From Loxodes magnus (taxonomy: Eukaryota > Ciliophora > Karyorelictea > Loxodida > Loxodidae), in contig CAMPDV010007676.1 in assembly GCA_946699065.1 (NCBI GenBank), forward strand, positions 34,427 to 98,426: a stretch of 64,000 nucleotides of DNA, given 5' to 3'. The notes under the pieces were generated by a model. That model had not been told where the DNA came from, did no database searches, and saw only the letters and a list, made by a program, of their open reading frames with translations. The position numbers and the translations under genes are program-made. Positions 1 to 64,000 of this stretch are shown in pieces (the stretch's first letter is position 1; each line of letters opens with the position of its first letter).

Positions 1-950
1 ACTAGCATCTTATTGTACTACTGTATTTTGTTTTATGAGTATAACTATAAATTATACCCACCAAACATATAAGCATATTGCTAAGTTTAATCACAGCCAA
101 ATATATTAACCAGAGTATTTATTTATTTAATCCTTTTAAATTTATTTCTCCTAATGTCAAAGATCTCACATTCATATAGTGCAATAAACTCTTAATTTAA
201 GTTTCTAGCTCCTGAAACAATTTAGACAATCTACTTTCTATTATAGGTTGTTTTATGGTAAAATCTTGCCTATTCCATTTAGAACTCCTCCACTTAATCA
301 TTAGAATAAAATGAAAATCTTTCTTAATTCTAACTTTTTCCTCCAGATGCTAACAAACTTTATTCTTTTATTTATTAAATTTAAATCAAACATCCTTCTA
401 CTTTTTCTAAGCAAGTATTCTACTCTTAAAAGTAGCTAGAAGCAATTTAACAACTTTTTATGATTGACTATTTTCTTCTGATGGTTAAGATAGAAGAGAA
501 TTTTTTTATTTTTTTTAATTTGTGCATATTTCATATTTTATAACTCCTAATCCAAACTTACCAAAAATTTCTTCTAACACTCTAGCTTTTGGAGTTTTTT
601 AGTATTTTTCTGATATATAAAATTTTAATTATTTAATTCTCTAGATTAAACTTGAATTATCTTGTTTCCTTTTATTGGTTTCCCATGGGTATGGATTTAT
701 TATTTTCCTTTTAAAATTAAAAAAATGGTATTTTCTTATGTGTAAAGACGTTTAATTTCCTTTATTTTTTAAATCTTATAAAAGATATTTTTGGATTAGA
801 AATTAATAGAGAACGATTTAATAATGTTAACTATCAAATGAGGCTATTTAATTAGAATAATCATGTTTTCACTTTCAACTGATTAGTTTTTTTTCTAATT
901 TTAGTTTAAGTGCTCTTAACAAAGAGTTTGTTTATATATTTTTAACTTAA
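1..950 (-). CDS. Unrecognised protein, 3' part (runs off the left edge)
   Basis: I do not recognise this protein. Read on the minus strand with TAA/TAG as Gln and TGA as Trp, one frame from about 950 down to base 1 keeps a mixed, protein-like composition. It has well spread Lys, Glu, Gly, Arg and Trp, while the other frames give mostly Asn/Ile/Phe/Tyr runs. Recognisable stretches are ARVLEEIFGKFGLGVIKYE near 570-520 and IESRLSKLFQELETQIKSLL near 230-170. Under this code an open frame proves nothing, so the call rests on composition only. The start is not defined, and the end lies outside the window. It would be divergent from the plus-strand gene that follows. Confidence 0.38.
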
Positions 951-1009
951 CACTTCTTTTTATCCCAGCTTATATATATCTTTGGTGGTATTCAATTCTA
1001 TATTTGCTT

Positions 1010-1809
1010 AATTATTTATTTCAAGCTTCTTTACATATTTTGTAATAAAATGTGTTTCTCTATTTGCAAATATAGGAACTTAATGGCATTTCATATTATA
1101 AAAGATTTAAGTATTATAAAAGGTTTAATTATATGCTTTTATAACTGCCTATTCGACTATTTGTTTCCTTTTAAAGCAGACTTTTAAAATTTTAACTTGG
1201 ATGTGATATTATATTATCTAAAACTTTAGGGAAATTTATATATTAGAATAAACTATTTTGACGAGTTTATTAATCTTAGGAACTTGGTTTTTTAGAAATT
1301 CTTGCCTATATATCTATATTCTTGTAGATTATATCTCTTTTAGTCTTTGTTTTTAAAAGCTACATAACTTTTGAATCCTAATGTATTACTACATAATATA
1401 TGCAATCAAAAATATGATCTAGATTATCGTAGATTACACCAAAGATAGAGATGATATAATTAATATGGTTATGAATACTAAATTCCTATTTCAAGATATA
1501 GGAAAAAGTTCTCAGTTTATTTAGAGTTTCCAGTATATTTAAGGAGAATATGAAGCGACTGATTGCATATGAAATACATATATTGATCTAATATTAGTAA
1601 ATTACTTATATAATGAATGAAAACTTTCACTTATAGACCTTTCAATATATGATTAGACTATATATCTTTCCTGATATCTATAAAGAGTTTAGATTTATAA
1701 ATAAAAATGCTTCAAAGAGATATTAATATTAATTATAAAAGAGGTTTGAGATAAAGAAAATTTAGATGAAAAACAGAAAATAAGTAAAGTTAGAATTGAA
1801 ATGAAGTGA
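1010..1809 (+). CDS. Putative polytopic membrane protein, 3' part
   Basis: The reading frame ends at two consecutive TGA codons (1807-1812), a plausible terminator in a code where a lone TGA can mean Trp. The last 140 codons are convincingly coding, with the stretch VDYTKDRDDIINMVMNTKF at about 1429-1485 followed by an acidic segment containing GEYEATD. Upstream of it the frame is a series of hydrophobic segments (about 1010-1390) that could be membrane helices. T-rich DNA gives hydrophobic residues in any frame, so that part is weaker. No family was recognised and no start codon could be fixed. Confidence 0.4.
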
Positions 1810-1999
1810 TGAGATTAAATCTGCATATTTATTAACATTTATTTATATCTAGCTGATGAAAACCAATCTAGCATGAATAAAGTAAAAATACTCTTTAGGT
1901 TTAAAAACTAAGTTTAAGCTTCATAATTTGATTATTTAATGTTTAATCTGCGTTATGTATTTTAAATATATTTTTTGTTGTTAATTTATTGTTTGAAGA

Positions 2000-2607
2000 A
2001 TGGCTGTCTTCCTTGAACAAAATTATTATCTCCTGCCTATGAAGCCTACTAACTCAAGTAGAGCCTCCAAAAAAGGAAACAATGACAAAAAAGAAAAAAT
2101 TTTTGGACTGTCCAAATGTTTAAAATTTAAATTTTAGTTGAAATGCATTGTTCGAGTAAGTGGACATATATTAACAAAAGACATCCATGTAGTGCAAGAG
2201 TGGAACTTTGAAAATACCAGGAAAAGAAATCCAGTAGATATTGAAATGTGCATGATCAACCATGATCAAAAGAATTCATAATATGAAATAGGAATAATGA
2301 TGTCAAAAGTAGAAGGTCCTATCAGAGATGTGATGCATGAATTAAAATGGAAATAAAAGGAAAGTAGTTTAGTTTTATATTATATAAAGAAAAAAGTGGT
2401 GAACCTATTAAAGATAGAGACACTATAATTTATTATTATTATAGCTAATCTAAGTATTATATTTACATTTTTATCGAGTTTTTCTATATTAAGTTAATAG
2501 GGTTTTTATTAACATTATTAAATAATGTCGAGAATAAATCTATAAAAGTTTATTTATTTATAATTTGCAAAAAATTTAAGCTAGAAATTCATTAAATAAC
2601 TAACTGA
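2000..2607 (+). CDS. Small unrecognised protein with probable 26-nt intron
   Basis: An ATG at 2000 opens a frame with clearly coding composition, starting MAVFLEQNYYLLPMKPTNSS and continuing through VRVSGHILTKDIHVVQEWNF and IMMSKVEGPIRDVMHELKW. It is visibly less AT-rich than its surroundings. After about 120 codons the sensible frame changes. A GT...AG stretch at 2364-2389 (26 nt) would join it to a second exon that begins KSGEPIKDRDT and reaches a TGA at 2605-2607. The tail after that is poor in informative residues, so the true end may be earlier. No family was recognised. The probable gene on the other strand at 2620-3460 would be convergent with it. Confidence 0.5.
2364..2389 (+). other. 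Candidate 26-nt intron
   Basis: GT at 2364-2365 and AG at 2388-2389. Removing the segment shifts the frame by exactly the amount needed to go from the coding-like frame before it to the coding-like frame after it. No related gene copy is available here to confirm it, unlike the introns of the A family. Confidence 0.35.
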
Positions 2608-2619
2608 ATTGGATTTGCT

Positions 2620-3460
2620 TAATTTTATTTATATTATTAAGAAATAAAAGTCAAGGAATATTTGAAAGTTCTCTGAAGTTTCTTTTTTTATATCTAATCT
2701 GCTCCTAGACAGGTTTTAACTGATTTTCCATCCAGCATTAGTAGAATATTTAATGAGATAAATCTTTTCTTCTATATCAGTATCTATTATTTCAATGAAG
2801 CCTTGATATTTTCTTCATAATTCTTGGTCTTTTTATCCTTCAATTCCCAGAACATTTTTACAAGTCTTGACCAAATGAAAAATGAACTGCAGTATTGATA
2901 ATTATTTCGACTATTTTTTAATATTTATAAGTCTTGCCGCTTTACTTTTCATTCCATTTATTTCTTAAATATCTATTTTGTTAAAAATTTTTATTTTATT
3001 CCTGTATTAGAAATAGATTTTTATGAATTTCTGTTAATTTTAATTACTGAAATTAAGTTCCTTCTTTTACTAATTTAAGATGCTTCTCGATATCATCTGT
3101 TTATTAAATTAAGCTTGAAAATTACTTTTATGCTTATTTTCTTCGGGGTTTTAACAGATCTACCCCAGCCTTTAATTAATTTCTTTTAGTTGGCAAATTC
3201 TCCTTAATTTCGCTTAAAATAGGGTTAGTTTCCCAACGTTTGAATGTTCTTTAGTCTTCAATCAATTATAGACTTTTACTTATGAGGAAATCTTTCCTAA
3301 TTTAAAGAACTAGAAATTATTTTTTCCGCTTTTAAAATTTTATTTTTCTCTTAAATTTCTTCTTTGTTATTTAAAAATTCAGTTTCATTTTTTTCTACCT
3401 TCAAATTACTAAAAAGATTTTATTATGAATGACTAAAATTTTAAAAAATTTTAAACTAAA
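2620..3460 (-). CDS. Unrecognised basic protein, in three frames
   Basis: The minus strand carries coding-like sequence in three successive frames. The first (3460 to about 3130) contains NLKVEKNETEFLNNKEEI and KLIKGWGRSVKTPKK. The second (about 3110-2890) contains DDIEKHLKLVKEGTQ. The third (about 2880-2650) is the clearest, with LGIEGQKDQELWRKYQGFIE then DTDIEEKIYLIKYSTNAGW. The second junction would be explained by a 22-nt GT...AG intron and the first by a longer one. Both could equally be frameshifts in a decaying gene. I do not recognise the family. The upstream edge abuts the GC-rich island at 3480-3730. Confidence 0.42.
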
Positions 3461-3479
3461 AGAGTTTTTGGACTACAAC

Positions 3480-3730
3480 TTCTTGCAGTTTAACGATCCC
3501 AACACTCCCTTCATGGGATAACGGGGATATCCTGTTGCTTTCGAAAAGCAACTGCCAGGGAGCTCCATCGCTATGGGCAGCCAGGCTTCAAGCCCCTACC
3601 AGGAGTGGATAATCAAGAGGAAGGCGTTCCCTTGCAAAGGTTGACTTTGACCAGGGACTTTCTCAGCGACAGGAAAGGAACTTGTTCCTAGCCATAAAAC
3701 CAGAAAGTATGATTCAGAAGGTCAATCTCA
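3480..3730. other. GC-rich island of unknown nature
   Basis: This stretch stands out sharply from the AT-rich surroundings, as the gag-like islands do. Both strands read through as protein-like sequence under the reassigned code. The plus strand gives for example GYPVAFEKQLPGSSIAMGSQ, with TGA needed as Trp twice near 3645. A perfect 8-bp hairpin (3534-3552) and other short inverted matches would also suit a structured RNA. I find no second copy in the window and do not recognise it. It may be a fragment of a mobile element, a non-coding RNA or an isolated exon. Confidence 0.5.
3534..3552. repeat. Perfect hairpin inside the GC-rich island
   Basis: GTTGCTTT at 3534-3541 is complementary to AAAGCAAC at 3545-3552, with the three bases CGA as loop. 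It is a strong local stem for so short a segment. Its role is unknown. Confidence 0.6.
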
Positions 3731-3848
3731 GCTCCCACCATCTTTTTAATTATTTATGAATGACTAAAAAAATAGTAAAAGGAATATCTAAAGTTTTACT
3801 TGGCATTCATGATAATTTTAACTAAAATATTTACATAAATTACTCTAT

Positions 3849-6440
3849 TCATATCAATTTTAACTTTATACTTATAGATGAAATAGAAATACTTAGGTAT
3901 ATTTAGTTATTATCATTTTTAGTATCAAAACTTGCTATTAGTGATATGAAAATAATTATTAATTTTAAATTAATATAATCAAGTTCTTCTCAGCTTTGTA
4001 TTCTAATCCACTGTTTGGAACTCTTGTCGTCATATATATAAAGCAATTCTTATTCCTTTTCATTTGCAGAATACATGTATATTTTTCCTCTGCTCTCAAC
4101 TCCATTATATCAAAATCCAAAATCATTATTAGGAAATGCTTCTCCCTCTTCATTATATTCTTTTATCCATATATATACGTTCCTTTCAGACACTTTTAAT
4201 TGTCATATACTAATGTTCCGGATTTCTCCCTTATATAGACACATGAAACACTTAAAGCCTTTTATGATAAATTTACTTCACTTTAATATCATTTGTTATT
4301 CATTCAATCATAAAGCATACTTTATTTAGTTCATTATCATTATTATCATAACCTCCCATAGTGTAAACCTTTTCTTAAATACACTCTATTCCATTGCAAC
4401 CTATCTTATATTGATGATCACTTATTTTTCTACTCTTTCCACTTAAATTCTCTCGTATCTCACATTTATTGATCATTTCTTCCTCTTAATAATAATATCC
4501 ATTTACTATATAGATTGTATTAGATCTATTTCATGTCATTGATGGTAAATATCTTGAGAATATTAGATTAGATTTAGCTGATATCTGATTCGAATCTATT
4601 TATATAAGAGAAGAATCTTGGTGAGTTCAATAATTTCCTCCTGCAAGCATTATTTTTTCTTCCACTAATTATAAGCAAAACATTCAATTGCCATAAATAG
4701 CTTTAAGATATTTTACTTGTTACTAACTTAAAATATTTTAATCTATATTAAAGCACTATATTTCGTTTGAGCTTCATTTAATTCTCATATAAGTTCTTTG
4801 ATTCTATTAGTTCAATTATTATACCTCTTCAAGTGTAATGTTTCTTGATTCCTATTCTCTATTTTCAGTAGATATCTACTACATCTGCATTATATTTTAA
4901 AGTTTTCTTCTTTCTTCAGATACTGAGAAAGTACATGTTTACTATTATTCCTCTTTTAACGATGCTATTTTCATGCTCAATTTTTCTTTCATTTCTTATC
5001 AAGAAATTCTTTAATCAGGTTGCTGTTTTCAACATTATCGTATCAAGTTTCCAAAGTTCTGAGGACAATTTTATGGAATTTCTTCTCTCCCACCCTTTTA
5101 AACCATTTCTATTAACTTTTCTTCTTCAATACCATTAAAAGGTATTTATCTTGTTGCTATTTCTCACATTAATATTCCTAAAGCGTATATATCTGAGGAA
5201 AAATTAAATTTAGAGTGCACATTAAGTATCTCAGGAGCTGTTTATTAAAGATTTCCTTCCATTTAATTCTAAACTCCCAAACTATTTCAACCAAAGTTAA
5301 TTTTTGCTAAGCTAAAATCACTGATTTTGACTCTTAAATTATTATCCAATAAAACATTCTAACTCTTCAAGTTTCCATGTACTATATTCTGTAAATGTAA
5401 GTACTCTAAACCTTCAATAATATCATGAGTAATTTGAAATCTAAGATATCATGGTAACTCCATCTTATTCTATAGTAATTCAAACAAAGATTATGTCATA
5501 AGTTCCATTACTAAACTTAAAGGAGAAGGGCAGTAACCTTTTATGTGGATTACATTTGGATATTTCAATTAGCATAATTAACATAATTTCCCTTCAAAGT
5601 CTGTCATCACTTCTGGATTTTAAGACTATATAAATAATTCCTTTATTGCTACATCGTTATCTTCATACTTTCCTTCATATACTTCTCCTAATCTTCCTTT
5701 TCATATAAGCTTCTTCTTAATAAGATTTTAAGATCTAATGATAAATTTTTCTTCAAAGCTTGTTTAAATTTTTATAACTTATAGCCTTAATCGTTTATAT
5801 CTCAATATATCAGAAAAAAATAATAATCATGGAAACGAAAAAAAATTAAAGTATATAACTCTTCTAGCATTATCCCTTTCTTTAAGGTATGATATCCTTA
5901 AACAATCTATTAAAAAAAGCTTTGATTTATCTTATACCAATTAGTTAGCAAATATATAGAAAATATTTTTGATAAAAGGATATAATTTAACTAAAACATT
6001 CCCTAAAACTATAAAATTATGGAATACCATACATTAAGGCTGATTCAACCTCTCTATGAGGTTATTTTTTAAGTATCTAAGAAGAAGCTTATATTAAGCA
6101 AACTAAAATATTTATTTTTAGAGTTTAAAGAAAAAAGTATTTATATGACTATTATCTTCTATAGTCTCTATGCTTTAGACTTTATCTTCTTAATGAGGGT
6201 AATAAAAGATACTCTTGTCCATTTATTTACCCTTGTCACTTTCCACATTGAAATTAATCGTGTTGCTTGCTACCACTAACATCTTAGTTATTTTCGAAAT
6301 TTCTATTTCATGTGATCTTTCTTCAAATATTTCATATGCAAGATAGTTAAAAAAATTAAAGATCAAAACAATTAAATAATTGAAGTGGAGGATATTTTAG
6401 GACAACACTAAATAATTGAGTTATTGTATATAAGCAAAAG
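3849..6440 (-). CDS. P1: tyrosine-kinase-like pseudokinase fused to kelch repeats
   Basis: A single minus-strand frame runs from about 6440 to 4300. The N-terminal part (to about 5780) is partly hydrophobic. The kinase domain follows, with glycine loop KGRLGEVYEG (about 5670-5700) and VAIK with the Lys at 5641-5643. The catalytic loop reads HGNLKSQN (His 5377-5379, Asn at 5371-5373 where HRD has Asp). DFS replaces DFG (5311-5319), then APE (about 5230-5240), LMWEI and IRQCWKQQP follow. Both Trp in these last motifs are TGA (5164-5166, 5029-5031). A Gln-rich linker leads into kelch-type repeats (AGGNYW near 4640, YTMGGYDNND near 4350). The final part, from about 4290 to a TGA at 3849-3851, is in another frame, so an intron or frameshift lies near 4290. 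The start codon is not fixed. It is probably catalytically inactive and acts as a scaffold. Confidence 0.8.
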
Positions 6441-6459
6441 GATCTATTATAAACTAAAA

Positions 6460-7115
6460 AAGGAATAATGATTAAGTTTCATTAAAGATAACTTAAAAAT
6501 TAGCAATTTTAAGGTCAAAAAAATTAAAGGATGAAGCAAATGTAGTTCGAGACTTATACTTTAACAAGTAGATATAGGATTATATTTTTTGATATCGTTT
6601 AAGTTTACAAGCAGGAAACTTCTCATTTAGAATAATAGTAAAAGAATAATTTAATAGTAAAAAAAAGAGAAATAAAATCAGAATTTATGTAAAACTGTAT
6701 TAGATATCACGGATATTATATATATAACATATTGAAAAACTCCCATGTAAATTTTGTAAGGAGTTTATATAAAATAGAGAGATCATACTAAGAAATTTCA
6801 CATTTAAAAAAATTATTAAAGCTTTTAAAGCAAGCTAATAACGAATTGTCATTATTCGATTGTTTGCAAGTTAAGCAAAAAAATTGCTTTACCTTCCAAA
6901 AAATTTAAATTAACAAAGTACGTAAAACTTAAAAAAAGCATTTGAGAAGCTTGTAATTAAAAAAATTAGAATATATTTTCCTTAATATTATATTAAACTT
7001 AGTGACTTCAATCATCTATCATAATATCAAAGTATATGATAAAAATTTTAAAATTAATATGGATTAAACAAAAATTTCATATGAATAATCATTAATCATT
7101 AAAATAACTGTTCGT
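6460..7115 (+). CDS. Unrecognised protein, two coding-like frames
   Basis: The plus strand is coding-like here, in two frames that hand over near 6650. The first includes KLKDEANVVRDLYFNKQIQD (about 6520-6580) and LQAGNFSFRIIVKEQF. The second includes LKLLKQANNELSLFDCLQ (about 6800-6870) and a hydrophobic stretch around 6970-7020. The second part faintly recalls the N-box region of sensor histidine kinases (LNIILNLV), but I cannot show the His box or the glycine boxes and do not assign it. It lies between P1 and gag-like element E1 and may be a damaged gene. Confidence 0.33.
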
Positions 7116-8110
7116 CTTCCGGCTTAATTGAAATTTTAAATGCCTAAAATCTCCGTTCCTGCATTTTCATTCCTTGCATTGTTCTTTTCCTTAACTTCTC
7201 TCTTTTAAATAATCTGATTTGGGGATTTATTTTTTCCAGATTTTTCCATTTCCCGATGGAAAGAATTTCGTTGCGAGCGACTTCAGTTGCTATTAGTCAA
7301 CATTTCTACAGATATTTATTCTTATTTTAATCTATTAGAGACATTTCCACCATAAACGCAAAGTGCTGTTGGAAATATAGCACCTTTTTCTTGCTCTAGG
7401 AAATATTTTTTTTGAATCCCTATTTCCATTGAGTTCCTTATTAAGGCTTCTACAGGTTTTCTTCTATTAATTTTAGTCTTGAATCTAATTTTACTCAGTT
7501 TTTCTCGTGTTGCTCTTGCATTATTCAAAAATCATTTCTAAACTTGAAATTTGCTCATAAACTTCGACTTTAGCTCTTCGGTCTACCTTATGGACTTCAT
7601 CATCATCTTCATGATTTATCAAATCCTGACTTATCATATGCATCTCTTCGAGCTTTTTTATGTTTCTAATAAGTTGATGAATCAGCTGCTTCATCTACTC
7701 AGAGTCCATTTATTCTATTTCAGTTTATCTAAATAAAAGGTAAAAGGATCTATATTGAATTATCGTACTTTAACTTCTTCATTTATTTTTTATTTTCGTT
7801 ATTATTTTTATCAATTTAGTTGAGTGGTCTCTTTTTTCAGTTTTCAATAGAGGTGTTGAGAGCTGTGTTATCTTTTCTGTTCTGAATTTTTATCTCAGTT
7901 CTTACTTGTTCTTTGATGGAAGAGATCCACTTTATTTTAATTTGTAGGAGTTTATATTTTTTATAAGTTCTTCTAATCTATTAGATAGTTTTAGTTATTT
8001 TTATTAAGAAGAGCATTAAGTCGAAAAAGATGTAGTGAGAATATGTGCTTCTAGTTTTCTCTCCTATTCTGAGAGGTTTTATAAAAACCCTTCTTGAATC
8101 TAGCTATTTA
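7115..8110 (-). mobile_element. E1: degenerate gag-like element
   Basis: This is a GC-richer island on the minus strand. One frame reads KLEEMHMISQDLINHEDDDE (7660-7600), then an acidic/basic stretch likely to form a coiled coil, and later FFPSGNGKIWKK (about 7250). That last motif matches the region just downstream of the zinc knuckle in E2 and E3 (aromatic residue, then P-S/D-G, then I-Y/W-K). The knuckle itself is not clean: the cysteines near 7370-7340 fall in different frames, so this copy is decayed. The upstream part (8042-8099) shares a block with E2. No reverse transcriptase, protease or integrase was seen. It is most likely the gag end of a retroelement, or a gag-only derivative. 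Confidence 0.55.
8042..8099 (-). repeat. Block shared with E2 (5' side of gag-like element)
   Basis: On the plus strand both copies have a pyrimidine-rich TTTTCTCTCC or similar run, a GAGG box, then TTTTATAAAA or GGTATAAAA, then CC(C/T)TTCTTGA. The E2 counterpart is 17905-17968. Seen from the gag strand it lies upstream of the ORF, so it may be the element's promoter or 5' terminal region. Confidence 0.55.
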
Positions 8111-8475
8111 ATATATATTTCATATGACTAATACGTTATTAAATTTATACTTCAATTCATAAAAATTAATAGTGACAAACCATGAAAAAAAAAAATTCAT
8201 AAAGAAATATATTAAATATAATTTTGACTGGATTGTAATAGAAAAATTGTGTTAAATCATAAATGGAATAATTTTATAGAAGAGTCCTTGATTCAAGTAA
8301 AATCTTTCTCTATATACTTTATTTAAGTCTATCTGTTATGTGAATTCATATCTTTTTCTGGATCCGATATTTTTTTCTTTCTTTTTAATTTATCTACTTT
8401 TTTAAACTTGGAATTTGACTTATCTTTGGACTTATTCTAAGCAACTTTCTCCTCTTCAACATAGTATAAACTATT

Positions 8476-8498
8476 CTAAAAATATCTAAAGAACTTAC
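8476..8498 (-). other. 23-nt intron in A1
   Basis: GTAAGT...TTTTTAG, 23 nt on the minus strand. Removing it joins the coding frame ending EELKI to NSLYYVEEEKV. The same intron is found at 55301-55323 in A4, with one base different. Confidence 0.8.
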
Positions 8499-9263
8499 AA
8501 TCTTGAGCTCCTCAATTTAATTTTCCTCTTTATTCTCAATTAAGTTTAACTCTCTAAAAGTTGAGTTTTGTTCCTTTAAGTATACATTTGCAAAAGTCTC
8601 TTAAAGAGTTTTTAGTTAACTTGCATTTACGTTTTTCATAGAAGCAACATTTTCATCTTATATTTTTTTTAATTTTTTTATTTTCTTAGCTTTTGCTTAA
8701 TCTATTGTATCTTTAATGAGACAATATAGGCAAATTATTATTCCAAACAAAGTCACAAAATTTGATAAGGATACTACTATAAATCCTATTGCTTTTGATT
8801 TATCCGAATTTAATGATTCTAAAATTCTAGATTCACTTTCACCATCGAGAGTATAGAAATAGAAGTTGAAAGTATTTAGAGTGATAAACCAGACTTCTAA
8901 CATGATATGGGTAATATTCATTACTCTTCTTATAAAAGGTTTACAAACTATTACATAAACTGCTTGAGCTAAATTTATCAGAACTATCAAGATTATTTGA
9001 ACCAGAGGATAATCTCTCAATCCTATAAGCACTATTGCCAAGATAAATCTTCTTAGCAAGAATAAAGGATAAAATATAAGAGTGCTTAACTAACTTGTCT
9101 TTAGCTCATCAAAGAGAGGAAAATACTTTTTCTTAAACCGCTTAATTTATTTCTTATCTTGTGAGATTAAATTCTTCACTTGGTTATCTTTAACTTTCCT
9201 TTATAATTTAATAAATTTGATCACTATTTGGAAGAAATATAATATTACTAATACTTAAATAAT

Positions 9264-9280
9264 CTATATTTAAAAGTTAC
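9264..9280 (-). other. 17-nt intron in A1
   Basis: GTAACTTTTAAATATAG on the minus strand, 17 nt, identical to the intron at 54519-54535 in A4. Its removal restores the frame between SFIGM and IIQVLVILYFF. A2 and A3 have an 18-nt intron at the aligned position. Confidence 0.85.
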
Positions 9281-10262
9281 CATTCCAATAAATGATAAGA
9301 CTGAATTTAATCCAGTATAGAATGTCTCAAAACAACAGTTAAAGGCCTAAAGCATAATAGAGTAATTTAATTAAAGAGAGAATGCTAAATAGATAGAAAT
9401 TAGGAATCTATAGTGTAAATATTTATTTCTAAACTTATTTATTTTTTATACTTTTACTTTTTATCCAATTAAGCCTAAGATTAAGTCTATTACTAGATAG
9501 ATTGATATTATCATAATATGGAATAAACTATTTGCCAGAAAGGTGTAACTATAATACCCTATTATGAGTAAAATATTATCATTAATACGGTTCTCATCAG
9601 CATCTAAAGTAAAAGTCAGAAATTTATTATCGTTACCTTAAGCTACCATTTTACTTTCACTTTATTGGAAATAATAAGCAAATAAATTTGCAGGCTTTGG
9701 AACATTTACAAAAGCGTTTATTAAAATAAGTTATGAAGTTAAAACAAGAGTAAGTCATGCTGCCGAAGTTCCGCCTGAAGATCCTAATAAAACAGTTAAA
9801 ATAGAAGAACATCCGATTCCAACTATTATTGCCGCATCAGAAACTGCTGAAGTTGATTGCAAAAAAGCTTATTCTTATGAAGAAATATTAAAATCCTTAA
9901 GACTTATAGGTTCCTTGTTATAAGTCTTTTATTCTTCGCTATCATCATTTGATTTATCAATACATTTTCCATTTTCAAATATAAATTTTTCTTCACATTC
10001 TTCGCAAATCTCTTGACTTTAGTCACATTCTTTTACACAAGTTTTATTTGAAAATTGGATTTATTTACATTTCTTACAATGTTCTTATTCGTTACAACTA
10101 GGACACTAATCAATAAATTTAAATCCTTCTTTACATTATTTGCATTCTTCTTTGTCACATTTCTCACAATCATCAAAAAGCTGATCGCATCTTTTACATT
10201 CTTGATTTTATTGAACATACCCATCGATGGAACAATTTTAAGCGCATTTTCCTTCCAGCAAT

Positions 10263-10715
10263 GCTAAGGTGATTATATTAGAGAATGAAAATATCTAAAG
10301 CAATACAAACTTATGACTAACTTAGTATAACTTGTTTTTATCTTAAGGTATTTAAGTTGGCTATTTGTCTAAGAAGAACTTATCTAATTTAAATTTTTGA
10401 GAAGTTGCTTAAACTCAAAAATTAATTTATATGTGTAAAAACAGACTACTAATAGTGCTAGAATGGAGTGTTAAATTTAAAAGGATTTATCAAAATCTCA
10501 ATATTAAATCATTAAAGCCAGAACGGAAATAATAATCGATGTGTATTTATAAAGCTAAGTTTCATAGGCCAAACTTAGTAATATATTTAAGCTTGCAAGT
10601 TAATCTAAAATATCAATAAATTTTAAGTTTAATATAATGAAAGTATATCTATCTATTATAATATATATAACTAGCTATAGAAGCTTATATCTTGTAAATT
10701 AGTTTACAAGTATTA
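10263..10715. other. No recognised gene
   Basis: AT-rich sequence to the right of the A1 truncation point. I see no Cys-rich continuation of A1, no repeat shared with other parts of the window and no convincing coding frame. Confidence 0.5.
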
Positions 10716-10719
10716 ATTA

Positions 10720-12180
10720 ACTTTAAGGAGAGAAGAATCTACTAGAGTCTTATAACACTTACTATGGGTGAGTTATTCAAATTAAGAAAATATAAAAACT
10801 AATAAAATAAACAATAGAGTAAACAATAGAATAAGCAATAGTTAGTTAAGATATTCTTCAATGATACTCTAGATTAAGTTACTTTTTGAAATATTCTTAA
10901 TTTTGCTCATGGATGAAAATTCAAGATTTAAAGGAAACTTGAATTACTTAAATAAAAATAGTTCTATTTATATATCCTATAAAGTGATTTATAGACTAAA
11001 CTCATCTGATTATTTCCAATATTTTAATCTTATAGTTATAAATTAATGTTTATAGCTTAATTTATTTTACTTTCATTAAAATGAATCTACTTTATTTATA
11101 TAACCCATTTTATATTTCTAAGATATATAAAAACAAGAAATTAATTTTATATCAGTTATACTCTAATATAATAAGTATGAATACATCAAAATATAAATCC
11201 TTGCGCGTAGAAAATATATTATAAGCTATCTTTATATATAAACATAATTGTGTATAGTAAGAAAATATAAATAAATATAGGTAAATTACAATGGATATTT
11301 AGTATGCTTATAATTCTTTAATGGATTTTTCATTGTGATGTTTAATCTCTAAATATGAATATTAAAAATCAACTATTGAAGCTTACTTTGTTTCCTTTTT
11401 AAGTCAATCTATTTGATTAATATTTATCTTCATAGCTTTTTTTATACCTTATTAGATTTATATATATAAATAGAATTAAATCCTTAATATTTGAAAGATA
11501 AACTCTTGAATAATTTATTAAGAATGATGAACATAATATATCTAAATCACTTTCTTTGTATGATATTAGTTATCATATCATAGTATTTAAATTCCTATTT
11601 AATACCTTCGAAATAATATACCAAGAAGTATAGCATTTTATATCTTGCCACTATAAAATTAATTTCAACAGTAACAGCGATTCTTTCTAAAGGCCTCTTA
11701 GCATCTTTTATCCTTTAAATCTCTTCTACTTTTATTTGATTTGTTCTTTTAAGAAACTTAATTTACTTTCTTTTTTGATAAACTGCAAAATTTTTAATTA
11801 AAGAAAGAATATAAATTTCCTCCGATGGAATTAAGATATTCCTATAATTTTATATTTAAATATTATTTTATTAAATAAAAGATAATTAAAGACATAATTG
11901 AAGGAAATATATATACCATATAGAGTTGACTTAGTAAGTTACGTTTTTAAAGTAATTAATATGATAAAGTTAATAAAGGATAAATCATGGGAGATATTTT
12001 AAAAACTTAAGGAGATAATAAATAAAAAATTTGTGATATAAAAGTCTAATAATTTAATTATAAATAAACTTTATTTTATATTTGATAACCTTTCATTTAT
12101 TATACTAATAAATGGTATAAGAATTTAACCTCTAAAATTAAATTTATGATTTGTTCTTAATTTTTAGTTATTAGCTTACT
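10720..12180 (+). CDS. Putative membrane protein, unrecognised
   Basis: One plus-strand frame keeps coding-like composition over about 1.4 kb. It has GEKNLLESYNTYYGWV at the start, KYKSLRVENILQAIF near 11190, and a hydrophobic segment near 11400 with IWLIFIFIAFFIP that could be a membrane helix. Further on come MELRYSYNFIFKYY at about 11825 and QIMGDILKTQGDNKQKIC near 12000. After about 12180 the frame dissolves into Ile/Asn/Phe/Lys-rich sequence. Only composition supports it. Start and stop are not defined and introns may be missed. Confidence 0.33.
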
Positions 12181-15100
12181 ATTTAATAAATAAATTTAAT
12201 AATTTATGAATCATTATTTATATTAGTTAAATAATTACCTTAGTTTATGGCTAATAGTTATAATTTTATAGTTTTATTCATATTTTTATTTTTTATTTTA
12301 AATAATCCAGATTTTATTTAATTTTTAGTAGAATCTCAAATCATTAATGAAAATTATTCTCTAAATTATTAATTTGGAAAAAATTTTTAATTATTGAAGA
12401 ATTAGCTTTGTTTTCGTATGTAGACTTGCTTGTATTTTTAAAATTAACTTAGAGAAATAATTAAACTCTATTTTAAATAAATTATTTATTATATATAAAC
12501 AAATTTTTATTTATTTAGCTTTCCCTTTTAGATATATTAGATTAACTATTTGAAAATTTTATATTATTAATATAGCTTCATGCTTTAAAATAAATAGATA
12601 ATTATTATTTTCCTTCACTTTTATCATTTTCTATCTTCAAAAACTCAAAATAATTTTCTTTATAATTAGATGAACTAGCTCAACTTTAAATCTTAAAAAA
12701 AGAATAGAAATAAAATGTAATAGACTTAAAAATTTAATGATGATATATTTCAAGCCTTTAAAATGAGACTATGTAAAATTAAACTTATCTTTAATTAAAG
12801 CTTTTATTTTTTAAAGGAATAAATATAAAAAATAGATGGGTTAATTTATTATCAATAATATCTCTTATCTCTAACCTATAAAATCCTAAGTTAAATAATT
12901 TTTATTTTATATATTTAAGTATCTAAGCATTTTAAGTGGAACTATGACTTAAATTTTAAAATTTGTATAGCTTGAGTTACTCTTCTATTTTATATTATTT
13001 TAAATTTAGTTCAGCATAATCAATATGCATTAAGATAGTTTCCAAAAATCAATTAAACTTATTTTTTAAAACATGAAAGGCTTTTAAACTCCTTATATCT
13101 GATTTAATAAATTTCTATAATTAAAATTTATATTTAAGATTTAAGAGATAAATTTAAAATTTGAAATAGAGAATAACTAGATATTGTAAATAATATTATA
13201 AAGTGATTATTTAATTAAGAATAGAAAAATATATAAAATAAGAAATTTTTTAATTAAAAGGATAGAGCTAATTAGATTATTAAATGAAATGCTTAGTTAT
13301 GTTAATTTTATTAAATTTTAAAAGTCAGATATTATGAAGAAAATAATTTTTTTTATCATATGAATAAATCCTATTATGAAAAAGGTTTATATCAAAGGAA
13401 AAAGAATAATTGCTTAATTATATTAATGCATATATAATCTAATTAAATAAATCTTTTCAAATAGGCTGCTTTTCATAAAAAATTCAATCATTTATTAATA
13501 TTTATCAATAAAAATCAAAATATTTTCTCTTGAAAAATAGTTTTAGCAGGGGAAAGGAAAAAAGTCTAAGTTGAACATTACATAAGAAAAATAAAAAAAT
13601 TCTGAGAAGTAATAATTTATTAATATAAAAACATTGCTTAGATCTATTTAAATCTTTTAGCAAAATGCTATTTTTATATTCATGTTTAATAATAAAATTA
13701 TCTAATACATTTATAGGACTATTAAGCATCCTAAGATTAAGTTATTAATTTTAAAAAGGAGATTAACTACTTAAATATTTGGTATTTCTAAGTATTATCA
13801 TTTTTTAATGATTTAGATAGAAAACTTTTAAGGCAAGTTATTTGAATATAAAAGGTAAAAATATTAATTTTTTTCCAGTTTAAAATAAAAGCAAAAATAG
13901 CATAAAAGAAAAGTTTTAAATTTAGAAGTATAGGATATTAAATAGCTTAAATTATAAAAATGATTTATTAAAAATAAATTTAAATCAAGCAATATATTGA
14001 TTATTAATAAAACAATTACATCTTCTTATTAACTTTCAAAATTGATAGCTGATAAAATATCTAAAAAAAATCATTCACATTAAGCAAAAAAATAAAATAA
14101 AAATTATTTTGAATTTTATCATTACTAGTAGCTTAATATGCAAATAATGTACAATATCCAGAATAGTTTATTTTCTAAAGTAATTAAAAATAAATTCTAT
14201 ATCTATATTCAGTTTGCTAAAGAAAAATATAATGATAGAAAACTTAGATGCTTATTTAGAATTTATTATTAATTAAGATGTTTAAAATTAAGATAAATAT
14301 ATAAAATAATTATTATATTTTTGTATATGTATCTATTGAGTATTAAATTTATATCCAGATATTAAGAAAAATTAATTATTAATTTTTGATTAAAATCTTA
14401 AGATATTTTTAAATTTAAACAATTTTAAAGAAAAACCAAATCATTAAAATCACAATCATTTTGTCTCCAATGCTTTCACTAGAAATTTATCTTATTTAAA
14501 TTTTTGAGTAAAATTTTAATTAAAATTCAATCTAATAGCCCTTTAAGATATACATTATGACTAAGAAGTATATACAAATCTAAATAAATTTCATACAAAA
14601 ACTTTGATTTTATTTGAGTTTTTCAGTTCCAATTTTATTTTTAAACATCTCTATGCTTTTCTTATTTAAATTATTAAATAGTATAAGGATTGATTATATG
14701 TAGATAAGTTATATGAGATTATTTAATTTAAATATAAATTTGAGATAGAAGATTATTTGTTATATATCTGATAGATAATTTTTTATAATTTAAATATCTC
14801 AATTTAAAATTTATCTACAACGTATTTCTCTTTATTAACTTCAACTAGTTCATTTTAAATAATCAGTTTTCTAAAGCCATTTCTTATTATGAATTTACAA
14901 CTTAATTTAATTTCAGGCTATTAATTTAATATTTTTTATAAGGATTCCTTCTTATTTAATGTCTACTTAAAAATAGATTTCGGCTAGTTCCATTATTTCT
15001 ATTTAATAGTCTCTTTTGAAATTAATTGTTCTAGATGTTTTAGAACTTCTTTAGATTTAATTTCTAATAGACCTAGAACAATTAATTTTAAGAATCTATT

Positions 15101-16142
15101 TATTTTTATTAACTTCATTTTTAGAATGTGCTAAATTTCTAGATTGATATTCAGTCTTAGGTTATGCCTTTGTTGATTTATACATCTAGATACTTTTAAA
15201 TATATTTATAAGGAAAATCATAGATAATTTATAAGCATTTCCAACTATTAAAATATAAAGCAAAAGAAAGAAATAATCCTTAGTTTTAATTTTGAATAAA
15301 TCTAAAACAAAATACAAATAGGGTTTTCTATCTTCTCGTTAATAGTAGTTAATAGATAAATCATTAATTAATGCTAGTAATCTGGCAAGAATACAAATAC
15401 TTTATAATTATTCTCTTTATAAAAAGATAAAACTTAATGATTATTTTAAGTGTTCAAAAACAACAATTTCTCTTTAATAATTAAAGGAAATCAATTAGTA
15501 TGAAATATATAGTTCTAATTTAACTATAGAGACAAATTAAAAATAAAGAAGGAGTTTGAATAGAATAAATTACTTTGATTTACTCTGATTTATACAATCC
15601 AAGATTAATTTTATAGTTCTACACTATATAGATGAAATTATTCAAAATTATTTATCTTTTTTAAAACTACCTTTGTATTTTAGAACAAATTTATCAAGTC
15701 TGATGTTAAAGATAAGGCTAATCTAGACTTATAGAATTAATTTACAAAAGGAAATAAATTTAAAATATTATATATTAACAATTAAATAGTGATGAATGAG
15801 CTAATAGGAGAAAATAGCTTTTGCTTATTATTTTTTTATTTAAAGTTTCTTCCATTGGATTGCTCTTTAGATCTTTGAGCAATAAATAGATGGGAAGAGA
15901 TAATTATAATGTGAATACCTATTTAACATGCTATTTGTTCAAGATAGCTCATAAACCTTTTATAATTGTATAATAATTATAAAATAATTTTCTTATATTA
16001 TGTCTTGAAATTTTGTTCTTGATAAACAAACATCAAGCTAAAATTGTTTTAATATCACTTTAAATCATGATAAAATGAAGATTGAAATCATGCCTCAGAA
16101 TCCTGATTTCAAGTAATAAAATAACCATAAAAATCATTTGAT
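12181..16142. other. Very AT-rich region; possible remnant of a minus-strand gene
   Basis: This is among the most AT-rich stretches of the window. I see no family motif. The only part with a gene-like frame is about 14760-15260 on the minus strand, where LGLLEIKSKEVLKHLEQLIS and then LVEVNKEKYVVDKF can be read. A neighbouring frame also gives IMELAEIYFQVDIKQEGIL, so even there the frame is uncertain. Confidence 0.35.
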
Positions 16143-17055
16143 TCAAGAAAATAAAAGTTCGACGAATAAATCATAAAAGAAAAATTAAAAATAATGCTAA
16201 AAATCACTTTATTTTGTAAATATTTATTTCATAAAATTTCTTGTAAAGAAGAAATATTTTCTTAACTCTTAATAAACTTGGTGAGAGTATACTTCTATGA
16301 TTTAAATTTTTATATAAGATTGATATAATGAAGCAACATAATCATTAAGACGTTTGACATACTTTCATTTTTTAAAGAAAAATCTTATTTTTTCACCAGA
16401 ATCTTGCTTTAGACTTACTTCATAATTGAATGTTAGTTGTTTTCCTGAAATTTTGATGTTTACATTATGCAAACAACCAAAATTATTATTTTATTATACA
16501 ACATATATATACCTTTGAGCCCCTACTCACTCAAATACTAATTAATTTAATATTTAGAGATTATTTTCCTTTTCTGAAATGGCTAGAGCTATGAGGGATT
16601 CTTAATAAAAATTAACTTAATATGTTTATAAATGGAATATGCTGAATTTAGAGATTTAAAAGATTGCAATACTGCTAAATTATTATGTTTCTACACTTTT
16701 TAATTAGCATTTCTCCTAATCTTCACTTAAAAATTTTTTTTCCTTCTTAACATAATGGACTATTTATTCTTCTATCTCTCTATAGGTTGAATTTAATAAT
16801 TAAAGTCACTAAATCTCTTGAGTCCTGCTAACATTGGCAAAATTAAAAATTCTTATAATTTCTCTAATGAGTTACTTAAAATTAATTTTATAAATTGTTG
16901 TAATTATTTCTTAGCTTCCTAATTATTTCCTTCGCTTATAGATAAAAATCTCTTAATTGCTCTTTAAATATACTATTTATTATTCTTGCTCAACTAAAAT
17001 TACCAAAATAAATTTTTACATTGTATATATATTACTAAATTAAAAAGTTTAAATT
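16143..17055 (-). CDS. Unrecognised helical protein, cut at its 5' end by element E2
   Basis: Starting at the left border of gag-like element E2, one minus-strand frame runs for about 900 nt with clearly protein-like content. Stretches are RAIKRFLSISEGNNQEAKKQ near 16950, NFANVSRTQEIQWLQ near 16820, LIALAISEKENNL near 16590 and NVNIKISGKQLTFNYEVSLK near 16440. It is rich in Lys, Glu and Gln and looks alpha-helical. I do not recognise the family. It ends at one of two close TGA codons (16143-16145 or 16134-16136). No start is visible: the frame runs into E2, and on the far side of E2 only the upstream region of A2 is left. Either E2 inserted at or near the beginning of this gene, or the N-terminus lies in an exon I missed. 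Confidence 0.5.
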
Positions 17056-17059
17056 GGAG

Positions 17060-17802
17060 TTTAGTGAACTTGGAGGACTTTCAACCTCATTTCACAGGAC
17101 CAGTTTGATAACCTGGCTGGACAGCTCCCTTCAGAACTTTTTCTTCAGTCGCCTTGGATTGTGTACCACTTCGGTTTGTAGATTTGACCTCCTGACGGAT
17201 AAAATTAGTTACAGAATTATCGTCTAATCTTATCCTAATATTAGTACTATTATTTTTCTTATTATTTTCTATTCCAGTACTATTATTTAATTAATTTCAA
17301 TTTCTAACATTGTCTATATTTATGTCCAGTTTTTTTGCATACAAAACATCTTGGTTTATTCCTAATTCATTTCTTGTCTGGACTCCTCGGTAAATTAGTA
17401 GCTCCTTCTATGTCCATTGTATCTTGAATTCTCCTAACTTTGAATTCCTACTATTGTTACTACTTGCTATTCTCTTCAAGCACAGTTTTTCTCTACTAAA
17501 GCAATCCCATTTCCCTGAAGAAAGTGTTTTTCTCTCGATCGTAGACTTCCCAGAAGCTTTCTTTCCATTCTTTGAGCTCAGTAACTTGATTTTTTAGAGC
17601 TCTATTCTCTAATCGTAGCCTCTTTACTTCCTCCTTCAGGTCAGAGAATGCGATTAAAATTTATGCCTGTTCTTCCTGGAACTGTGGCATCGCAAACTCT
17701 CGCACGGCTGCTGCTTCTTGCGTCTCCAGCACCTTTCACCTTTCTAGGTCCTTCCTCTTCAGTTGGTGTCAACAGGGTAGCCTTTTGGCGCTTTTGTCCC
17801 AT
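17060..17802 (-). CDS. Gag-like protein of E2 (coiled coil + zinc knuckle)
   Basis: ATG at 17802 begins MGQKRQKATLLTPTEEEGPR. A one-base frame change near 17740 leads into a strongly charged helical region with FSDLKEEVKRLRLENRALKN and VTELKEWKESFWE (about 17650-17550), most likely a coiled coil. A Gln run follows, then a CX2CX4HX4C zinc knuckle, CFVCKKTGHKYRQC, at 17348-17307. Downstream comes YPSGGQIYKPKWY (about 17195), conserved in E1 and E3. An in-frame TGA at 17369-17367 just before the knuckle is harmless if read as Trp. The knuckle binds nucleic acid in retroviral and retrotransposon Gag proteins. The frame change may be a lesion or a shift site. Confidence 0.7.
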
Positions 17803-17904
17803 CTTTTAGTTTGGCCTAGAAGTTCCTAGTTGAGTCTATATTCTTGAAGGTTTTGAGAAGAAGATTATTTCTAGGAAGAAGATGTGTGAGTTAAAGATGA
17901 GGGT

Positions 17905-17968
17905 TCTTACTTTCTCTCCCCTTTTAAGGAGGTGGTATAAAAGCCTTTCTTGAGCCCTTCTACCATTT
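17905..17968 (-). repeat. Block shared with E1
   Basis: Counterpart of 8042-8099: a TTTCTCTCCCC run, a GGAGG box, then GGTATAAAAGCCTTTCTTGA on the plus strand. It lies upstream of the gag-like ORF in both elements. The conserved TATA-containing core is a candidate promoter. Confidence 0.55.
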
Positions 17969-17975
17969 TTTCTCA

Positions 17976-18215
17976 ATTTTTACATTTTTAAGTGTAAATT
18001 TATTTAGCCAACTTACTTGTTTTTGAGTAATGAATTAAGTTGGACATGAATATTTTCAGCTATCAAATTCTGTTATAGTACTTACTCTTTATATTATATA
18101 ATCTAATTTCTTAGAAGAGAATAAAATCCTTCAGTCAGTCCACATTTTTAGATTTAAATACATTTAAAATAAAATAAATTATTTAATTTAGCTTCTACTC
18201 AGTTAGACTTATAAA
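17976..18215. promoter_or_regulatory. Upstream region of A2
   Basis: This is the 240-nt AT-rich interval between the edge of E2 and the A2 start codon. It must hold the A2 promoter unless that extends into E2. No defined motif was recognised. Confidence 0.4.
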
Positions 18216-21200
18216 ATGGAACTGTAAATAATAATTCTAACACTTTTTATCTGATTGCTTACTTTTAGAATGGTACAAACTCAAACCTCTGGCCTTGTTA
18301 AAATAACTTGAAACTATAAAGCATTTTGATAAGCTTAACCAGTAAAAACTTTACAATAATATGGGATAGAGTCGACTTAAAATAATTCTTCTTTTTCATT
18401 AACATTCTGAATTTATAATTATTGCCTGATAGAGGATAAAATAAGCTTTTTCTAAATATCTGAAAGTAATGCTACTTATTATAATAGCTTTAGCATATAC
18501 AGCTAATAAACTCAGACTAAGGATTTAGTTATATAAACTTTAGTAAATTTTACTTCTGCTAACTAAATTTACTATTATGCCGCGAATATTACTGTACCAA
18601 ATTCTTGTAACTAATGAATGTTTATAGGAATAAAATATTGAGAATAATAAGATTTATCAGGTAGAATTAATATTTGTAGTACTCAGTTTTAATATAAAGG
18701 ATTATAATTAAGTTGTAATGATTCAAATATATTAGAATAGTACTACTTTAAGTATTTCTCTAGCAATGCAAGGGTTTATATTTTGTCTTATAATTTAAGT
18801 GTTACTTAAATCCAATTATTATAGACCTTATTTTGAGTTAAAAATTCAATAGGTATAGATTATTTCTTTACACAGGCTTTAATAAGAATACCTTGCTTAT
18901 AAGTTTGTGGAAGCTATTGTAATGGACCTAAAGTAACAGACTGCTAAGATTATTAGTTTTATAATTTAGTTAATAAAAACATTCCATATCAATCTTATAG
19001 AGGAAAAGCAAATAATAAGATTTAAATGTATGATATAGATGCTAATTTACTTATAACATATTCTTTAGATTAGTTTAGTTTATCCACTTGAATTAAAAGT
19101 GATTGTCTTAATACAAACATTTAAATCATTTGACAAATCGAAAGTGCATATCTATGCTATTAAACTAATTAAATTTAGAACAATCAGCATAAATTTTAGA
19201 TTAAATGGAGTTTTAGTAGTGATTTAACTTAAGCAATCTCTTTGTTTTAAGTGTAAGAATTTTTTAGTTGCCAAAATTGAATATTCATAGGTCTTTCAAT
19301 AAGTACAACTAAAAAATATTTATAAGCAAGCATTATTATTCCTTCTTATAATAAAATATCTAATTTTTCTCTATTTTATTCTTCAAATTTTGTAATTTAT
19401 TTAACTTCAACTTAACAATTAGGAGGTACTAATAATAATACTTTTGAAGGATTTATTTTATAACCTAGATTCTATCTATTTTATTCTAATCTCAGTTAAG
19501 ATAATTTTACTAATATTGCTTTATCATAAACTCCTTGCTTTCTAGAAACTAGTTGTGATACATGTTCATCACCAGAAATTTAAAATTGCTAAGCCAACTT
19601 AAAATTTATAGAATTATCTGATAAGCCTCTTAAAGCTTTAGTACCTCAAGAGATATAAAATAAAACTTTTAATGATTTTGAATATAATCCTTAAATATAC
19701 TCCTCAAATGTATGATCAATAAGCTTTTGACTTAAAAATTTAGAATAAACTAACTAAGAATAAATTTTAGTTACAATAGCAAACTATTATTGAATAACAA
19801 CATAGTATGATGAAGCTTAGCAAGATTAGTTAATTAGATTAAGAAACACTAGTCATTCTATTTTATAACTTAGTATTTAAACCGATAGAAGCACCTGATT
19901 CTTTCTTTCAATTACTTTCTAAAAATCCTAGAACAAAATCGAGATTTGCTCTATTGATTAAATAAAGCCAATAACTCTACTTTGTTAAAATTCTTATGCT
20001 GCAATTTAGCAAATTGATTAAGCATCACTTATATAATGAAAAAATACTCCAAATTTTAATGGTTCAATGTTATAGCCAAGATTTTATACCTACGATTAAT
20101 AAATAAATTAAACTGATTGAATCTAAATAATTACTTATGATAATCCGTGTGTCTTGTTTAGCTAATTCGAATGCATTTCTCCTGATATAAAAGATGATTA
20201 TCATCTTCCTTTTTTAAATTTCACTAAAAACTAAACAGAAACTAATATAAGTAATTCAGATGATTCTATTTAATATACATTTTAAGATTTTAACTACGAT
20301 CCTAATAAATATTCCTCTTACAATTATAGTATAAGCTTATGATTCTAAAATATATAATAAGTTTCAGGATAAGGAAGACAAAGAAATTTCTAGTAAAATA
20401 AATAAAGAATAGTTTGCTAAATAACTAAGCTTTATTCTAAATCTATTACTATAGCAATAATATAATTAAATAACTCATTTTCAGAAATTTAAGTACTATT
20501 AACACCAAGTTCTAATTTTACATACACTAAATTAATAGAAAATTAGAAATGATACTTCATTTCTATAAGTTTAAGATGACCTTAAGATATAACTATTTGC
20601 TTATAAAAGTATTAGTATAATGCTAATGTAGCTTGCGATTCTTTAAAGTCTAATTTTATTTAATTTGATAAGTGAAGTAAGATAATTCTAGGATCAAATG
20701 ATTAATAAGATAACTTTAATGGATAAATTTGAGATTTTTAATTTTATATCTTCGATACTTTGCTAACATTCTAAGATTCTTAATCAATCTTTACTAATAA
20801 TTGATGCTCTTTAATGTGTTAGTGAAATACATGTAATAGTCCTAACTTAAATAGTTGTATTCCATGCAATTAAACTTGCAAAGACTGTTTAGTAAATGAT
20901 TCAAATAAATGTACTAGTTGTTTTGATGGTTATTGACATGAGAGTAGTACTAATGCATGCAAGTTATGTTAAAATTAAATACAGAATTGCTAAACATGTG
21001 ATTTCCAGTAAGATAAAGTAACCTGCAATATCTGTAGTGGAGAATATATTTTAGATTAAAAATAAAATACATGCAAAGCTTGCTAAGACTTAATATAAAA
21101 TTGTACTTAATGTACTTATAATACTCAGATATTATGTGCTAGTTGCTAAGTAGGCTATTTACTCTTAAATAGTGAATGTATTGGATGTTCTTTTAATAAT

Positions 21201-23546
21201 TGTTAGTAATGTAATAATGATTTTTCTAAATGTATCTAATGTAATGATGGATATTTCCTAGATTAAAACAATAACTGCCAACCTTGCTCATTAATAGATA
21301 AGATGTGCATAAAATGCACAAACTAAGCTGAATGTCTATAATGTTAATAGCCTCTTAAGATATCTGGAAATTAATGCTTACTTAATTGTTTAAATTACTA
21401 ACAAGATTCTAACTATGATTAAGTATGTGAAAATTGCAACAAAGTTATCCCTTCTTGTAATGAATGCAATGAGAAAGGAGATTAATGCTTTAAGTGTTAA
21501 AACGAATATATAAATAAAGTAAACGAGTGCGTTAAATGTAGCGATGAAATTCCAAACTGTGCCACTTGTGATGATAGTAAATGCATCCGGTGTAATCAAA
21601 ATTTTCTATTATTGGAAGGAAAATGTGTTGAAAGTTGTCCTGTCGATACTTATATTTTATAAGATGAAGAATGTAAAAAGTGCAATAAGCTTTTTGATAA
21701 TTGTGAGAAATGTAATAGAGAATAATGCATATAATGTAAAGAATAATTTAAATTAGTTGAATAGTGTCCTACTTGTAATAATATATAATACTGCATTTAA
21801 TGTTAAAAGTATATTACTTAAAATAATATCTGCATAAGTTAATGTGATCAAGGGTATTAAATTTCTTAATAATGCAATGAAGGATTCGTTTTACAAAATT
21901 AAATGTGCTTAGATTAATCAAATAATTGAAATAATGAAGAAGAATAGGAAATAAAGCAAGAACAAGAATGAGAAGAGTAGAGAGAGTAACAAGAAGAAGA
22001 ACACGAACAAATTTAAGAACATGAAAAGGAGCAAGAATGAGAAGAGTTGAGTGAATAAAGCGAAGAAGGATGGGGTGATTAAAGTAATTTAGAAAATTAT
22101 AGTAAAGTTCCTAAAGATATGAACGACTTAAATTTAGCGTAGAATGAGGAAAAATTTATAAAATAAATTTAAATTTTTTGCTCAATAATAGCGTCCATAA
22201 CTGCTATAGTAGCATATTCTACTTTAGTTGTAAGTTAAGGATCCTCTGACTACTGCTAATAGTTTTGGGTTGCTTAATGTTTAGACGAAATGATCAAATT
22301 AACAGGCTTTATATCGGTGATGATGCCAAACGTTTTATAAGCTCTTTTTTTAGTAACTAAAGATGTGAAATAGATAATAATAGATTTAATTAATTTAGAT
22401 TTAAATTTAGATTCTTAAATGAAGTCTTAGAAAATAATATGATATAACTTATAAATATAAAGTATTAATTCCTCTACCTTTATTTCAAATGGAATTAGTG
22501 AACTGTTCGACATTTGTATATGCTGTGCTATATTTTATATAATTTGATAATTAAGAAATTTGGATAGCAAATTAGGGAATTATATGAACAAAATGTATGA
22601 TAATTATAGATATTCAGCCTTTATAAGAACAGGTATGAACGTATCTTTAGGGTTAATGACTTCTATTTTATTATAGATTAGATTTTCAAGTCTGAAAAAT
22701 TTATACATTACTATGAATACTTTTATCTCATATTTCTTTTTAGTAAGTTATAATATATAGATTTTAATGATAGCTTTCTGTTTTACAGTATTCATTTAGA
22801 TAAAGAAATATAAATAGGCTACACTAGCAATATTTAAGGATTAAGATACTAATGAAGAGTTAATAATAACAAAGAGGTAAATAGAATAAAGATTCAACAG
22901 TTTATTTTGTGAGCTTAAAGAAAATAATAAACCTGCAGCTTTATATTTCTATGCTATTTTTCTTATGAGAAGAGTAGTAGTTGTATTAATCATGATTATA
23001 GCTTAAGAATATCCAGAACTTTAAATATCAATGACTTCATTTTTATAGTTCATGTGAATTTCCTATTTGATAAAATTTAAACCTTTGAAGCATTCTTTAA
23101 TATTCGTGGTTAATCTTATCAACGAAATTTGGATTTTTATTTTGCTTCTTTAGTTTTCATTTTACATCCATCCATTTAGTAGTAGAATAGAAGATTTTGC
23201 ATTTTCCATTGTAATAATTACTATGCTTTTATTACTGTTTAATTATCTTTTTGCTTTAGCTCTAATTATTTATAATTTTCATAAATGGAGAAGAGAGTAG
23301 TCAAAAGTAAAGAATTTTTAAGCATAGAATGACTAAAGTACTACATAACACTAAATCCACAATACTCCTACTTCAAGGAATCAAGACACAGATAAATTTC
23401 CTAATGAATCAGTTTTAAAAGAGTAAAATAACCAAACTCAAGTCTAGGAATTGCAAGGTGATAGGTTTTATAACCAAATTCAAATATAGGAAATGCAAAG
23501 CGATAGATTATTTTTTAAGAAGAAAGAGGAAGATTGAGAGAAATGA
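18216..23546 (+). CDS. A2: giant surface protein, LamG-like x4 + furin-like Cys-rich + membrane domain
   Basis: About 1,770 codons with one 18-nt intron (22743-22760). ATG 18216 starts a signal peptide (MELQIIILTLFIWLLTF). Four jelly-roll modules resembling laminin G/concanavalin folds follow, roughly residues 40-280, 280-490, 490-690 and 690-860. They are marked by S-x-S-x-W strands near 18400, 19090, 19715 and 20330 and by QPRFY motifs. The Cys-rich region (20815-21910) has dozens of CxxC units of the furin/growth-factor-receptor type. Next come an acidic linker (21925-22080), a multi-pass membrane domain (about 22170-23290) and a hydrophilic tail. Trp is often TGA. The stop is TGA 23544-23546, aligned with the A3 stop, while a TGA at 23535 aligns with Leu in A3 and so is Trp. 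Ciliate proteins of this layout are usually called surface or TRP-like proteins; function is not shown here. Confidence 0.88.
21925..22080 (+). repeat. Acidic E/Q/W low-complexity linker in A2
   Basis: The codons GAA, CAA and TGA repeat to give QEQEWEEQ-type units at least twice between the Cys-rich region and the membrane domain. A3 has a much shorter linker here and A4 and A1 have none of it, so it expanded in A2 only. The nucleotide unit is close to CAAGAATGAGAAGAGT. Confidence 0.75.
22743..22760 (+). other. 18-nt intron in A2
   Basis: GTAAGTTATAATATATAG, 18 nt. It keeps the frame whether removed or not, but it lies exactly where A4 and A1 need a 17-nt intron removed. The A3 version ends CAG instead of TAG, as expected for a 3' splice site. 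Confidence 0.8.
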
Positions 23547-24049
23547 AACCTTAACCTAAAGATTTATATATAAGTATTTAAAATTAAAAATTTAAATTAA
23601 TTTTAGGTTTTCTCTTATATATCCCTCATATATTTACAATTATTATTTTAGTAAATTTAATCCCAATCTATAAACATTAATCTTCAGATAATTTCATTTG
23701 GTTATAAGTAAAAATAAAAAAATTAAATTTAAGAACTTAAGAAAGTCATGGACAGTTATTAAATAAATTATAATAGCCAAGTTCTTAAAAACTGATCCTT
23801 TCTGTTTAAATAAAGGAGCATAATATTTTAAATTACCTTTATAAAATTTATTTTCTAAAATATTAATTTACTAACTAGTTAAAAGTTGATAATATTAATA
23901 AATAAAAAGTCTAATTTCTTTAAATAATAGCTTAATAATCATAAATATAATTAAATCATTTTATTAATGAATCTAATATTTAATTATATATAATGAAAGA
24001 GATTCTTAAAGAATAAAATAATCCTATTATAAAGTCTTTTAATAGAATA
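23547..24049. other. No gene recognised
   Basis: AT-rich interval between the A2 stop and the X segment. It should contain the 3' ends of two convergent genes. No motif was seen. Confidence 0.4.
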
Positions 24050-25120
24050 GACTTTAATTATAAACAGTTTCATAAAACCACTTTAGATATTAAGCTTTAT
24101 ATATAAATTAAAGATATTAAATCTAATTAAGCCAACAAATAATATTTCTATCAATAACTTTTAAAATTCTATTCTTGTTACGAAAGTTCAATATCTTTAA
24201 GTTATTTTTACCAAATAATTCAGTTTAATAGGAGAGCTTTATTCTTTTTCTTTTTAACCTAAATTTATAAAACTTTAAGATTTATTTAACTAAACTGAGT
24301 AAGTATTTGTGAAATAACTAAAGCATATCAGATGGCTTTCTTTATGTTTGAGTTGAAAGTATTACTTATTTGGCAATTCTCCAAAAATTCTGGTGGTGGA
24401 TCTTCTGTTAAATGATTAACTTTATAGCTAAACTTTTCTAATAATAACTTTGATTTAAAATTTAATGAAAATTATACATTGATTCTTTGATTTTATATTT
24501 GATTAATAGAAATGAATCTAGTAAAGATAAATTTTTACAGCTAAGAAGATTATTTCTGCATTAAAATTCGAAATTTCTACCTATTAAACTTCCAACTTTT
24601 AACTACACTCTTTAATGATTAACTGCTACTTAATATTCTACAATGATCCTAATAAACTTTATTATCATATGATACTGCTATAAGTTAGATTTTATTGACT
24701 TAAATAGGATATTTTTGCTCTAAATAGCTATATAATTGAATAGAAAATAGTAAATTATAAATAAATTTAGTTAATTAAATAAAGCAGGCTTGCTCTATTT
24801 AACTAATACAAAAATAGAAAATGAGCGATTTTGTCTTCTATCCTTTAAGATGTAGTATCACTAATGAGATTATAAATTGTCCTCTTTGCTTTAAAAAATT
24901 ATATTCTTAAAAATTTGGGTATTACAAAGCTTTTCAACTTTAAGCCTTCCTAAAGAAGAGTAAAAAGCATTTCTCATTCAGAAGTTTGCTTATATATCTC
25001 TAACTGCTTTTAATTTATTTTTCTTTACTTTAAGCAATTATAAAATACTTAGAAATTTTAATTCTGATATCATGTGAGATCTTAGTTGAAAGACTCGGTA
25101 GCAAAGCTCTATATAATTTC
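24050..25120 (-). CDS. X: unrecognised protein, homologue of X'
   Basis: The best evidence is a match with the plus strand near 31100. X reads EKFSYKVNHLTEDPPPEFLE (about 24440-24380) and X' reads EIAEKIKKVNKSTEDPPKKL. Upstream on the minus strand the frame is coding-like (DNKVYQDHCRILSSSQSLK near 24640, AVRDIQANFWMRNAFYSSLG near 24990). X runs tail to tail with A2, just as X' does with A3, so both belong to the same duplicated block. The family is unknown. A plus-strand frame at 25070-25520 (LESDLKSGNKQSFRSNKDLN) also looks coding, so the exact gene structure here is unresolved. Confidence 0.4.
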
Positions 25121-28100
25121 TTGTAATATAAATTTGCATCTATAATTCAGTCAAAACTTAAAAGACAAATCAAAAGCTGTGAAATAAGATTAAGAAATAG
25201 CAAAAGATGAGAAAATACAAATAATTTAATATATAACTGGGATTTAATCTACTATAGTATAGGAAAAATATTAAGAATATTAGAATTAAAAAATTAAAAT
25301 AAAAGAGAAATTGCTTTATATCATTTTTAGAAGGAACTAAATTAAGCTAGCATAAACAATAAATTTCATAGTTTAGAATCAGACTTAAAATCAGGAAATA
25401 AATAATCATTTAGGAGTAATAAGGATCTAAATAAAATTAGAACAACAAATGTATTAAGAGAAAATATCTTTATTTAAAATATTTTATCCTTATAAAAAAT
25501 TATTTTAGTAAAGCTCTAACCATTACCACCTTCTAACAATTACCTTTAAGGATAAATTGCATTTTTAATTTAATACCAAAATTGAAAAGATAAATAAAGC
25601 TAGGTTATATAAGTAAACTAAGGTTGAATTTGATAAAATGGCACAAAATTGGGAAATATAATTTAATTAACTTTTAGCAAAATTTGTTAATGAAATGAAA
25701 GAATAAAATAATTTCACTATTTATAGCTTTAAAAAAATTTAACTTGGTCTTTTAAAAATAACGAAAGCATTAATTTCCTAATTTAGAGAATATAATAGCT
25801 TAAGAATGAATGAGTATGAATATCACTAGTATAAATTATAAGAGTTAATTTAAATCTATGCTTATAAAATAATTTTTAGAAAATAAATTAATATTTATTT
25901 ATATCATATAATTAGCTGAACACTTTTAAAATTAAAATAGATTTTAAGTAAATTATAAAAAGCATATTATAAATATAAAAATAGAAAATATTAATTTCTT
26001 AGTAATAATAAAAGATTTAATGTATAACTATGCTTAAGATTATACAATTGTTTAAGTTGTCTCTCCTAAAAGCTATTAGATAATTAATAAAATATTATAT
26101 GAATGAAAAGCTCTAAAATTCTTATAAATTAAATTATATCTCTAATTATAAATTTCTTAGATTCTCAATTTATATTTCAAAAATAATTAAAAATAAATAT
26201 TTTGCTTTTACTAGGATTGATGTTTATTCTTAAGATTAATTAAGATTTAATAAATTTTAAATAAAGATATAAATTCTTGATTGATATAAATGAGTTTTAA
26301 TAATTGAATATAAATTTCTAAAATTAAAGTTATTAAGATAAGAAAGTTAATTTATTTTTAAGTTTATTATATTTTTCATGTCTATTATTAGCTTTATTAA
26401 ATCTATTTTATTTTGTAAATTAAATTTATTTTATAAGAGATAAATACTTTGATCAAAAAATGTTTGCTTGCAAAATTGATGTAAAGGAATTTCTTAATAA
26501 TATTCATCATTACTAAGTACTTAACTATTTTTTATTTTACCTAAACAAGATGACTCTATTATTTTATTCAATAGAGAATTTTTTTTGTTTTTCTCTTCAC
26601 AAATTTAATTAATACCATCAAATAGAAAAGGTTATTAACTAATTATTTCAACCAAAAATTTTAATCATTAATTAGCCTAAAGAATTGTTGTGAGCAAATC
26701 CCATATATCTTTTTAAGAATTATTTAGTAGAAAATGAAAAGCTTTAAATTAGCTATTGTTCTATCTTCTAAACTCTTTTAGATAGCTTTAGTTTTTTTAA
26801 GATAAAATGTAAATCAATATACTTCCTAAGCAATGATATTTTTAAAAAGATGAATAAAATACTATTAAAGCACTTTTTAATTGTTTATTTAAGAGATTAG
26901 GGATATTTTTTAAAAAATATACTAAATTATAGAAGAATTATAATTATTATAATTATTAGCTTATACTTAAAGATTAGGACTAATATATTCTAGTATAAAG
27001 CTGAAAATTAGTTATATAATATAGTTAAAAATACCAGCTTTAAGAAATATAAAGTTATATTTAGAATTAATAACCTTTATCTATTAAATGTGATAATAGA
27101 AATTTAAATAGATTTATTAAGAAATATAATTCTAATTCATTCATACATTATTGCAAATATAGATAATTTAAGCAGAATTTCAATATCATTTTATTTTTAA
27201 TATATTTGTATTATCTCTGCTTTTATTTTAATTTATTTTTTTATATCTATACTTAAGAATCAATTGATAGTGATAATTGAATCTGCATACTAGCCTTTAA
27301 TAATAATAAATTACCCAATAATTCTCTTATAATTTAAAATATTGTTATTAAAAATATATAGGCTTTGATAAATAATAAATATATCAAATATTATACATTA
27401 TACCTAATTTTAGATTCTTAATTCTATTTTCAATTTATCTCTTATTATATAAACTTTCTTTATTTTTTAGGGTTTAACATCATAATTTAACTTTGTAAAT
27501 TAGAAAAAGAAATAAGCTGCTTGTTTAAATTATTATTTTTTAATTATCTTAAAATAAGCTAATAAAGAATAGTTATTAACGTAATTTTAAATTTTAGATA
27601 ATAATCTATTTTAGTATTTATGATACTTATTTATCTTAAACTATTACACTTTTTTAAATTTTTTATCTCTGTATATCCTTATCATTGCTAAAATAGAAAC
27701 TCCAATTCCTACTTTTAACAAGGAATATAAAAATATTTATTAAATAAGCAGATACTTTTATAAGATAGAAAAGCTTTGGTATAAATAATAGTTATAATAT
27801 AAAAGGAAATTATAATTGTTATTTTATTAATTTAGTAAATGATATAGCTTATAACACATTTATTAGACTAAAATAACTAATCATAACTTTATCTTATAAA
27901 TTATTATTATAACTTCTTTAACTTTAATAGGTTATTTAAGCAATTATAATTATAAAGCATATCATCGTTTTTTGAAAATAATTGCCATTCTAATAAATTT
28001 GCTTTAGAAATTTCCCCACTTTATCAGCTTCTCGATTTTTAATTTAAATTTCCTCACTATTTCTTTTAATAATTGCATTAATGTAATATAATAAAGAATT

Positions 28101-30940
28101 ATCTAAATAATAAATCAGAGGTCTAGTATTAAATAGTTATATAGATTACTCATATAGGCTAGACTAAATAACAATAATAATAAAAATAAAATAAATAATT
28201 ATAATTAAGCTAATGAAAGTATAAGATAAAAGTTTTTAAAAACAATTATAAAAAAATAATTGATAACTATATAAATTAGTTTTATATATCAATTTTCATA
28301 ATTTAAGGAAGCTAGTAAGAAGTTTTTTCATAATATTACACTCTATCTTTAGACATTAAATTTAAAAAGTTAAATAAAAATAAAAATAAAAATTTTATAA
28401 TTGTTTATGCTTGCAAGACTTAATATTTTAAATTTTAGTAGTTAACTAGGAAGGGTTAGAATCATAATTAATTGCAAAAAAAAAGAAGAGCAAAATATAA
28501 AAAACTTAATAGATGCATCTTTTAGACTTATTAGCAATAAATAAAAAGTTTTATATATTTCTTTTAAAATTATCAGATATCAGATCAAAAAAATTATATG
28601 ATTAACAGAATTTCAAAGCTAACTTCTTTATTAATTTGATGACATTATACAAAATATGAAAATCAAATCTTAAGCGAGCTTCTATAAACTAGAAGATTAT
28701 TTATATTGAAATTATTCAAAATGCTTCATACTTTATAAAATTTCTACATTATAAATTTATTCTATTATAAAATGTTTATCTAAATTAAGATTATACTAGT
28801 TATTAAGAAATGATAGGACATACTTTCTAATTTTATTTATAAGTTAATTAATAATCTCTCAGTAAAAATTATTATAGTTCCTATCTTCTATTTTTTCCCT
28901 ATTATTTCATTTTGGTTGATACGTTTAAAAAATTTTAACTTTCTTCTATTATAAAAATAATTTTTTTATTAAGTTTTTTAATTGCTTAGCCATATAAAAT
29001 AATTAAGCTTAATTTAACTGTATATCTAATTTTATTTTTGGAATTAATTATTCAATTCATAAAAATTTAAAATAATTAAAATAAAATAGAAAAGTGAGAG
29101 AGCTTTTAAGACTAGAAATTTTATAATTAGGTATTAAACTTAATTTTAATAATTTTATTTTTGTGTTTCATGCATAAATATTTATTAGCAACTCTAAAGA
29201 ACTTAAAGAAAAAAATTTAATAAGTATATAAATTATGTATAATTATACTTAAAAATCTTTAAATTTCATTTAGATATAAAATCTCATTTTAGTTATACCT
29301 TTTTTCTCAGTTTTTTCTCATAATTTACTTAAAACTAGGTTTATTTTAAAATAGTTCAGATGACTATATTGTAAAAATAGATACAATCATTAATAGCTTA
29401 CAATTATCAATAAAACTTCAGACTTATCCTTTATATTTGTATTTATGTATTTTCTTAGTGTTTTTCATATTCATATTTATTCTTTAGATATTATAATCTC
29501 TTAGTTTAGGAAATTTTGTTATGATTTATTTAAATAAACAATTTAAATTGTTTTCATCTATAAATAACCAAATACTTATTTCATTAACTATTAAGACTTA
29601 AATTTTATAAAATTATTATTTTTTGTAAATTCTTTTATCTCAAGGTCTACCTTAACTCTTTTATTCATACTGCTTAGCTTTATCTTCTTATTTTCATTTT
29701 GATATTAAATTTTAATATTTTCTTTTATTCTTAAAATTAATTATTTGAAATAAAATAAAGAAAGCTTTATTATAAAGATATTAGTATTTAAAACAATGTT
29801 CCCTAATAAAATTTCTTTCTTTATTCATTTACAATTATACTTTTTTTATTTTTAGATTTTTTAGTTTGTTTTATAAATAATAAATTTTATTTAATTCCTA
29901 AATACTTTACAATAAATTTTTAGTCTATTAGTCTTTATTATATTTTAAATTATGAAATTTACTATTTAGTTTTATTTAGCTTAGCTTTTTTATTAATAGT
30001 TAAAATTATATCTCTAGAAATTGAGATTTCTTCTTTAATATTCTAAATCATTTAGTTGTCTTACAGTGTTTAAAATTAATTTTTGATGATAAATTAACTG
30101 AATAGTATTTATGCAATTTTGTTATAATATTCGAATTGCGTTTATCTGATTTTACAGTTCTAGCTTTTCCTTTTATTTCTTAGATTTAGTCTAAGATCCA
30201 AAATGATATGATGTAGAGATTTATAAAGTTTGAAAATGTTGTTATTTATTCTTTTAACTAAAATCCCTTCCAAAAAACCAAATTTTAAATTAATATTAAG
30301 AGTTCATCGTTTAAAGTAAAGAAATAAAAAGCTTGAAGCATTTGGAATTATAAAACTTCTATACAGTATTTTTAATAATTATTCACTAGAATATTTTATA
30401 CTTTTAAGATAATTAATCTATTAAAAGCTTATGAATATGCATATCATTGCTTAGTTAAAGAAAAAAATTTCATACCTCTATTAACGGATCAAATAGAAAT
30501 CATATAATAAAAAAGCGTAGAAGACTCAGAGTTCAGTTGATTATTTTTTAACTCATCAAATAGAGAAAAATAAGCTTTGTTTTATTAGCTAAATTTACTT
30601 AAATTATGATATAGAGTATACAATTATTTATATACCTGAATAAAATAAAAATTATAAAGCTTTATAATTCTTTCATTTCAAATGCTACCAGATAACAATG
30701 AAGCGTAATTTAAAATAAATTATAATTATTTTATAGCAAAATTTAAGACTTTAAAGCACATAAATCCAATCAGTTTAAACTGAAAGATATAAAATTATAA
30801 CTTTTAATGTAGGCATTCTCATTTAGAATTTATTTTTTAAAGTTCTTTCTGATATACCTACTATCTAATATAAGGCTAATGCATAATAAATTTTTTTTGA
30901 CTTAAAGCTTTTATTAAACTGGCTTTGTGATAGTAGTGTT
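25121..30940. other. Centre of the inverted duplication; no gene assigned
   Basis: Mostly extremely AT-rich. The part up to about 25900 contains coding-like plus-strand pieces (for example VKLQPLPPSNNYLQGQ near 25510 and KARLYKQTKVEFDKMAQNWE near 25600) in two frames. I could not connect them to a named family. From 26000 to 30900 nothing was recognised. I did not find the two arms continuing as obvious inverted repeats through the centre. Confidence 0.35.
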
Positions 30941-30949
30941 TATATTTAA

Positions 30950-31560
30950 AATTAAAAAATATGAATAGTTATTTCATAAGCATATAACCAAATTTAGTAG
31001 TCATATCGCTCTATAGCTGATTATTGTTCACATTTTAAAAGCAGCAAATTTCTAATTAAAAAACTTTAGAATATTATGGAATTATTTGAAATAGCTGAGA
31101 AGATAAAAAAAGTAAATAAATCAACAGAAGATCCACCAAAAAAGCTTTAGAACTCTTAAAAAATAGTTATTATTCCGAAATAAAGTAAATTCAACTGGGA
31201 GCCTTATTTTTTCGCAATATATTTTTTAGCATATAAAAAAATCGTAAAAGCTTATAAATTTGAGTTTATAGCAAAAGTATCTCTAAGATATGAAATTTTA
31301 TAGTAGTAATACATTTTATAATTAATTGGTAGAATTATTATTTATTGGCTAAGCGTGATTAAGTATCTGAATTTTATTTATTAAGCTTATAAACTAAAGT
31401 GGCTTTATGTAACTGATTATTAAAAAAGTCTATTCTGTAAATATACTTTTATAAGAGGATTATTTATCTTTAAGAATCTCTTTAAGTTTATATAATTAAT
31501 TATTAGACTCATTTATAAAATCGTTTATTTACAATAAGGGTTTGTTTTAAGGAAATGGTG
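30950..31560 (+). CDS. X': unrecognised protein, homologue of X
   Basis: The frame reads SYRSIADYCSHFKSS, then MELFEIAEKIKKVNKSTEDP from the ATG at 31077, then SKFNWEPYFFAIYFLAYKK. It ends with LIGRIIIYWLSVIKYL, which recurs at 44.2 kb. STEDPP is shared with X. It converges on A3. I cannot name the family. The start at 31077 is possible, but the coding-like frame continues upstream of it. Confidence 0.42.
31310..31520 (+). repeat. Segment repeated at 44225-44430
   Basis: Both copies share ATTGGTAGAATTATT followed by TTATTGGCT-AG-GTGATTAAGTATCT, and later TTAAGAATCTCTTT. They are in the same orientation. The encoded peptide LIGRII-YWLSVIKYL is better conserved than the DNA, so this is probably a shared protein segment rather than a mobile repeat. 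Confidence 0.6.
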
Positions 31561-31919
31561 CATTGTGTTTTAACTATATCATTATTAGGCTATCTTATAA
31601 ATTAAAAATAGGAAAATAAATTTAAAAAGGTTAACTTAGAATAAAATACTTAAAAACAAATAAACGGATTAAAGGGCTTAGAGTTATAACAATTCTTATT
31701 TTGCCATTGTAATTAATTATTTAAAATTTAATTAGCTTGGTTATTAACTTTTGCTTATAGCCTAAGGAAAGTATCTAAGCAATTATAATAAATTTTAAAT
31801 TAAATTTGATTTACTAAAATAGCAATTTTATTTTTCATACTTTGAGAGATAATAAAAAACTTAAAATATTGCTAACTTTATATCTAATCAGATTAAGTTA
31901 AAATATATGATATAATTTT

Positions 31920-34900
31920 TCATTTCTCTAAATTTTTCTCTCTCTTTCTCCAAAAAATATTATCACTTTGTATTTCCTAGATTTAAGTTTAATTATTTTA
32001 CTCTCTAGAAACTGACTCATTATGATGGCTATGTCTCTTTACTTCTTTTTTTATTCTTGAGGTAGGAATATTATGAACATCGATTTATGTAGTGCTTTGA
32101 TCTTTCTTATCTTAGAAATCCTAAACATTGGTTTGCTCGCCTTTTTATCTTCACTACTTGAAAAGGTTATAAATAATCAGAGCCAAAGCAATAAGATAAT
32201 TAAACAGTAATATAAGCATAGTTACTACTACAATGAAAAAGGCGAAATCTTCTATTTTACTACTAAATGGATGGATGTAAAATGAAAACTAGAGAAGCAA
32301 AATAAAAATCCATATTTCGTTGATAAGATTAACCACGAATATTAAAGAATGCTTCAAAGGTTTAAATTTTATCAAATAGGAAATTCACATGAACTATAAA
32401 AATGAAGTCATTGATATTTGAAACTCAGGTTATTCTTAGCCTATTATTATGATGAAGACAAAAGCTATTCTTCTCATAAGAAAAATAGCATAGAAATATA
32501 AAACTTCAGGTTTATTATTTTCTTTAAGCTCACAAAATAAACTGTTGAATCTTTATTCTATTTACCTCTTTGTTATTATTAACTCTTCATTAGTATCTTA
32601 ATCCTTAAATATTGCTAGTGTAGCTTATTTATATTTCTTTATCTAAATGAATACTGTAAAGCAGAAAGCTATCATTAGAATCTGTATATTATAACTTACT
32701 AAAAAGAAATATGAGATAAAAGTATTAAAAGTAACGTATAAATCTTTCAGACTTGAAAATCTAATCTATAATAAAATAGAAGTCATTAACCCTAAAGATG
32801 CATTCATACCTGTTCTTATAAGTGCTGAATATCTATAATTTTCATACATTCTGTTCATATAATTTCCTAATTTATTATCCAAATTTCTTAATTCTCAAAT
32901 TAGTAAAAATATAGCGCAGCATATACAAACGTCGAACAGTTCACTGATCCCATTCGAAATAAAGGTAGAGGAATTAATGCTTTAGATTTATAAGTTATAT
33001 CATATTTTTCCTTAAGACTCTATTTTAGAATCCAGGCTAACTCCAAGCAAATCTATTATTATCTATTTCAAATCTTTAGTTACTAAATAAAGAGCTTATA
33101 AAACATTAGGCATCATTACTGATATGAAACCTGTTATTTTTATCATTTCATCTAAGCATTAAGCAACCCAAAATTATTAGCAGCAATCTGAGGATCCTTA
33201 ACTTGCAACTAAAGTAGAATATCCTGCTGCAGCAGTTATAGAAGATACTATTAAACTAGTACTTTATAATGATTTTATAAAAGTTTCTTATTATTATGTT
33301 AAATTCAAGTCATTTATATTCTTAGGAATTTTACTATAATTTTCTTAAATATTTAATTCATTTTCATGTTTTTCCTTTTGAGTTTCTTCATTATTATTTT
33401 TTGTTTTATCATTGCACTTTCCATTTTCTAATTTAAATCCTTATTCACATTCTTCACAAGTCTCATTATTTAAATCACATTCTTATACACAAGTTTTGTT
33501 TAAAACTTGATTTTGTTTACATTTTAAGCAATTTTCTATCTCACTACAACTTGGACACTACTCAGCAAATAAAAATCCTTATTTGCATTATGTGCATTCT
33601 TCTATACCACATTTCTCACAATTTTCAAAAATCTAATCACATTATTTACATTCCCAATTTTTCTGAACGTAGCTTTCGAAAGGACAGATTTCAACACATT
33701 TCCCCTCCAATAATAGAAAGTTTTGATTGCACTAAATGCATTTACTATTATCACAAATAGCACAATTTTAAACTTCATCGCTACATTTGATACATTAACC
33801 TTCCTTATTTATAAATCCATCCTAGCACTTAAAGCATTAATCTCCTTTCTCATTACATTCATCACAAAAAGGAATAATTTTGGTACAGTTTTCACATATT
33901 AAGTCTTAGTTAGAATCTTATTAATAATTTTAGCAATCTAGTAAGCATTAATTTTCTGATAGTTTATATGGAACTTTACATTGCTAACATTCAATTTAGT
34001 CTTAGCATTTAATACAATTTTAATCTATTTATTAGCAAGATTCACAATTTTAGTTTTAGTTAATAAAAAATCCATCTTTACATTATATGCATTTAGTTAA
34101 AGTATTATCACACAATTAACAGTTAGTTAAATTGCAATAAAAGCATTTGTTATATAATAGTAAGTAATTTTATTCGCAAGAAATGCAAGTAACTGCAGTA
34201 TTACTTTAAGTGCAGCTATTACAATTTTCAATAGTATTTTGACAAGTTTAGCATTAATTTTATTATTCATTTAAAAAATTTCCTTCTACACATTATTTAC
34301 AAATAGGAACTTACTAGTTATAAAAACAAATTTTACAACTCTAAATTAAGTCTGAGCAAAGTTTACAAATATAAGAATTGCTTTAATATAAATATCCCTC
34401 ATAACAACTAGTACAGTTATTAATATCATCAGCTAAACAATCCTTACAAGTTTAATTACATTCAATGCAACTATTCATACTTGGACCTTTACATGTACTT
34501 CATTGGCAATTTAACTCACAATCATTATTATTGAATATTGTTTAAAAATCTGTTTCTGTTACAAATGTATCAAAAATATAAAATCTAAAATCATAAATAT
34601 TTCCTATGAAGTTATCTTCTTTTTAAATAGCTCCTAATATTATTTTGCTTTATTTATCAAATTAAATAAGTTCAAATTATCTAATAAAGGTAATTCCTTC
34701 TGGTAAATTTCTAAATTACTATAATTAAATGCTAACTTCTTAATCTTTTAAGCTTATAGTTAGCAAATATCACTTCATATTTTCTATTTAGTGTATTTAT
34801 TATTCATTTTATTTTAGAGCAGTTAAGTATACGTAAACATTTGAATATTAAGAATCTATTGCTTGTATGGCTACTATAATAGATTCCTTATATAATGAAA

Positions 34901-37102
34901 TTATTTAACAGACTATTCTTTATTTATAGGTTTATAAGTTCCTTTATCTTATATCTTTTAAATTTGTTAATTATTCTGTATTTTAGAATCATAGTGATAA
35001 ACTATACTACTAAGATGAATATTTTAAAGGATCATAGCCTAAACTAGAAAATGTGTACTAACTAGCCTCTTATTAATCATCTATGAAAGTTTCTATTAAT
35101 TTCTGAGTAAAGCTTATAAAATGATAATGCTAATCATCATATATATCAGGAGAACTACATTCAAATTAGCTAAATAAAGCACATGGATTTTCTAAGCTAA
35201 TTAGTTGTATTCAATCATCTTATGTTATTTCTTGATTATAGGTATAAAATCTTGGTTATATTATAAATCCACTAAAAATAGGAGTTTAAGTAAATGATAT
35301 TATCTAAGTATAATCAAATGAAACTAAACTATATTAAGATATTTACTATTTACAATTTAGTGTTTAAGGTTTTATTTAATCAGTATAGTAAATGGCTATA
35401 GTTTATAATTTTGAATTTAAGGTTAGCTATAGGAAGAATCATTTATCGATACTTATCCTAATATTTTGATTTAAAGTTATTTGTCCATTATAATAAAAAA
35501 TAATATTCTGGGTATTTGAGAGTTAATCATATTGTAGTGCTAATTAGTATAAACTCCCTATTTAAACTAAATTTTCTTCTTAAATTGTAGTTCCTAAATT
35601 ATAAAGCCAAAAGCTAATAGATCAAATTTTTGAAGAATAAAGTAAAGGATTATATCCATAATTATCAAAAGATTTATCTTAAATATTAGATGAATATTAA
35701 GCCACTAAAGAATATTCAGTTAGTTCTAAGAATTTTATTTTAGTTTAGCTATACTAAACTTCAGGTGAGATGCAAGAATCATAACTAGTTTCAAGTAAAC
35801 AAGGGGTTTATGAATCAGCTATTTAGATAAAGTCATTCTCATTTAGAAAAGTATTGAATAGATAGAATCTTGGCTAATTAATCCTTCAAATTGATCTTAA
35901 TTTTCTCCTCCTAAAATAAAATAAGAGCTAGATGATATTATAATAGTTCATGAAACTTGATGCAAAATGCTAATTTAATCATTAGGAGATATAATAATAA
36001 TTTAATTTATTTAGTCTTGTAATTAACTTGCAAAACCTATGAAAATTCAGTTTGAACAATTTACTAATGAACTTTGTTCGACAATAGTAATTGCATTTGA
36101 AAAATCTGTATCTGGATTTCATAAAATTTTAAATTTATGCTAATATGATTATATTTAAGTTGCTTTATAACATAAGAATTAAGAGTCTAATTATCATATT
36201 ACTTGAAGTTCTTGATTAATGCAATCATTTTTAATTCAAGTAGTGAAACTAAAAGAATTTAAGGAATAATCCAAAATATTTTAATTGTCTTTATCCTTTA
36301 ATATTGCTTGCTGCTTTAATTTACCTTAAGTAGATAAAAAGGAAATGCTTTAATCAGCTAAGTTATAAAACTGAAAATTTTAACAGTCAGTAATTTCAGG
36401 TCCAATACAATAACTCCCACAGAATTATAAGCAAGGAATTCTTTAAAGAGCTTCTGTAAATTAATAATCTATATATTATGAATTGCTAGTTCAAAATAAA
36501 GTCTATAAAAGTTAAATCTAAAAAGTAATGCCATCATACCCTTAATAATTTAATATATAAATATAGTCAGAATTTTCGAAGTATTTAAAAAAATATTCAT
36601 CTAAAATTTAGGAATCATTACAACTTCAATCAAACCCTTAAACCTAAAAATTAGTACTGCAAATCTTCAGCTAACCTTCTTATAATAGCGATTCTCAATA
36701 TTTTATACCCACAAAATTTCATTTGTTGCAGGATTTCCCCAAACTATAATCCACTTTTCCATAAGTGTGGTTAAATGTAATAAATTTAAGAAACAATTCC
36801 TCATTCTAATGTTAGATTATGTTTATGTTAATTTATAAAGCCTTATCTTATCTGTATTAGTAAAATAAGATTAAATATAATTCATTATATACTATGCAAG
36901 GATGATAAAGTCAAAATGTTAATGAAAAAGATTATTAACTTTATTGAGTGTCAATTCCATATTCCTGAAAAGATTTAAAATCTTTAGTTTTATGATTCTA
37001 ATAAAAGTTAGTGAGTTCAATAAAATCCTAGGATTATCCTTGCAGGATATTAGCAATAAATATTAAAGCAAACGGCAGGTATTATTTTGCCAAGGTAGCC
37101 AT
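31920..37102 (-). pseudogene. A3: A-family surface protein with a 4-nt deletion
   Basis: ATG at 37102 starts a signal peptide (MATLAKQYLPFALIFIANIL). The layout matches A2: four LamG-like modules, Cys-rich region (about 34510-33400), short linker, membrane domain with an 18-nt intron (32682-32699), and tail ending EKNLEK then TGA 31922-31920. The frame is continuous from 37102 to about 35880 and from there to the end, but the two halves are out of register. Where A4 reads GLILQPRFY, A3 lacks four bases near 35875, and restoring four bases makes the total length divisible by three. Everything else looks conserved, so the lesion is recent, a sequencing error or a tolerated shift. The N-terminal half resembles A4 and the C-terminal half is close to A2. 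Confidence 0.82.
32682..32699 (-). other. 18-nt intron in A3
   Basis: GTAAGTTATAATATACAG on the minus strand. It is at the same codon boundary as in A2, with the 3' end changed from TAG to CAG. Confidence 0.8.
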
Positions 37103-37569
37103 TATAAAAAACAATGAAATAGTTGAATTAAAGCTTTAATTAGATAATTCTAATTTAAATAATAGTTTCATTTAATTTAAAATGCTTCTAGTCTTTCGTT
37201 GATAATAAATCAAATGATATAACTTAAATTATAATATAATCTGCTTATCTTAAATAAACTTAAATACAAATTCCACTTATTTTTTATCTTGCTAAATAGA
37301 TAAATCAATAAATCTCCCAAAGTTAAAATATAGTGTGTCTTTATTCCTAATAAAATGATAAAATGATCGCAAAAGTAGAACTTTATTATCTTAATTATTA
37401 AACAATTAGAGCTTTAAATATTAAGTTGATGTTATATATATAAAAAACTCTCTTTGGTTTATTAAGATTTAAAGTTTATTAAGTTAAATACAAATAAAAA
37501 GGTTTTAGTTTCATATAGCACCTATAGCCTTTATTTTAAATTAATTAATTTATCAAATCACCAGGCCAA
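37103..37569. promoter_or_regulatory. Probable divergent promoter between A3 and a plus-strand gene
   Basis: AT-rich interval between the A3 start codon and the ATG at 37570 on the other strand. Just upstream of the start, A3 and A4 share AAAGCTTTAA and a TTTATAATG or TTATAATG context, which may be part of a common promoter or leader. Confidence 0.4.
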
Positions 37570-40500
37570 ATGAATCCTTAAATGAATGCTAAATCTATAT
37601 AAAATTAAATATTTTGCCTTTGAGAAAATATTTCCGAATTTAAGCTTAAAAAATAAAATTTAAACTTGCTTACAGATAGTACAATAACTACTTTATAGCC
37701 TTAAATTAAGCATTAATACCTTGTAAATTTTTTTAATTAATAAATTAAAAAGTATACAGCTTTGAAATTAATTGTATCTAATTTAATTTTACTATCTCTT
37801 CCGTTTATATCTCTATAATGTAATTTTTTTAATTGTGCAAACGCACATATTTTTTATTAGATACTCTATTCCCTGATATCATAAGTAGACATTAAATCTT
37901 TATTTTATTCTTAAATATGTATGAAGTCTTAAATATGAAATTGGGCCTAACTATTAAAAAAATTTCTAATGAATTTGAATTATAAAATTTAGCTAATATT
38001 CTAGTTATTTTAATTCAGACGTTAAAAAAACTTCTGGAAAATTATTAAAGTGTAGAATAATTAATTCCTTACTTCTTTAATCTTATTTAAACTTTATCCC
38101 CTCTGAATGCTAGCATTTAAATTTAGAAGCTTTGCACTAAAATTTAACTATTAATTTTTATTTTTTAGCTTATGATTTCTAAACATAACTTGCAAAATAG
38201 CTTTTTTATCTTTTTTAAATTAGGGATCTTTAGCACTTTAATTAAAAGGACAACTATTTGATTAAGCATAGTCTAATATTTCTTTATTTTTAGAGTTTCA
38301 CTAAATTAAATTATTATTTGGATATTTTCTATCTAACTAACTTATTGTAGATATAAGCTGATTGAATTATCTATTGAAAAGTAACTGATGTAAGAATAGA
38401 TAAATATTAATGAGTAAACTGCTATTTAGCTCTAAAGCTATAATGATAAATAAAAGAACAATAAAATAAGCTAATAATTAAAGATTATACCTCTATTAAT
38501 AACTCTTAATAAGTATATTTATAAACATAATCATAAAAAATCTTTTTTAAAGAAAACATTTCTAGAAAAAGATTCTATCATAATCTTTATTCTTAAGTTA
38601 GCTTTTAAGCAATTTGAAATAAGTTTCAGTTGATATGCTTAACATAGATAAATATAATGATCTTAAGCAAGGTTATTTAAGCAATCACTTTAAAAATTTT
38701 TTAAAATATAGCTTCAACCTTTAAATTTATTTTGTTCAATATGCCCTTAAATTAATAAAAAACTAAAAACATAGTAAATAAATTCTGAATATAATAGAAT
38801 TTAATTTTACAAGCAAAACTTTAAATTTTTCAGGTATTTAAATACAAATATAAAGCTAATAAACTAGCATAGCATCTATTTAATTTACAAATATTCAAAT
38901 AAATTTGCTTAAATATGCTTTATTTCATTTTTATTGGCTAGCTATATTAATTTTCTTATATCTAATGCTTTATGTTTTTGAACTACTAATAAATACTCTT
39001 TAATAGAAATAATTTCTAGGCATTGATATCTCTTGGTAAATCAGTAATTCTCTAATAATATTTACTTTTTTAACAATATTTTTAACTATAATTTCAAGGG
39101 AATAAATAAAATAGCCTTTGTTATTTATTCTATTAAATGTAAAAATAGAAAATTAATATGAATCTTAATAATTTTCTAAATTGTATCTCTGCTTATTTAG
39201 GGATAATTTCTAGTAAATGCTTAATACTCTTAATTAATAAAGATAGAATATTCAAGAAATTTCTATTATACTTAAAATAAACTAAACTGAGCTCTCTAAT
39301 TTTAAAACTTAAACTTTTAACTTTTTATAATAATCACTTTTGCTTTAGTTATGAGAATAATTAAAATTTTAATTTATCTATTTTATTAATAAAATAATTA
39401 ATAAATGCAAAGAATAAGTTTCCAATTCATTATCTTTCAATATTTTTTTAAATAAATGTGTTTTTGTGATAACTAGTGATAGCTTCATTATCTTAAATGT
39501 AGATAAATTAAAAAATTAAATTATAGAAAAAACAGACAGAAGTATGTAAATAAAGTTTTCTAAACTTCTATCTTTAATTTTAGATGAAATAAGCAATAAT
39601 CCTTATTAACTAGTCACTTTAAATTATTTAACTAAAATGCTGAGTTTAATAATCAAAATAATTATTAAAATTATAACTTTCGTGTATCATCTCTAGCATA
39701 CTAATTAGGGATATCATTATAAAATTTAAGTTTAAGTTAGTTTAAATAAACTTTTGCAACTTAATTCTAATTGAATGGTATCTAGATAAATCAATTAATT
39801 ATACTATAAAGAATAAATTTCTAATCTATCCAATTTAATTTACTTTATTGAAAAATAGATATATGAACTTTAAAATTTTTATTATAGCATGCTTCAAACT
39901 TAGGTTTATGAAATTGATAGCCAAATTTTTATGATTAGATACTTAATACTTTTGCATTAAAAGTAGCTCTTATTTAAAAAAGTTTAGTAAGCAATTCTTT
40001 TATTTAAGCAAAGTTAACAATCTAATACATATTGTCTTTAGTTATATGATCAAATATCAGATTCATAATATAATCTATCATGTTTGTAACTGATAAAGAA
40101 AAAAGAAAGATGATCAAATTAGATTGAAAAGGAAGAATTTTATTTTAATTTAGACTTATATTTTACATCTCTTTCTAGCAAAATGTTTAATCTCAAAAGA
40201 GCAATATCATAATAATTCCTAAATTTAACTAAAAGATAAAAATAACATTTTAATAGACTAAAAATTAAAGAAAAAATATCTCTAAATCATTTTAAATGAT
40301 GAAATAAATTATTATATCTTTTTATTAAATCAAATAAAAAAATAGCAAATGTTAAAAATGTAGAAACTTCTAAGAATATTGTCATTTTTAGAATTAAAAT
40401 ATTAACTAACAAAATAAAAATTATCTTAGCATAATTCAGACTGAAGTTATTATTTTAAAATTGTTTAAATTAGCAATAATTATTTTTAAATTTAGTGTAT

Positions 40501-41450
40501 GCTATTTCTAAATGTTTAAATAATTATAATTAAGTTAATTCTTATAATACTAATAAAAACTTAAATACCCTAGAAATATCTAGCTATATTTTACAAATTC
40601 AACACTTTTTTAATTTCCTTTTTCAATTTTTTTCTTTAGTTAAAAAAATCTGAATTTTTTATAGCTCATAGAAAAGTAGACTGAATCTAAGATACCGCAT
40701 TTAATAAAATTTTTCTTTAAAAAAATAATTAAAAGAAAAATTAAAAGAAATAAACTTGGGTTTTAAGATAAAAGGATAGCATCAGCAACTAATTAATGAA
40801 CTCTTTATATATAGAAAATAATGAATACTTAATAAACTAAAATTAAAATATTAATATTCATAGAAAATTATATTTAACTAATTATTTTTAATTTCAGATA
40901 AAATTTAAAAGCTTTAAGTGACATTTAACTTATGATCTCTTAAGCATCTAATTTAAGATTTAAACTAGCTTACCATAGATAGAGATTAAATGCTAGACTT
41001 AATTTATTATAATAATAAGTTAAAAAGGCTTTATCTTTTACTCAATAAATTTGTTGCTTATTATTCTAATTTTAATTTAAATCTTTAGAGTTATTGAGGA
41101 AATATAAATAAACTAAATTTTCCTAAGTAATTAAATTAAATTCTATGCTTAATTCTCTTTATCACATTTAATCATCTTTTTAAGATTTTACATTAAATTA
41201 ATAAAAATAGATAAAGATAATCTCTTTTATAAAGAAAAGAAGGTAAGCTTGTAGCAAATTAAGAAATATCTTATACACTTAATTATGTTTAGAACCTAAA
41301 AAAAATTATAAAAAATAATCCTCAAAAGCTAGATTATATCACTCATATAAATTTATCTTTCAAATATATTTTATATTTGTTATTTTCCTTCATGTGCTAA
41401 GTATAAGAGATCTCAATTAATGAATACATTCAAAATACCATAATAATAGT
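37570..41450 (+). CDS. Long unrecognised coding-like region
   Basis: An ATG at 37570 opens MNPQMNAKSIQNQIFCLWEN. Gene-like composition continues on the plus strand, with a pair of hydrophobic segments near 38920-39100. The clearest stretches are NVDKLKNQIIEKTDRSMQIK (about 39500) and KLAYHRQRLNARLNLLQQQV with SLELLRKYKQTKFSQVIKL (about 40970-41130). The register at 39.45 kb agrees with the ATG, but by 40.9 kb it has changed, so at least one intron or frameshift intervenes. I recognise no family. It could be one large protein or two. The 3' end is not defined. Confidence 0.35.
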
Positions 41451-43980
41451 AGAAAGTAAATAAAAATATTAATATTTAGCTAAAAAATCTAATAATAATG
41501 GGAAACATTAAAAGAATATTTTATTAGATTTAAAACATACAGATAATAAATATTTCACTGTAAGTAACATGAGAGATAGTTAAATTTTCTTAATAATAGG
41601 ATTTATAAAAATATTTATTTGAACAAAAATTAAAGATTTTATTAATAGCACTCATTTATATTTTGATTATAGCTAAACTTAAAAATAATTGATTATAATT
41701 AAAATTATTTAATCTAAATAATTTTATCAAAAGTATAATGTTTTTATTTTAAATTCACTAATAATTTAGAAAAAAAGCTATTTTAATTTAGAATTTAAAA
41801 GTTGTTCTCTTTTATTAATTTAGTTTGAGAATCTTATAATTTATTTTATATTAGAGGACTTTTAATATCTTTAAAGGGTATAAAAAGAATAAAATTCTTA
41901 GAATATCCAAGTTTAGATAAATTAAAATCCAGAAACTTAAAGAGTAAATTAAGGATAAAATGATTAAATATATAAAGTATAAGAGAAATTATTTTATTAG
42001 TCTTTACAATTGCTTAAAGATAAATTAACTACTATTAATCTCTAAATCAAATTAATTATTACTATAATTAGAAAAAAAATCATTATAATGATAAGCTTCT
42101 AGAGTTAATTTTTAACTTATTTAAGTTCTATTTCTCTTCATAATAATTTATTGATTAAAGATATTAATTTTATATTTAAAATTTATTTATTTGATATATT
42201 TTAGCTTTTCTCTATTTAATAATTTAGTTAATTTAAGTTTCTATAAGTAAATTATTATTTTCTATCTACTGGTTGTTGGTCTAAAATTCTAAGATTTATA
42301 TGATATGATCCTTTTAAATTTAGTAGTTTGAAAGAGAAAAATTTTAATTTTTTCTTAAAGTATTTGTCTATTAAAATTATAGAGAGCCTCTATTTTAATT
42401 TTAGTTATTTTAATTTAAAGTTATATCCTATAACCATAATTTTTATATTAAAGATTTACCAAATAACCTTTTAACTTCTATTATTTGATTATTTTAGCTT
42501 AATAGTCATATGGTATTATTTTTTTTAAGAATTATATATCTTATATTTATTATTTTTGCTTAGAATTTAGGCAAACTTTTTCAAGTCTACTAACTCTATG
42601 CAAAAATAATTTTAGAAAAATTTTGCCTGCTTATTCATATATTTTTTCAATTTTATAAGCTTCCAAAATATTTTTCATTCATAATATTAAAGTTTATTCT
42701 TACATTTAGAAGGTTATTTTACATTTTTATTTTTATATTTAATATTATATTAATTTCTTTTAGCCCTCTGAATAAAATTTCAATAGACACATTCTTCTAA
42801 AGAACTTATTTATTTCTAAATTTTTTAAGATTTCTAATAACTAAAGATTTTATCTTTAATTTTTTCTTCTAAGATATTTTTTTATGAAATATTTTTTAAT
42901 AGATAGTAGATTTAGCTTAAAATTAAAATTATTATTATTATTAATTTCCAACTTTTTATAAAGAGTTGGTCAATCTAAAGTTAAAAGATTAAGCATCACT
43001 AGTATTTAAAATGTCTTAATTTAAATGAAAAATGAGTTGAATCTCTTTATAATTTTAAGCTTATGTAATATTAGATTTTTAGCTCTCACTTTAGAGTAGA
43101 TAAGTCAAAGACTTTCTATTTAAACAACTCTTAATTTTTTTAATTTTGATGATATAACTTGCTATATTTTTTATAGTTAATTGCAAAGGATATTATTTTT
43201 ATTTTTTAAGCTAAGTATTTCCATTTATGAGTTCAGCTTATATTAATAATATTTTCCAGGGAAATTAAATCAAAAAAAATTAATAAATTATTCCAATTTC
43301 CTTTCTCAACTAAAGAGGATGAATGCTATTTTTAATTTAAATATTTTAAAATAAAGAAAGAAAATATTTGAATGCAAACTTCATAAAATAAAAATTCATT
43401 AATGCTAAAATTTTGAATTTGTCTTTAATACTTAGAAATATTCTAGCTTTTTGTTGATAATCTTCCCTAAATTATATTTAAGACTCATAGTAAAAATTCT
43501 AAAATATCTGAGTATTAGATGAAATATTTTAGACAATTAGATTTAATGACTTAAGCCAATATAAATTTATAGTGGTTAAGTGTTATTATTCAATCTATGT
43601 TCTTTTATAATATTATGCTTATATCAATTAAAGAATCTTAGTAAAGGAAATATTTTAATGTATATAAGACTTTAAAATTTATAGAAAGATTTTTTTAAGT
43701 TAGTAGCTTCATCCCTTAAATTCTTTCTTTTGGTGCTCTTCGAGGTAATTAATTTATATATTGGGTATTCTTGCTTTAAGTTTATAATTTCCTCATTTGC
43801 CTTAATAAGTTTTTTATTCTAATTATGAAATTAAAGACTTAAATTTAATTAGGTACTTATATTCTAGTTAATTATTTAACTATTAAGGGTGAATTATATA
43901 AAGATATTATTATAATTTAATAATGTAAAGATAGTTAGTAATAGAGCTTTTATTTACACATTCATTTCTTGTCTAAATAA
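41451..43980. other. No gene recognised
   Basis: Very AT-rich with long Ile/Phe/Asn/Lys-type readings in all frames. No motif, repeat or GC-richer patch was seen. Confidence 0.4.
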
Positions 43981-43989
43981 ATTTACAAG

Positions 43990-45200
43990 GAATCGAGAAA
44001 AAATACTTTCATACAATTAAAGAAGAAAAAAGACTTATTGAGGGGAAAATTTCTTAATTTTCCTTAACTTGTATCATTTTTAACATATGGTCTTCAAAGA
44101 TATATAGAAATTATGAAATAATAGCCTTTTTAAAACATGAATTAGAATATGACTACATAGTATTAGAACAATATAAAAATATACTAAATAAAATGATATA
44201 GAAGCTATTAAAATTTAATAGTAGGAATATAACTTTAAAACTTATTGGTAGAATTATTGATTATTGGCTTAGTGTGATTAAGTATCTATAATTTATTTAT
44301 AAAATTTAATATTCAAAGTGATTTAATTTAACTGCTTATTTATAAAGTCTCTTAGATAAATAAATTTTAATAAGAGTATTAATAACCTTAAGAATCTCTT
44401 TTAACTTATATTAGATTCATCAATCAAGTACATATATAAACTAACTTTATCAGCGATAAATTAGTTTTAAATTAAAATCTTAGAAACTAAATCATAAATA
44501 GGCTAGATAAAGCAATGATAAAGCTTAGATCCTTTAAATTAAATTTTGATATCAACATTCAAAATTTTACAGCTTGAAAAAATCTAAGAGAAAAAGGTTG
44601 AAATATAATGATGAGTTTCATGGTCTTATTATATCCTGCTTGTGTAAATGTTTATAATTTAGTAGATTTAAAAGAAAAATCTAAATCTATCTTTATTGGT
44701 TAAATTTTTTAATATGAAGCAATAATTAAAAATAAAGATATATATTTTAAATAATAAAATAAAAATAATTATATCTCTATTTTATTAAAGTGAACTATAA
44801 GAAACTTTAAGTTTATATAATAGACACCATTATCATCTTTTAAAAGCTTAATGCATTGGATTCTCTTTATTAAGATAAATTATATTCAAAACAAGTTTTA
44901 GATTTTGTCCATTATTATAGCTTCATAATCAAATAATTAAATAACAATTTAAGTATTTTCAATTTTCTTATCTATTATAGTCTCCAAAAAATAAATAAAT
45001 GAGAAATAAAAATTTCTAAGTAAATTCTAAATAATTATATAAAAACATAATTAAGATTTGAAAATAAAGGATATAGCAATATGGATTTAATTTTAGAAAT
45101 TAATTAATCTATTATCTTTTAAAATTTTAATATTCTAGTGAATGAAGTTATACCTTTTTAACTTAGATAAAATTATTAAGTGCTTATTATTTATATAATT
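43990..45200 (+). CDS. Y: unrecognised protein sharing a segment with X'
   Basis: The frame begins with KYFHTIKEEKRLIEGKISQF and continues RNYEIIAFLKHELEYDYIV, ILNKMIQKLLKFNSRN and then LIGRIIDYWLSVIKYLQF (44225-44290), which is the segment repeated at 31.3 kb. Acidic and basic residues are well spread and support a real gene. HEL in a helical context recalls a histidine-kinase dimerisation box, but the following RTPL is absent, so I do not assign it. The 3' part, up to the start of E3 at 45315, is less certain. Confidence 0.4.
44225..44430 (+). repeat. Segment repeated at 31310-31520
   Basis: See the copy at 31310-31520. Orientation and reading frame are the same. Confidence 0.6.
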
Positions 45201-45314
45201 TAAAACATAAGCTTAGCTAAATAGGAAAATGATAAAAGAAATTTTTATTTATTCTTTGTTATAAGAAAGAGATATAATTATACCTTTAGAGTAAAATTTA
45301 GAAGAATTAAAAAA

Positions 45315-46255
45315 ATGGTTGAAAGTTTCAAGTCAGGCTTCTATATCACCTCTTCCTAAGCCAAAAAGGAAGGGAGGAAGCAAGAAACCAAGTCTTAATA
45401 ATCTTAACAATCTTCTCTATCACAACCTTAACCAACACTGAACTAACGATTTGGAATCTAACAAAACGAACGAAAGCCAACCTTGAAGAATATACGCACG
45501 GAAACTCCAACTTCAAGCGAGAAACTGATGAAATAGATGAAGTCATTTCTCCACCAGGAGGTATCAGAGTTCAACCCTTCTGACCAGATGAGCATGTAGT
45601 AGCTCATCAAAGTGGTACTGAACCTCCAGGAAGAGGTCAAGAGATTGAAGAAGGACAATGATATGCTGATGGCAAAGCTAAACCTAGCAGAAGGAATTGA
45701 GTCAAGACTTATGTCCTAGGAAAGAGATCTTAACGCCTTTTGGAATATCTCACAAAGTCAGACTAACGAATCCTAAAATTAGCTTTAGAAACAGACTGAA
45801 CTGGATAACAGACTCGAAAAGTAGAAGAGAAATTTTAAACTTTTAAGAAAGAGTAAAGAGAAACTGGAGCTATATAAATGGAAATCGAAGCCTAGAAAGA
45901 GCAAACAAATCAAGGAAAATAATTAAAAATAAAAAAGAAATGTTTCTGCTGTGAAAGCGTATGACATTTTTATCGGAAGTGTTAGAAACTCTAATAGAAA
46001 TAAAGAAACTATTGGATAAAAGAACAACAAAAGAAGAAAAAAGAAGAGGCAAGAATGAAAAGAATGTATTGCAACCCAGATGGTTCAATATACAAGATTA
46101 GGATGGAACCAAGGCAAGTTAAAGGAGGGAAAACCTGGAAAAATCCGAGTTCCCAATCTCGCTAAAATTGGGCGTCCCGAATTTTTATATTTATCAGCAG
46201 GGAGCATGAACTACTGTATTCCTGACGGGGTTGGAAATCCCTAAAACGGAAAACT
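45315..46255 (+). mobile_element. E3: gag-like element with CCHC zinc knuckle
   Basis: GC-richer island with abrupt edges. ATG 45315 begins MVESFKSGFYITSSQAKKEG. A coiled-coil region follows with NLQEEVKRLKKDNDMLMAKL (about 45620-45680) and QKQTELDNRLEKQKRN. A one-base register change in the A-rich stretch near 45910-45935 leads to a CX2CX4HX4C knuckle, CFCCESV-x-HFYRKC, at 45941-45982, in which x is TGA, read as Trp. Then comes YCNPDGSIYKIRM (about 46070), matching E2 and E1. No polymerase domain follows; the GC-rich part stops near 46255. Several long standard-code ORFs on the opposite strand here are antisense shadows. Confidence 0.7.
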
Positions 46256-47480
46256 TAAAAGTAATATTATTAAAAAGTAAAATTTAGAATTATGCAAATA
46301 TAAACATTAATGAAGAATTATTATATTTAATAAATCATCTGGTAAATTATCTAAATGAAAAAAAATTAATTAAATAAGAAATTAAATATTAAATTATAAG
46401 AAATAAATAGTTATAATATAATTAATATAAGAAAATATGAATATTAATGATCAAAATCATTTGGATAAATAATTGCTTTTTAGATTTCGTTTACTATATA
46501 AAAAAAATAATATTCCAACAAAAATAGATACTTTGTTAGAGAAATTTAAAATAAATAATAATTTCCTTAAACTTATTACAAAATATTTTATAGTCTCAAT
46601 CTTAAATAAATAAATATAAAAGTGAGGGATATTAAACTATTATTTCTTTTTTATAAATATATTAAAAAATAGAAGATGCAATTTTATTTTATTCTTAGAG
46701 ATTTATAAAATGATTAATGAAACAAGCTATTTATTACAAAAATAGTAGTAAATGTATTTAGATTATATTATATAATTGTTTAAGAATTTATTTTAATATT
46801 TTTTAATGTATAGTTACTTTAGTAGCTTAGTTTAAATAAAATCTCATAATAATTTAATTGTTTTTATAAATACTCTCTTAATTTAATTATACTAGTTATA
46901 TATTTTTAAGAGTGATATTAGAATATTATCTAAAATAGCTCTTTTAAATAATAAAATTTTGGTTTCTCTTATTATGAAGAAATGAACTTAATTATTAAAT
47001 TAATAATTATAAAACTAAATAATTATATTAAAGTTCCTTGCTTGTAAATGGTTTATTTTATTTTTACTTAGAAGCAAACTTTATTTTATCTTATGGTTAA
47101 GTTGAAGTTTTTATACCTTATTAATTTAAGAATCTATTTTATTTTATTAAATATTTATACTAATTATTCCTAAAATAATCTTAATCCTAGCAGCTTATAG
47201 TTAGATATTAGAGCATGCTTATATAGTTAAAATATAAGTAATAAACTAATTTAGATAATAGAAAGCTGTAATAATAATTTAAAATGTATTACTTAAAACA
47301 ATAATAGCTATAATTAAATTAAAAGTATCTTAACTATTTAGTATGCTAAGAGATTTTTATATCTTTTAATTTAAGTTTAATTGTTAGGTCTTAGTCCTTT
47401 CTAATCAATTAATTTAGATTAAATTTAAGGTAAAACTTTATAATACAATATCTTTATGTATTGAAGAACTATTTATAAAT
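46256..47480. other. No gene recognised
   Basis: Very AT-rich interval after E3. No terminal repeat of the element, coding-like frame or other motif was identified. Confidence 0.4.
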
Positions 47481-49000
47481 ATGAACCATTTTGAATAATT
47501 TATAATATAAGCAATTATCTAAGTTTACTACCAAATTGCTAAAGAATAAAGATAGAGATTACTAAAAAAGAATGGTGTAACTTAAAATTATAGAGCTTTA
47601 GATTAATGATAATTCTAAAATAAATAGCAGAGATAATAGCTTATTTATTAATAATAAAGCTAGTAATTAATTAGATATATTAGATAACTACTATTTATGC
47701 TAAGCTTTTATTTAGTATAGCTTATTTTTCTTAATTTAGCTTTTATTTTTTCTGAATATTTAGGACTAAAATTTTTTTAATTATAAATCTTAAATATCAA
47801 ATTATATAAATATAAATAAGCATAGTCTTTATTTTCTAGCAAGTTTTTTGAATTAAAGACTTAAGACAAGAAGATCATAATAACTAGAAACTATTTATTA
47901 AATTTGTAATTATCAAAATAAAAATAGTGCTTTACATAGAAAAAATTAAGATAAAATGATCTTAAATAAGATTTTAGTAGCTATTTAATACTTTCAACGA
48001 TAATAGTAGCTAATACTAAAATTACTTATTTTATTATTATTTAAGATAGTTCATATGAGTAAGCTATATTATTTAAATTCCTTGAAGATATAACAGGATA
48101 ATAGTGATCCACTAAATTAATTTCATTAATAAATCTTTATTGGATTAAAAGACTTCAACCTTAATTTTCCTATATAAGTATCTATTGGCTAAAATTATTT
48201 ACATATTAATTAAATAAAGTTATAGTAAGTGTATGCTTAATTAAAAATAGTGAAGGTGTAGTGATACAAATATTAAATATTAAGTTATAAATAAATATCT
48301 AATTATTAATTATCTATATAAACTAGTTTTATGCATTAGCAAAAGAAGTTAAGCATTTGTAGATTTTAGCTCTCACAAATAAATAAATATCTTATAATCA
48401 TCTGAAGAAAAATAATAGCTACTATATTTCTTTAACTATTTCTTTTAATCTGAAGAATTAATAATAAATCTTAAAATTTTAAAGAAATAACTAAAATTAA
48501 ATAATTGATAATTAAATTATTTCACTAGTATAATATTTAATAATTTACTTAAAAATTTAAATTAAAATGATATAAGCATATGCTAATAGTTTCAAAAGCT
48601 TTTATCATATGATAATTTAAGCTTATTATGGTTTAATTGTTAATATAATTATTGCTTTATTGTTTATAATAAATCTAATTATTCAATTAGTCTCCTCATT
48701 CTTATAGTTTTATTTATTAGACTAAAACATTGCTATGCATTATGATTTCTACACTTTTCTGACTATCATTAATGTTAAGGCAATATTGCATATAATATAA
48801 TGAGTGACTTTGAAGTTTCTTAAAACCTCCAGTTTAAAATAGCGAAAATTTTATTTAGAAAAAATAAACAAACAAACAACAAAGAAAGATAATCTAAAGG
48901 ATTTAAAATAGCTAAGTAAAAGAAAAGGAATAAGTTATAATAATGTATAGAAGGATAAAAGTATCTATAAATAAATTTTAAATTTATCTACTATTAACTT
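47481..49000 (+). CDS. Unrecognised membrane protein
   Basis: ATG at 47481 opens MNHFEQFIIQAIIQVYYQIA and a frame that stays coding-like for over 1.3 kb. It includes DSSYEQAILFKFLEDITG (about 48050), NSEGVVIQILNIK and KNLQ-type Gln-rich parts. Hydrophobic segments lie near 47700-47760 and 48630-48780. It reaches a TGA at 48801-48803, but the frame continues with KFLKTSSLKQRKFYLEK and SKRKGISYNN. That TGA may therefore be Trp, with the true end beyond 48960. The family is not recognised. Confidence 0.42.
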
Positions 49001-50129
49001 AAATAAAATGCCTATTTTCCTTTAATCTTATAGCTATTGTTAATACAATAATTTTCTATTTAATAAAAAATATTTTCATACTACTAGATAATAAAGATAA
49101 GTGTTGTAATAGTAGTGTCACAAAATTATAGTAATAATAAAAGATAAATAATAATAATAGATATTTAGAGAGAATATTGGTTATAAAATAAAAATACAAT
49201 AAAATTTGATAGAAGAAATAATCTTAGGCAAAAGTATTGAATATGAGCTATTAACACTAACTTAAAAGTGTCAAACAGTAATTAGATATTTTATAAAAAG
49301 GATTATAAGGATTGTTAATATGCTATGTATTTAATTTATTAGTAATATTTTGATCAAAGGATATATAGCTGATTATTTGTTTAATACTCAATTTATTTAT
49401 TTTTCTCTTATCTCTTAAATATCCTTTTAGCAAAATATTTAGTAAAAGATAAAAAAGAAGAGCTAAAGTTCTACTTAAGATAGTTGGAAAAAGAGATAAA
49501 TAGAAAACCTGGTGTTTATCTTTATTTAGCCGAAATATTTTTAAAATCAAAGCTTAAAACTTAAAGATAAACTCCATTAATTTATGCAAAGCCACTTTGC
49601 CTTTGATATTTAAAGAATAATTTCTAATTAATTCTCTAAGTGAGAAAATCTAATTAAATTTAGAAAAAAGTATTTAATCTTTGTTTAGTTGTATAGATAG
49701 TACTTTAATTTAACTTATTTAAATATAGGATATAGATGCTTTAAGAAACTTAAAGCATGATAATTCTTTTACATCTTCTAAATTTAAATAAAGAAGTTAA
49801 AAATGAATTTTATCATATTTGACTTAAACCTTATTATTAATAGATAAACTATTAAAATTTTAGCTCAGACTCCAATGAAGAAATCTAATTTTGTCTAATT
49901 TGAAATTAATATTCTAATTTTTTAATTTGACAGCAGAGTAATTATATTTTCAGTTCTATTTAATAAAAAATTGCTAGGCAATACACTTTAGAATAAATTA
50001 TAAAGCTCTTATTTTAGGTTTATACATTTATCTAAGTAGCAAGGAAATATTTTAAGCAAATAAAATAAATTAATTTATTATTTAAATATAGGCTATCTAT
50101 TTAAAGCTTTAACTATTTAATTAATTATA
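49001..50129. other. No gene recognised; upstream region of A4
   Basis: AT-rich interval. The last part must contain the A4 promoter and shares an AAAGCTTTAA element near 50103-50112 with the A3 upstream region. Confidence 0.4.
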
Positions 50130-53100
50130 ATGGATACCAAACTAAAATTTTACCTGCCGTTTGCTTTGATACTCATTCTTAAAACCATGCAAGGCTAAGT
50201 AGTAGAATTTATAAAATTTACTGACTATTATTTGTCTGAATCAACTTAAATTGATAATCCACTGTCTGATTTTGGCATTGATACCCAATTAAGTTAATAA
50301 TCTTTTTCTTTAACATTCTGATTTAATCATTATTGCTTAATATAAGATAGTCTAAATATTATATCCTTAGTTTAGGGAGGATAGACATATTCTTAGGAAA
50401 TAAAAATAAGCATAATATAAAATTAGAATAATGATTTAGTTTTAGAATTTATTGCAAGTAGTACTGAGTAATATTAATCAGAATTAAATTTAGGAAATTC
50501 CTGTAACTAATGAATCTTTGTAGGTATCAAATATTCAGAAACACAATCATAGCAAGGCTAATTAAAACTTTGTAGTACTAAATTTTAAGTTAAAGGATTT
50601 GATTTACTATGTAAAGATTCCACTGATTTAAATGAATATATCTTTAAATATTTTACAAACTCTGCATAGCTTAGTATATTAAAGTATAATGGTTATGATG
50701 ATATTAATTTTCAGATAGAACTCTTATAAGTTTTATTTTGAACTAGCAATTCATAATATATAGATGAATATTTTACAGAAGCTCTTTAAAGAATTCCTTG
50801 CTTATAATATTGTGGAAGTGATTGCCATGGACCTGAAACTATTGACTGTTAAAATTATCAGTTTTATAGTTTATCTGATTAAACTACCCCTTTTTTATCT
50901 ACTAATGGGAAGTAAAAACAACAAATAATACTAAAGGATATAAGCAATTAAAACCTTATGAAGTATTCCTTAAGTTCTTTTAGTTTCTCTGCTTGAATTA
51001 AAAGTGATTGTTTAAATTAAAATTTTCAAGTAATATGATAAATAGATACTTAATTTTTATGTTATCAGGAAACTTAAATATAATCAAATTAGCATAAATT
51101 TAAAATTTTATGAAGTCCAAATATAGATTCTTCACTTGCTTTTATAATTTTTGAACAATTTTAATTAATTAATTGTTCAAACTGAATTTTCATAGGTTTT
51201 TCAAGTTCATAATAAAGTTCTGCATATGAAATAACGGTTTATTCTCCTAAGGATTAACTTAACTATTTCCAAAAATTTGCGATTGCCATTACAATAACAT
51301 CAAATTCTTACTTAATTTTGGGAGGTGAAAATTTAGATCAGTTTGAAGGATTAATTTTATAGCCAAGATTCTATCTTTTTAATTCCTTTCTAGAATAAAC
51401 TGATTTCATTTAAGTAGCTAATTCATAAACTCCTTGCTTATTGGAAACTAGTTATGCTTCTTGCTAATCACCTGAAGCTTAATATAGCTAAAGTAATATA
51501 AAATTCTTAGAACTATCTGACTATTCTCTAGTAGCCAATTAACTATCTGATCTTTAAGATAAATCTTTTGATACTTATGGATATAATCCTTAACTTTACT
51601 CTTCGAATATTTGATCAGTTAGCTTTTGGCTGTTTAATTAAGGCAGAATAAGTTAAGAAGAAGTACTAGTTTAAATAAAGAATGTATGGTTATTAGCAAT
51701 ATAATATGATCAAATCCAAAAAACTCAAACTATTAACTTTTATTATAATGAACTAATTGTAAATCAAACTATTTAAATAAGTAACTATAAATGATTCTTC
51801 CTTCAGATAACCCTATAGATAAAACTATAAACTGTAACAACTTGCTTTTCTGATTAAGTTAAACCTTCAACACTATATTGTAAAGATTTCATTTACTAAA
51901 ATAGTGTTGCTTAATTTGACTATAAATATTTAATTTAATTTAATTTTGATCCACCTTTTAATGGATATATTATGTAGCCAAGATTTTATACTTACGATCA
52001 ACAAATAACGTAAGATGAATGAATACAAATAATTACTAAAGATAATCCATGTGCTTTATTTAGTCAATTTGAATGTATTTCTCCTAATTTATTAGATGAT
52101 AATTATACTCATTTTATTAACTTTACCCAACATTTATTAGAAACTTCTATAGATGATTAGTAAGAGGCTACTTAGTACACATTTTCAAGCTTAGGTTATG
52201 ATCCTATAAAATATTCATCTGAATCTTATAGTTTATCACTATGGCTCTAAAATACAGAATAACCATCAAGATTTAGAGATATAAGATAAAGAAACTTATA
52301 AACCTATAAATAAAGAATAGTTTGCTAAATAATTTCATTTTATAAGCAATCTATTAAAATAACTATTTAAATGGAAGACTACACATACTCAGAGATTTAG
52401 GTACTATTAACTCCTAAAGGATATAATTTTAATTATATAAACTAAATAGAAAATATGAAGTGATATTTAATTACTATAAGTCTAAACAGATAAGAGGAAA
52501 GCATAATTTGCTTATAGTAATATTAATATTCCTAAAATATATAATGTAACTAATATAGTTCTAAGTTTATTTAATTTGATAAATAAAGTAAAATAATAGT
52601 AGGAGCTATTTAACAAGAAGATAACTTCATAGGAAATATTTATGATTTAAGGTTTTATATTTTAGATTACTTTTTAGTAATTTAAAAATTTAGTGAAATC
52701 TTTACTAATAATGATTGTGCTTTAAACTGCTAATGAAGTACATGTAAAAGTCCAAATATAAATAGTTGTAATCCATGTAATAAAACTTGTGTTGACTGTT
52801 TAGCTGAAGATATTAATAAATGTACTAGTTGCTATGAAGGTTATTTATATTATAGTAGCAGTAATATATGTAAACTTTGCTCAGACTTAATATAAAATTG
52901 TAAAAAATGTGCTTAAATGGGAATAAATCCAAGTTGTAATAAATGTAATGAAGGTTATTTTTTAAATTAATAATAGAATAAATGCTAAACTTGTTAAGAT
53001 CTAATATAGAATTGTAATAACTGTACTTGAAGTAATAGCAAAGTTATTTGTAACTCCTGCGAATAAAACTATTTAAAATCTGATAACTAATGCATTGGAT

Positions 53101-55542
53101 GTAATTTAACTAATTGCTAGTAGTGTGATAATAATTTAACTGAATGTTTACAATGTGAAGATGGATTCTTTATTAACTAAAATTAAAATTGTGATTCTTG
53201 CTAATAAATAGATAAAAATTGTATTAAGTGCTAAGACCAAAATAAATGCTTACAGTGCAGTTTTCCATATAAACTAACATAAAATTAATGCTTATTAAAT
53301 TGTTTAATTTATTAGTAAGATTCTAGCTAAGACTTTATATGTGAAAATTTTACTAAAAATATTCCTTTTTGTGATGAATGCACTGAGAAAGGAGATTAAT
53401 GCTTAAAATGCTAAGATAATTTTATAAATAAGATTGATTAATGCGTCAATTGTAGTGATGAGATATTAAACTGTGCTACTTGTGATAATGATAAATGCCT
53501 TCAATGCAATTAAGGTTTCATTTTGTTGGAAGGGAAATGTGTTGATAGCTGTCCCATCGATGGTTATGTTCAATAAAATCAAGAATGTAAAAGATGTGAT
53601 CAGCTTTTTGATGATTGTGAGAAATGTGATGCAGAAGAATGTAAATAATGTAAAAAATAATTTTATTTTATTGAGTAGTGTCAAAACTGCAGTGAGATAA
53701 AGTATTGCTTGAAATGCAAATGAAACTAGGCCATAAACAAAACATGTGTAAAAGAATGTGACTAAAATCAAGAAATTTGCGAAGAATGTGAAGAAGGATT
53801 CACATTAGAAAACGGAAAATGCAATGATAAATCAAATGATGATAGCGAAAAAGAAAAAACTGAAAAACTAAAAGATTATATTAAAGTAGCATCAAGTCTT
53901 AAGGATTTTAATATTTCTTCATAAGAACAAGCTTTTTTGCTATCAACTTCAGCAATTTCTGATGCTGCAATAATAGTTGGAATCGGATGTTCTTCTATTT
54001 TGACTGTTTTATTAGGATCTTCTGGTGGATCTTCGGCAGCATGACTTACTCTTATTTTAGCTTCATAACTTATTTTAATAAACGCTTTTGTAAATGCTCA
54101 GAAACCAGTAAATTTAGCAGCTTATTATTTCCAATAAAGTGAAAGTAATATGGTAGCTTAAGGTAACGATAATAAATTTCTGACTTTTACTTTAGATGCT
54201 GATGAGAACCGAATTAATGATAATATTTTACTCATAATAGGATATTATAGTTACACCTTTCTGGCAAATAGTTTATTCCATATTATGGTAATATCAATCT
54301 ATCTAGTAATAGACTTAATCTTAGGCTTAATAGGATAAAAAGTAAAAATATAAAAAATAAATAAGTTTAGAAATAAATATTTACACTATAGATTCTTAAT
54401 TTCTATCTATTTAGCATTCTCTCTTTAACTAAATTACTCTATTATGCTTTAGGCCTTTAACTGTTGCTTTGAGACATTTTATACTGGATTAAATTCAGTC
54501 TTATCATTTATTGGAATGGTAACTTTTAAATATAGATTATTTAAGTATTAGTAATATTATATTTCTTCCAGATAGTGCTAAAATTTATTAAACTATAAAG
54601 TAAAGTTAAAGATATTCAAGTGAAGGACTTAATTTCACAAGATTAGAAATAAATTAAGCAGTTTAAGAAAAAGTATTTCCCTCTCTTTGATGAACTAAAT
54701 ACAAGTTAGTTAAGCACTCTTATATTTTATCCTTTATTCTTGGTAAGAAGATTTATCTTGGCAATAGTGCTTATAGGATTGAGAGATTATCCTCTGGTTC
54801 AAATAACTTTGATAGTTCTGATAAATTTAGCTTAAGTAGTTTATGTAATAGTTTGTAAACCTTTCATAAGAAGAGTAATGAATATTACTCATATCATATT
54901 AGAAGTCTGATTTATCACTCTAAATACTTTCAATTTCTATTTCTATACTCTCGATGACGAAAAGAAACTTAGAAGTTTAGAATCAATAGATTCGGATAAA
55001 TCAAAAATAATAGGATTTATAGTAGTATCATTGTCAAATTTTGTGACTTTATTTGGAATAATAATTTGCCTATATTCTATCATTAAAGATACAATAAATA
55101 AAGCAAAAGCTAAGAAAATAAAAAAATAAAATAAAATATAAGATTAAAATGCTGCTCCTATGAAGAAAGTAAATACAGTTTTACTAAAGACTTTTTAAGA
55201 AAGTTTTGGAATTTTGAATGCAAAAGAAGAAAACTCGACTTTTAGAGAATCAAACTTAAATGAATAAAAAGAAAAAATTTAAATTGAAGAAATCAAGAAT
55301 GTAAGTACTTTAGATATTTTTAGAATAGTTTATACTATGTTGAAGAGGAGAAAGTTGCTTAGAATAAGTCCAAAGATAAGTCAAATTCCAAGTTTAAAAA
55401 AGTAGATAAATTAAAAAGAAATAAAAAATTATCTGATATAGAAAAAAATGTGAAGTCTCATAATAGAAAAACAAAAATAAAGTATTTAGAAAAAGACTTT
55501 CTTTGAAAAGAAGACTCTTCAATAAAATTATTCCTTTTATAA
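50130..55542 (+). CDS. A4: giant surface protein, LamG-like x4 + furin-like Cys-rich + membrane domain
   Basis: About 1,790 codons in three exons (introns 54519-54535, 17 nt; 55301-55323, 23 nt). The length is in frame from ATG 50130 to the end. The signal peptide is MDTKLKFYLPFALILILKTM. Four LamG-like modules follow (S-x-T/S-x-W strands near 50310, 50990, 51620, 52240; QPRFY repeated). The Cys-rich region (52735-53825) has NC-xxC and CxxC repeats, leading into GKCNDKSNDD. The membrane part (about 53935-55110) includes SSGGSSAAW with TGA as Trp. A Lys/Glu-rich tail ends SIKLFLL. TAA at 55540-55542 aligns with the TGA stop of A1. If only TGA stops, the protein would run on to TGA 55681-55683. 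It is closest to A1 in the C-terminal third and to A3 at the N-terminus. Confidence 0.88.
54519..54535 (+). other. 17-nt intron in A4
   Basis: GTAACTTTTAAATATAG. Without removing it the membrane domain is out of frame. With it removed, the sequence aligns with A1, A2 and A3. Confidence 0.88.
55301..55323 (+). other. 23-nt intron in A4
   Basis: GTAAGT...TTTTTAG. Removal joins IKN to NSLYYVEEEKVAQNK, a tail conserved with A1. Keeping it gives a different, less plausible tail. Confidence 0.8.
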
Positions 55543-55589
55543 CTAAATTTATTTTCCTTTTTAATTCACCTTCAAATTGATATTTATAA

Positions 55590-56800
55590 ATTACTTAAAT
55601 ACTAATATCTTCTCTTCCATGACTAGTTACTAATTAATAATTATTACTAAAGATATAATCTTAATAAATTTATAGTTATATGAAATTTATTGTTTATTTC
55701 CGATTTTTTTATTTTTTTATTTGGTCTTTTATTAAAGATATTTTGAACTATTTAGAATAAGTTATTGTTAAGGAAAAATATTATCTAACTATGAATACAC
55801 TGAGAGATAAAATATACAATATATTGTGCTTTTATTTTTCAATTACGAACTTCTCAAATACTTTTTTTGGGAATCTTTACATCTTTACTTCTGATTTAAA
55901 TTTTTGCGAAAACTTATTATTTCTAGCTTGCTGTATAACAATATAATGATATATCATAGATAGTTCTAACTTTAAAAGTTTTATAGAATTTTTAAAGTGT
56001 AAAATTTCTTAGTTTAAACTCTCTTTTCATATAAAATAGATAAACAATATTTAAAAAAATTAAGTTTGCTTTTCAATTATATTATATGAATTAGATTCAA
56101 TCTTTTATGAATCTCCTTTTATTTTTACTATTTTTTCTTTATGTATTCATCTTTATCTTTGATATATAAATTGCAAGCATCTGCTTTATTAAATATCTTT
56201 AAGTAAGAAGATTTTATTTATTATGATGCTTAAAGATTTACCTTCACTACTTTATACATAGAACTTTTTGCCTTAATTATTTCCTCATAGAGATTTAAGT
56301 TCTTAGCAGTTTAGTTTTTGTTTTTGCATACTTATTATAAATTATATATATGAGTATTTATTTCTAGACCTGAGTATTATATTAATTTTAAAAAAATTAT
56401 TTTACACATATGACGAATAGAGACTTTTTATAATGTTATCTACATATACACTTATTATAAATTGAGTGATGTATGCAAGTTTAAATTAGAAGTTATGAAA
56501 TTAAATTTCTTTCTTCTATAGCTTTAAAGATATTATTTATAGATTTAAAATAAACATTCTTGCTTCAATTTTTGTTTTACATTTTCTATTTTATATTTTA
56601 TATATATTGTCTAATTTAGAGACATGAATCAGTCTAATATAGGTAAAATTAAAAAGTTGTGAATAAAAGAAAATAATTGCTTATTTTTTCACTACACTAT
56701 TTTTACAAGTTTCCTTAAATATTCTTAAGCCTTTATTCTTAATTGCTAATTGAAGCTTTGCTTTTCCTTCTAATAATTGTAATCAATATAGTTTACTTTC
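55590..56800 (+). CDS. Putative membrane protein or N-terminal part of P2
   Basis: Downstream of A4 a plus-strand frame reads NYLEQVIVKEKYYLTMNTLR at about 55750, then alternating hydrophobic segments (near 55830, 55930, 56110 and 56560) with LYELDSIFYESPF and MMLKDLPSLLY between them. This looks like a multi-pass protein. P1 also begins with a hydrophobic region before its kinase domain, so this could be the N-terminal part of P2. The sequence in between (56800-57280) is too AT-rich to decide. The start and borders are not defined. Confidence 0.35.
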
Positions 56801-57279
56801 TTAGCGCTATTAAATAGTACAATATCATTTAAAAAATTTAGTCTTAGTAGTTCATAAATAAATGGATTATCAATTCTTTAACTTCCTAGCTATTTAGAAT
56901 ATTTAAATAGAGTTTTAAATACAAAATTGATATAACTTAAAGTTATCCAGATTTAAGAAAAAGAAAAGCTTTAGTAAGTTAATAAAATGCATAAAAATAG
57001 AATTATCATAACAAAGAATTATCTAAAGATATCTCATTCATCTAAAAATTACCGCAATACAACTAAATTTAAAGATCTTCTTTAAACAAAAAATTTCTGC
57101 ATTAAGATTTTTTAGTTCTTAGCTAAATAATTCCCAAAGAAATTTTACAAAAAAGTAACTTATCTTGCAAAAAAATTACCGAATATAAGGAATATTGTCT
57201 TAGCTTTCTTAATTTATTTCCACTAGATAAACCACTTTAGCCTATACTTAGATATATATATTTTCTTTAAGTTAGAATT

Positions 57280-59530
57280 AAAATAAAGATATCTTGGATA
57301 TAAGTACTAATAGCAATATTTAAGTATTAGAGACTGATAGAAAGTGCTATATAATAGTTAAATGTGGAGCTTCCTATTTCCTTCTCTCTTTAGTTTGCAA
57401 ATAATTAAGTTCAATACTTTAGTATTACTCTAGTTGAGAGAAACAACTAAAATACTAATTCGTTTTGAACCTATTATATGATATTAAATATATAACTAAT
57501 ATAAAAGTTTTAATGTGCAGGTAAAATCTATCTAATAAACTAAAATTAGATAGTTTCTTGCTTAGATAAGACAAGTATAACCAATTAATATCAACTAGGT
57601 ATTTTAGAAAGTCAAGAATTTGTCTAATCAAAATAAATTAAAAGATTTATCAGCTTTCATTTAAGCCTTATAATTTTTAATTACTACAAGACCAAGATTT
57701 AATCTTATCTTTAGTAGCTTTTAAATTAGATCATGATAGTTAAAACTTCCATTTTAGTAGACTAAGCAGAAGAAAAGCTAAAATAGTTTAAAATTTAATC
57801 CTGCCTTATGAAAAAACTTCTTTATATAAAAAATTAAATTAGGATTATTATATGGAGCAACCTTCAATATAGTTATAAATCCTTTAAGCATATATTAAAT
57901 AAGTATTACACTCTTTAATATATTTGATAGTTTTTGTTGTGTTGAATAATTATAAATAACTTAGAAAATTTGCTAGGAATTTAATATTTAAGAAATATAG
58001 TTATAAAAGGAGTAGATATCAACAAAAGGTGGAATTGGAGTTAGTTTTTGATGTTAGGAAATATAGAAGTTCAAATAAAAGAGTTATATAATTAAAGTAT
58101 ATCACAGGAAGCAAGATAGTATTTGGAATAGGAGATAGTGATGGTATTAAGTACATCATCCGAATATAATAATAGTATATAGATATTATCCTTTTCCTCT
58201 AGATTTGCTAATGGAATTTTTACCATTAGCTATGTTTTAATTCCTACATAAAAAGTTAGAATTAACTTGGAAATCCACATCAAATAAATTTAGGCATATA
58301 ATTTAGATTAGACTATATGTATGGGAAAGAAATTACGTATACAAACCTGAAAAGTAATAATGTTTAGAGGATAGTAACTCAAGAGATAAGATTAGTGATT
58401 TTTAACTTTCTAGGGTATGAACAAAATCTAAATAAGTACCAAAAGCTTTAATAGGAAACATTGCTTGAAAACTCTTGATTTATGATTGAAAGTCCAAGCA
58501 TAATAAGTAATTGACATTTTTGCGTTTGGAGTTATACTCTGAGAAATATTTACCAGGAATCTTACTTAGAAGCACGACGAAGATAGGCTTATAAGAGTGA
58601 AATTAAAATTAGGAGAAGGAGAGAATATACCAAAAAATTCTCCAGAAGGTTTTAAATCAATTATTTAAGGATGTTGAAGTTAAAATCCGAACGATCAGCT
58701 AAATCTTAAAATTGCTCAAGCTTAATTATAAAATTTACTAGTACCAGCAAAAACTCGACTAACTTACTCTAATTAAATTAGTAAATATACTTAAGCTAAT
58801 ATTCTAAAAATTGAAAAAGAAAAAGTAAAAGTTATAGCCAAGTAATAAACTATCAATGAGACTAAGTTGATAAAGAATGAAGATAATTAATTAATATAAA
58901 TAAATCTTTATAAGGCCATAATGCTTAAGTATTTTCAGTAGCAATCTTAAGTGACAGTGAATGAATAGTTTCAAGAAGTGATGAAAGAACAATTAAGATA
59001 AGAAACTTGATAATTATTTGTTAAAGATTACTTAACATGAACTTCAGATTCTGTATAGTCAGTAATCATCACAAGTGATAATAAGTGAATAGTTTCTAGA
59101 AGATCATATAAAAGGATAAAGGAATGGAGTTTAACAAATAATTAGTTTAGAAGTATTTTGAAAGATCATTTGGAGGCTATAAAACCTTTAACTAACTAAA
59201 ATGGCAATAAATGATCAATATCAAGTAATTGGGATAAAAAAATAAAAATTTGAGATTTTCAAACTGTTTCATGTATAAAGATATTAGAACTTCATTCAGA
59301 TCTTATATAAAGGTGGCGTTAAGTGATGATAATAACTGAAACTTTGAATAAGCAATTAGGGAAAATGTTAAATTAACTAAATTGTGAAAGAGTAAATTAG
59401 GTAAAGCCACAAATAGGGCGAAAGTAAAAAGAGATCTTTATCAAAAGTGTTTTATTTCATTTCAAAATACTAGAAAATAAATAAATATAAAAACTTTTAG
59501 AGAAGAATAAGTCTAACTTTTCCAATGTGT
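57280..59530 (+). pseudogene. P2: pseudokinase-WD40 gene, decayed by frameshifts
   Basis: Homologue of P1. Kinase pieces occur in order but in changing frames: glycine-rich loop KGGIGV (58025-58042), HHPNIIIVYRYYPFPLDLLM (58150-58215, matching P1 YPNVIHIKGYCPSPLSLVM), TNLKSNNV where HRDLKxxN is expected (about 58350), KISDFQLSR in place of DFG (about 58395), then DIFAFGVILWEIF with the Trp as TGA (58513-58551), and GCWSQNPND (about 58670). WD40-type repeats follow near 58930-59000, 59050-59110, 59200-59270 and 59310-59380. KIKIWDF has its Trp as TGA (about 59250). At least four register changes within recognisable motifs, more than plausible introns explain, suggest a pseudogene. As in P1, the catalytic Asp is Asn and the DFG Gly is changed. 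Confidence 0.7.
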
Positions 59531-61940
59531 ATTAAAAACTTGAAAGAAGGATCTAAAAGAGAAGATAAAAAGAAATTTCAGTTGAAAAATAAACGTGATT
59601 TAATAATTTAAGAATAATAAATTTAGAGAATATTTATAAATTAGTAAAACTTATAAAAGCATCCGTCTAAAATAAATTTATACACATCATTATCACTAGA
59701 AAGCTCTAAGAGTATCTATTAAAACTATTATATTAATCCAGAAACTTAAAAATTTTCGTTAATAATTCTACTAAAATTATTATATAATTAATTTAAAATT
59801 CCTTCATAGGCTTTAATTTATTTAATTAAATGCTAAAGCAAAGTTAATTTTTTGAAAGAACTATTAAATTATAAAATTAATTAATAAATTACTAGCTAAA
59901 AATATAAAAGCAAACTAAAAGGTTAGAAAGATACTAAATATTTCTATTTATTTAATTTAATAGCTTCTATTTATTTTGTTTGATATAGACAAACATAATT
60001 CTCATTTATTTTATCTTAGAGTAAATAAATAGCTCTAAAATCTATTTATTTATATTTGCATAATGTTGCTAACATTTATCTATTCAAAGAAAAAACCTAA
60101 TATATAAATTTATTAAATCCATAAGGTAAAAAATAATAAGCTATAATGTCTTATAACTATAAAAAATGGCTATAGAAATTAGATGTGTAACTAACTACAT
60201 GTAATATAAAGCTAGTTATTTAAACAATAGAACAAATTATATTAATACAATTTAAATGTATATCCTTAAAATTAAATTATATTACTTTAATATAGATAGT
60301 TAAACTTATAAAAGTAAAGATTGTTTTAATACTAAGAAAATTGGTATTTTAATAACTTAAAAAGAGATACCTGGTTAAACTGAAAAAGAAGATTAAAGTT
60401 CTTAGTGCAATTTTTTTCGAAAAATGATTTAAAAAAATACATGAACGAGTAAGTTTAGACTAAAAGAAATGCAATAGTAATAATAATTTTTAAAATATAT
60501 AACTTTAAGCATTAAATATATCCTTCAAATAAGCTTTATAGCTACATACTAAAAATAAGTTGATAAAATTTCACAGTTAATTAAAAAAGATTACACAATA
60601 AATAAAATATTCGATTTTAATTGTTTAGTGAAATCTTTTAATAACTATTAAATTTAAATTTAGAAATTATTGCCTAATCTTAAACAATACTTGGCTTAAA
60701 GAACATTTCCTATAACTTAGTTAAATATTAGATGATAAATAAAAATATTTAAATTAAAACTCATCTAATTGTTAGTCTTTTAAAATTCTATTTTAATTAA
60801 TATTCTAATTTTTTATTAAGCAATTGTCTTTTATAAATACACAAAACTTTCCTTGCTTATTTTCAGATTCTTAATTACTCAGCATCAAATTATAGTCTTT
60901 ATTATTAATTTTTTTAAGTGTAGTGTAATCAATAACAATTAATATTAATCAGACATTATTATTCTATCCTAAGTTCTTCTATCTTTTATTAAATTTCTTC
61001 ATATATTTGTGAAACATTTTCAAAAACCCAATTTTAAATATACTAAATAATCTTAAAGGAAAAATAAAAAATAACAAATACCTTTAACTTTATTAGGTAT
61101 TAGTTACTTTTAGTTTATCATACTATTTTCTTAATATTTCCTAGTTTTATTATTAATTCTATTGCTTATTACCTCCTTACTTTTATTCTTTTTCTGAGTT
61201 GGACTATTTTCAACTAAGTTATAATTAAAAATAATCCTAAAAATTATAAAATTCTAGTGAATTAATATACTCTATAAACTTATAAAATTATCTAGTTTAA
61301 CTATGTAAAAATAAAAATTTAAACTAATGAAAATCTTAAATTATTCTTAGTAACTAGAATGGAAATAGTAAATAGATGCATTTTCATTAAGACAAGTTTA
61401 ATTTCCTACCTTAAAAAGTATATTGGAAAAGGTTATAAGGGATTTCATTAAGATTTAGTATAATTATCTTTATAAAAGATTTGCTTTACTTTAAATTTAG
61501 CAGTATCCTCTAATCATAACTAATATAAATAAAAGGATAATATAATTTAAATTTATTTAAAAGAGATTTAGGAATTATTAATTATCTAGAATAAATTCTT
61601 AGATAAAAGAGAATATAAAGTTAATTCTTTAAATTAAGTTATAATTATAAATGTATTATATTATATATCCACTAATATTTATGAGATTTAATTAAGCTAA
61701 TATTTATAAAGAAATTAGGTATATCAAATGTAAGTCTTTAAATTTTATTACTTAAGAATCAAAATATACAGACATAAAAACAAGTATTAGGACTATAAAA
61801 TCATTGATAATAAAAAATTAAGCTATAAAGATATAAGAATATTTATATAATTTTAAACTTTTTTTTTTCGAATGAGAGAGAAGTTTATTTTAGCTTAAAA
61901 AATATTTAAAGCATGCTTATAAAACAATTATAATATTTAT
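59531..61940. other. No gene recognised
   Basis: Very AT-rich DNA downstream of P2. No family motif or repeat was seen; it was read less closely than the rest. Confidence 0.35.
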
Positions 61941-61949
61941 TATTTTAGA

Positions 61950-63300
61950 CTTTAGGTAATTGTATAAGTTTTAATCAGATGTGAACAATAATTTTTATTA
62001 ATGCTTTATTATATCTCAGCAAAGATATTTTAAAAGGACTAAAAGGGTTTGATTTTAATAATATGAAGATTTAGATCCTTATTAGAGGAAAAATTCCTAA
62101 AATAAAAATTGTAGTGGTAATTATTAGTTCTAAATTTTTAAAATAAAAATAGTTTATAATTAGTTTATTTTTAAAATAAGCTTCTAAATTTAAAAACATA
62201 TCAAATACTTCTATAGTTGATATACCAAATTAAATTATTTTAAATAGATGCTTAATTACTATGTTTAAATAATAATCAAACACAGTAATAAAGAAAGGCT
62301 ATTTATAGTAATAGTCAAGAAAAGGATTAAGCAAGCTTTGAATTTAAATCAAAATTTAATTATGATATATTCAAATGTTCTTATTCGATAATTAAGTCTA
62401 TGAATATTTGTGCTTGAATTATAAATAAAAAGGGATCTCTAAATAAAATTTAAATGATGCTAAGAATTAAAATTCTCTTGGAATAATTTTAAGAAGGCTT
62501 ATTTAATATTTTGTTTTTAAAGAGGAAAACAATGAGTTTTTATTAAACATTTATAGACACTTCACTATAAAAATTTTAATAGTCTATCTAATAAACTTTG
62601 AATAAGCACTTCATTTATTATTTATATATTTATTAAAATTTTCTATCTAATGAAGAACAACACTCTTAAATAATTAAAATAGATAAAATAAAAATATTTG
62701 GAATAAAATAAAAATTTTGAATTAGATTACTTAAATTAAGTTCATTTATATAAACATCGTCTAAAAAATAGTTAAATTTTGACAGTGATTAATAAATATT
62801 AAGAATATATTTCATAAGACAAGCAGGAATTAAATAAATAGAATAATATTTTCAAAGAGTTTAAGTGTCTAGTTTAAAATTACTTCTTAACAATCCAAAT
62901 TAAAATAATAGCCAGATATTCAATTTAAGTCTATTAGCAATTCTAAATAATTAATGAAGATTCTTTAATACTTAATAGAAAATTTAGAATATTAATTTGC
63001 TTTAAACTTATAAATAAAAATAAAAATAGGATAGTTTTTAAATTAATAATCATAAATAAAAGAAATTTAATTCAAAAATATTGTTTAAAAGAATTTCCAA
63101 ATTTAAGTATTTATAAAAAGAAAGTTCAAAATCTCATAAAAAAATAGAAATTTTGTAAGATAAATTCAAAACACTTAAATTTTTCCTTAAACTTATTAGG
63201 TTCTTTAGTAGAAAGAGAGTAAATAATTATTTGCTAAATTAATAAAATTTAAAAATATAAAGATAAATTAATTTAAGCTTAATATTTAAAATTTAAAGCC
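61950..63300 (+). CDS. Unrecognised coding-like region
   Basis: A plus-strand frame keeps gene-like composition from about 62080 to 63300. It has VIVKKRIKQALNLNQNLIMI near 62320, a Lys/Glu/Gln-rich helical part (NKNFELDYLNQVHLYKHRL near 62720, QDKQELNKQNNIFKEFKCL near 62830) and INEDSLILNRKFRILI near 62960. It could be an intracellular helical protein. No motif identifies it, and the call rests on composition alone. Confidence 0.33.
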
Positions 63301-64000
63301 ATATTATTTAATTTTTCTACTACAAACTAAAAGAATTAAATATTCTACAATTAAACAGTTTAATATTTAAATATATAAAAATATAATATAAATAAATATA
63401 GTATACTAAATATATCTTTAAAGTTTTTAATTAAAGTAGGCTAAAATAAAAATAAACAAAGTAACATTATAATTTTTAATTTTTTATGGATCTTTAATCT
63501 TTTATTTTATTATAAATAAATATATTTTTTTAGTTTTGGGCTATTAAAGTTAATAGATTGCAAAAAATGTCTAGCTTATGATATTACTTCCTCTAGTAAA
63601 CTTCTAAATCCTTTTTTAAATCAGTTATAATCAAAATAAAATCATTTTTCCTTTTTTGATAAATTTCTATCTTTTTAAATTTTTATTGATTTAATATATC
63701 AAAAATAATATAATTATAATTGATTTAAAGAACTTTGAAGATATTTTTAATTAAATAAATAGCTAAAATATTTGAAAATTTATTTATAGCAAGTATATTA
63801 AAATTATATTAATGTTTAATTAAAAAATTATTAAAGAACTAAGACTTTTTATCCTTAGAATAGTTAAAATTATAAATTATTATTTAGTTTTAGTCATATA
63901 ATTAATATATCCTTATTAAGATAGACTTGATTCTTTAATTATATAAAATTATTAACTTTTAAACTTAAAATTTATATTTCCCATCAATAGTTAAAAGAGG
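63301..64000. other. No gene recognised
   Basis: Very AT-rich right edge of the window. Nothing assignable was seen. Confidence 0.4.

Follow-up and report, generated by a model that had tools for sequence, protein, structure and literature searches.

The window, that is, the whole 64-kb stretch of DNA analysed here, contains four related genes, A1 to A4, together with a protein kinase gene and the remnant of a second one (Table 1). The A genes belong to a large, AT-rich family that appears to have been amplified recently and to encode surface-type proteins. When table 11 is applied to the whole window, a single stop-to-stop open reading frame of at least 120 aa is obtained, so that gene prediction under the standard code would overlook the genes located here. 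The 5,926 codons of the four A genes include 393 TAA, 98 TAG and 67 TGA codons in frame. The original prediction of frequent in-frame stop codons is borne out by the individual genes: in A4, read from the ATG at 50130, 153 of the 1,768 codons are “stops” (8.7 per 100) and the longest stop-free run is 72 codons, and the counts are 195 of 1,773 in A2 and 179 of 1,726 in A3. The frames of the A genes are nevertheless homologous, with about 1,700 aligned codons and a codon identity of 28-41% per pair. A table-6 frame of 1,206 codons (18430-22050), considered as a gene of its own, was rejected by frame arithmetic as the +1 frame of A2.

Table 1. Features of the A family and kinase genes in the 64-kb window
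Feature	Position	Strand	Remarks
A4 exon 1	50130..54518	+	Beginning resembles a signal peptide (by eye), followed by LamG/ConA-like repeats, a Cys-rich region and the first section of the membrane part; TAA/TAG (Gln) and TGA (Trp) in frame
A4 intron, 17 nt, GTAACTTTTAAATATAG	54519..54535	+	Deduced from frame change; same intron in A1
A4 exon 2	54536..55450	+	Membrane-type C-terminal part (by eye)
A4 terminal TGA (stop)	55451..55453	+	A1 TGA at same place; codon-like substitution pattern stops here
Internal TGA read as Trp, here A4 codon 64 (SFSLTF-W)	50319..50321	+	TGA in A2, A3 and A4, and in 18/18 other copies aligned there
A2, single exon, 1,773 codons	18216..23534	+	In-frame TGA 30, TAA 130, TAG 35
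A2 first terminal TGA	23535..23537	+	Second in-frame TGA three codons on (23544-23546), aligned with A3 terminal TGA
A3, two blocks	31923..37102	-	Compared with A4, frame changes by 1 nt near 35872
A3 terminal TGA	31920..31922	-	
A1, without N-terminal part	8346..10342	-	Exons 10342-9281 and 9263-8349; intron 9280-9264; terminal TGA 8348-8346
Kinase 1, PK_Tyr_Ser-Thr domain	4288..5697	-	Kelch-like-looking tail (Pfam E 0.068, by eye); TGA 10, TGG 0; frame changes after 4288
Remnant of kinase-WD40 gene (kinase 2)	58057..59421	+	Frame changes; TGA 10, TGG 3; Trp = best PK_Tyr_Ser-Thr score for TGA

A4 had been proposed as one frame (50130..55542). The frame is interrupted by the 17-nt intron and ends at the TGA at 55451-55453, and the last ~90 bases up to 55542 are therefore 3' flank. 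In kinase 1, an intron was sought between the positions of the frame change (~4290 to 4230), and none of the seven candidates of fitting length was convincing.

The meaning of the in-frame codons was approached by comparison of the paralogs in the window. TAA stands opposite CAA 47 times (12.3 expected), TAG opposite CAG 12 times (0.9 expected), and TGA opposite TGG eight times (0.25 expected, with a maximum of three in 2,000 shuffles) and opposite TGA 40 times (0.73 expected). The occurrence of TGA at conserved motif positions (SFSLTFx, SFSFSAx, NxIFIG), predicted from the sequence of the A genes, was recovered as 11 columns with TGA jointly in A4, A2 and A3; at three more columns TGA and TGG are exchanged among these genes, and A1 has TGG opposite the TGA of A4 codon 1588. 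The substitution of TAT in A2 for TGA at A4 codon 967, cited earlier as a Trp/Tyr swap, is present but constitutes weak evidence for tryptophan, because in further family copies this is a Gln column (TAA 12, CAA 4, GAA 2, TGA 2). Comparison was extended to 20 further copies of the family. Opposite the TGAs of A4, 209 of 295 cells are TGA and 21 are TGG; opposite those of A2, 264 of 508 are TGA and 35 are TGG, the remaining 209 (~41%) being neither. In three of the 16 TGA columns of A4 the majority of copies have something else, and one A4 column has TGC or TGT in eight of the 20 copies. Fifty-four outside homologs gave no resolved assignment for TAA and TAG. A search of 5.8 billion proteins with A4, TGA being read as X, returned 5,821 candidates, none with E <= 0.001, and scans of viral contigs yielded one unconfirmed pattern match for A4 and no match for a conserved DNA word.

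Kinase domains provided an independent set of comparisons. Thirty domains from the same assembly, the best-scoring of 136 listed from 5,592 candidates, were aligned with TAA, TAG and TGA masked. The residue predicted at TGA columns is tryptophan (+59.5 nats, followed by phenylalanine at -9.3), and glutamine is predicted for both TAA (+23.5 versus +1.3 for lysine) and TAG (+29.4 versus +5.9 for lysine); one column across the 30 domains has TGG in 22, TGA in seven and a Tyr codon in one. The earlier readings of TAA and TAG as glutamine and of internal TGA as tryptophan are thus upheld by the paralogs, the 20 further copies and the 30 kinase domains.

Individual genes were also scored against Pfam models with TGA read in nine ways or as X. 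With PF07714, tryptophan gives the best score in kinase 1 (171.9, next Phe 167.8) and in kinase 2 (30.4, next Tyr 23.6). With PF00069, Cys (138.5), Leu (137.8) and Tyr (137.5) all score above Trp (136.6) in kinase 1, and some of the WD40 models favour Tyr, Gln or Arg for TGA in kinase 2 while others favour Trp. In kinase 1 alone, TAA scores equally as Gln and Lys (157.2 each), and TAG scores 150.4 as Gln versus 151.1 as Lys. The Laminin_G_3 model (PF13385) matches A4 with 22.9 bits for Trp, below the curated cut-off of 27.6, and with 12.7 bits for Phe, the other eight readings giving no match, and in A2 this model has no match under any reading of TGA. A structure model of two lectin-like repeats has a mean pLDDT of 42 and weak fold matches; the first repeat, the only one with a pLDDT mostly above 50, may, at low confidence, be jelly-roll-like.

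The ends of the genes bear on the choice among codes that share these sense meanings. All four A genes in the window have a terminal TGA, and among the 20 copies fetched the same holds for all 11 that could be aligned as far as the end (four end types); the other nine, whose ends are not aligned, are uninformative on the stop or end differently. In the four A genes of the window the final 76 codons are free of in-frame TGA, and in the comparison of gene sequences none of the aligned A-family ends showed UAA or UAG as a stop. At the level of sequence comparison, both the three sense meanings (TAA = TAG = Gln, TGA = Trp) and TGA at the ends of A-family genes are established. Under the karyorelict code, NCBI table 27, UAA and UAG would be translated as glutamine, and UGA would be translated as tryptophan inside the coding sequence and would act as a stop near the transcript end; which of the two applies would depend on how far the codon lies from the poly(A) tail, and 3'UTRs would be short. 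It is almost certain that the window is nuclear, macronuclear DNA of a karyorelict ciliate, in all probability Loxodes magnus, and that it employs this code. The original prediction named table 27 or 28; table 27 fits and is preferred because TGA, not TAA or TAG, is found at gene ends, but the dual role of TGA as a terminator had been overlooked.

A code of the Condylostoma type (table 28), with identical sense assignments and with UAA and UAG also serving as stops, appears quite improbable: UAA or UAG could terminate some gene, for instance among the nine copies with unaligned ends, but the aligned ends are TGA, the terminal TGA of A4 is preceded by a TAG at a distance of four codons, with CAG in A1 opposite this TAG, and by a TAA at a distance of 13, and the intron is 17 nt long, versus 15-16 nt in heterotrichs. 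Still less credible is a code of the Tetrahymena type (table 6), in which UGA is only a stop and the A genes would be pseudogenes with Trp codons decayed to TGA. In its favour, there is a frame change in A3, the N-terminal part of A1 is missing and kinase 2 is decayed, and nine of the 28 A2 TGA columns that could be counted (those covered by at least five copies) are not Trp columns, something else being found there in the majority of copies. However, in 13 of the 16 TGA columns of A4 the share of copies with TGA or TGG is one half or higher, TGA replaces TGT in none of 359 cells in the window paralogs and in eight of 1,064 in the wider family (A4 as reference), in each of the four pairs the third codon position is more diverged than the first two, and in well-conserved kinases, too, TGA occupies Trp columns, which contradicts decay; a role of UGA solely as a stop thus disagrees with both the paralog and the kinase data. 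TGA as Cys (Euplotes), or UAR as Glu (peritrichs and Blastocrithidia, the nonstop code of which is NCBI table 31) or as Lys and Glu (Oligohymenophorea sp. PL0344), is just as implausible, for although in one gene PF00069 scores Cys 1.9 bits higher, and in one gene TAA scores equally as Lys and Gln, TGA is opposite none of the 585 Cys cells in the window paralogs, and in the 30 kinases Trp is ahead by about 69 nats and Gln is ahead of Lys and Glu by at least 22 nats.

Two further features agree with table 27, namely the intron and the release factor. The single intron common to A4 and A1 matches the modal length of 17 nt given for L. magnus in PMC11441545, versus 15 nt (15-16) in heterotrichs. 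Changes in eRF1, which had been proposed as a check, were encountered in both eRF1 genes found in the same genome: these have the motifs RAQNIKS and FLCENTF, where the best PDB match, aligned with one of the two genes, has TASNIKS and YLCDNKF, and the altered motifs would be expected to affect stop reading. No tRNA was detected within the 64-kb window, and a genome search for tRNA-Trp with an approximate query (a 72-nt human tRNA) gave no match.

The code is the one already described for Loxodes, so the finding is correct and not new: in the L. magnus macronuclear genome paper the authors give table 27, and in L. magnus and Parduczia UAA and UAG encode Gln and UGA encodes Trp internally and is a stop at gene ends, with short introns as here (PMC11441545). 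The usage of UGA differs, as it makes up 1.13% of the codons and 83% of the Trp codons in the A family, whereas its sense usage is 0.120% in Parduczia and 0.042% in Condylostoma magnum (PMC4967479); the latter species shares the sense meanings and additionally employs UAA and UAG as stops, unlike the aligned TGA ends here. Plagiopyla frontata is likewise reported to have UAR = Gln and a rare UGA = Trp (at conserved Trp sites in three of 240 query proteins; PMC10553269), whereas UGA is common in the present genes. In Blastocrithidia all three stops are sense and UGA is Trp too, but UAR is Glu (PMC12153298) and not Gln.

One quantitative point may be new. In the AT-rich A family TGA accounts for 67 of 81 Trp codons (0.83 versus 0.81 expected from A/G wobble usage elsewhere), and in the well-conserved kinases for 21 of 82 (0.26 versus 0.73), a share that is biased because these best 30 of the 136 listed domains were chosen by a score that probably penalises TGA. 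The 136 listed domains contain 157 TGA codons, and the mean number in each climbs from 0.7 among the top 30 to 1.6 among the last 16. It is conceivable, although we regard it as rather unlikely, that tolerance of UGA as Trp differs by gene class, being free in the A family and avoided in strongly conserved genes.

A code with all 64 codons sense and one of them also a stop is thus confirmed from raw sequence and comparison alone. If the difference between gene classes were true, decoding of UGA would have almost no cost in one set of genes and be costly in another, depending perhaps on expression level or on how readthrough competes with termination; gene-class-dependent use of UGA, if upheld by an unbiased count, would be relevant to the maintenance of an ambiguous code.

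With standard stops, a single frame of at least 120 aa exists in the whole 64-kb window (21.9% GC), in which ARAGORN found no tRNA and Rfam gave no match at gathering scores. The features collected in the table are the four related genes of the A family, two kinase genes and stretches that a codon-usage model rates as coding-like; the latter have no Pfam match above the curated cut-off and may represent exons, repeats or yet another kind of sequence. From a frame change, a 17-nt intron common to A4 and A1, GTAACTTTTAAATATAG, is inferred. The frame change in A3 is either the mark of a pseudogene or a long-read assembly error. The C-terminal parts of A2 (22410-23294) and A3 (32148-33032) are 92% identical over 885 nt against about 72% upstream, a pattern suggestive of gene conversion or of swapped ends. 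In the catalytic loop of kinases Asp is expected at a position where both window kinases carry Asn, so both look like pseudokinases.

Features of the window and their positions
Feature	Positions	Strand	Remarks
A1	10342-8346	minus	without N-terminal part
A2	18216-23537	plus	
A3	37102-31920	minus	1-nt frame change near 35872 relative to A4
A4	50130-55453	plus	
Kinase gene	4288-5697	minus	from 5697; HGNLK loop
Kinase-WD40 gene	58057-59421	plus	decayed, frame-broken; kinase part 58280-58520, YTNLK loop
Coding-like stretch	16900-17900		in a higher-G+C part
Coding-like stretch	45300-46300		
Coding-like stretch	3489-3746		

The original prediction read TAA and TAG as Gln and TGA as Trp, and the codons standing opposite each other in the window paralogs bear this out. 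When the proteins of the pairs A4-A2, A4-A3, A2-A3 and A4-A1 were aligned with TAA, TAG and TGA masked as X, 47 TAA-CAA pairs were counted against 12.3 expected and 12 TAG-CAG pairs against 0.9. TGG is unambiguous for Trp, and TGA-TGG pairs numbered 8 against 0.25 expected (at most 3 in 2,000 shuffles), with 40 TGA-TGA pairs against 0.73; the partners of TGG (n=22) included 8 TGA and 6 TGG, and no Cys cell lay opposite TGA (0/585). In each of the four gene pairs, codon position 3 has diverged more than the first two positions, and the A frames are therefore under coding constraint now or were until recently.

A search of the assembly (705,730,643 bases, 7,843 contigs) with a 501-base A probe gave 143 candidates, 40 of which were scored as matches, with probe identities of 82-99% among the matches listed. 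The family thus sampled is large and clustered; by eye, its proteins of about 1,770 residues are of surface type, with a signal-peptide-like start, lectin-like repeats, a Cys-rich region and a membrane part. Several C-terminal types occur among them. Twenty of the 39 matches outside A4's own place were fetched, and these are not independent, since some are near-duplicates. Opposite the TGA codons of A4 they have 209 TGA and 21 TGG in 295 cells, the biggest class of the rest being TAA (30, of which 29 in two Gln columns); the result for A2 is clearly weaker (264 TGA and 35 TGG in 508 cells). TGA or TGG occupies at least half of the copies in 13 of 16 TGA columns in A4 and 19 of 28 countable ones in A2. 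The remaining columns argue against Trp being strictly kept there, and replacement or decay is the most likely reason.

Independent of the A family, the 30 best-scoring of 136 listed protein kinase domains of the same assembly were aligned mutually with the three codons masked. Trp was favored for TGA at +59.5 nats (next Phe, -9.3; 21 cells), and Gln for TAA at +23.5 (next Lys, +1.3; 117 cells) and for TAG at +29.4 (next Lys, +5.9; 67 of 68 cells scored). One column, which we take to be the Trp of the DxWSxG motif, holds 22 TGG, 7 TGA and one Tyr. Pfam scoring of the window's own proteins, with TGA read in nine ways or as X, favored Trp by PF07714 in both kinases and by Laminin_G_3 in A4; PF00069 did not agree, the WD40 models were mixed and A2 gave no signal. 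With the first kinase set against 54 outside homologs, Trp was again best for TGA (+5.8, next Leu +1.8), in 4 columns only; the comparison did not separate the candidate residues for TAA (best Lys, +1.8; Gln -0.4) or for TAG (best Cys, +1.8; Gln +0.6).

Judged by sequence comparison, TGA is a stop as well as a Trp codon, a dual role added here to an observation and reading that are right. A4 and A1 share a TGA at their ends (55451-55453 and 8348-8346); differences at positions 1, 2 and 3 number 1, 2 and 4 in the 30 codons upstream and 3, 10 and 5 in the 29 codons downstream, and identical residues fall from 26/30 to 15/29. A2 ends in two TGAs three codons apart, the second of which matches the terminal TGA of A3 in the alignment, and no similarity between the two genes was seen beyond it. 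All 11 fetched copies aligning to the A4 or A2 end have TGA there or three codons later; they represent four end types and so do not count as 11 independent observations. In the remaining 9 of the 20, the end differs or the alignment is lost. All four window A genes lack in-frame TGA in their final 76 codons and have TAA or TAG within the last 20, and at position -4 TAG in A4 stands opposite CAG in A1. The depletion of UAA ahead of the stop described in passages on the L. magnus macronuclear genome (PMC11441545) is not obvious here, TAA lying 13 codons ahead of the end in A4 and A1.

The same passages state table 27, the karyorelict code, for this organism, together with an intron mode of 17 nt, the length of the A4/A1 intron, and a coding GC of 33.5%, close to the 33.0% of the kinase set. 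The expected change in eRF1 was also found: both eRF1 genes recovered carry RAQNIKS and FLCENTF, where the best PDB match has TASNIKS and YLCDNKF. These genes (L010 and L011) lie about 35 kb apart on one contig (C196), both with changed stop-reading motifs, and a third locus matched by the eRF1 profile (L009) looks by eye like pelota. A genome search for tRNA-Trp with a 72-nt human tRNA as query gave no match. In a transcriptome survey, karyorelicts including Loxodes use UGA as stop and UAR as Gln, the passages concerned making no mention of UGA as sense (PMC6935857). As the code and, almost certainly, the organism have been described before, the finding is ordinary.

Across the four window A genes (GC 24.7%), TGA makes up 67 of 81 Trp codons (0.83), a count that includes TGAs outside Trp columns, close to the A-ending share of 0.81 pooled over five other A/G codon pairs. 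In the kinase set it makes up 21 of 82 (0.26) against an A-ending share of 0.73, a contrast with the A family that is an upper estimate, since the kinases were picked by a score probably penalizing TGA. As a share of all codons, TGA reaches 1.13% (67/5,926) in the A family and 0.275% in the kinase set; the sense usage of UGA given in passages of PMC4967479 is 0.042% for C. magnum, 0.120% for Parduczia and 0.059% for Blepharisma japonicum. The difference in TGA share between the A family and the kinases might be a new point.
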